NCBI GenBank assembly: GCA_937983545.1 | Contig: CALJZP010000216.1 | Coordinates: forward strand, 1 to 35,088 | DNA length: 35,088 bases | From: an uncultured Azonexus sp. | GTDB taxonomy: Bacteria > Pseudomonadota > Gammaproteobacteria > Burkholderiales > Rhodocyclaceae | Direction: 5' to 3' | Shown: positions 1 to 35,088 of the stretch, one piece after another | How positions within the stretch are numbered: position 1 is the first letter of the stretch | Layout of the letters: each line of letters opens with the position of its first letter | Notes under the pieces: generated by a model | Seen by the model: the letters and a program-made list of their open reading frames with translations, nothing else | Database searches by the model: none | Told to the model about the DNA's origin: nothing | Translations under genes and position numbers: made by a program

Positions 1-2
1 AC

Positions 3-78
3 GCGGCAGTAGCTCAGTTGGTAGAGCGCAACCTTGCCAAGGTTGAGGTCGAGAGTTCGAGACTCTTCTGCCGCTCCA
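3..78 (+). tRNA. tRNA-Gly (GCC)
   Basis: A complete 76-nt cloverleaf. The acceptor arms GCGGCAG and CTGCCGC pair, the D-loop carries AGCTCAGTTGGTAGAGC, and the anticodon arm CAACC/GGTTG encloses the loop TTGCCAA, giving anticodon GCC for glycine. The T arm contains GTTCGAGAC and the CCA end is encoded. It lies about 70 bases before a leucine tRNA on the same strand, so the two are probably co-transcribed. Confidence 0.97.
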
Positions 79-148
79 AATTCGAAAAGGGAAAGCGCCG
101 GTCGCTTTCCCTTTTTCGTATCGGGGCGCAAAACAAATTGCTGCACCG

Positions 149-234
149 GCCCGGGTGGTGAAATTGGTAGACACAAGAGACTTAAAATCTCTCGGCCTCT
201 GGCTGTACGGGTTCGATTCCCGTCCCGGGCACCA
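149..234 (+). tRNA. tRNA-Leu (TAA)
   Basis: An 86-nt class II tRNA with a long variable arm. The acceptor arms GCCCGGG and CCCGGGC pair, the anticodon stem AGAGA/TCTCT encloses CTTAAAA with anticodon TAA, and the T arm has GGTTCGATTCC. The CCA end is encoded. It reads UUA and UUG leucine codons, which are rare in the GC-rich genes around it. Confidence 0.97.
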
Positions 235-354
235 TCCATCCTGTTTTTTTGCAACAGCGATTTCCCGCAGATCAATCCTCAATGCCGGCTCAGGCAATCA
301 GAGTATCTAGCGGTTTATTTTGATGTTGTTCCCTGGGTACTTGCAGGTACAAAG

Positions 355-813
355 ATGATTATTTACGACCTTAGCTGCGATAACGATCACAAATTCGAAG
401 GTTGGTTTCGTAGCTCAGACGATTTTGAACAGCAGCTTCAAGCACACCAGATCATTTGTCCGCAATGCGATAGCGAAGTAGTCCGTCGCATACCGTCTGC
501 CGTAGCAATTTCATCCAACGCAGGCAATCAGAGGGAAGTCACGGCCAGCCCTGCAAGCACTTCCGCGAGTACTGCTCTCATGCCTGTGGGCACTCAGGCG
601 ATGGCGCTCTATCGTCAATTGGTTGAGGCCATTGTTGCCAACAGCGAAGATGTCGGGCAATCCTTCGCTGAAGAGGCCAGGAAAATTTATTACAACGAAG
701 CCCCGGAAAGACCCATTCGTGGTCAAGCCAGTGCAGACGAATGCGAAGAGCTTAGAAACGAGGGGATACAGATTCTGAACTTGCCGGCAGTCAAGGAAGA
801 GGACCTCAACTGA
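355..813 (+). CDS. DUF1178 family protein
   Basis: A 152-residue protein of the DUF1178 family, small proteobacterial proteins of unknown function. It begins MIIYDLSCDNDHKFEGWF, with Cys8 and a CPQC pair (Cys35, Cys38) that resemble a small zinc ribbon like that of FmdB proteins. The middle is rich in Ser, Thr and Ala and probably flexible; the C-terminal half is acidic and likely helical, with the motif EAPERPIRG. The ATG at 355 was chosen because the family starts here; the open frame runs further upstream but through the two tRNA genes. The ribosome site is weak. Function is not known. Confidence 0.88.
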   Translation: MIIYDLSCDNDHKFEGWFRSSDDFEQQLQAHQIICPQCDSEVVRRIPSAVAISSNAGNQREVTASPASTSASTALMPVGTQAMALYRQLVEAIVANSEDVGQSFAEEARKIYYNEAPERPIRGQASADECEELRNEGIQILNLPAVKEEDLN

Positions 814-1135
814 TGGTTGCGGACATTCATTCCATTCTGGAAGATTAAAAGTCTGATCCGATCAGGTAAGAGCCGCACGTTCTTCACCTTGCCGGAAGTG
901 CTTTCGGTAATCTGCATATCCGCTGATCCTGGGTGGATATTCGTGTTTAGGGCGAATATCGGGTCATCGACGGCAACGAATGGCTGATCCAGCCTGGTCG
1001 CGACAGGGTGCTTCGGGAAAGTCCTGTCGGAACATTCAAGGTTCGGACAAAATAGATAAGCGGCAAGAGCTTCCTTGCGCGGGGCTCAGGCAAGGGAAGA
1101 AGCGGCCCCTGTGTGACCAAGGGCCGGGCAAGAGG
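814..1135. other. Gene-free interval
   Basis: This 322-base stretch between two convergent genes shows no convincing gene. A 34-codon open stretch at 951-1052 on the plus strand has no start codon or ribosome site. A GC-rich imperfect hairpin near 1103-1128 could end the phasin transcript but has no clear U run. I see no repeats or RNA genes. Confidence 0.5.
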
Positions 1136-1684
1136 TCAAGCCGCCTTCTTTCGGGCGGGACTGCTAACTTCGATGGCGCGCGAGGTGGCGCTGGTGGCAG
1201 CCTTGACGCTGGCATCGGCGATGCTGGCAACTTGGCGTGCCGTCTTGTGCGCGTTCTCGAATGCCGAGTTGGCCGCTGAAACAGCGCTCCTCACGACGGC
1301 ATCGGCATGTCCGCTGGACTTTGCGTACCAGTCGAGCGTCGAAGAGATAGCCTTGTGCCATTCGCCATGATTGCTTTCAAGCAGGCTGATGGCCTGTTCC
1401 CGGGATTCGTTCGCGATCTCGTGCAACCCGCGCAGATAGTCGATGCCATTGTCGATATGCTGCTGAACGAGCGCGTGACCCAGTGACACGGTGCCCGGAA
1501 CATCCTTGCTGTCGAGAATATCCTTGCTTTGCTTGAATTGTTGCTCGAGCACGCGACGGCTGCTCGAGAGATGATGCGAGGCTGCTTTTTCGATACTGTC
1601 GAGGGAAATGTAGGCGAAAGCCTGCAGCGTATCGAGAGCGGACTTTTGACCGGAAATGAGGGTGTCGAAGCTCGTATTCGCCAT
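1136..1684 (-). CDS. Phasin family protein
   Basis: A 182-residue phasin, a protein that coats polyhydroxyalkanoate granules and helps set their size and number. The sequence beginning MANTSFDTLISGQKSALDTLQAFAYISLDSIEKAASHHL is typical of the Phasin_2 family: amphipathic helices throughout, no signal peptide, and an Ala/Ser-rich tail ending PARKKAA. The ATG at 1684 is preceded by AGGAG at a normal distance; the longer open frame upstream has no such site. The gene stands alone. Its presence suggests the organism stores PHA, as many Rhodocyclales do. Family assignment is confident; the granule role is inferred from the family. Confidence 0.88.
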   Translation of the reverse strand: MANTSFDTLISGQKSALDTLQAFAYISLDSIEKAASHHLSSSRRVLEQQFKQSKDILDSKDVPGTVSLGHALVQQHIDNGIDYLRGLHEIANESREQAISLLESNHGEWHKAISSTLDWYAKSSGHADAVVRSAVSAANSAFENAHKTARQVASIADASVKAATSATSRAIEVSSPARKKAA

Positions 1685-1722
1685 GATGGATAATCTCCTG
1701 GAAGGTTGAGGATTGACGCCGC

Positions 1723-1756
1723 ATGTTGCACTGCAGCGTACGACCTCATGCTGCAC
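1723..1756. promoter_or_regulatory. Direct repeat upstream of phasin gene
   Basis: ATGTTGCAC at 1723-1731 and ATGCTGCAC at 1748-1756 are near-identical words 25 bases apart, just upstream of the minus-strand phasin gene. PhaR repressors of PHA genes are known to bind TGCA-rich sites, so this could be a PhaR operator. That is inference; no PhaR gene is in the window. Confidence 0.3.
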
Positions 1757-1864
1757 GCCAGGCTTCGTGGATGGGAAACATTTTGTTTTTATATGGGCAG
1801 CAGGCGATGGGTTGGATGCTTATGCACCTTGCCGGCAAACGAAGGGTGCTTGCGCCGCCTTGAA

Positions 1865-1909
1865 GCTTATAAGTCGTGCGGTGTATATCAACATAAGATT
1901 TACGTCGTT
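1865..1909 (+). promoter_or_regulatory. Probable sulfur-regulon site upstream of sbp
   Basis: The interval holds the palindrome CTTATAAG (1866-1873) and CATAAGATTTACGTCGTT (1892-1909). The second is 16/18 identical to a word upstream of the PaaK-like gene (34512-34529, minus strand). A further GCTTATGC lies at 1818-1825. Similar (C/T)ATAAG words precede most sulfur genes in the window. A CysB-like LysR regulator is the obvious candidate binder, but this is inferred from repetition alone. Confidence 0.45.
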
Positions 1910-1969
1910 TTCATGCCGATACCCCTTTCGTAGATTGGCTGTTCCTCAACTCGATAGGATTTCAGCCAA

Positions 1970-2974
1970 ATGCGCTTCAATCATGCCCGCCGTAGTCTGA
2001 TCGCCCTGGCTCTGGGGCTCGCCCTCGGTGGCCAGGCATTCGCCGATGTCAATTTGCTTAACGTGTCCTACGATCCGACGCGTGAGCTTTATCAGGATTT
2101 CAATAGCGCCTTTGCCAAGTATTGGAAGGGCAAGACGGGGGAAACCGTCAACGTCAAGGCATCGCATGGGGGGTCTGGCAAGCAGGCGCGTGCTGTCATT
2201 GATGGCCTCGATGCCGATGTGGTGACCCTGGCGCTTGCATACGACATCGACGAAGTCGCGCAAGCCGGGCTCCTTGCCAAGGATTGGCAGAAGAAGCTGC
2301 CGTTGAACGCATCGCCGTATACCTCAACGATTGTCTTGCTGGTTCGCAAGGGCAATCCCAAAGGTATCAAGGATTGGGGCGATTTGGTCAAACCCGGGGT
2401 AGAGGTGATCACGCCGAATCCGAAAACCTCCGGTGGTGCTCGCTGGAACTATCTGGCAGCCTGGGCTTATGCCAAGCAATTGCCGGGCGGCAGCGATGCC
2501 TCGGCCAAGGAGTTCGTCAAGAAGCTCTATGGCAACGTCAAGGTTCTCGATTCCGGTGCGCGTGGCGCAACCACGACCTTCGTCGAGCGCGGTATTGGTG
2601 ATGTTCTGATTGCGTGGGAGAACGAAGCCTATCTTTCCCAGAAGGAACTGGGGCCGGACAAGTTTGAAATTGTCACTCCGTCGCTGTCGATTCTGGCTGA
2701 GCCTCCGGTGGCCGTTGTCGACAAGGTTGTCGACAAGAAAGGGACACGCAAGGTCGCCACCGAGTATCTGAACTACCTTTACTCGCCGGAAGGACAGGAG
2801 ATCGCCGCCAGGAACTTCTATCGTCCTACCGACAAGAAAGTCGCGGCGAAGTATGCGAAACAATTTGCCAACCTGAAACTGATCACGATCGATAAGGAGT
2901 TTGGCGGTTGGGAGAAGGCGCAGAGAACCCACTTTGCCGATGGCGGTGTCTTCGACCAGATCTATGTGAAGTAA
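1970..2974 (+). CDS. sbp: Sulfate-binding periplasmic protein
   Basis: A 334-residue substrate-binding protein of the sulfate/thiosulfate ABC importer. Residues 1-25 are a Sec signal peptide (positive start, [10 protein letters not shown] core, cleavage after AFA). The mature part starts [20 protein letters not shown], the hallmark of Sbp/CysP, with the ligand-loop signature [26 protein letters not shown] and [17 protein letters not shown]. Length is normal for the family. The start has GATAGG upstream. It faces the permease genes cysT and cysW, but a terminator-like hairpin at 3013-3052 separates them, which would favour more binding protein than permease. A second sbp runs off the end of the window; the two share 51 of 70 aligned C-terminal residues. 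Confidence 0.95.
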
Positions 2975-3012
2975 TCCGTGTTGTATCAATCGCGGGGGCC
3001 ATGCCCCAGCCG

Positions 3013-3052
3013 TGCCCCGGCAGTGGCGAAGTCGCCCGGTCGGGGCATTTTT
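3013..3052 (+). terminator. Rho-independent terminator after sbp
   Basis: TGCCCCG (3013-3019) pairs with CGGGGCA (3041-3047), enclosing a GC-rich loop that can fold further, and is followed by a run of five T. It sits 39 bases after the sbp stop. It may be partial, because cysT and cysW could be read from sbp or from their own promoter around 3088. Confidence 0.75.
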
Positions 3053-3087
3053 ATGCACTCATCTCGGAGCGGGCATTGCAGCGATAG

Positions 3088-3114
3088 GCATAAGCAAAGA
3101 CAAATAAATTGGTT
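3088..3114 (+). promoter_or_regulatory. Sulfur-regulon site upstream of cysT
   Basis: GCATAAGCAAAGACAAA at 3088-3104 matches 16 of 17 bases of 29913-29929 upstream of metN, and both are followed at the same distance by TT(C/G)GTT. The shared length is more than a -10 box would explain, so a bound regulator is likely. Which protein binds is unknown. Confidence 0.5.
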
Positions 3115-3177
3115 AGGCCCGGAGCTGGCGCTCTCTAAGCTTGCAGCCATCCCATATTTTCTGGAGTTCTTGCTTTC

Positions 3178-3243
3178 ATGCCCTACCAATCCATCGTTTC
3201 ATCGGGATCCGCTACGGTCGCCACTCCGGAGGTTGCGCGATGA
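3178..3243 (+). CDS. Possible 21-residue leader peptide before cysT
   Basis: An ATG at 3178 with GGAG 11 bases upstream opens a 21-codon frame, MPYQSIVSSGSATVATPEVAR, whose TGA overlaps the cysT ATG as ATGA. That arrangement is typical of translational coupling. The peptide has no Cys or Met beyond the start, so it does not look like a classic amino-acid attenuator. It may set how efficiently cysT is translated, or be a chance frame. Confidence 0.4.
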   Translation: MPYQSIVSSGSATVATPEVAR

Positions 3244-4067
3244 GTTCCCGTAACGCTTTGCCCGGCTTCAACCTCTCGCTCGGCTACACGCTGACCTGGT
3301 TGTCGCTGATTGTCCTTATTCCGCTCGCAGCGGTGTTCATCAAGACAGCCGAACTGACGCTGGAGCAATTCTGGGGGGCGGTTTCGTCGCCACGCGTCGT
3401 CGCTTCCTACAAATTGAGTTTTGGGGCCTCGCTGGCCGCTGCGGCCATCAACACGGTATTCGGCATGTTGCTGGCCTGGAGCCTCGTTCGCTACAACTTC
3501 CCGGGCAAGAAAATCGTTGATTCGCTGGTCGACCTGCCGTTCGCGTTGCCCACGGCAGTGGCCGGCATTGCCCTGACCGCGCTGTGGGCCGGCAACGGCT
3601 GGATCGGCAGCATCGTCGAGTCGTTTGGCTTCAAGGTTGCCTTCACACCGGTCGGCGTGCTGCTCGCCCTGGTTTTCATTGGCCTGCCTTTCGTCGTACG
3701 GACCGTGCAGCCGGTGCTGGAAGACCTGGAGTTCGAGATCGAGGAGGCATCGACCAGTCTCGGTGCCAGCCGTTGGCAGACCATTCGCCAGGTCATTTTC
3801 CCGACGCTTTATCCGGCGCTGCTCACCGGTTTTGCGCTGGCCTTCGCGCGGGCAGTCGGCGAGTACGGATCGGTGATCTTCATTGCCGGCAACATGCCGA
3901 TGGTTTCCGAGATCACCCCGCTGATGATCATCACCAAGCTGGAGCAGTATGACTACCGCGGAGCGACGGCCATCGCCACTGTCATGCTGATCCTCTCCTT
4001 CATCCTGCTCATAACCATCAACAGCCTCCAGGCGTGGACGGCGAAACGTACCGGAAAGAAACAGTAA
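3240..4067 (+). CDS. cysT: Sulfate/thiosulfate ABC permease CysT
   Basis: A 275-residue inner-membrane permease (CysT, also called CysU) of the sulfate/thiosulfate importer. It has about six membrane segments, the first at residues 15-35, and the EAA loop EIEEASTSLGASRWQTIRQVIFP, which docks on the ATPase. The segment VDLPFALPTAVAGIALTALW is typical of CysT. The ATG at 3240 follows GGAGG by eight bases. It overlaps cysW by one base (TAATG), so the two permeases should be made together. The ATPase CysA is not encoded in this window. Confidence 0.96.
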   Translation: MSSRNALPGFNLSLGYTLTWLSLIVLIPLAAVFIKTAELTLEQFWGAVSSPRVVASYKLSFGASLAAAAINTVFGMLLAWSLVRYNFPGKKIVDSLVDLPFALPTAVAGIALTALWAGNGWIGSIVESFGFKVAFTPVGVLLALVFIGLPFVVRTVQPVLEDLEFEIEEASTSLGASRWQTIRQVIFPTLYPALLTGFALAFARAVGEYGSVIFIAGNMPMVSEITPLMIITKLEQYDYRGATAIATVMLILSFILLITINSLQAWTAKRTGKKQ

Positions 4068-4960
4068 TGGCTGCCGCAACAACCCTGCACATCGGATCGG
4101 CCCTGGCCGACCGCTACGAGAGCAATCCCGCCACCCGCGAATCGCCGTGGGTGAAATGGACGATCATCGGGATTTCCCTGGCCTTCTTTACCCTGTTCCT
4201 CCTGTTGCCCTTGCTCACTGTCTTCTACGAGGCCTTGCGCAAAGGCTGGGATGTCTACCTGAACGCTCTGGTCGAACCGGATGCGCTGAGCGCCATCAAG
4301 TTGACACTGATTGCCGCCGTCATCGCCGTTCCGCTCAACCTGATTTTTGGAATTGCCGCTGCCTGGGCTATTGCCAAGTTCGAGTTTCCCGGGAAGTCCT
4401 TCCTGATCACGCTGATCGATTTGCCGTTTTCGGTGTCGCCAGTCGTTGCGGGGCTGATCTATGTTCTGGTGTTTGGTCGTAACGGCTGGATCGGTCCCTG
4501 GTTCATCGAGCACGACATGAAGATCGTTTTCGCCGTGCCGGGCATCGTTCTGGCGACCATCTTCGTCACCTTTCCGTTCGTGGCGCGCGAATTGATTCCG
4601 CTGATGGAAGCGCAGGGCCGCGACGAGGAAGAGGCGGCGACGGTCCTTGGCGCATCCGGCTGGCGTACGTTCTGGCATGTCACGCTACCCAACATCAAAT
4701 GGGGCCTGATCTACGGGATCATCCTGTGCAATGCCCGGGCGATGGGTGAGTTCGGCGCGGTGTCGGTTGTGTCCGGCCATATTCGTGGCGAAACGAATAC
4801 GATGCCCCTGCATATCGAGATTGTCTACAGCGAATACAAATTCGCTGCGGCCTTTGCGGTTGCTTCGCTTCTGGCCATCCTCGCGTTGCTCACGCTGGTT
4901 ATCAAGACCTTCGTCGAATGGCGTGCCGCACAGGCTTCGCGGCAAGATGTCGAGTCGTGA
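4067..4960 (+). CDS. cysW: Sulfate/thiosulfate ABC permease CysW
   Basis: A 297-residue inner-membrane permease that pairs with CysT. The cytoplasmic N-terminus (about 35 residues) leads into a first membrane segment, IIGISLAFFTLFLLLPLL. The EAA loop DEEEAATVLGASGWRTFWHVTLP and the segment MGEFGAVSVVSGHIRGETNTMPLHIEIVY are diagnostic of CysW. The start is taken as the ATG at 4067, overlapping the cysT stop and preceded by GGAAAG. In most bacteria cysA follows; here the operon ends in a strong terminator about 150 bases further on, so the ATPase must come from another locus. Confidence 0.96.
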   Translation: MAAATTLHIGSALADRYESNPATRESPWVKWTIIGISLAFFTLFLLLPLLTVFYEALRKGWDVYLNALVEPDALSAIKLTLIAAVIAVPLNLIFGIAAAWAIAKFEFPGKSFLITLIDLPFSVSPVVAGLIYVLVFGRNGWIGPWFIEHDMKIVFAVPGIVLATIFVTFPFVARELIPLMEAQGRDEEEAATVLGASGWRTFWHVTLPNIKWGLIYGIILCNARAMGEFGAVSVVSGHIRGETNTMPLHIEIVYSEYKFAAAFAVASLLAILALLTLVIKTFVEWRAAQASRQDVES

Positions 4961-5111
4961 GTCAAGATGAGAGGCTGGCGTTATAAGCTCAATTTTCCGG
5001 CCTGAATTGCATATAGCGAGAACTTCGTTCGGTCGGCTGCAGTGATCCGGTAAATTTCTTTCTGTGCTCGCTTTGCGGCGGTCACCGTTCTTTGTCTCTC
5101 TCCATTGGTGT

Positions 5112-5143
5112 GCCCGCCATCTTCGGATGGCGGGCTTTTTTTT
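5112..5143 (+). terminator. Rho-independent terminator after cysTW
   Basis: A perfect 10-bp stem GCCCGCCATC/GATGGCGGGC with a TTCG tetraloop, followed by eight T. It is one of the clearest terminators in the window and isolates cysTW from the next operon. Confidence 0.96.
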
Positions 5144-5286
5144 GGTTCGCCCGGGTGGTGGCGTATCGCTGTTGGCCTATTAAATCCCCATTGAAATCAT
5201 TGTGTTGGAAATCAAAGGGTAGATTGTTTTGACGCCGCTCTGTATTTCGTTCCGCTTGGCACGTGTGCTGCAAAACGACTGGCCAG

Positions 5287-5304
5287 AACCTGTCATGACA
5301 GGTT
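5287..5304. promoter_or_regulatory. Perfect palindromic operator, probably for the GntR regulator
   Basis: AACCTGTCATGACAGGTT is an 18-bp perfect inverted repeat 82 bases before the start of the next operon and directly upstream of an AT-rich stretch (5309-5322) that could hold the -10 box. GntR-family operators commonly contain GT-N-AC dyads such as TGTCATGACA. The operon encodes a GntR/HutC regulator at 8558, and a related, imperfect dyad lies just before that gene. Binding is inferred. Confidence 0.6.
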
Positions 5305-5385
5305 GTATCAATATAAAAAAAAGGTCGTTCTGTGTTTCAGGTGCCCTGAATAACCTTGCCTCCATCGTCATTTAACGGAGGCATC

Positions 5386-6798
5386 ATGCGACTCAAGAAA
5401 ACCCTCGCGCTTCTCGCGCTCGTGCTGGGCAGCAATGCGCTGCAGGCGGAAACCATCCGCATCGCCATCGGCACCCAGGACACCACCATCAACTGCGCCA
5501 CGGGTGGCCTGTTGATCCGTGAACTCAAGCTGCTGGAAAAGTACCTGCCGAAGGACGGCAAGTACAAGGACGCCAAGTACGAGATCGTCTGGAAGAACTT
5601 CACCTCCGGTCCGCCGCTGACCAACGAGATGGTCGCCGACAAGCTCGACATCGGGTCGATGGCCGATTTTCCGGGCGCCCTGAATGCGGCAGCCTTCAAG
5701 AAGGCCGGCAAGAAGAGCGTCTTCATCACCGCGCTGTCGGGCAGTCCGCAGGGTAGCGGCAACGGCCTGGTGGTGCCCATTGACTCGCCGGTCACCTCGC
5801 TGGCTGCACTGAAGGGCAAGAGCATTTCGGTGCCTTTCGGTTCCACGGCGCACAGCATGCTGTTGCGTGCCCTGAAGGCGCAGGGGCTCGACCCGGAGAA
5901 GGATGTGAATCTGGTGTCACAGTCGCCTGAAGTCGGCGGTAGCGCCCTGCAGAGCCACAAGATCGACGCACACGCCAACTTCGTGCCCTTTGCCGAACTG
6001 TTCCCGTATCGCGGTTTCGCCCGCAAGATCTACGACGGGGCCCAGGCCAATGCGCCGACCTTCCACGGCACCCTGGTCAACAACGATTACGCCAAGAAGT
6101 ACCCGGAAATCGTCGTTGCCTTCCTGCGCGCCGCCATCGAGGCCGATCGCCTGATCACCGCCGAGCCGGAGAAATACAGCGAGCAGATTGCCAAGACGAC
6201 CGGTATCGAAGCCGAAGTGAATTACCTGTTCCACGGTCCGCTTGGGCTGCAGACACGCGATTTCACCTTCAAGCCGGAATACCGTACGGCGCTGAAGACG
6301 GCCATCGAGACGCTGGCTCTGCTCAAGCGCAACGACGTGCCGCTGACCGCCGATGAACTGATCGACGACAGTTACCTGCGTACGGCCTTCAAGCTGTCCG
6401 GGCTCGATTACGACAAGCAGCTGAAGTCGTATGGTCGTCTGCCGCTGGTCGCCAAGGATGCCCAGAGCGGCGCGGCGATCAAGGATTTCAACCGCGTGAC
6501 CCAGGTGTGGATCGAGGGCGAGCCGAGGGTGCGCAACTACGCTTCGCCGGAGTCGGCACTGTTTGCGGTGCGTGATGCCGAGAAAACCGGCAAGAAGGTT
6601 CGCGTCGTGCTCGTCCATGACCGCCAGACGGGCCTGAAGCTGCTCGCCAACCTGGCATGGTTCGTCCGTAGTCCGAATGGCCAGATCGATGCCTATCTGG
6701 AGCGGGACGTCGCCGACAAGGCAGCCCAGAAGGTCGGTGGCAGCGTGGTGAATTTCGCCTCCACGTTTGCCTCCACGGCGCCCGTCGCCAGCCGCTGA
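5386..6798 (+). CDS. ABC substrate-binding protein, sulfonate/taurine type, with C-terminal extension
   Basis: A 470-residue periplasmic binding protein of the NMT1/TauA/SsuA type that should deliver a small anionic compound to the permease and ATPase encoded next. Residues 1-21 are a Sec signal peptide cut after LQA. The binding domain spans about 22-340 (IRIAIGTQDTTINCATGG, GKSISVPFGSTAHSML). Ordinary members end near residue 330; here 375-460 form an extra module with VVLVHDRQTGLKLLANLAWFV, then DAYLERDVADKAAQKVGGSV, which resembles the NosL fold, though without an obvious copper-binding Cys-Met motif. The ATG at 5386 has GGAGG five bases upstream. The ligand is unknown; the setting suggests an organosulfur compound. 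Confidence 0.85.
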   Translation: MRLKKTLALLALVLGSNALQAETIRIAIGTQDTTINCATGGLLIRELKLLEKYLPKDGKYKDAKYEIVWKNFTSGPPLTNEMVADKLDIGSMADFPGALNAAAFKKAGKKSVFITALSGSPQGSGNGLVVPIDSPVTSLAALKGKSISVPFGSTAHSMLLRALKAQGLDPEKDVNLVSQSPEVGGSALQSHKIDAHANFVPFAELFPYRGFARKIYDGAQANAPTFHGTLVNNDYAKKYPEIVVAFLRAAIEADRLITAEPEKYSEQIAKTTGIEAEVNYLFHGPLGLQTRDFTFKPEYRTALKTAIETLALLKRNDVPLTADELIDDSYLRTAFKLSGLDYDKQLKSYGRLPLVAKDAQSGAAIKDFNRVTQVWIEGEPRVRNYASPESALFAVRDAEKTGKKVRVVLVHDRQTGLKLLANLAWFVRSPNGQIDAYLERDVADKAAQKVGGSVVNFASTFASTAPVASR

Positions 6799-6804
6799 TC
6801 GACG

Positions 6805-7689
6805 ATGAGCGCCGCGCAATTGACCCTCGATCAAGCCCCGCTGGAAGGCGTTGCCGATGTGCCGGTGGGTGACGTGTCATCCGCCGGTAAGCGGCGGACG
6901 CGCTGGCCGCTTGGCCGGATTCTGGTACGCGGCCTGTCACTCATCGCCTTCGTGGCGTTCTGGCAGGTAGCGGCCCAGTACCGGTTGCATCTGGGGATCG
7001 TGACCTTCCAGAACGTGCCGGCCCCGAGCGAAGTGGTTCCCGCGCTGTGGAACCTGCTGCAGTCACCGAAAGTGCTCGATCACGTGCTGAATAGCCTGTA
7101 TCGGGTGTTTGGCGGTTTCCTTGGCGCGACGCTGGCCGGGACCATCCTCGGGCTATGGATTGGCCGTTCGCGCTGGGCGGCCGACCTGTTCCTGCCGCCG
7201 CTGGAGGTGCTGAGGCCGATTCCCGGCGTCGCCTGGATTCCGCTGGCCATCCTGATGTTCCCGTCGTCGGAAATGAGCATGATCTTCATCACCTTCATGG
7301 GGGCCTTGTTCCCGATCCTGCTCAATACCATCCACGGCGTCGGCGGCATCGATCCGCGCCTGGTGTCGACCGCGCGCAGCCTGGGCGCAAGCCGTACCCG
7401 ACTCTATCTCGAGGTGATTCTGCCGGGCGCCTTGCCCAGTCTGGTGACCGGCTTGTCGATCGGCATGGGTACCTCGTGGTTCTGCCTGGTGACGGCCGAA
7501 ATGATCGCCGGCCAGTACGGCATCGGCTACTACACGTGGGAGTCGTACAACCTGCAGCGCTATGCGGACATCGTGGTCGGCATGTTGCTGATCGGCGTCT
7601 TCGGCATGGGCAGCAGCGTGCTGGTGCGCAAGCTGGGCGACCTGCTGACGCCCTGGTATCAACTCAAGGGAGGGCGCGATCATGAGTGA
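6805..7689 (+). CDS. ABC permease, TauC/SsuC type
   Basis: A 294-residue permease of the sulfonate/taurine/nitrate family (BPD_transp_1). An N-terminal tail of about 45 residues precedes the first membrane segment ([14 protein letters not shown]); about six segments follow. The typical signatures [21 protein letters not shown] and the EAA loop [22 protein letters not shown] are present. It starts six bases after the binding-protein gene and its 3' end overlaps the ATPase gene by eight bases, so the three are one translational unit. Confidence 0.92.
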
Positions 7690-8518
7690 TACGCACACGC
7701 CGAACGGCCACATCGTTGTCCGCGATGCCGTCATCGAACTGGGAGACAAGAAGGATCGTTTCCGGGCGGTCGACCGGATCAGCTTCGACATCAAGGCAGG
7801 GCAGTTCGTCTGTCTGCTCGGGCCTTCGGGGTGCGGCAAGTCGACCTTGCTCGGTGCGCTGGCTGGCCACATCCCGGTGACGGGCGGCTCGCTCAGTCTG
7901 GGCGGCCGGGCCATCGAGGGGCCGTCGTCGGAACGCGGGCTGGTTTTCCAGCAGCACACCTTGTTCCCGTGGAAGCGGGTCATCGACAACGTCGCTTTTG
8001 GGCTGAAGATGAAAGGCGTGGCCAAGGCCGAGCGACAGGCGAGGGCGCTGGAACTGCTGCGCCTGGTCGGCCTCGCCGGCTTCGAGCACAAGTATCCGAT
8101 CCAGCTCTCCGGCGGCATGCAGCAAAGGGTGGAGATCGCCCGCGTGCTGATCAACCAGCCGCAGGTCCTGCTGATGGACGAGCCCTTTGCGGCCCTCGAT
8201 GCGCAGACGCGCTGGGTGATGCAGCGCCTGCTGCTCGACGTATGGGCCAAGATCGGCACCACGGTGGTCTTCGTGACCCACGATATTGATGAGGCGCTGT
8301 TCCTGGCTGATCGCGTGCTGGTCATGTCACAGCGGCCGGGGCGCATTCGCGAGGACATCGCCATTCCAGCGGCCCGTCCGCGTGGCGATGCCTGGGTGAC
8401 TTCCGATGACTTCATCCATCTCAAGCGGCATTGCCTCGAACTGATGCGCGACGAGCATCGGCGCAACTTCGCGGCTTCTCTCGGCAACGCGGGCGATTTC
8501 GCCGGCGCCTTCATCTGA
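7682..8518 (+). CDS. ABC transporter ATPase, TauB/SsuB type
   Basis: A 278-residue ATPase that powers the preceding permease. Walker A is GPSGCGKST (residues 47-55), the Q-loop is [10 protein letters not shown], the signature LSGGMQQR begins at 142, Walker B is VLLMDEPFA (162-170) with ALDAQTR after it, and the switch His is in [16 protein letters not shown]. It is complete and matches nitrate/sulfonate/taurine family ATPases. It overlaps the permease gene by eight bases. Only 39 bases separate it from the regulator gene. Confidence 0.94.
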
Positions 8519-8537
8519 GCGAGAGGGCTTTCACTTG

Positions 8538-8555
8538 AACACTTGTCATAACCGG
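8538..8555. promoter_or_regulatory. Imperfect copy of the GntR operator before the regulator gene
   Basis: AACACTTGTCATAACCGG aligns with the palindrome at 5287 over its core (12 of 16 positions). It lies within the 39-base gap before the regulator ATG, where no good ribosome site is visible. It could allow the GntR protein to limit its own synthesis. Inferred from similarity only. Confidence 0.4.
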
Positions 8556-8557
8556 CC

Positions 8558-9307
8558 ATGACTGCACAACTTCATCGTCACTTCGCCACCGCCCGGCCCC
8601 TGCCGCTCTACGTGCAGATCAAGGATGCACTGCGCGGCCAGATTTTCGATGGCACCTACGGCGCCCATGACCGTCTGCCGTCCGAGAACGAGCTGATGTC
8701 CACCTTTGGCGTCAGTCGTATCACCGTGCGCCAGGCGCTCGGCGATCTGGAAAAGGAGCAGTTGATCTTCAAGGTGCCGGGCAAGGGTGCCTTCGTCTCG
8801 CAGCCCAAGCCTTTCCAGCAACTGGCGCGGCTGCGCGGCTTTGCCGAGGCGATGGCCGATCAGGGCAGGGAAGCCTTCAACCGGGTCGTCGGCCACGCCA
8901 CGGTGACGGCCGATGTGACGCTGGCAGCGCGTTTGCAGGTGCCGGAAGGCAGCCCGCTGGTCGAGATTCGCCGGGTGCGCCATGCCGACCGCCAACCGGT
9001 ATCGCTCGATGTCACCTATGTCCGGCGCGAACTCGGCGAGCGGCTCGCGCGCGAAGACCTAGCGACGCGGGACATTTTCGTGATCATCGAAAACGATTAT
9101 GCGACCCCGCTCGGCCATGCCGACCTGAGCATCGATGCCATCGCGGCCGATCCCGTCCTGGCACGCCATCTCGAGGTGGCGCCCGGCGCGCCGATCCTGC
9201 GCATGGAACGCCTGACCTGGAGCAAGGCCGGGCTGCCCATCGACTTTGAATACCTCTACTACCGGGGCGACAGCTTCAGCTACCAGATCCGCGCCGAGCG
9301 CGGCTGA
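8558..9307 (+). CDS. GntR/HutC family transcriptional regulator
   Basis: A 249-residue repressor-type regulator. Residues about 15-80 form the GntR winged helix (PLYVQIKDALRGQI, LPSENELMSTFGVSRITVRQALGDLEKEQLI, GKGAFV). Residues about 100-245 form the UTRA effector-binding domain (VPEGSPLVEIRRVR, PVSLDVTYV, IDFEYLYYRGDSFSYQI). UTRA domains usually bind a small molecule related to the pathway substrate. It sits in the middle of the operon, between the importer and the oxidoreductase genes, and probably controls the promoter near 5300 through the palindrome there. The effector is unknown and is likely the imported compound or a product. Confidence 0.93.
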   Translation: MTAQLHRHFATARPLPLYVQIKDALRGQIFDGTYGAHDRLPSENELMSTFGVSRITVRQALGDLEKEQLIFKVPGKGAFVSQPKPFQQLARLRGFAEAMADQGREAFNRVVGHATVTADVTLAARLQVPEGSPLVEIRRVRHADRQPVSLDVTYVRRELGERLAREDLATRDIFVIIENDYATPLGHADLSIDAIAADPVLARHLEVAPGAPILRMERLTWSKAGLPIDFEYLYYRGDSFSYQIRAERG

Positions 9308-9325
9308 ACCCAACCAAGGAAAAAC

Positions 9326-11056
9326 ATGGAAACCCAACACATCGAAGTCGACATCCTCGTCGTTGGCGGCGGTACTGCCGGCCCGCTGGCCGCGATCAAG
9401 GCCAAGCAGAAGGCGCCGCACCTGCGCGTGCTGCTGCTCGACAAGGCCAATGTGAAGCGTGCCGGCGCCATCGCCGAAGGCATGGACAGCGTCAATAACG
9501 CCGTGATTCCCGGTTACGCGACGCCGGAACAGTACGTCAAAGAAATCACCATCGCCAACGACGGCATCGTCAATCAGGCGTCGATCAATGCGTATGCGAC
9601 CCGCAGTTTCGACATGATCAAGGAACTGGATGGCTGGGGGGTCAAGTTCGAGAAGGATGAAACCGGCGACTACGCGGTCAAGAAGGTGCATCACCTCGGT
9701 TCGTACGTGCTGCCGATGCCCGAGGGCTACAACGTCAAGAAGGTGCTGTTCAAGCAGATCCGCAAGGTCGGTGTCGAGGTCAGCAATCGGCTGACGACGA
9801 CCCGCCTGCTGGTCGGTGAGGACGGCCGGATTGCCGGTGCCATGGCGCTGGAATCGCGAACCGGCGATTTCGTCGTCATCCGCGCCAAGGCCGTGGTTCT
9901 ATGTACCGGCGCGGCCGGGCGTCTCGGCCTGCCGTCTTCGGGCTACCTGTTCGGCACCTACGAGAATCCGACCAATGCCGGCGACGGCTACAGCATGGCC
10001 TATCACGCCGGTGCCGAGCTTTCCGGCCTGGAGTGCTTCCAGATCAACCCGTTGATCAAGGACTACAACGGCCCGGCCTGCGCCTACGTGACTGGCCCGT
10101 TCGGTGGCTATACGGTCAATGCCAAGGGTGAGCGCTTCATTCGCAGCGACTACTGGAGCGGCCAGATGATGCTCGAGTTCTGGCGCGAACTGGAAGGCGG
10201 CAATGGCCCGGTGTTTTTGAAGCTCGACCATTTGGCAGACGAAACCGTGACCAAGATCGAAGATGTGCTGCATGTCACGGAACGGCCGACTCGCGGCATC
10301 TTCCATGAGGGACGTGGCGTCGACTATCGCCACGACCTGGTCGAGATGCACATTTCCGAAATCGGCCTGTGTGGTGGTCACAGCGCCTCCGGGGTGTGGG
10401 TGGACGAGAACGCCCGTACTACGGTGCCGGGGCTCTACGCCGCCGGTGACCTGTGCAACGTCGCCCACAACTACATGCTGGGTGCCATGGTCTTCGGCAA
10501 AATCGCCGGCGAGGATGCCGTCGATTTTATCGAAGGCAAGGAACACGCCCTGGTCGACCAGGAGCAGATCGAGAACGAACGCGAGCGCATCTTCGCCCCG
10601 CTGGCTCGTGAGGACGGTATTTCGCCGACGCAGATCGAGTACAAGCTGCGCCGCATGGTCAATGACTACCTGCAGCCGCCGAAAGTGACGGCCAAGATGG
10701 AAATCGGCCTCAAGCGCTTTGCCGAAATCCGTGCTGATCTTGACCATATGAAGGCACGCAATCCGCACGAACTGATGCGCGCCATGGAGGTGCATGCCAT
10801 CCTCGACTGCGCTGAACTGGCGGCCAAGGCGTCGCTGTACCGGACGGAAAGCCGCTGGGGCCTTTACCACTACCGTACCGATTTTGAGGGGCGCAACGAT
10901 GCCGAGTGGTTCAACTTCGTCGAAATCCGCAAGGGTGCGGATGGTCAGCCGGAGTTGTTCAAGCGTCCGGTGCCGCCATATATCTACCCGATCGACAAGA
11001 GCGAACTGTATGGCTACGACGCCATGCGCATCGAATCCGAAGAATTGGCTGCCTGA
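9326..11056 (+). CDS. AprA-like FAD flavoprotein (fumarate reductase/APS reductase superfamily)
   Basis: A 576-residue flavoprotein. The N-terminus has the FAD dinucleotide fold DILVVGGGTAGPLAA (residues 9-23), and the C-terminal FAD motif TVPGLYAAGDL is followed by AHNYMLGAMVFGKIAGEDA. The segment GGHSASGVWV lies where this superfamily has catalytic residues. With the adjacent AprB-like ferredoxin it resembles the alpha subunit of dissimilatory APS reductase, but it is shorter than usual AprA, and no sat or qmo genes lie nearby. Context (organosulfur-type importer, GntR regulator) suggests reduction or oxidation of an imported sulfur compound, not respiration of sulfate. The ATG at 9326 follows AAGGA. 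Superfamily is certain; the reaction is not known. Confidence 0.85.
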   Translation: METQHIEVDILVVGGGTAGPLAAIKAKQKAPHLRVLLLDKANVKRAGAIAEGMDSVNNAVIPGYATPEQYVKEITIANDGIVNQASINAYATRSFDMIKELDGWGVKFEKDETGDYAVKKVHHLGSYVLPMPEGYNVKKVLFKQIRKVGVEVSNRLTTTRLLVGEDGRIAGAMALESRTGDFVVIRAKAVVLCTGAAGRLGLPSSGYLFGTYENPTNAGDGYSMAYHAGAELSGLECFQINPLIKDYNGPACAYVTGPFGGYTVNAKGERFIRSDYWSGQMMLEFWRELEGGNGPVFLKLDHLADETVTKIEDVLHVTERPTRGIFHEGRGVDYRHDLVEMHISEIGLCGGHSASGVWVDENARTTVPGLYAAGDLCNVAHNYMLGAMVFGKIAGEDAVDFIEGKEHALVDQEQIENERERIFAPLAREDGISPTQIEYKLRRMVNDYLQPPKVTAKMEIGLKRFAEIRADLDHMKARNPHELMRAMEVHAILDCAELAAKASLYRTESRWGLYHYRTDFEGRNDAEWFNFVEIRKGADGQPELFKRPVPPYIYPIDKSELYGYDAMRIESEELAA

Positions 11057-11065
11057 GGTAAAAAC

Positions 11066-11302
11066 ATGAGCACAACGATTGAACAGGATTTCAAGGTTTC
11101 CATCATCGTCGATCACGACAAGTGCATCGCCGACAAGGGTTGCCGCATCTGCATCGACGTTTGCCCGACCGACATCCTGATTCACGATGCCGGCGACGGA
11201 AAGATCAAGATGGCCTACGACGAGTGCTGGTACTGCCTGCCGTGCGCGCACGACTGCCCGACCAAGGCGATCAAGGTCGAAATTCCCTACCTGTTGCGGT
11301 GA
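11066..11302 (+). CDS. AprB-like ferredoxin with two [4Fe-4S] clusters
   Basis: A 78-residue ferredoxin with eight cysteines in two groups: Cys20, 26, 29, 33 (CIADKGCRICIDVCP) and Cys54, 57, 60, 64 (CWYCLPCAHDCP). The CWxCxxCxxxCP motif and the short C-terminal tail resemble the beta subunit of APS reductase, which passes electrons to the flavin of the alpha subunit. It starts nine bases after the flavoprotein gene, so the two very likely form a complex. It lacks the longer C-terminal tail by which AprB wraps around AprA, which sets it apart from true AprB. Confidence 0.9.
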   Translation: MSTTIEQDFKVSIIVDHDKCIADKGCRICIDVCPTDILIHDAGDGKIKMAYDECWYCLPCAHDCPTKAIKVEIPYLLR

Positions 11303-11309
11303 GGCGGCG

Positions 11310-12266
11310 ATGATCGATTTTTCCGACTATCCCGAGCTGGCGGCATTCGAATCCCTGCTGACCAGTACCGACCCCGCCGTGCGCAGGGTCGGGCTGCTGC
11401 AGATCGTCGACATGGCGGATGAGGTGCCGGCACCATTCGTGGCCGCGACCGGCGACAGCGATGCCGGCGTTCGCCTCGAAGCCGCCAAGGCGCTGGAAGG
11501 CAATCCGGCGCCCGAGGCGATCCGGGCACTGGCCGGCCTGCTGGCCGATCCGGATGGCGAGGTCGCCGACAACGCTGCCATTTCGCTGGGCGAAATCCTC
11601 GATCCCGGTGCCGGGCCTGTCCTGCTCGCGCTGCTGCGCGAAGCGTCGGGCGATGCTCGGGCTGCCTTGCTCGGCGCCTTGCGGAAACTGCGTCATGCCC
11701 CGGCCCTGCACGACGCGGTGGCGCTCAGTGAAGACACATCGGCCGAAGTGCGGCGCGAGGCCATCGGCGTACTCGCCTATCTCAAGGATGCTGCGGCCGT
11801 TCCGGCACTGCTGAAGCGGATCGCAGATAGCGATGCCGAAGTCAGGCGAATCGCTGTCGGCGCCCTGGTCTTCGCCGCCCGGCCGGACGTCGCCTTGGTC
11901 GTTGGAAAGGCTCTGGGCGACCCGGATTGGCAGGTCAGGCAGGAGGCTGCCGGCACCCTTGGCAAGCTGAAACGAGATGAATCCATTCCGGCGCTGCTCG
12001 GGGCGCTCGACGACCCGGCCTGGGAGGTCCGTCTCAAGGCGGCCAACGCCCTTGGCGGGATGCGTGCCCCGGCTGCACTCCCAGGCTTGATCGCCAATCT
12101 GGCGCATCCCATCAGCAACCTGCGCAAGGAAGTTGCCAATGCGCTGGGTGCCATTGGGGATCAGGATGCGGCCGATGCCTTGCGTTCGGTTCTCGATGAC
12201 GACCGCGATATTGAGGTTCGCAAAGCGGCTCAGCGTGCCCTGGATGCACTGGGCGCCCAAGCATAA
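11310..12266 (+). CDS. HEAT-repeat protein
   Basis: A 318-residue protein composed almost wholly of about nine HEAT (PBS-lyase-like) repeats of about 31 residues, with recurrent units such as DPDGEVADNAAISLGEI, DSDAEVRRIAVGAL, DPDWQVRQEAAGTLGKL and DPAWEVRLKAANALGGM. Such solenoids are binding scaffolds without catalysis of their own. No signal peptide or membrane segment is visible, so it should be cytoplasmic. It starts eight bases after the ferredoxin gene and is followed three bases later by a membrane Fe-S protein, so a role in assembling or holding the flavoprotein-ferredoxin complex, perhaps at the membrane, is plausible but unproven. Confidence 0.88.
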   Translation: MIDFSDYPELAAFESLLTSTDPAVRRVGLLQIVDMADEVPAPFVAATGDSDAGVRLEAAKALEGNPAPEAIRALAGLLADPDGEVADNAAISLGEILDPGAGPVLLALLREASGDARAALLGALRKLRHAPALHDAVALSEDTSAEVRREAIGVLAYLKDAAAVPALLKRIADSDAEVRRIAVGALVFAARPDVALVVGKALGDPDWQVRQEAAGTLGKLKRDESIPALLGALDDPAWEVRLKAANALGGMRAPAALPGLIANLAHPISNLRKEVANALGAIGDQDAADALRSVLDDDRDIEVRKAAQRALDALGAQA

Positions 12267-12269
12267 GCC

Positions 12270-13556
12270 GTGACCTCGCTCGTACGCTCCCTGATTCGGC
12301 CCGTGCGATGGGGTGACAGGCTGTCTCGGGCCTTGCAGGTGCTGGGAAACTGGCTGCAGCTGCGGCAGGACGCGATTCGTTGCCTGCAGTGGGCTGTCGT
12401 TGCCATCTATTACGTACTGTTGATAGTGCCGGCCATCTTTCCTCCGGGCAGCGGTGCAGGCTCGCTCGAGCAACTGGCTGTTTGGGCAGAGGTGCTCTTC
12501 TGGGCTGTGTGGTGGCCCGGCGTCCTGGTTTTTACATTGCTGTTCGGGCAGTTCTGGTGCGGCGTATTCTGTCCGGATGGAACCGTTACCGAGTTCGCCA
12601 GCCGGCGCGGCCTGGGCAGCAAGATTCCCGGCTGGGTGCGCAAGCCGGCTTGGGCGTTGATGGCGATTGCCGTAACGACCCTCTACGAGCATCTCAGCCA
12701 CGCGTATTCCTCGCCCCGGGCCATCTTGCTTTCGCTTGGGCTTACCTCGCTGCTGGCATTGGTGTGCGGCCTGCTCATGGGGCGTTCAAAGCGTGTCTGG
12801 TGTCGTTATCTTTGCCCGGTTGGCAGTATTTTTTCCCTGATGGCCCGGTGTGCCGTGCTGCAGTTCAAGGTGGATCGAGGGCGCTGGGATGGTGCGCCCA
12901 AGCCCTTGCCGCGCGCGGTGGATTGTCCTTTGTTGCTCGATGTCAGGCGCCTGCGCGGCAACGAAAAATGCAGCATGTGCGGGCGTTGCAGCGGGCATCG
13001 GGATGCAGTCCGTCTCGGCTACCGCTGGCCGGGGAGCGAGATCGTCAATCTCGGTGTGGCCGATTTGCGAAACAGCGATGTGTTTGGCGTATTGGGCGTG
13101 ATGATCGGACTGTTTTTCTCGGTCAGCCATGCATCTCCAATTGTCAGGCTTATGACGGACATGGTGCGGCTCCCATTTTTGCCGAGCCAGACCTGGTTAG
13201 CCGTGTCGCTTGCGACTGCCGCCATTGCAATACTGCTATGGGTCGCGCTTTATCTGATTTCCGGCACAAGCGTTCAGCTGGCGAAGCACCTGAGTTACGG
13301 CCTGATCCCGGTAGGTGCCGGGGGCATGATTCTGGTGGCCTTCCACTACAGCCTTGAGCTTTTCCAGCGCGTTGGGCTGGCCTTCGGGGCAGCGGCGCAG
13401 GCGCTTGGAAACCTGCTCATCTTGGGAACCGCGGGCTGGAGCATCGTCCTCGGAGCCATGATTTTGCGTCGATCCGGACGCTCGGGGAGCTGCGTTCGGG
13501 TGGCTTGCTATGTCGCCATGGTTGGGGGCGTTGCCGCCCTGTTTGTAGCGGTGTGA
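12270..13556 (+). CDS. NapH/NosR-like membrane Fe-S protein
   Basis: A 428-residue polytopic membrane protein with Fe-S ligands. It has a GTG start three bases after the HEAT gene stop. Membrane segments lie near residues 40-58, 72-92, 128-145 and 152-172, with several more after 265. Cysteine motifs are WCGVFCPDG (96-104), WCRYLCPVG (177-185), Cys219 and KCSMCGRC (Cys234, 237, 240), as in the NapH/NosR/RdxA family, which pass quinol electrons to periplasmic or cytoplasmic partners. The natural inference is that it supplies electrons from the quinone pool to the ferredoxin-flavoprotein pair. The final ligand set departs from a standard CxxCxxCxxxCP, ending CGRCSGH, so one cluster may be altered. 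Confidence 0.85.
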   Translation: MTSLVRSLIRPVRWGDRLSRALQVLGNWLQLRQDAIRCLQWAVVAIYYVLLIVPAIFPPGSGAGSLEQLAVWAEVLFWAVWWPGVLVFTLLFGQFWCGVFCPDGTVTEFASRRGLGSKIPGWVRKPAWALMAIAVTTLYEHLSHAYSSPRAILLSLGLTSLLALVCGLLMGRSKRVWCRYLCPVGSIFSLMARCAVLQFKVDRGRWDGAPKPLPRAVDCPLLLDVRRLRGNEKCSMCGRCSGHRDAVRLGYRWPGSEIVNLGVADLRNSDVFGVLGVMIGLFFSVSHASPIVRLMTDMVRLPFLPSQTWLAVSLATAAIAILLWVALYLISGTSVQLAKHLSYGLIPVGAGGMILVAFHYSLELFQRVGLAFGAAAQALGNLLILGTAGWSIVLGAMILRRSGRSGSCVRVACYVAMVGGVAALFVAV

Positions 13557-13692
13557 CTTTCATCTAAGCAATTTAGGCGAGGCTGATTTGCTTATTCCGA
13601 CTAAATCGTTCGCCGCTCGGGCATGACGGGATACATTGGAACCCGAGTTCTTCATGTTCTCTCTCTCTTGTATCACGCACTTGCGTTTAGGG

Positions 13693-13722
13693 CCTGGCAC
13701 CGGTGGTGTCAGGTCTTTTTTT
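13693..13722 (+). terminator. Rho-independent terminator after the Apr-like operon
   Basis: CCTGGCACC pairs with GGTGTCAGG (one G-U pair) around a short loop, followed by TCTTTTTTT. It lies 137 bases after the membrane Fe-S gene and 66 before the YeeE-type pair, so it ends the large operon or attenuates read-through. GCTTATTCC at 13590-13598 upstream of it resembles the sulfur-gene words elsewhere. Confidence 0.8.
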
Positions 13723-13787
13723 CGAGGAGCGCTGCTTGGCGCGGCGACTATCCGGATGATCCGCCAGGTAAATCGCCAGGGGGTACG

Positions 13788-14237
13788 ATGACTATCGATT
13801 TCAATCACTTCACACCTTGGGATGCTTTGTTGGGCGGCCTGCTGATCGGACTGGCTACCGCCTTCCTGTTTCTCGGTACCGGGCGGGTCGCCGGCGTGAG
13901 CGGGATATTCGGGAAACTTGTTTGCGACCGGGCGCCCGATTCCGGTTGGCGCTTTGCCTTTCTGGCAGGGCTGGTTGGTTCCGGTCTCCTGTGGAGCTTG
14001 CTGGGCAACCCGCAAGGCGTTTTCCAGCAAGGTTTCGAAACGCCGGGGGCGTGGGCGCTCTTCTCGGTGGCCGGTTTGTTGGCCGGCTTCGGCGCCAGGA
14101 TGGCCAACGGCTGTACCAGCGGGCATGGGGTCTGCGGGCTTGCCCGCCTGTCAGGACGCTCCCTGGTTGCCGTTCCATGCTTCATGCTGGGTGGTGGCCT
14201 GGCTGTTTACCTGATTCGCCACGTACTGGGGGGGTGA
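13788..14237 (+). CDS. YeeE/YedE family transporter, first half
   Basis: A 149-residue membrane protein of the YeeE/YedE (TsuA/PmpA) family, whose characterised members import thiosulfate or related sulfur species. About four hydrophobic segments are visible, with the conserved loop motif NGCTSGHGVCGLARLSGRS, whose cysteine is central to sulfur handling in the family. Full-length TsuA is about 350 residues; here the function is split over this and the next gene. The ATG at 13788 follows AGGGGG. The next gene starts one base after its stop. Confidence 0.87.
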   Translation: MTIDFNHFTPWDALLGGLLIGLATAFLFLGTGRVAGVSGIFGKLVCDRAPDSGWRFAFLAGLVGSGLLWSLLGNPQGVFQQGFETPGAWALFSVAGLLAGFGARMANGCTSGHGVCGLARLSGRSLVAVPCFMLGGGLAVYLIRHVLGG

Positions 14238-14238
14238 C

Positions 14239-14697
14239 ATGAAACTCTGGTGCTCGTTGCTATCCGGTTTGCTGTTCGGTGCCGGGTTGATCATTTCCGG
14301 GATGACCGATCCGGGCAAGGTTCAGGCTTTTCTCGACGTTGCCGGCGCCTGGGATCCCTCGCTGGGGTTCGTCATGCTGGGCGCCATTGCCGTTGCCGGC
14401 ATTGCTTTCCGTCTCGGGGCGCGTTGGGGAATAACGGCGCATCAGACGGGCGGGCTAGGCATCGATGCTTCCCTGGTCATTGGCAGCCTGCTTTTCGGTG
14501 TCGGCTGGGGTGTGGCGGGGATTTGCCCGGGGCCAGCACTGGTCGGCCTGGGGGCGGGCTTGCTGCCAGCCTCGGTGTTCGTCATTTGCATGCTTTTCGG
14601 CATGGAGGCGCAAGCCTGGCTGGCCGAATCAGGCGCCAGGAATGAGTCGGACACACCTGGACAAACGCCAGCCTCCGACCGGCCGGAAGCGTTTTGA
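14239..14697 (+). CDS. YeeE/YedE family transporter, second half
   Basis: A 152-residue membrane protein complementary to the preceding gene. It contains four hydrophobic segments and the paired motifs LISGMTDPGKVQAFLDVAGAWDPSLGFVMLGAI and GICPGPALVGLG, the latter with the second conserved cysteine. The C-terminal 25 residues are polar and probably cytoplasmic. The one-base gap to its partner indicates joint synthesis and a heteromeric channel. Placement between an organosulfur operon and metY suggests thiosulfate or reduced sulfur uptake; the substrate is inferred from the family. Confidence 0.87.
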   Translation: MKLWCSLLSGLLFGAGLIISGMTDPGKVQAFLDVAGAWDPSLGFVMLGAIAVAGIAFRLGARWGITAHQTGGLGIDASLVIGSLLFGVGWGVAGICPGPALVGLGAGLLPASVFVICMLFGMEAQAWLAESGARNESDTPGQTPASDRPEAF

Positions 14698-14791
14698 TAT
14701 CCGGCGCCTCGCCGGCCAAGCCTGAAGGGCGATTTCGCGGGAAAAAAATCGCGTCCAGGCCCATGCAGACTGCCTTGCCCGAATTCCCGAG

Positions 14792-14838
14792 ATGCTTATA
14801 CCGCCAAGCACCCATAAGGACATTCATTTTTCTTCGTT
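14792..14838 (+). promoter_or_regulatory. Sulfur/methionine regulatory words upstream of metY
   Basis: ATGCTTATA (14792-14800), CATAAG (14813-14818) and TTCTTCGTT (14830-14838). CATAAG-N11-TTCTTCGTT recurs with the same spacing upstream of metN (29914-29939), and TTCTTCGTT also precedes the second metY-like gene on the opposite strand. These look like binding sites of a regulator shared by the methionine genes. Confidence 0.5.
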
Positions 14839-14857
14839 ATCAATCCGCTTCCCCTGA

Positions 14858-17508
<2,651 letters not shown>

Positions 17509-17700
17509 GCGTCATCAAGACGTTTTCACTCGCCTATGGCAATGAATTCATCCCTCCTGTTTTCTCGCGATGGGGTGTCGAGGGCTGGAGGGGTGCTAGA
17601 AGCATATATCCCGGAGCCTGATTAGCAGCGAATAATTCCGTCGTTCGGCGATGACCCGTGTTTGGCTAGATTGGAAGCGTCATCGAACAGGAGGTGCATC

Positions 17701-17982
17701 ATGGCTGCTTTGATCGTGGGTGGAGACCGTGTCGAGTCGTTCCGCGACTTTCTTGCCGGGCAAGGCTATACGCCGGTGCGTCACTGGAGCGGGCGCAAGC
17801 CCGGCGAGTGCCACCGGGTCATTCCGGTGGATACGCGGGTTGTGGTGGTTGTCGTCGACCAGATCAATCATGGGTTGGCCCGCAAGATCCGTCGGGCGGC
17901 CGACGAGATGGCGGTACCGGTGATTTTCAGCAAGCGGAGTCTGGGGCAACTGAGTGAAGGCCTGGCCTGCCTTGCCGCCTGA
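17701..17982 (+). CDS. DUF2325 family protein
   Basis: A 93-residue protein resembling the DUF2325 family: LIVGGDRVESFRDFLAGQGYTPVRHWSGRKPGE, then VVVVVVDQINHGLARKIRRAADEMAVPVIFSKRSLGQL. It looks like a small Rossmann-like fold. The function is unknown. The ATG at 17701 has AGGAGG at ideal spacing. It is a single-gene unit: GCATATATC at 17602-17610 lies upstream and a strong hairpin terminator lies downstream. No cysteine cluster is present apart from Cys50 and one near the end. Confidence 0.8.
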   Translation: MAALIVGGDRVESFRDFLAGQGYTPVRHWSGRKPGECHRVIPVDTRVVVVVVDQINHGLARKIRRAADEMAVPVIFSKRSLGQLSEGLACLAA

Positions 17983-17986
17983 GGAA

Positions 17987-18022
17987 GGGCACTCCGGGGA
18001 AAACGGAGTGCCCAGTCTTTTC
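17987..18022. terminator. Bidirectional terminator
   Basis: A 10-bp perfect stem GGGCACTCCG/CGGAGTGCCC around a seven-base loop, followed by AGTCTTTTC on the plus side. It lies between two convergent genes and would end the DUF2325 transcript; the minus-strand U tract is weaker. Confidence 0.85.
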
Positions 18023-18024
18023 AG

Positions 18025-18207
18025 TCAATAGGGCTGGTCGGCCGAAGCCAGTGGCGCGCCCCGGCGCAATGCCAGACGCAGCAGGGCACGGGCATCGTTC
18101 GCATGAAGCTCGTCCAGCCAGCTTGGCAGTGCGCCAAAGCGCTGCTGGTAGGTGGTGAACAGGTTGGTGGTGGCCGCACGGATCGGCAATTCAAGCGTGA
18201 GTACCAT
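18025..18207 (-). CDS. Small conserved-looking hypothetical protein
   Basis: A 60-residue protein, starting MVLTLELPIRAATTNLFTTY and ending PLASADQPY. I do not recognise the family. The start at 18207 is well supported by GAGAGGAG upstream at the right spacing, and the coding sense is plausible: Leu/Ala/Arg-rich and probably two helices (WLDELHANDARALLRLALRRG). No signal peptide, membrane segment or cysteine is seen. It is divergent from the FadL-type gene and convergent with DUF2325. Confidence 0.65.
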   Translation of the reverse strand: MVLTLELPIRAATTNLFTTYQQRFGALPSWLDELHANDARALLRLALRRGAPLASADQPY

Positions 18208-18486
18208 GGTTTGCTCCTCTCTCCCCTGATGGTCCGGCGTAGCCGGCTCCCGGGGAGGTTGGAGCGAGCGACGCTTTAGCCAGTATTTGTCGCCCGCCCT
18301 GGCAAGTTATCGGTTAAATCCGGCGGGTGAATCCATTGTCCGTAAAACGCCCGGTTTCGAGAAAGTATTTCTGGCTATTTCGATATACCCGTTACGACAG
18401 ATAAGGATCGAAAAAATGATTCGTTCCTGCCGGCCGGATCGCCACCTAGCCTGTGTCTCCATTACATCAATCACTGGAGAACCTCC

Positions 18487-19737
18487 GTGCGTATCGTTCC
18501 ACTGCTCAAGTCGGCTGTGCTACCCGTCATTCTCGCGCCCGGTCTGGCGCTGGCCACCAACGGTTATTTCGCTCACGGTTATGGTGTCAAGTCGCAAGGT
18601 CTGGCGGGCGTCGGCATCGCGTTGCCGCAGGACGGCCTGGCCGCCGCCACCAATCCGGCGGGAACGGCCTTCGTGGGCGATCGGCTGGATATCGGTGCCA
18701 CCTGGTTCAGGCCTGACCGTGGAGCCGATATCCACGGCAACGGCGCCGGGTTGAATGGCAGCTACGAGGGCAACGATCGCCAGAATTTCCTGATTCCCGA
18801 GATTGGCTACGTCAAGCAATTGTCGCCAAGTTGGGCTGCCGGTGTCGCGGTATACGGCAACGGTGGAATGAATACCGATTATGGCCGGAATCCTTGGCGC
18901 AGTTTCGGCGCAAGCGGCTCGGCGGGGGTTAACCTTGAGCAGCTCTTCATTTCACCGTCTCTGGCTTTCAAGATCAATGAGCGCCATGCGCTGGGGCTGG
19001 CCGTCAATTTCGCCTACCAGCGCTTCAAGGCCGATGGCATCGGCCCATTTGCCGCCGCCTCGTCGGCACCCAACGATTTCAGCAATCGCGGAACCGATAC
19101 GGCCACGGGGTGGGGGGTGCGCGTTGGCTATACCGGCCGGGTCGCCCCGGCGCTAACGGTCGGTGCGACTTACGCCACCAAGACCCGCACCGATAGCTTC
19201 GACAAATACAAGGGCCTGTTTGCCGAAGCGGGCGGCTTCGACGTGCCGGCCAACTATGGACTGGGGATCGCTTGGCAGGCGACGAGCGCCCTGACTTTGT
19301 CGGCCGATGTCCAGCGCATCGAATACAGCGATGTGAAGTCGGTCGGCAATTCGATTGGCCTGTTGTTTGCCGGCAACGCCTTCGGTACGGCCAATGGGCC
19401 GGGCTTCGGCTGGAAGGACGTGACGGTGGCCAAGGTTGGCGTCAGTTACGACATCGGCGACTGGACCGTGCGCGGCGGCTACAGCCATGCCAGCCAGCCG
19501 ATTCCGCAGGATCAGACCTTCCTGAACATCCTGGCGCCTGGCGTCATCCAGGATCACCTGAGCCTCGGGGCGACCTGGCGACAAGGCAAGTCGGGCGAGT
19601 TGAGCGTGGCCTACACCCATGGCTTCAGAAAGACGGTGAAGGGCAGCGGATCGATCCCCAATTCCTATGGCGGCGGCGAGGCCGATATCCATCTGTCCGA
19701 GGACATTCTGGGTATCGCCTACGGCTGGAAATTTTGA
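18487..19737 (+). CDS. FadL/TodX-type outer membrane channel
   Basis: A 416-residue outer membrane beta-barrel of the FadL/OMPP1 family, which lets hydrophobic compounds cross the outer membrane. Residues 1-23 are a signal peptide cut after LALA, and the mature protein begins TNGYFAHGYGVKSQGLAGVGIALPQDGLAAATNPAG, the hallmark of the family's N-terminal plug. Alternating aromatic beta strands follow and the protein ends in GWKF with a terminal Phe. A GTG start with GGAGA upstream is used. It stands alone in a sulfur-rich neighbourhood, so an organosulfur or sulfonate ligand is possible, though fatty acids or aromatics are the known ligands of the family. Confidence 0.9.
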   Translation: MRIVPLLKSAVLPVILAPGLALATNGYFAHGYGVKSQGLAGVGIALPQDGLAAATNPAGTAFVGDRLDIGATWFRPDRGADIHGNGAGLNGSYEGNDRQNFLIPEIGYVKQLSPSWAAGVAVYGNGGMNTDYGRNPWRSFGASGSAGVNLEQLFISPSLAFKINERHALGLAVNFAYQRFKADGIGPFAAASSAPNDFSNRGTDTATGWGVRVGYTGRVAPALTVGATYATKTRTDSFDKYKGLFAEAGGFDVPANYGLGIAWQATSALTLSADVQRIEYSDVKSVGNSIGLLFAGNAFGTANGPGFGWKDVTVAKVGVSYDIGDWTVRGGYSHASQPIPQDQTFLNILAPGVIQDHLSLGATWRQGKSGELSVAYTHGFRKTVKGSGSIPNSYGGGEADIHLSEDILGIAYGWKF

Positions 19738-19742
19738 GCCTC

Positions 19743-19796
19743 TGATGGCTAAAGCCGACATCGTTATTACGGTAATTCTTATATCGATCTGAATTT
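19743..19796 (+). promoter_or_regulatory. Promoter words shared with the encapsulin gene
   Basis: TGATGGCTAAAGC (19743-19755), TTCTTATATC (19776-19785) and TCTGAATTT (19788-19796) all recur upstream of the encapsulin gene (22633-22645, 22690-22699, 22683-22691). Three shared words in two short intergenic regions imply a common regulator. Confidence 0.5.
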
Positions 19797-19844
19797 TTAT
19801 TCGTTCTGGGCATGAAGCGCGCGGCCTAAATTGGTGGCTACAGA

Positions 19845-19899
19845 CACCGGACGAGTGACCGGTGCCCCGATAGAACCGCGCCGACACCCGACCGGGTGT
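19845..19899 (+). other. Two hairpins in the rhodanese leader
   Basis: CACCGG/CCGGTG (19845-19864) and ACACCC/GGGTGT (19884-19899) are adjacent hairpins 30 bases before the rhodanese start, with no U run. They could structure the 5' leader. I cannot match them to a known riboswitch. Confidence 0.35.
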
Positions 19900-19928
19900 T
19901 CGCCTGTGACATGCGAAAGGAATTTGAA

Positions 19929-20435
19929 ATGTCCGATGTCGTTTTCGAAACTCAGTCGTCCTCCGACGCTGTCGCGCTCGTCCCGGGCAGCGCGCCATCC
20001 CTCGTGCTTGAGCGCGCCCGTCAGCAGGCGGCCATCGACAATCTGCCGTATGCCGGCAGCGTCGCACCGCACGATGCGTGGGATTTGTTCCGTTCCGGCG
20101 AGGCAGTGTTGGTCGATGTGCGCTCTGCCGAGGAGCGCAAGTTCGTCGGGCACGTGCCGGAAACCAGGCACGTCGCGTGGATGACCGGCCTGTCGCTGTC
20201 GCGCAATCCGCGTTTCATCAAGGAACTGGAGCACAAGGCCGACAAGGACGACGTGATCCTGCTGCTCTGTCGCAGCGGCAAACGCTCGGCGGCCGCCGCC
20301 GAAGCCGCTGCCAAGGCCGGATTCAAGAACGTTTTCAACATTACCGAAGGCTTCGAAGGCGACCTTGACGAGCAGCAGCGTCGGGGCGGCTTCAACGGCT
20401 GGCGTCATGCCGGCCTGCCGTGGATTCAGGATTAA
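19929..20435 (+). CDS. Rhodanese-domain sulfurtransferase
   Basis: A 168-residue single-domain rhodanese that carries sulfur as a cysteine persulfide. The active-site loop is LLLCRSGKRSAAAA with Cys114; VLVDVRSAEERKFVGHVPETRHVAW is the conserved CH2A region. About 40 N-terminal residues precede the domain. The ATG at 19929 follows GAAAGGA. It leads a co-directional series with cysK, cysE, an XRE regulator, an encapsulin shell gene and an encapsulated cysteine desulfurase; rhodaneses are known companions of family 2A encapsulins and may move sulfur into or out of the compartment. Confidence 0.93.
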   Translation: MSDVVFETQSSSDAVALVPGSAPSLVLERARQQAAIDNLPYAGSVAPHDAWDLFRSGEAVLVDVRSAEERKFVGHVPETRHVAWMTGLSLSRNPRFIKELEHKADKDDVILLLCRSGKRSAAAAEAAAKAGFKNVFNITEGFEGDLDEQQRRGGFNGWRHAGLPWIQD

Positions 20436-20459
20436 TTCATTTCTCAGGGAGTCAATGCA

Positions 20460-21437
20460 ATGGCGAAGTATTTCAACGATAACGCCGAGTCCATCGGCCA
20501 TACCCCGCTGGTTCGTCTCAATCGCGTCATCGACGGGGCCAAGGCCATCGTGCTGGCCAAGATCGAGGGGCGGAACCCGGCCTATTCGGTCAAATGCCGG
20601 ATCGGTTCGGCCTTGATCTGGGATGCCGAGAAGTAGGGCCTGCTCGGCCCGGGCAAGGAACTGGTCGAGCCGACCTCGGGCAATACCGGTATCGCGCTGG
20701 CTTTCGTCGCGGCCGCCAAGGGGATTCCGCTGACGCTCACCATGCCGGAAACGATGAGCCTGGAACGCCGCAAGCTGCTCACCGCCTACGGGGCCAAGCT
20801 GGTGCTGACCGAGGGTGCCAAGGGCATGAGCGGGGCGGTTGCCAAGGCCGAGGAGATTGCCGCCTCGGACCCGGACAAGTATGTGCTGTTGCAGCAGTTC
20901 AAGAATCCGGCCAATCCGGCGATCCACGAAGCAACCACCGGTCCGGAAATCTGGGAGGACACCGACGGCCAGATCGATATCCTGGTCTCCGGCGTCGGTA
21001 CCGGCGGTACGATTACCGGGGTTTCGCGCTTCATCAAGCAGACCAAAGGCAAGGCGATCCAGTCGGTGGCCGTCGAGCCGAGCGCCAGCCCCGTGCTGAC
21101 ACAAACGCGCGCCGGCGAGCCGCTCAAACCGGGACCGCACAAGATTCAGGGTATTGGTGCCGGTTTCGTTCCGGGAGTGCTCGACCTGTCGCTGATTGAT
21201 GCCGTCGAGCAGGTCAGCAACGAGGATGCGATTGCCTACGCGCGTCGTCTGGCCAAGGAAGAAGGGATCATTTCCGGCATTTCCAGCGGTGCGGCCGTGG
21301 CGGTCGCCGCCCGACTCGCCCAGCGGCCGGAAAATGCCGGCAAGACCATCGTCGTCGTACTCCCCGATTCCGGCGAGCGCTATCTCAGTTCCATCCTGTT
21401 CGAGGGCCTGTTCAACGAAGCGGGGTTGCCGGCATGA
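20460..21437 (+). pseudogene. cysK: Cysteine synthase A (cysK) with in-frame amber stop
   Basis: Read through, this is a complete 325-codon O-acetylserine sulfhydrylase, which makes cysteine from O-acetylserine and sulfide. It starts [26 protein letters not shown] Lys45 is in [11 protein letters not shown]. Codon 59 is TAG (20634-20636), inside a conserved stretch where E. coli CysK has EKRG; the frame is otherwise intact, including [19 protein letters not shown] and ISSGAAVA. The stop separates Lys45 from the TSGNTG loop, so neither piece (20460-20636, or a restart at 20742) should work alone. A single AAG-to-TAG or CAG-to-TAG change would explain it; a sequencing error or suppression is also possible. 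It overlaps cysE by ATGA. Confidence 0.85.
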
Positions 21438-22399
21438 GCCACCCCGTCGCACAGTCCTCGCTGGCCTACGAAAGAATTGGCGGCTGGGGGGTCAAGGAGA
21501 TCGTGACCGAGTTGCGCGCCGCCCGCGAACGCTGGCGCTCCGCACAGCAGCGCAGCCTCGAGTTTGCCGTCCGCGAGTTTCCGTCGCGCGAGGCCTTGAA
21601 GGAGATTGCCGAATCCTTGTGCGGCACCTTGTTCCCGATGCGGCTCGGCCCCCCCGACCTGCATCAGGAGGGGGAGGATTTCTACGTCGGCCATACGCTG
21701 GACACGGCGCTCAACGCGCTGTTCCAACAGGTTCAGCTTGAGCTGGGCTACAACCGCCGCTTGCAGTGTCATGAACGCGACGATGTCGAGGCGCATGCCG
21801 CCGAAATCGTCCAGTCCTTTGCCCGTCAGTTGCCGAAGACCAGGGCCTTGCTCGACAGCGATGTCGAGGCCGCCTACCAGGGCGATCCGGCGGCACGCAG
21901 CGTCGACGAGGTGCTGCTGTGCTACCCCGGCATTCTGGCGGTGATCCATTACCGACTGGCGCATACCCTTTACGTGCTGGGTGTGCCGCTGATCGCCCGC
22001 ATCCTGTCGGAGATCGCGCATTCGGCCACTGGCATCGACATCCATCCGGGAGCGCAGATCGGTGAGGGCTTCTTCATCGACCACGGCACCGGCGTGGTGA
22101 TCGGCGAAACGACCGTGATCGGCCAGCGGGTAAGGCTTTACCAGGCGGTCACGCTGGGCGCCAAGCGTTTTACGCAGGATGAAAGCGGTGCGCTGGAGAA
22201 GGGAGCGCCCCGCCATCCCATCCTCGAAGACGAAGTGGTCGTCTATGCCGGCGCAACCATCCTGGGGCGCATCACGATCGGCAAAGGGTCGAGCATCGGC
22301 GGCAACGTCTGGCTGACCCGCAGCGTGCCGCCGGGAAGCCATGTGTCGCAGGCCAGCCTGCAGCACGAGCCTGGCGGCGCGGGAAGGGTCAGCCAATGA
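21434..22399 (+). CDS. cysE: Serine O-acetyltransferase, EpsC type
   Basis: A 321-residue serine acetyltransferase that supplies O-acetylserine for cysteine synthesis. The N-terminal 170 residues are helical; the C-terminal part is a left-handed beta-helix of hexapeptide repeats ([57 protein letters not shown]). The long N-terminus marks the EpsC/SATase subgroup, not E. coli CysE; this subgroup is found with family 2A encapsulins. It overlaps the interrupted cysK upstream and the XRE gene downstream, both by ATGA. The C-terminal end ([11 protein letters not shown]) lacks the isoleucine tail by which CysE usually binds CysK. Confidence 0.93.
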
Positions 22400-22623
22400 C
22401 CGAATTGATCCACGATTTCGGCCTCGCGGTGCGTCATTTCCGCGATCAGCGCGGCTGGTCGCAGGAATTGCTCGCCGAGAAAGCCGACCTCAACCGTTCC
22501 TATCTCGGCGAGGTGGAACGGGGCAGGGCAATTCCATCGCTGGTCACCGTCGGAAAACTGGCTGCGGCGCTGGAACTTCCGCTGTCCTCGCTGCTGGCGC
22601 ATTGCGAGCGGCAGGCTGCCTGA
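22396..22623 (+). CDS. XRE-family helix-turn-helix regulator
   Basis: A 75-residue protein made of a single HTH_3 (Cro/C1) domain: VRHFRDQRGWSQELLAEKADLNRSYLGEVERGRAIPSLVTVGKLAAALELPLSSLL. It has no effector domain, and one cysteine (Cys69) near the C-terminus could make it redox-responsive. It overlaps cysE by ATGA and lies 108 bases before the encapsulin gene, whose upstream region carries repeated words. A role as the local regulator of the storage operon is inferred from position. Confidence 0.9.
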   Translation: MTELIHDFGLAVRHFRDQRGWSQELLAEKADLNRSYLGEVERGRAIPSLVTVGKLAAALELPLSSLLAHCERQAA

Positions 22624-22632
22624 GTCCTGTTT

Positions 22633-22723
22633 TGATGGCTATAGCATGTTGAAGGGCGGGGTGCCGCTTTCGACAATGCTTATCTGAATTTCTTATATCT
22701 ATTTTCATTCCTGATCTGAGGAG
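22633..22723 (+). promoter_or_regulatory. Promoter region of the encapsulin gene
   Basis: The gap holds TGATGGCTATAGC (22633-22645), ATGCTTATC (22676-22684), TCTGAATTT (22683-22691), TTCTTATATC (22690-22699) and a strong ribosome site GAGGAG (22718-22723). The first, third and fourth words also precede the rhodanese gene. The region is much more AT-rich than its surroundings, as expected of a separate strong promoter for the shell protein. Confidence 0.5.
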
Positions 22724-22731
22724 AGTTTTAC

Positions 22732-23658
22732 ATGGCGCAACATCCCGAAGCGACCGCCCTGGGCGATGCCGCAGCACGGCAGCTAGCTAATGCAACCAAG
22801 ACGACGGCCCAACTGTCCACCATCAGCCCGCGCTGGCTGGTGCACCTGCTGCAGTGGCTGCCTGTCGAAGCCGGTATCTACCGCCTGAACACGGTCAAGA
22901 ATCCGCGTGACGTCCGCGTTGCCTGTTCGCAGCGCGACGAGTCGGAACTGCCGCAGACCTACGTCGATTACGACGAGGCACCGCGCGAGTATTTCCTGAA
23001 CGCGGTGACCACCATCCTCGATGTCCATACCCGTGTTTCCGACCTGTACAGCAGCCCGCACGACCAGATCAAGGAACAGCTCCGCCTGACCATCGAGACC
23101 ATCAAGGAGCGCCAGGAGTCCGAACTGATCAATAACCCGGACTACGGCCTGCTGGCCAACGTGGCCGACGAACAGATCATTTCGACGCTGACCGGCGCCC
23201 CGACGCCGGACGACCTCGACGAACTGCTGACCAAGGTGTGGAAGGAACCTGCCTTCTTCCTGGCTCACCCGCTGGCCATCGCCGCCTTCGGTCGCGAATG
23301 CACCCGTCGCGGCGTGCCGCCGCCGACCGTGTCGCTGTTCGGCGCCCAGTTCCTGACCTGGCGCGGTATTCCGCTGATCCCGTCGGACAAGGTGCCGGTC
23401 GAAGGCGGCAAGACCAAGATCCTGCTGCTGCGCGTCGGCGAAAAGCGTCAGGGCGTGGTCGGCCTGTTCCAGCCGGGTCTCGCCGGCGAACAGTCGCCGG
23501 GCCTGTCGGTGCGTTTCATGGGCATCAACCGCAACGCCATCGCGTCCTACCTGATTTCGCTGTATTGCTCGCTGGCCGTGCTCGTTCCGGATGCACTGGC
23601 TGTCCTCGATGACGTGGAGATCGGCAAGTACCATGACTATCCCGACACCTACAAGTAA
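22732..23658 (+). CDS. Family 2A encapsulin shell protein
   Basis: A 308-residue HK97-fold shell protein of encapsulin family 2A (SrpI type), which forms a hollow nanocompartment in the cytoplasm. Recognised from ISPRWLVHLLQWLPVEAGIYRLNTVKNP near the N-terminus, TRVSDLYSSPHDQIKEQLRLTIETIKERQESELINNPDYGLL in the middle, and PDALAVLDDVEIGKYHDYPD at the end, plus the desulfurase gene directly after it. In characterised relatives the shell encloses cysteine desulfurase and stores elemental sulfur. The ATG at 22732 has a strong ribosome site. Its 3' end overlaps the cargo gene by 26 bases. Length fits the family. Confidence 0.93.
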   Translation: MAQHPEATALGDAAARQLANATKTTAQLSTISPRWLVHLLQWLPVEAGIYRLNTVKNPRDVRVACSQRDESELPQTYVDYDEAPREYFLNAVTTILDVHTRVSDLYSSPHDQIKEQLRLTIETIKERQESELINNPDYGLLANVADEQIISTLTGAPTPDDLDELLTKVWKEPAFFLAHPLAIAAFGRECTRRGVPPPTVSLFGAQFLTWRGIPLIPSDKVPVEGGKTKILLLRVGEKRQGVVGLFQPGLAGEQSPGLSVRFMGINRNAIASYLISLYCSLAVLVPDALAVLDDVEIGKYHDYPDTYK

Positions 23659-25483
23659 TGGCGTCGAGGGGCTGTCCGGCGCACCGGCGCCGGGCATTCC
23701 CGATGAAGCCACGCTTGGACGGCTTGCCTCGGAGTTTTTCCGCGCCTTGCCAGGCGCTGCCTTGCCGTCGTTCGGCGATTTGCCGACCTCGTTCGGTGCC
23801 GGCAGCGCGCCGGCACCGGAGCCGAGCCTGATCCAGTCCGGCCCGAGCATTGCCCCGGTGCCGGTGGCGCCGGACCCGGTCGATCCGGTCGGTAGCGGCG
23901 GTGCCGAGTTTGGCGTGCCGGAAGCGTACGCGGCTTCCTTGCCGAGCGTGACGCCGCCCCAGCCGCCGAGCCAGTTCGCCGATCAGGCACCGGTTTCTCC
24001 GCCGGGGTCGCCGTATTACTTCCTGGGCGAGGCCAGTCCTTATACCCAGTCGGGAGGCATACCGGCCAAGCCGGAAAACCGTGTCGTCGCGCAGTCGTTC
24101 GGATTGCCCGGCGAAGGCGAACTGAAGTCGCTGCTGGCGGAAATTGCCGGTGCCCGCGAGCCGATCGCCCCGGCCGGCCAACCGGCCAATACGGGAAATT
24201 TCTATTTCCTCGATGCGGCCAAGGTGCCCGATGCCGGCCCGACCGCGCGGCCTGCCTTCGATGTCAACGCCGTGCGCCGCGATTTCCCGATTCTCAACGA
24301 ACGGGTGAACGGCAAGCCGCTGGTCTGGTTCGACAACGCCGCGACGACGCAGAAGCCGCAATCGGTGATCGACCGTCTCGCCTATTTCTACGCCCACGAG
24401 AATTCCAACATTCACCGTGCGGCGCATGAACTGGCGGCGCGGGCGACCGATGCCTACGAGGCGGCGCGCAACAAGGTGCAGCGTTTCCTTGGCGCCGGTT
24501 CGGCCGACGAGATCATCTTCGTGCGCGGTGCGACGGAAGCCATCAACCTGGTCGCCAAGACCTGGGGCGTCCAGAACATCGGCGAGGGCGATGAAATCGT
24601 CGTTTCCCTGCTCGAACACCACGCCAACATCGTGCCCTGGCAACAGCTGGCGGCACAGGTTGGAGCGAAGATTCGCGTCATCCCGGTCGACGATACCGGG
24701 CAACTGAAGCTCGACGAGTTGCAGAAGCTGCTCAATCCGAAGACCAGGCTCGTTTCGGTGACGCAGGTATCGAATGCGCTGGGTACGGTGACGCCGATCA
24801 AGCAGGTGATCGACATGGCCCACGCGGCCGGCGCGAAAGTGCTGGTCGACGGGGCGCAGTCGGTTTCCCATCTGCGCGTCAACGTGCAGGCGCTCGATGC
24901 CGATTTCTTCGTCTTTTCCGGCCACAAGATCTTCGGCCCGACCGGGATTGGCGTGGTCTACGGCAAGAAGGCGCTGCTCGAGCAGATGCCTCCCTGGCAG
25001 GGCGGCGGCAACATGATTGCCGACGTGACCTTCGAGAAGACGCTGTTCCAGCCGGCTCCGAACAAGTTCGAAGCAGGTACCGGCAACATCGCCGACGCGG
25101 TGGGGCTCGGGGCGGCGCTGGACTACGTCGAGCGCATCGGCATCGAGAACATCGCCCGCTACGAGCACGACCTGCTGGTCTATGCGACGCGCGGTCTGTC
25201 CTCGATTCCCGGCGTGCGCCTGATCGGCACGGCGGCGGACAAGGCCAGCGTGGCGTCCTTCGTGCTCGCCGGCTATTCGACCGAGGAGGTGGGCAGGGCG
25301 TTGAATGAGGAAGGAATCGCGGTACGTTCCGGCCATCACTGCGCGCAGCCCATCCTGCGGCGCTTCGGCGTCGAGGCGACGGTACGGCCTTCGCTGGCGT
25401 TCTACAACACCTGCGAGGAAATCGACCGCATGCTGGCGGTCATTCGACGGCTGGCACGCGGCAAGGGCAAGGTCGCGGCATAA
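23633..25483 (+). CDS. Encapsulin-cargo cysteine desulfurase
   Basis: A 616-residue SufS-type desulfurase that removes sulfur from cysteine to give alanine and a persulfide. The catalytic domain spans about 210-610: PLP Lys432 in FSGHKIFGPTG and catalytic Cys570 in RSGHHCAQPILRRFG. Residues 1-205 are Pro/Gly/Ala/Ser-rich and disordered, as in family 2A cargo-loading domains, with islands LGRLASEFFRALPG (28-41), SPYYFLGE (126-133), a segment around 156-171 (GLPGEGELKSLLAEI) and GNFYFLD (188-194). The repeated YFL words probably bind the shell interior. The start at 23633 lies within the end of the shell gene (GGAGA upstream). The last gene of the cluster, before a terminator. Confidence 0.94.
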   Translation: MTIPTPTSNGVEGLSGAPAPGIPDEATLGRLASEFFRALPGAALPSFGDLPTSFGAGSAPAPEPSLIQSGPSIAPVPVAPDPVDPVGSGGAEFGVPEAYAASLPSVTPPQPPSQFADQAPVSPPGSPYYFLGEASPYTQSGGIPAKPENRVVAQSFGLPGEGELKSLLAEIAGAREPIAPAGQPANTGNFYFLDAAKVPDAGPTARPAFDVNAVRRDFPILNERVNGKPLVWFDNAATTQKPQSVIDRLAYFYAHENSNIHRAAHELAARATDAYEAARNKVQRFLGAGSADEIIFVRGATEAINLVAKTWGVQNIGEGDEIVVSLLEHHANIVPWQQLAAQVGAKIRVIPVDDTGQLKLDELQKLLNPKTRLVSVTQVSNALGTVTPIKQVIDMAHAAGAKVLVDGAQSVSHLRVNVQALDADFFVFSGHKIFGPTGIGVVYGKKALLEQMPPWQGGGNMIADVTFEKTLFQPAPNKFEAGTGNIADAVGLGAALDYVERIGIENIARYEHDLLVYATRGLSSIPGVRLIGTAADKASVASFVLAGYSTEEVGRALNEEGIAVRSGHHCAQPILRRFGVEATVRPSLAFYNTCEEIDRMLAVIRRLARGKGKVAA

Positions 25484-25501
25484 GCGTCTCGAGGCCCCAA
25501 C

Positions 25502-25531
25502 AAAAAGCCGGCAATTGAGCCGGCTTTTTGT
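25502..25531. terminator. Bidirectional terminator
   Basis: AAAAAGCCGGC and GCCGGCTTTTT form a stem around AATTGA, with A and T runs on the two sides, so it works in both directions. It separates the convergent desulfurase and chemoreceptor genes. Confidence 0.95.
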
Positions 25532-25596
25532 TGTCTGGATCGGCTGGAACTCAGGCTTCTCCTTTATCGTGGCGCCTGCCAGGGCTGGCTTCCATG

Positions 25597-27210
25597 TCAG
25601 ACCTTGTAGGTGGCGATGTCGTTTTTTAGCCTTTGGGCCAGCTTGGCGAGTTCATTCGACATCTCCGCTGCTTCGACGGCGCTGCGGCTGTTTGCCTCGC
25701 TGGCCTGTGCGACGCGCTCGACCCGGTTGGCGATATCGTTGCTGGCCTGTCCCTGTTCCTTCAGTGCCGAGGAAATGGAGCAGATTTCGGTATCGACGCG
25801 CGAGAAGCCGCTCTTGATGCGATCGACCGCGGTGTTGGCTTCCTCGGCGCGTGCCATGCCGCTGGCTACCTGTTTCACCGATATTTCCATCTGTTTGCCG
25901 GCTTTTTCCGTTCCGCTCCGGATGCCTTCGATCTTGCCGGCGATTTCCTGTGTGGAGGCGGCGGTGCGCTCGGCCAGCTTGCGTACCTCGTCGGCCACCA
26001 CGGCGAAGCCACGGCCCTGTTCGCCTGCGCGAGCGGCTTCGATGGCGGCGTTGAGCGCCAGCAGGTTGGTTTGATCGGCTACATCGCGAATGACCTGAAC
26101 AATCGAGGTGATTTCATCGGAGGCGACGCTGAGCGACTGTATGGCGGCCGAGGTGTCCTCGATACGCTCACCGATGCTCTTCATCTGTTCCACGGTCTGC
26201 AGCATGACCGTTCGGCCTTCCGTGGCGGCATTGTCGGAATCGACCGCCGCCTCGGCCAGGGATTGGGCGTTGTCAGCCACCTGGTTGATGCTGACCGTCA
26301 TCTGTTCGACCGTGGCGGCCATGGTCGAGGCGGTATCCGATTGCTCCAGCGAACTCGCTTCGACTTGCTTGGCCGAGTTCGCCAATTGGCTGGCCAGATC
26401 GGACAATTTCTTGATGACCGATGAAAAGTCGCCGAGGGTCGTACGCATGGCGGAGACCAGATGGTCGACGGCGCCGGCGGTCTTGGCGATCTCGTCATGG
26501 CCGGTGACCCCGATCGAGTGGGTGAAGTCCTTTGTCTCCACGATGTGAGCGATGGCATCCTGCACCTTTTCGAGCGGTGTGACGATGGAACGATACAGGA
26601 AAGTGCCGATGGCAACCCCCACCGCGGCGGCAATCAACAGGCAGACGATCTGCTGGATGCGGGCATCCTTGCGTACTTCGATGGAGTCGACGCGCAGGCG
26701 ATCGCTATGGGTGACGCTGTCTTCAACGATCTTGTCGATGGCCGGCAGCAGCGTGCGGAAGGCCTTGCGCTGATCGCCCCGGAAGTAGGCCAGCGCCTTT
26801 TCCGCTTCACCCGCCCTGACCATTTGCAATAGTTGTTCATGGGTCTTCATGTAGGCATCCAGGGCCTGCCGATAGTCCTTGAGCAAGGTTTTTTGTTCTT
26901 CACGAAGAGCAAGCTTTTCGTATTCGCCCTCGAATTTCTTGAGGTCTTCAAAGTTCTTCCTTTGCCGCCCCAAGGTTTCATCGATTTCGCCCTGATTGCG
27001 GACGACCAGGAGCTGTGTTTCGCGATTGCGAAAATCGATGATTTCAGAGCGCATCGCCCCGGCGAAACGGACCGAGGGGAGCTCCTGCTCGGCAATATCA
27101 TCCGCAACCTGGCCAACCTTACCCAGCTGGAAAAGCGCGATGCCCCCTGTTGCAACGATCAGCAGCAGGAATGTAGTGACCGCCATCGCCAATTTGCGTG
27201 CGATAGTCAT
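25597..27210 (-). CDS. Methyl-accepting chemotaxis protein
   Basis: A 537-residue inner-membrane chemoreceptor. The first membrane segment is at residues 7-27 and the second at 186-206, enclosing a four-helix-bundle periplasmic sensor domain of about 160 residues. A HAMP linker (about 207-260) and a long signalling coiled coil follow, with the CheA/CheW contact tip [44 protein letters not shown]. There is no C-terminal CheR/CheB pentapeptide. The ATG at 27210 was chosen over a TTG at 27222 because GGAGGG lies just upstream. The ligand is unknown; position among sulfur genes may be incidental. Confidence 0.95.
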
Positions 27211-27371
27211 GGTTCCCTCCAAGTCGTACGTCTAATGAATATTTGCTAACAATATCGGATATTTCAAAAATATAATACCTCGAATTGATGGCTTCGTCAT
27301 GATCCAGGTCGTCAGAACGAGGGATCTGACGCGCCGGCCTTGCCGCATCCTGTGCGCCAAAGCGGTAGGGG

Positions 27372-27394
27372 TTATCCCCAAAAGCTGTGGATAA
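27372..27394. promoter_or_regulatory. Pair of DnaA-box-like sequences
   Basis: TTATCCCCA (27372-27380) and TGTGGATAA (27386-27394) are inverted; the second is a perfect TTATCCACA box on the minus strand, the first has one mismatch. They lie in the 386-base gap between the divergent chemoreceptor and second metY-like gene. No other boxes are seen around them, so this is not an origin. Confidence 0.4.
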
Positions 27395-27509
27395 GTTTGG
27401 GGGCAGGGGCTTGGCAGGTTCTCTACGGCCTTGTCCAGCAAGGAAAATTGATACCTTGCCCAACAATTGGGCTTTGGTATGGGGCATCATAGATATTTCG
27501 CACTATCCC

Positions 27510-27527
27510 GATATAAGCAACGAAGAA
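27510..27527 (+). promoter_or_regulatory. Regulatory words upstream of the second metY-like gene
   Basis: GATATAAGCAACG (27510-27522) carries the (C/T)ATAAG core and overlaps the reverse complement of TTCTTCGTT (27519-27527), the word that also precedes metY and metN. It lies about 80 bases before the start codon. Confidence 0.45.
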
Positions 27528-27596
27528 AAGCTGATTTGCCGCGCGCCGAGCGGGTGCGTAGCATCCGGGACTTACCGATTGCCCTAGCCACTGACC

Positions 27597-28886
27597 ATGA
27601 CCTATCGTTTCGACACCCTTTCCCTGCATGCCGGCCAGGTACCGGACAGCCAGTACGGCGCCCGCGCCCAGCCGATTTACCTGAGCTCATCGTTCGTCTT
27701 CAAGGATGCCGACCAGGCCGCGTCGCTGTTCAATATGGAACGGGCGGGGCATGTCTATTCGCGTATCTCCAACCCGACCAATGCCGTGCTCGAAGAGCGC
27801 ATTGCGGCGCTGGAGGGCGGTGTCGGCGCCATCGCCGTGGCATCCGGGCAGGCCGCCCTGCATCTGGCCATCACCACGCTGATGGGGGCCGGCAGCCACA
27901 TCGTCGCCAGCCGTTCGTTGTATGGCGGCTCGCACAACCTGCTCGAATACACGCTGCCGCGTTTCGGCATCGAGACTACCTTCGTCGATACGCGCGATCT
28001 CGATGCCTGGCGTGCGGCGATCCGTCCGGAAACGCGCTTGCTGTTCGGCGAAACCGTCGGGAATCCGGGGCTGGATGTGCTCGATATCCCGCGCGTGTCG
28101 GCGCTGGCCCACGAACATGGGCTGCCGCTGCTGGTCGATTCGACCTTCACGCCGCCCTGGCTGCTCAGGCCTTTCGATCATGGTGCCGACCTCGTCTTTC
28201 ATTCGGCGACCAAGTTCCTGTCCGGTCACGGCACGGTGATCGGCGGCGTGGTGGTCGATTCCGGCGCCTTCGACTGGGTGGCGAGCGGCAAATTCCCGAC
28301 GCTCAGCGATCCGTACGAGGGCTTCCACGATATGGTGTTTACCGAGGAATCCACGGTTGCCGCCTTTTTGCTGCGTGCACGGCGCGAGGGCCTGCGCGAC
28401 TTTGGCGCCTGTCTCAGCCCGCTCAATGCCTTCCAGATTTTGCAGGGCATGGAAACCCTGCCGCTGCGCATGGCGCGCCACATCGAGAATACACAGAAGG
28501 TGGTTGCCCATCTGGCGGCTCAGATCGGCACCACGGTCTCGGCCGTGAATCATCCGGACCTGCCGGAGCATCCCGATCACGAACTGGCCAAGCGCCTGCT
28601 GCCGCGCGGCAGCAGTTCGGTATTCACCTTCAACCTGGCCGGTGGACGCGCCGCCGGGCGCAAGTTCATCGAGGCGCTCAAGGTTTTCTCGCACCTGGCC
28701 AATGTGGGCGATGCCAAGTCGCTGGTCATCCATCCGGCATCGACGACGCACTTCCGCATGTCCGACGAGGCCTTGGTCGCTGCCGGCATCCATCCCGGCA
28801 CCATCCGCCTGTCCATCGGACTCGAGGACCCCAAGGATCTGATCGACGACATCAACCGCGGCCTGGCCGCCGCAGCGAGGGCCTGA
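27597..28886 (+). CDS. Second MetY-like O-acylhomoserine sulfhydrylase
   Basis: A 429-residue PLP enzyme of the Cys/Met metabolism family. PLP Lys206 is in HSATKFLSGHG; ALEGGVGAIAVASGQAALHLAIT, VHSRI-type contact YSRISNPTNAVLEERIAAL and [22 protein letters not shown] are typical. It is clearly a paralogue of the MetY at 14915 but diverged, and lacks that protein's N-terminal extension. It probably joins sulfide (or methanethiol) to an O-acylhomoserine; whether it prefers the acetyl or succinyl form cannot be judged. The upstream ribosome site is weak. It is followed after three bases by an alpha/beta-hydrolase gene. Confidence 0.9.
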   Translation: MTYRFDTLSLHAGQVPDSQYGARAQPIYLSSSFVFKDADQAASLFNMERAGHVYSRISNPTNAVLEERIAALEGGVGAIAVASGQAALHLAITTLMGAGSHIVASRSLYGGSHNLLEYTLPRFGIETTFVDTRDLDAWRAAIRPETRLLFGETVGNPGLDVLDIPRVSALAHEHGLPLLVDSTFTPPWLLRPFDHGADLVFHSATKFLSGHGTVIGGVVVDSGAFDWVASGKFPTLSDPYEGFHDMVFTEESTVAAFLLRARREGLRDFGACLSPLNAFQILQGMETLPLRMARHIENTQKVVAHLAAQIGTTVSAVNHPDLPEHPDHELAKRLLPRGSSSVFTFNLAGGRAAGRKFIEALKVFSHLANVGDAKSLVIHPASTTHFRMSDEALVAAGIHPGTIRLSIGLEDPKDLIDDINRGLAAAARA

Positions 28887-28889
28887 ACC

Positions 28890-29693
28890 ATGCAGATCAC
28901 GGTTAACGGACACGCTACCTATGTCTACACCGGCGGCAAGAAGTTGGATGCGGCTGCGGTCGACCGTCAGCCGGTCGTCGTTTTCATCCACGGCGCGCAG
29001 CAGGACCATTCGTGCTGGGGATTGCAAAGCCGCTGGTTCGCCCACCATGGATTTTCGGTACTGGCGCCCGACCTGCCGGGGCACGGCCTCAGTGCCGGTG
29101 AGCCGCTCGGCTCGGTCGAGCGCATTGCCGACTGGATCGTTGCCTTGCTCGATACGCTGGGTGTAGCCCAGGCACGCATTGTTGGCCACAGCATGGGTTC
29201 GCTGGTGACAGTCGAACTGGCGGTGCGCCATGCCGGACGCGTCAAGCAGGCGGCGCTGATCGGCACCTCGCTGCCGATGCCGGTTGCCCCGGTGCTGCTC
29301 GACGCCGCGCGCGACAATGAGCCGAAGGCGGCCGCGATGATCAACGACTGGTCTTATTCGGCTGGCGGCCAGATCGGCGGCAACACGGTGCCCGGATTAT
29401 GGCTGCTCGGTGTCAACCAACGCCTCATGGCACGCCAGAAACCGGGTGTCTTTCACGCCGACCTGGCTGCCTGCAATGCCTATGCGCGGACGCTGGACAC
29501 GCTGTCGGCGATTGCTGCGCCGGTACTCGTGATTGCCGGAAGCCAGGACAAGATGACCTCGCCCAAGGTCGCCAAAGCCGTGCAGGCGGCGATTCCCGGT
29601 GCCCGTTTGGCGACGATCGAGGGGGGCGGCCATGCGTTGATGGCCGAACGCCCCGATGCCGTGCTTGATGCACTGATCGCCTTCCTGGTTTAG
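28890..29693 (+). CDS. Alpha/beta hydrolase
   Basis: A 267-residue alpha/beta-hydrolase-fold protein. The oxyanion region is FIHGAQQDHSCWG, the nucleophile elbow GHSMGS, the acid strand PVLVIAGSQDKMTSP and the catalytic His in EGGGHALMAERP. There is no signal peptide. The substrate is unknown. The start lies three bases after the MetY-like gene, so the two are co-translated; an ester such as an O-acyl amino acid or thioester linked to methionine metabolism is possible, but this is inference. Confidence 0.88.
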   Translation: MQITVNGHATYVYTGGKKLDAAAVDRQPVVVFIHGAQQDHSCWGLQSRWFAHHGFSVLAPDLPGHGLSAGEPLGSVERIADWIVALLDTLGVAQARIVGHSMGSLVTVELAVRHAGRVKQAALIGTSLPMPVAPVLLDAARDNEPKAAAMINDWSYSAGGQIGGNTVPGLWLLGVNQRLMARQKPGVFHADLAACNAYARTLDTLSAIAAPVLVIAGSQDKMTSPKVAKAVQAAIPGARLATIEGGGHALMAERPDAVLDALIAFLV

Positions 29694-30017
29694 GCGATAT
29701 TCGCCGGGAGCGGTTGTACCGCCCCTGACGCCATGGTCGACGAGGCTTTCAAGGCTTTCGTCGGCCATGATCCGGCACGTACCTGCTGTGCCCACTTTGT
29801 CGGCGCAGCATCGACAGGATGTGCCGCGAACGGCGCATCGCCCTCCATGCCGAACACGGCTATCGCTGCTCTTGCCCCTCACCAGACGGGCATGTCGGTA
29901 AAACGAAGCGAAGCATAAGCATAGACAAAGTTCTTCGTTGGCTTGGTGGCTGTGGGCATCCAAAGTAAAGCCTTCACAACACCACAACGCCGGCGTTTCC
30001 GGCGGCGAACAGCAGCC
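29694..30017. other. Intergenic region before metN
   Basis: A 324-base gap. It contains the sulfur-gene site at 29913-29939 and otherwise no gene I can support. A 61-codon open frame at 29733-29918 has no ribosome site and an unlikely composition. No terminator or known riboswitch was recognised. Confidence 0.5.
29913..29939 (+). promoter_or_regulatory. Sulfur/methionine regulatory site upstream of metN
   Basis: GCATAAGCATAGACAAA (29913-29929) is 16/17 identical to the site upstream of cysT, and CATAAG-N11-TTCTTCGTT (29914-29939) has the same spacing as the site before metY. It therefore links the sulfate-permease and methionine sets. The binder is unknown. Confidence 0.55.
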
Positions 30018-30917
30018 ATGAGTATTCATTCATCAACACCTGACAGCAGTCCCATCATCGAACTGGAGTCGGTGCGCAAAGCCTACACCTTGCCCGATGG
30101 ACAAGGTTTCGATGCGGTTCATCCGATTTCCCTGAGTATTGCGCGTGGCGATGTGTTCGGGCTGATCGGCACGAGCGGTGCCGGTAAATCCACGCTGTTG
30201 CGTCTGATCAATCTGCTCGAACAGCCCGATGCGGGCAGTGTCAAGGTTGCCGGGCGTGATCTGACGGCGCTTGGACGGCGTGCCTTGCGCGAAGCCCGGC
30301 AGAACATCGGCATGATCTTCCAGCAGTTCAATCTGCTGCAGAACGCCACGGTGTACGACAACGTCGCTTTTCCGCTGCGCATCCACGGCCATCATTCGCG
30401 GGCCGAGATCGATGCGCGGGTGCGTGAGTGCCTGGCGCTGGTCGGTCTCTCCGACAAGTCGGCAAGCTATCCGGCGCGCCTGTCCGGTGGCCAGAAACAG
30501 CGCGTGGCGATTGCCCGTGCTCTGGCGCCGCGTCCCGACGTGCTGCTGTGCGATGAGCCAACTTCGGCGCTGGACAGCGAGACGACGCGTTCGCTGCTGC
30601 AGACCTTGCGCGACATCAATCGGGATCTGGGTGTGACCATCGTGATCGTGACCCATGAACTGGCTGTCGTCGATCAGCTGTGCAGCCATGTCGCCGTGCT
30701 TGAGCACGGTCGCCTGATCGAACAATTTGCCATCGATGCACCCGCCGAGTCGCGTCGCAGCGCACTCGGGCGCGAGCTGGCCGAACTGGTCGCCGAACGT
30801 CAGTGGCGGGAGGCGCGGCTGGCAGCCGCCGCCGAAGTCGTGCCCATCAGATCGCCGGGTGCCGTGGCGCCGGCAGCCGTTTCCCCTATTCATACAGCGA
30901 AGGTTTCCTATGCCTGA
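30018..30917 (+). CDS. metN: Methionine ABC transporter ATPase (MetN), short form
   Basis: A 299-residue ATPase of the methionine importer. Walker A is GTSGAGKST (51-59), the Q-loop MIFQQFNLLQ, the signature LSGGQKQR (155-162), Walker B VLLCDEPTSALD, and the switch His in VTHELAVVDQL. Standard MetN is about 340 residues and ends in the NIL (C2) domain that binds methionine and shuts off transport. Here residues 240-299 form only a short Ala/Arg-rich tail with no such domain, so this feedback is probably absent. The ATG at 30018 was chosen from the alignment of the fold; the ribosome site is weak. It overlaps metI by eight bases. Confidence 0.9.
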   Translation: MSIHSSTPDSSPIIELESVRKAYTLPDGQGFDAVHPISLSIARGDVFGLIGTSGAGKSTLLRLINLLEQPDAGSVKVAGRDLTALGRRALREARQNIGMIFQQFNLLQNATVYDNVAFPLRIHGHHSRAEIDARVRECLALVGLSDKSASYPARLSGGQKQRVAIARALAPRPDVLLCDEPTSALDSETTRSLLQTLRDINRDLGVTIVIVTHELAVVDQLCSHVAVLEHGRLIEQFAIDAPAESRRSALGRELAELVAERQWREARLAAAAEVVPIRSPGAVAPAAVSPIHTAKVSYA

Positions 30918-31572
30918 GTCGTTTATCGAGCTACTGCCCGAGTTGTGGGTCGCTATCGGCCAGACCTTTACGATGCTCGGCATCGGACTGAGCGCGGCGG
31001 TCTTCATCGGCGGCCCGCTGGGCGTGCTGCTGTTCCTCTTGAGTCCCGGACAGTCGCTTGCGCACAAGCCGTCGTATCTGGTGTTGAGCTGGATCGTCAA
31101 TACCGTGCGTTCCTTCCCGTTCATCATCCTGATGGTCGCGCTGGTGCCGTTCACCCGTCTGGTGGCCGGGACATCGATCGGTCCGTTGGCGGCTGCCGTG
31201 CCGCTGTCGGTGGCGGCGATTCCCTATCTCGCCCGGCTGGTCGAGCAGACCCTGCGCGAAGTGCCGCGCGGCGTGATCGAGGCCGCGCATGCCATGGGAG
31301 CTTCGGAGTGGCAGATCGTCTGGCGGGTACTCGTGCTCGAAGCGCGCAGCGGTCTGATCCTGGCCCTGACCGTGCTCGCGGTCAGCTTCCTCTCCTACTC
31401 GGCCATTGCCGGCGTCGTCGGTGGCGGCGGCATTGGCGACCTGGCGATCCGCTACGGCTACTACCGTTTCGAGACCGACATCATGCTGGTGACGGTCGCG
31501 CTGCTTATCGTCATCGTCCAGATTATCCAGTTCGGCGGCAATGCCATCGCCCACCGCCTCGATAAACGTTGA
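30910..31572 (+). CDS. metI: Methionine ABC permease (MetI)
   Basis: A 220-residue inner-membrane permease. About five membrane segments are visible, with the family signatures NTVRSFPFIILMVALVPFTRL, the EAA loop EVPRGVIEAAHAMGASEWQIVWRVLVLEA, and SYSAIAGVVGGGGIGDLAIRYGYYRFE. The start overlaps metN by eight bases. Length and motifs match MetI. It transports methionine, perhaps both D and L forms, with MetN and MetQ. Confidence 0.95.
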   Translation: MPESFIELLPELWVAIGQTFTMLGIGLSAAVFIGGPLGVLLFLLSPGQSLAHKPSYLVLSWIVNTVRSFPFIILMVALVPFTRLVAGTSIGPLAAAVPLSVAAIPYLARLVEQTLREVPRGVIEAAHAMGASEWQIVWRVLVLEARSGLILALTVLAVSFLSYSAIAGVVGGGGIGDLAIRYGYYRFETDIMLVTVALLIVIVQIIQFGGNAIAHRLDKR

Positions 31573-31616
31573 ATTTCCCTTCCCCAACTTCAATATCGTT
31601 TCCAGGAGTCCTAACC

Positions 31617-32429
31617 ATGTCTTTTTCCCGTCGCAATCTTCTGCTGGGTGCTTTTGCCGCCGTCGTCGGCTTGTCGGGCAATCTCGCCCACGCCCAGGCC
31701 AAAAAGGAACTGACCATCGGCACCACCGCCGGCTCGAATATCGAGGTGCTGCGCCGCGGCATCCAGCCGCAGCTTGAGCAGAAGGGCTACAAGGTCAAGC
31801 TGGTCGAGTTCAGCGACTACGTCCAGCCCAACCATGCACTGGCCCAGGGCGCGCTTGACGCCAACTACTTCCAGCACGTCATCTATCTGAAGAACTTCGC
31901 CGAGAAGAACAAGCTCGATCTGGTCGACATCGTCCAGGGCCCGATTGCACCGCTCGGCCTCTATTCGCGCAAGTTCAAAACCGTTGCGGATGTACGCGAC
32001 GGGGCACGCATCGCGGTTCCCAACGATCCGACCAATCTGGCCCGTACCTTCGTCTTCCTGGAACAGTATGGCCTGGTCAAGGCAAAGCCGGGCGTCGATC
32101 CGCTGAAGGTGACCGAGAAAGACCTCGCCGAAAATCCGAAGCATCTGAAATTCATTCCGCTGGAAGCGGCACAACTGCCGCGCGCCCTTGATGACACCGA
32201 TTTTTCCGTCATCAACGGCAACTTTGCCATCTCGTCGGGCCTGAAACTGACCGAGGCGGTCGCCCTGGAAAAGACGCCGGACTACTACCTGCTGGTGGCT
32301 GCTGTCCGTACTCAGGACAAGAACGCACCGTGGGCCGCCGATATTACCGCCGCCTTCAAGACCAAGTTCTTCAAGGAGGTGCTCGACAAGCACTTCCCGG
32401 GCTATGCCCGTCCGGCCGCACTGCAGTAA
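31617..32429 (+). CDS. metQ: Methionine-binding protein (MetQ)
   Basis: A 270-residue substrate-binding protein of the NlpA/MetQ family. The signal sequence RRNLLLGAFAAVVGLSGNLAHA has a twin-Arg-free n-region and ends in AHA|Q; there is no lipobox cysteine, so unlike most MetQ it should be soluble in the periplasm. The mature part has LTIGTTAGSNIEVLRRG, FSDYVQPNHALAQGALDANYFQHVIYL and ALDDTDFSVINGNFA, all diagnostic. The ATG at 31617 follows CAGGAG. It lies 44 bases after metI. Confidence 0.95.
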   Translation: MSFSRRNLLLGAFAAVVGLSGNLAHAQAKKELTIGTTAGSNIEVLRRGIQPQLEQKGYKVKLVEFSDYVQPNHALAQGALDANYFQHVIYLKNFAEKNKLDLVDIVQGPIAPLGLYSRKFKTVADVRDGARIAVPNDPTNLARTFVFLEQYGLVKAKPGVDPLKVTEKDLAENPKHLKFIPLEAAQLPRALDDTDFSVINGNFAISSGLKLTEAVALEKTPDYYLLVAAVRTQDKNAPWAADITAAFKTKFFKEVLDKHFPGYARPAALQ

Positions 32430-32446
32430 GCGAGGGGGCTTGGGCC

Positions 32447-33034
32447 ATGGCTGTACTGGTGCGATTTGATGCCAAGGGAAGTTGGGGCAAGGTGCTGCTT
32501 GATGCCCAGGCTGTTGGCGACGCGCTGCGCAGCCTTGGCCTGAGCTATGGCAGCTGGCCTCGGCGCGCTGTCGGTGACGGCAGTCTCGATGCCGTGCTGG
32601 CGGCCTATGGCCCGGAACTCGACGGCCTGAAATCTCAGCTGTCGATTCGGCATGTCGACCGTGTCACCGTGAAACCGGGCAATCCGGACTGGCCGTTACT
32701 GCGCCAGCGCTTCCTTGCCGAGCACACCCATGCCGATGCGGAGATCCGGTATTTCCTCAGCGGCAGTGGGTTGTTCTATATCCGCTGCAGCGACGGGCAT
32801 CTTGCGTTGCTGTGCGAAGCCGGAGACTGGATTGTCGTACCGGCCGGAATGCCGCACTTTTTCGATGCCGGTGAACATCCCGATTTCGATGCGCTCCGCC
32901 TGTTCAGTATTCCCCAAGGCTGGGAGGCCGATTTCACCGGTTCCCAGACTTCCCGGTTGCCGACCTTCGACGAATTCCGCGTACGCTTGCATGAACTGCG
33001 GGCGGCAGAGGGAGCTGTTCCCAGCACCCCTTGA
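32447..33034 (+). CDS. mtnD: Acireductone dioxygenase
   Basis: A 195-residue cupin of the acireductone dioxygenase family, which acts in the methionine salvage pathway to give the keto acid precursor of methionine. Metal ligands are His93, His95 and Glu99 (EHTHADAEIRY) and His137 (MPHFFDAG), the family set. PRRAVGDGSLDAVLAAYGPELDGL and LFSIPQGWEADFTG also fit. The start ATG is at 32447, 17 bases after metQ, so it is probably read with metNIQ. No other salvage gene (mtnA, B, C, K) is in the window, so the rest of the pathway must be elsewhere or absent. Confidence 0.93.
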   Translation: MAVLVRFDAKGSWGKVLLDAQAVGDALRSLGLSYGSWPRRAVGDGSLDAVLAAYGPELDGLKSQLSIRHVDRVTVKPGNPDWPLLRQRFLAEHTHADAEIRYFLSGSGLFYIRCSDGHLALLCEAGDWIVVPAGMPHFFDAGEHPDFDALRLFSIPQGWEADFTGSQTSRLPTFDEFRVRLHELRAAEGAVPSTP

Positions 33035-33076
33035 ATGGAGGGCCCCGCACACGGAAAAACACGACGATGTATGGAA

Positions 33077-33108
33077 GAAAGCCCGGCTTGGCCGGGCTTT
33101 CCGTTTTT
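33077..33108. terminator. Terminator between convergent genes
   Basis: An 11-bp perfect stem GAAAGCCCGGC/GCCGGGCTTTC with a three-base loop, followed by CGTTTTT. It ends the metNIQ-mtnD transcript and overlaps the stop codon of the minus-strand PaaK-like gene. Confidence 0.94.
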
Positions 33109-34454
33109 CAGTTCCAGACGTTCTGGCGTCTGTCCTCGACCCGCTTGGCCTTGTGCGTGGCGCGGGGCAGGGTGTCGGGCGGCAGGATGGCGATGCGGGC
33201 GCTGACGCCGGTGATGGACTTGAGGTGGCCGGCAAAGCGATGGGCGAGTTCAGCATCGCGCGAGGCGTCGGCGGCAGCGCGTTCGATCTCGACGGTGAGG
33301 ATGTCGAGATGGTTGTCGCGTTCGACGATGAGCTTGTATTCGCCGGTCAGGTCGTGGTCCTTGCGGGCAATGGCTTCGATGTCGCTGGGGAAGATGTTCA
33401 CGCCCTTGATGATGAGCATGTCGTCGAGCCGTCCGTGCGTGCCGAGCATGCGCTGCGAGGTTCGGCCGCAGGTGCAGGGCTCGTTGGTGAAGCTGACGAT
33501 GTCACCGGTGCGGAAGCGGATCATCGGGCGAGCCGCTTTCTTCAGCGTGGTCAGCACGAGTTCGCCGCGTTCGCCTTCGGCCACCGGTTCCTGGGTTTCC
33601 GGATCGAGCACCTCGACGAGGATGTGGTCCTCGGCCCAGTGCAGCCCGTGCTGTTCCTCGCACATGCCGGCGCAGGAGCCGAAGATGTCGGACAGCCCGT
33701 AGTAGTCATAGACCTTGGCGCCCCACAGCGCCTCGATACGCTGACGGGTTTCCGGGATCGAGCCGCCGGGTTCGCCGGCGACGAAGATACGCTTGATGGC
33801 AAGGTCTTTTTTCGGATCGATGCCTTCCTTGATGGCCGTTTCGCCGAGGTACCAGGCGTAGGAAGGGGTCGTCCAGATGGCTGTCGCCTGGAACTGTTTG
33901 GCGATGGCGAGCAGGCGTTCGGAGGGGACGGTGCCGGCGTGGATGGACAGCGCGCCGAGCTTCTGGGCGCCGAGCACGCAGGGGCCGCCAACGAAGAGCG
34001 AGAAATTCAGCGAGTGGCAGTAGCGGTCTTCCGGACGCAGGCCGGACGACCAGAACTGGCGGGCCTCGTAATCCATCCAGTCGTCGAAATCCTGGGCGGT
34101 GAAGGGCGACGCGGTGGGCACGCCGGTCGAGCCGCTGGAAGCCGAGATATAGACAATGTCGCGCTCGGGCACGGCGACCAGATCGCCAAAGGGCGGCACC
34201 GCTTCCTGGCGCTCGCGCAGCACCTTCTTTTCGATGAAGGGGAAGCGGCGGATGTCTGCCAGTGTTTTCACGTCGTCCGGATGCACGCCGGCCGCATCGA
34301 AGCTGGCCTTGTAGTAGGGCGAGTTGGCGTAGGCGTGGTGCAGGTGCTTTTTGAGCAGCTCGAGCTTGAGGGTATCCCACTCCGCACGCGATTGGGTTTC
34401 GAGCTTTTCGTCCCAGTATTTTGGGGCGCTTACAGTATTGGTTTGATTGGGCAT
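33108..34454 (-). CDS. Phenylacetate-CoA ligase family (PaaK-like) enzyme
   Basis: A 448-residue adenylate-forming enzyme related to PaaK, which activates an aromatic or similar acid to its CoA thioester. The AMP-binding P-loop is ISASSGSTGVPT; YYGLSDIFGS, RFRTGDIVSF and the C-terminal domain motif GRLDDMLIIKGVNIFPSDIEAI follow. Cysteines in SCAGMCEE and EPCTCGR may bind zinc, as in PaaK relatives. The start at 34454 has AAGGA upstream. No phenylacetate genes lie nearby; instead its promoter carries a site 16/18 identical to that of sbp, so it may serve a sulfur-linked or other catabolic step. The substrate is not known. Confidence 0.9.
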   Translation of the reverse strand: MPNQTNTVSAPKYWDEKLETQSRAEWDTLKLELLKKHLHHAYANSPYYKASFDAAGVHPDDVKTLADIRRFPFIEKKVLRERQEAVPPFGDLVAVPERDIVYISASSGSTGVPTASPFTAQDFDDWMDYEARQFWSSGLRPEDRYCHSLNFSLFVGGPCVLGAQKLGALSIHAGTVPSERLLAIAKQFQATAIWTTPSYAWYLGETAIKEGIDPKKDLAIKRIFVAGEPGGSIPETRQRIEALWGAKVYDYYGLSDIFGSCAGMCEEQHGLHWAEDHILVEVLDPETQEPVAEGERGELVLTTLKKAARPMIRFRTGDIVSFTNEPCTCGRTSQRMLGTHGRLDDMLIIKGVNIFPSDIEAIARKDHDLTGEYKLIVERDNHLDILTVEIERAAADASRDAELAHRFAGHLKSITGVSARIAILPPDTLPRATHKAKRVEDRRQNVWN

Positions 34455-34511
34455 TGATGCTGTCCTTAAGGAAGGGTCGCATCATTTTCCCGGTGTTCCC
34501 CAAGGTCACGG

Positions 34512-34539
34512 AACGACGTTATTCTTATGTGCTTATAGC
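34512..34539 (-). promoter_or_regulatory. Sulfur-regulon site upstream of the PaaK-like gene
   Basis: On the minus strand the interval reads GCTATAAGCACATAAG and continues to CATAAGAATAACGTCGTT, with two ATAAG cores. The second word matches 16/18 bases of the site upstream of sbp (1892-1909). It sits about 60-85 bases before the start codon. Confidence 0.5.
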
Positions 34540-34568
34540 GTTTCTGCAGGACGGATTGTCCGCTGGCA

Positions 34569-34874
34569 TCACCCGCAATCGTCGGGACAATAGCTCTGCC
34601 GGACCAAGCTGATGAAATTTTTCAGGCGCACGTCACTGATGGCATAGAGGACCCGATTGGCCTCCTTGCGGGATGTGAGTAGACGGAAGTGTTGAAGGGT
34701 GGCGAGATGCTGGGTGATATTGGGTTGCGATGTCCCCACCTGGGTTCTGATATCGCCAACGCAGCGTTCTCCTTCGGCCAGCAGGCAGACGATGGCCAGG
34801 CGGGTCGGGTGAGCAACCGCCCTGATGCGATGAGCGGTTAACTCGATTTCCTTGTCATCCCAAAGAGCAGTCAT
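34569..34874 (-). CDS. ArsR-family regulator with four cysteines
   Basis: A 101-residue winged-helix regulator: HRIRAVAHPTRLAIVCLLAEGERCVGDIRTQVGTSQPNITQHLATLQHFRLLTSRKEANRVLYAI. It has Cys30, Cys38 and a C-terminal pair Cys96 and Cys100 (YCPDDC). The typical metal site ELCVCDL is replaced by GERCVGDI. Cysteines in an early helix and in the last helix are reminiscent of the persulfide sensors BigR and SqrR, so a sulfur or redox signal is possible. The ATG overlaps the stop of the partial sulfate-binding gene as ATGA, so they are one operon and are translated together. Confidence 0.92.
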   Translation of the reverse strand: MTALWDDKEIELTAHRIRAVAHPTRLAIVCLLAEGERCVGDIRTQVGTSQPNITQHLATLQHFRLLTSRKEANRVLYAISDVRLKNFISLVRQSYCPDDCG

Positions 34875-35088
34875 TTCTTCAGGTAAATCTGGTCGAACGT
34901 ACCGCCGTCGGCGAAGTGGGTCTTCTGCGCCTTCTGCCAGCCGCCGAAGGTGTCGTCGATGGTCACCAGCTTGAGCTTCGGGAACTGCTTCGCGTATTGC
35001 GCGGCGACCTTGGCATTCGTCGGGCGGTAGTAATGCTTCGCCGCGATCTGCTGGCCTTCCTCGGAATACAGGTAGTCGAGATAGGCCT
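34871..35088 (-). CDS. Second sulfate-binding protein, partial (C-terminal end)
   Basis: The last 72 residues of a sulfate-binding protein; the gene continues beyond the window edge. The translation ends FADGGTFDQIYLKK, and 51 of 70 aligned residues match the complete sbp at 1970, including YRPT, KYAKQF-type and GGW motifs. The final codons overlap the ArsR-type gene by four bases. Whether transporter subunits or cysA lie upstream of it cannot be seen here. Confidence 0.9.
   Translation of the reverse strand, partial: AYLDYLYSEEGQQIAAKHYYRPTNAKVAAQYAKQFPKLKLVTIDDTFGGWQKAQKTHFADGGTFDQIYLKK

Follow-up and report, generated by a model that had tools for sequence, protein, structure and literature searches.

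What does an AprAB-like pair of flavoprotein and ferredoxin do next to an ABC importer of the sulfonate type, and on what substrate might it act? We addressed this question in an uncultured Azonexus sp., on a contig stretch of 35,088 nucleotides, called here the window. A sequence-only reading had described eight co-directional genes between positions 5386 and 13556; all are present, contiguous and on the + strand, each as an intact open reading frame (Table 1). From the first gene to the eighth, the intergenic gaps are 6, -8, 39, 18, 9, 7, and 3 bases. Six of the seven are under 20 bases, as that reading held for most of them, but the several overlaps it reported come down to a single pair, permease and ATPase (8 bases). 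The transporter adjoining the module is perhaps part of the same regulon.

Table 1. Genes of the module and the adjoining transporter, with positions in the window
Feature	Position	Strand	Size	Family matches
ABC substrate-binding protein (SBP)	5386..6798	+	470 aa	Pfam NMT1
ABC permease	6805..7689	+		Pfam BPD_transp_1
ABC ATPase, TauB-like	7682..8518	+		ABC_tran; best NCBIfam match taurine ATPase, below cut-off
GntR/UTRA regulator	8558..9307	+		Pfam GntR+UTRA
AprA-related FAD flavoprotein (FP)	9326..11056	+	576 aa	NF006131/PRK08275; FAD_binding_2+Succ_DH_flav_C
AprB-like 8-Cys ferredoxin	11066..11302	+	78 aa	Fer4 families
HEAT-repeat protein	11310..12266	+	318 aa	HEAT_2, 203 bits
NapH/NosR-like membrane Fe-S protein, candidate electron partner	12270..13556	+		Fer4_5
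Two-gene YeeE/DUF6691 sulfur-compound transporter	13623..14697	+		Sulf_transp and DUF6691

Family and conserved residues of the flavoprotein

FP scored 1046.4 bits against NF006131, whose curated cut-off is 587, and fell below the cut-offs of the AprA model TIGR02061 (177.3 bits; cut-off, 641.75) and the sdhA/frdA model TIGR01812 (165.5 bits; cut-off, 567.3). Its best PDB match, nearly full length, was 8a8o_A, the alpha subunit of the M. thermolithotrophicus PAPS reductase (MtPAPSR; E = 8.7e-73; 31% identity). In our tree, which holds 36 of the 93 aligned FP members, has long branches and is midpoint rooted, FP groups in a separate clade, set apart with support of 98/95, whose sister is AprA plus MtPAPSR. 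MtPAPSR, a single row on a long branch, joins AprA with 100/100. The AsfA rows (100/100) lie outside the group of FP, AprA, and PAPSR; their names are inferred, that of the unannotated record L015 from CHR2, its 549 aa, and an adjacent ferredoxin. This position, together with an identity to FP of about 25%, rules out AsfA orthology. The SdhA/NadB rows likewise exclude FP. A place inside a known enzyme clade had been named beforehand as evidence against the sequence-only reading, and the tree puts FP in none.

Two AprA residues are retained throughout the family: N57 (Asn74 of Af AprA) and H352 (His398) are kept in 93/93 aligned members. At the position of Arg265, in the sulfate/sulfite site of AprA, FP has Leu in 93/93 members, whereas Arg is found in 3/3 AprA sequences and in MtPAPSR. 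In place of the APS-binding loop of AprA, FP carries V-H-H-x-G-x-Y-V. Other invariant residues of FP are H122, Y127, C237, C252, and C349. Since Asn and His are kept while Arg265 is replaced and the loop is swapped, FP is predicted from these alignments to perform AprAB-like chemistry on a substrate different from APS.

Like AprAB, the module joins a fumarate-reductase-family FAD subunit to a two-[4Fe-4S] ferredoxin subunit. In addition to Asn74 and His398, the two systems share the AprB electron-relay motif CW.C, kept in 109/109 ferredoxins found, and the description of the pair as AprAB-like is borne out. Yet FP is only 25 to 31% identical to three AprAs, and the ferredoxin scores 27.5 bits against the AprB model TIGR02060 (cut-off, 135.65) and lacks the C-terminal part of AprB (78 aa versus open frames of 160 and 172 residues in two AprBs). 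The importer, HEAT, and GntR genes stand in place of sat and qmo. Neither of the latter was among the window proteins scanned, as had been claimed, and a search of the organism's own genome assembly (86% complete) with the sat profile TIGR00339 returned 0 matches. The Arg265-to-Leu change, the swapped loop, the low aprA and aprB scores, and the lack of a sat match sustain the earlier conclusion that this is not dissimilatory APS reduction. MtPAPSR also differs, in that it retains the Arg and belongs to a separate clade; the part of PMC10322725 at hand gives it an assimilatory role, with FAD and an 8-Cys beta subunit.

Linkage across genomes and electron partners

We sampled 398 Pseudomonadota genomes evenly, own genome included; the FP family occurred in 20 of the 397 others (~5%). 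The ferredoxin and HEAT genes were linked to FP in 20/20 of these, all three on one strand, and each was found in 0/39 control windows, which were taken from the 20 sampled genomes and none from the named loci; L205, a further stretch of own genome, was set aside. An importer SBP gene lay within a 19-kb stretch around FP in 18/20 genomes, on the strand of FP in 12 of the 18, and a GntR gene was present in 10/20. As named loci we used the best 80 of at least 595 relatives, a set in which Pseudomonas, Massilia, and Caballeronia are overrepresented. Among these best 80, the ferredoxin is missing only in L027, which is truncated, and the HEAT protein only there and in L093, which is short and masked; a GntR gene is present in 72. 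The conserved core is FP, the 8-Cys ferredoxin, and the HEAT protein, with an importer usually nearby. Linkage in other genomes, on which the sequence-only reading had staked itself beforehand, was found.

Both FP and the HEAT protein match NF010374 (898 positions), at 9-568 and 689-893, respectively, which implies that this model describes a fused protein: one flavoprotein-HEAT chain in the model, which alone was compared, versus separate genes here. We know of no function for NF010374/PRK13800. The accessible part of PMC8401276 mentions PRK13800 once. The HEAT protein may be a dedicated partner of FP, and contact between the two would belong to the overall explanation given below, to which we assign about an even chance.

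The membrane Fe-S protein, earlier counted as part of the system, is lineage-specific and falls outside the core, being encoded in 7 of the best 80 of at least 595 relatives and in 0/20 sampled genomes. Aromatoleum toluclasticum (L021) has the same NapH type. It scores 32.1 bits against TIGR02163 (NapH/MauN; cut-off, 213), and its two CxxxCP motifs and CxxCxxC cluster are invariant in 7/7 sequences (C97 C101, C178 C182, C219, C234 C237 C240). Its predicted model, with a pLDDT of 68 and no PDB match at E 0.001, is uninformative about the fold. Because this gene lies outside the core, the quinone-linked electrons proposed earlier could hold for one lineage at most; some other loci have FNR-type or NfnL-like neighbors. 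FNR-type genes occur near FP in 9/20 sampled genomes versus 0/39 controls (p = 1.3e-5), 6 of the 9 about 130 to 190 bases upstream of FP and on its strand; in NCBIfam they match ferredoxin-NADP reductase alone, with scores below the cut-off. An NfnL-like gene with FdxA is found near FP in 9 of the best 80 of at least 595 relatives, and the PDB matches of the NfnL-like protein include NfnI alpha. No recognized electron partner was found near FP in 61 of the same best 80 or in 10/20 sampled genomes. Given the electron direction of FNR, the FNR-type and NfnL-like neighbors favor the reductase direction.

Importer and sulfur context

The window SBP has an SsuA/TauA-like domain at about 21-333, followed by a C-terminal part resembling NosL in relatives. 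The NosL profile found no match in the window SBP and exceeded its cut-off in 2/5 other full-length SBPs scanned (L026 and L038). NosL is linked to copper, and DUF971 to HCF101. The nearest folds are SsuA and TauA, a shared fold, and the score against TIGR01728 is 126.4 bits (cut-off, 163.5). The identification as a sulfonate-type importer is upheld.

The window is a sulfur-assimilation island. It encodes a sulfate SBP-CysT-CysW set, MetX, serine acetyltransferase, a family 2A encapsulin with cysteine desulfurase cargo, and MetY, the last just downstream of the module. In four loci (L031, L047, L054, and L035), a set of ssuE-ssuA-ssuD-ssuC-ssuB-like genes is found upstream of FP, on the same strand and separated from it by 0.2 to 2.6 kb. 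Searching the surroundings of FP for sulfur markers with eleven query proteins, we found local enrichment that was significant in the best 80 of at least 595 relatives and not significant in the even sample of 20 genomes. At the genome level, SsuD exceeded its cut-off in 17/20 FP genomes of the even sample versus 4/93 genomes without FP. We found no SsuD, TauD, AprA, or AsfA-level match in own genome (86% complete); the sole other match to the aprA model, a 633-aa frame at 21 bits, is weak and was read as SdhA. A single siroheme reductase is encoded in own genome; it belongs to the nitrite/sulfite family and is nearest to nitrite reductase models, below every cut-off. Overall, sulfur assimilation, the role first thought likely, gains support.

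The module is partly in print already. In the part of PMC12375680 available to us, a 2025 paper, a plasmid cargo of 'Fervidacidithiobacillus caldus' (A. caldus) comprises GntR, an APS-reductase-like protein, a ferredoxin, and a NirT/TauT sulfonate transporter, and is described, by genomic prediction, as organosulfonate assimilation. Plasmid pTcM1 (our L012) carries the module. A term search of that text gave 0 relevant mentions of HEAT repeats, and the NfnL-like partner and the clade are absent from its account of the caldus cargo, as far as we had it. A further system, asfRABC, serves arylsulfonates (P. putida S-313; AsfA/B of C. metallidurans) and likewise ties a reductase and a ferredoxin to sulfonate transport under sulfate limitation, according to the portion of PMC4267179 at hand, which names no HEAT gene. 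Its regulator is LysR, whereas that of the module is GntR. We found no functional paper on the module in the open-licence literature.

Proposed function and alternatives

We propose, at about even probability, that the module assimilates a sulfur source by reductive release of sulfite from an imported sulfonate-like anion. The TauA/SsuA-type importer would take up the anion (R-X-SO3-), and electrons would run through the two [4Fe-4S] clusters of the ferredoxin to FAD in an FP-ferredoxin pair whose build resembles that of AprAB and of the methanogen enzyme MtPAPSR. The reduced flavin would attack the sulfur and sulfite would leave, presumably to be reduced by the siroheme reductase to a product used by MetY. 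The HEAT protein would act as the dedicated partner of FP, and the electron donor would be exchangeable: NapH-like, perhaps quinol-linked, here, and FNR-type or NfnL-like NAD(P)H enzymes elsewhere.

Other readings of the same genes differ in what FP would act on. The imported compound may not be a sulfur source, FP reducing or oxidizing some other small molecule; the breadth of the SBP fold family, a GntR protein near HutC/PhnF-type models (all below cut-off), amidase and GNAT neighbors in L131 and L134, and the lack of local enrichment in the even sample are consistent with this, yet the sulfur island, a clade adjoining AprA and PAPSR, the four upstream ssu clusters, and the genome-level link to SsuD argue against it, and we consider it unlikely. 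Alternatively, FP and the ferredoxin might leave the substrate untouched and supply electrons to an oxygenase (SsuD or TauD), as proposed for AsfAB. SsuD does co-occur with FP at the genome level, the best 80 of at least 595 relatives include 6 loci with ssuD and 11 with tauD-like genes near FP, and in Andreprevotia L044 an AsfA-like gene comes after the module. However, FP falls outside the AsfA clade and keeps AprA residues absent from AsfA, most loci have none of the oxygenases sought nearby, no SsuD or TauD match was found in own genome, and 4/30 FP genomes (20 from the even sample and 10 hand-picked) lack any SsuD match, all of which makes electron supply decidedly unlikely.

The remaining readings keep to the chemistry of known relatives. 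An oxidative direction, in which sulfite or a thiol is taken up and electrons pass to quinone through the NapH-like protein present in the window, draws on the reversibility of AprAB (as stated in the part of PMC10322725 at hand). It is improbable in view of the FNR-type and NfnL-like neighbors, which favor delivery of electrons to FP, of a membrane gene confined to 7 of the best 80 of at least 595 relatives, and of an own genome with no true AprA or sat. Assimilatory APS or PAPS reduction of the AprBA type would fit the best PDB match, but the importer would then be needless; with Leu for Arg265 in 93/93 members, a swapped loop, scores far under the aprA and aprB cut-offs, and no sat in own genome (by a profile search for sat, the CysDN route lying outside it), it is so improbable that we regard it as ruled out. 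Least probable of all is a fumarate reductase or succinate dehydrogenase, the product name that NCBIfam gives to NF006131, which the tree and the scores (165 bits versus a cut-off of 567) rule out.

Returning to reductive release of sulfite, we tentatively suggest a wider reading, which is possible rather than probable: FP, ferredoxin, and HEAT may form a reductive desulfonating enzyme of a new class that needs neither oxygen nor radicals, present in ~5% of sampled Pseudomonadota species, in which flavin N5 attacks X-SO3 (N-, S-, O-, or activated C-) of imported organosulfur and the HEAT protein is a third dedicated subunit. The gene set is widespread in bacteria. If the suggestion is true, the annotation "fumarate reductase/succinate dehydrogenase flavoprotein" would be corrected for a widespread family, the AprAB fold would act on an imported compound as a third substrate besides APS and PAPS, and bacteria of soil, rhizosphere, and water would have a common route to sulfur without an oxygenase.

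Relationships of the flavoprotein family

In a profile search, the AprA-related FAD flavoprotein of the window (FP) scored 1046 bits against the cut-off of 587 of NF006131, whose product name is fumarate reductase/succinate dehydrogenase flavoprotein, and fell far under the cut-offs of the aprA, second APS reductase alpha and sdhA/frdA models. Its closest solved structure is the PAPS reductase alpha subunit of M. thermolithotrophicus (MtPAPSR; 8a8o, E 8.7e-73). We built an IQ-TREE phylogeny of 48 rows, 36 of them FP and four AsfA (the arylsulfonate-system reductase). A single clade unites the FP rows (98/95, 97% of bootstrap trees), and its sister group is AprA plus MtPAPSR. Outside all of these, the four AsfA rows, whose names are inferred, the C. 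metallidurans CHR2 record being unannotated, form a separate clade (100/100). That record holds two FP-like frames, one of which (549 aa) overlaps a ferredoxin gene; the AsfA/AsfB arrangement of the CH34 paper would match this frame and ferredoxin (PMC2864759).

FP occurs together with true AprA in two genomes (G001, G002) and with AsfA-like genes in three (those of loci L138, L137 and L044); thus, it duplicates neither. The Thiobacillus genome G001 (L102, L119) carries two divergent true AprA genes alongside the FP family. In Andreprevotia lacus, the AsfA-like gene (L044:16579) lies directly 3' of the module's DUF971 gene.

Gene neighborhood and linkage

Six of the seven intergenic gaps in the window's eight-gene run are shorter than 20 bases, and one pair of genes overlaps. 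The ferredoxin has 78 aa, and YeeE-like and DUF6691 genes lie 66 bases beyond the run.

Coordinates of the module and associated features in the window and in two related loci
Feature	Position	Strand	Remarks
SBP (substrate-binding protein), permease, ATPase, GntR/UTRA, FP, ferredoxin, HEAT, NapH-like	5386-13556	+	eight genes
Serine acetyltransferase	21434-22399		just upstream of encapsulin shell gene
Family 2A encapsulin shell protein, then cargo-type cysteine desulfurase	22732-25483		shell 541 bits vs cut-off 380; desulfurase 912 vs 800
ABC ATPase and NlpA-type lipoprotein	29943-32429		
NfnL/GltD-like oxidoreductase, 1153-1190 aa	L033:17070-20642; L012 (A. caldus plasmid pTcM1):10574-14035		beside FP module; PRK06567 match below cut-off

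Among 398 evenly drawn Pseudomonadota, 21 exceed the NF006131 cut-off, with a score gap from 1047 to 218 bits. In the 20 carriers other than the window's own genome, ferredoxin and HEAT genes accompany FP in every case, always on its strand, and an SBP gene lies nearby in 18 (12 on FP's strand); the other neighbors are DUF971 (14), GntR (10), FNR-type (9) and FdxA (4). HEAT, ferredoxin, DUF971, FdxA and FNR-type genes were each absent from 39 control windows of the same 20 genomes. The named loci, which are the best 80 of at least 595 FP relatives, contain ferredoxin (79), HEAT (78), GntR (72), SBP (67), DUF971 (58), FdxA (12), NfnL-like (9) and NapH-like (7) genes, and none of these 80 has an FNR-type gene. 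Outside the Pseudomonadota, a Nostoc plasmid carries FP, ferredoxin and HEAT genes across 6 kb, with a Mrp-type Fe-S carrier and metX. A single NCBIfam model, NF010374 (898 positions), covers both FP and HEAT, which argues for contact between the two proteins.

The DUF971 (GBBH-like_N) gene is often found soon 3' of HEAT in the named loci (e.g., L038:20443-20736), and the Nostoc locus, L134, encodes a Mrp/NBP35 carrier. Since these two proteins are together reminiscent of HCF101, the DUF971 protein is perhaps a dedicated Fe-S maturation factor. In the metagenome-assembled locus L017, HEAT genes at 3277 and 7095 flank FP on both sides, and the importer-family SBPs of L026 and L038 have a NosL-like C-terminal domain.

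Active site and electron supply

We counted residue conservation over 93 aligned FP members. AprA Asn74 and His398 correspond to FP N57 and H352; Arg265 of AprA is replaced by L243, and Trp by Y212, in 93/93. The counterpart of the AprA/MtPAPSR nucleotide-binding loop is longer, with V121, H122, G125, Y127 and V128 each in 93/93 and H123 in 91/93. Cys 237, 252 and 349, missing from three AprAs and MtPAPSR, occur in all 93. The module ferredoxin retains the CW.C motif of AprB (109/109) but lacks the C-terminal part of that protein. Together, these residue patterns make the FP-ferredoxin electron path and the flavin site look AprAB-like and the substrate pocket look different.

Among the 80 named loci (the best of at least 595 FP relatives) and the 20 sampled genomes, a NapH-like gene turned up in L016-L022 alone; five of these seven were placed in the tree and form a clade with the window's FP (99/100). 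In nine sampled genomes, FNR-type genes lie near FP: six share its strand and precede it by 130-190 bases, another is divergent at a distance of 655 bases, and the remaining two are ~6 kb downstream. The three FNR-type proteins checked contain FAD_binding_6 and NAD_binding_1 (Pfam), and for two proteins the single NCBIfam model matched was that of ferredoxin-NADP reductase, with scores under its cut-off. An NfnL-like protein of up to 1190 aa with FdxA occurs in nine of the best 80 named loci and on one A. caldus plasmid; it is related to NfnL/GltD, and its C-terminal part is like dihydroorotate-dehydrogenase electron-transfer models. An electron partner was not recognized in 61 of these 80 loci and in 10 of the 20 sampled ones. 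FNR-type and NfnL-like enzymes usually pass NADPH electrons to ferredoxin; therefore, we infer that FP would work in the reductive direction.

Sulfur context and proposed chemistry

The window also encodes a sulfate SBP, CysT, CysW, MetY, MetX and serine acetyltransferase. Its encapsulin and desulfurase are predicted to form a nanocompartment of the sulfur-storage type, in the same island as the FP module; the S. elongatus family 2A encapsulin is upregulated under sulfur starvation (PMC8346489). The ABC ATPase and NlpA-type lipoprotein are perhaps a methionine or organosulfur importer.

Sulfur markers lie near FP in 27 of the 80 named loci (the best of at least 595 FP relatives), against 3/39 controls, and in 2/20 loci of the even sample. 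In L031, L047, L054 and L035, ssuE-ssuA-ssuD-ssuC-ssuB-like genes stand upstream of FP on the same strand, 0.2 to 2.6 kb away across a partly read interval; SsuD of L047 and L054, the two checked, is above the model cut-off. Uncorrected for kinship, SsuD exceeds its cut-off in 17/20 FP genomes versus 4/93 FP-less genomes, in 16/18 versus 4/25 at 4.4 Mb or more, and in 13/15 versus 3/9 at 5 Mb or more. The window's own genome (86% completeness) gave no match to SsuD, TauD, sat or a further AprA or AsfA-like protein. The only NIR_SIR reductase found there is one siroheme reductase frame (L099, 563 aa), nearest to nitrite and next to sulfite reductase models, all below cut-off.

A functional study of the FP module was not found in the open-licence literature. 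The nearest published systems are MtPAPSR, AprAB, asfAB (PMC4267179) and the A. caldus plasmid cargo listed in 2025 (PMC12375680). For AprAB-type enzymes, attack of flavin N5 on sulfur, followed by sulfite release, has been proposed (PMC10322725, section 9). By analogy, FP may perform such an attack on an imported R-X-SO3- to yield sulfite, where an activated X (N, S or O) should be chemically easier to cleave than an alkyl C-S bond. The sulfite would then be reduced and passed to MetY.
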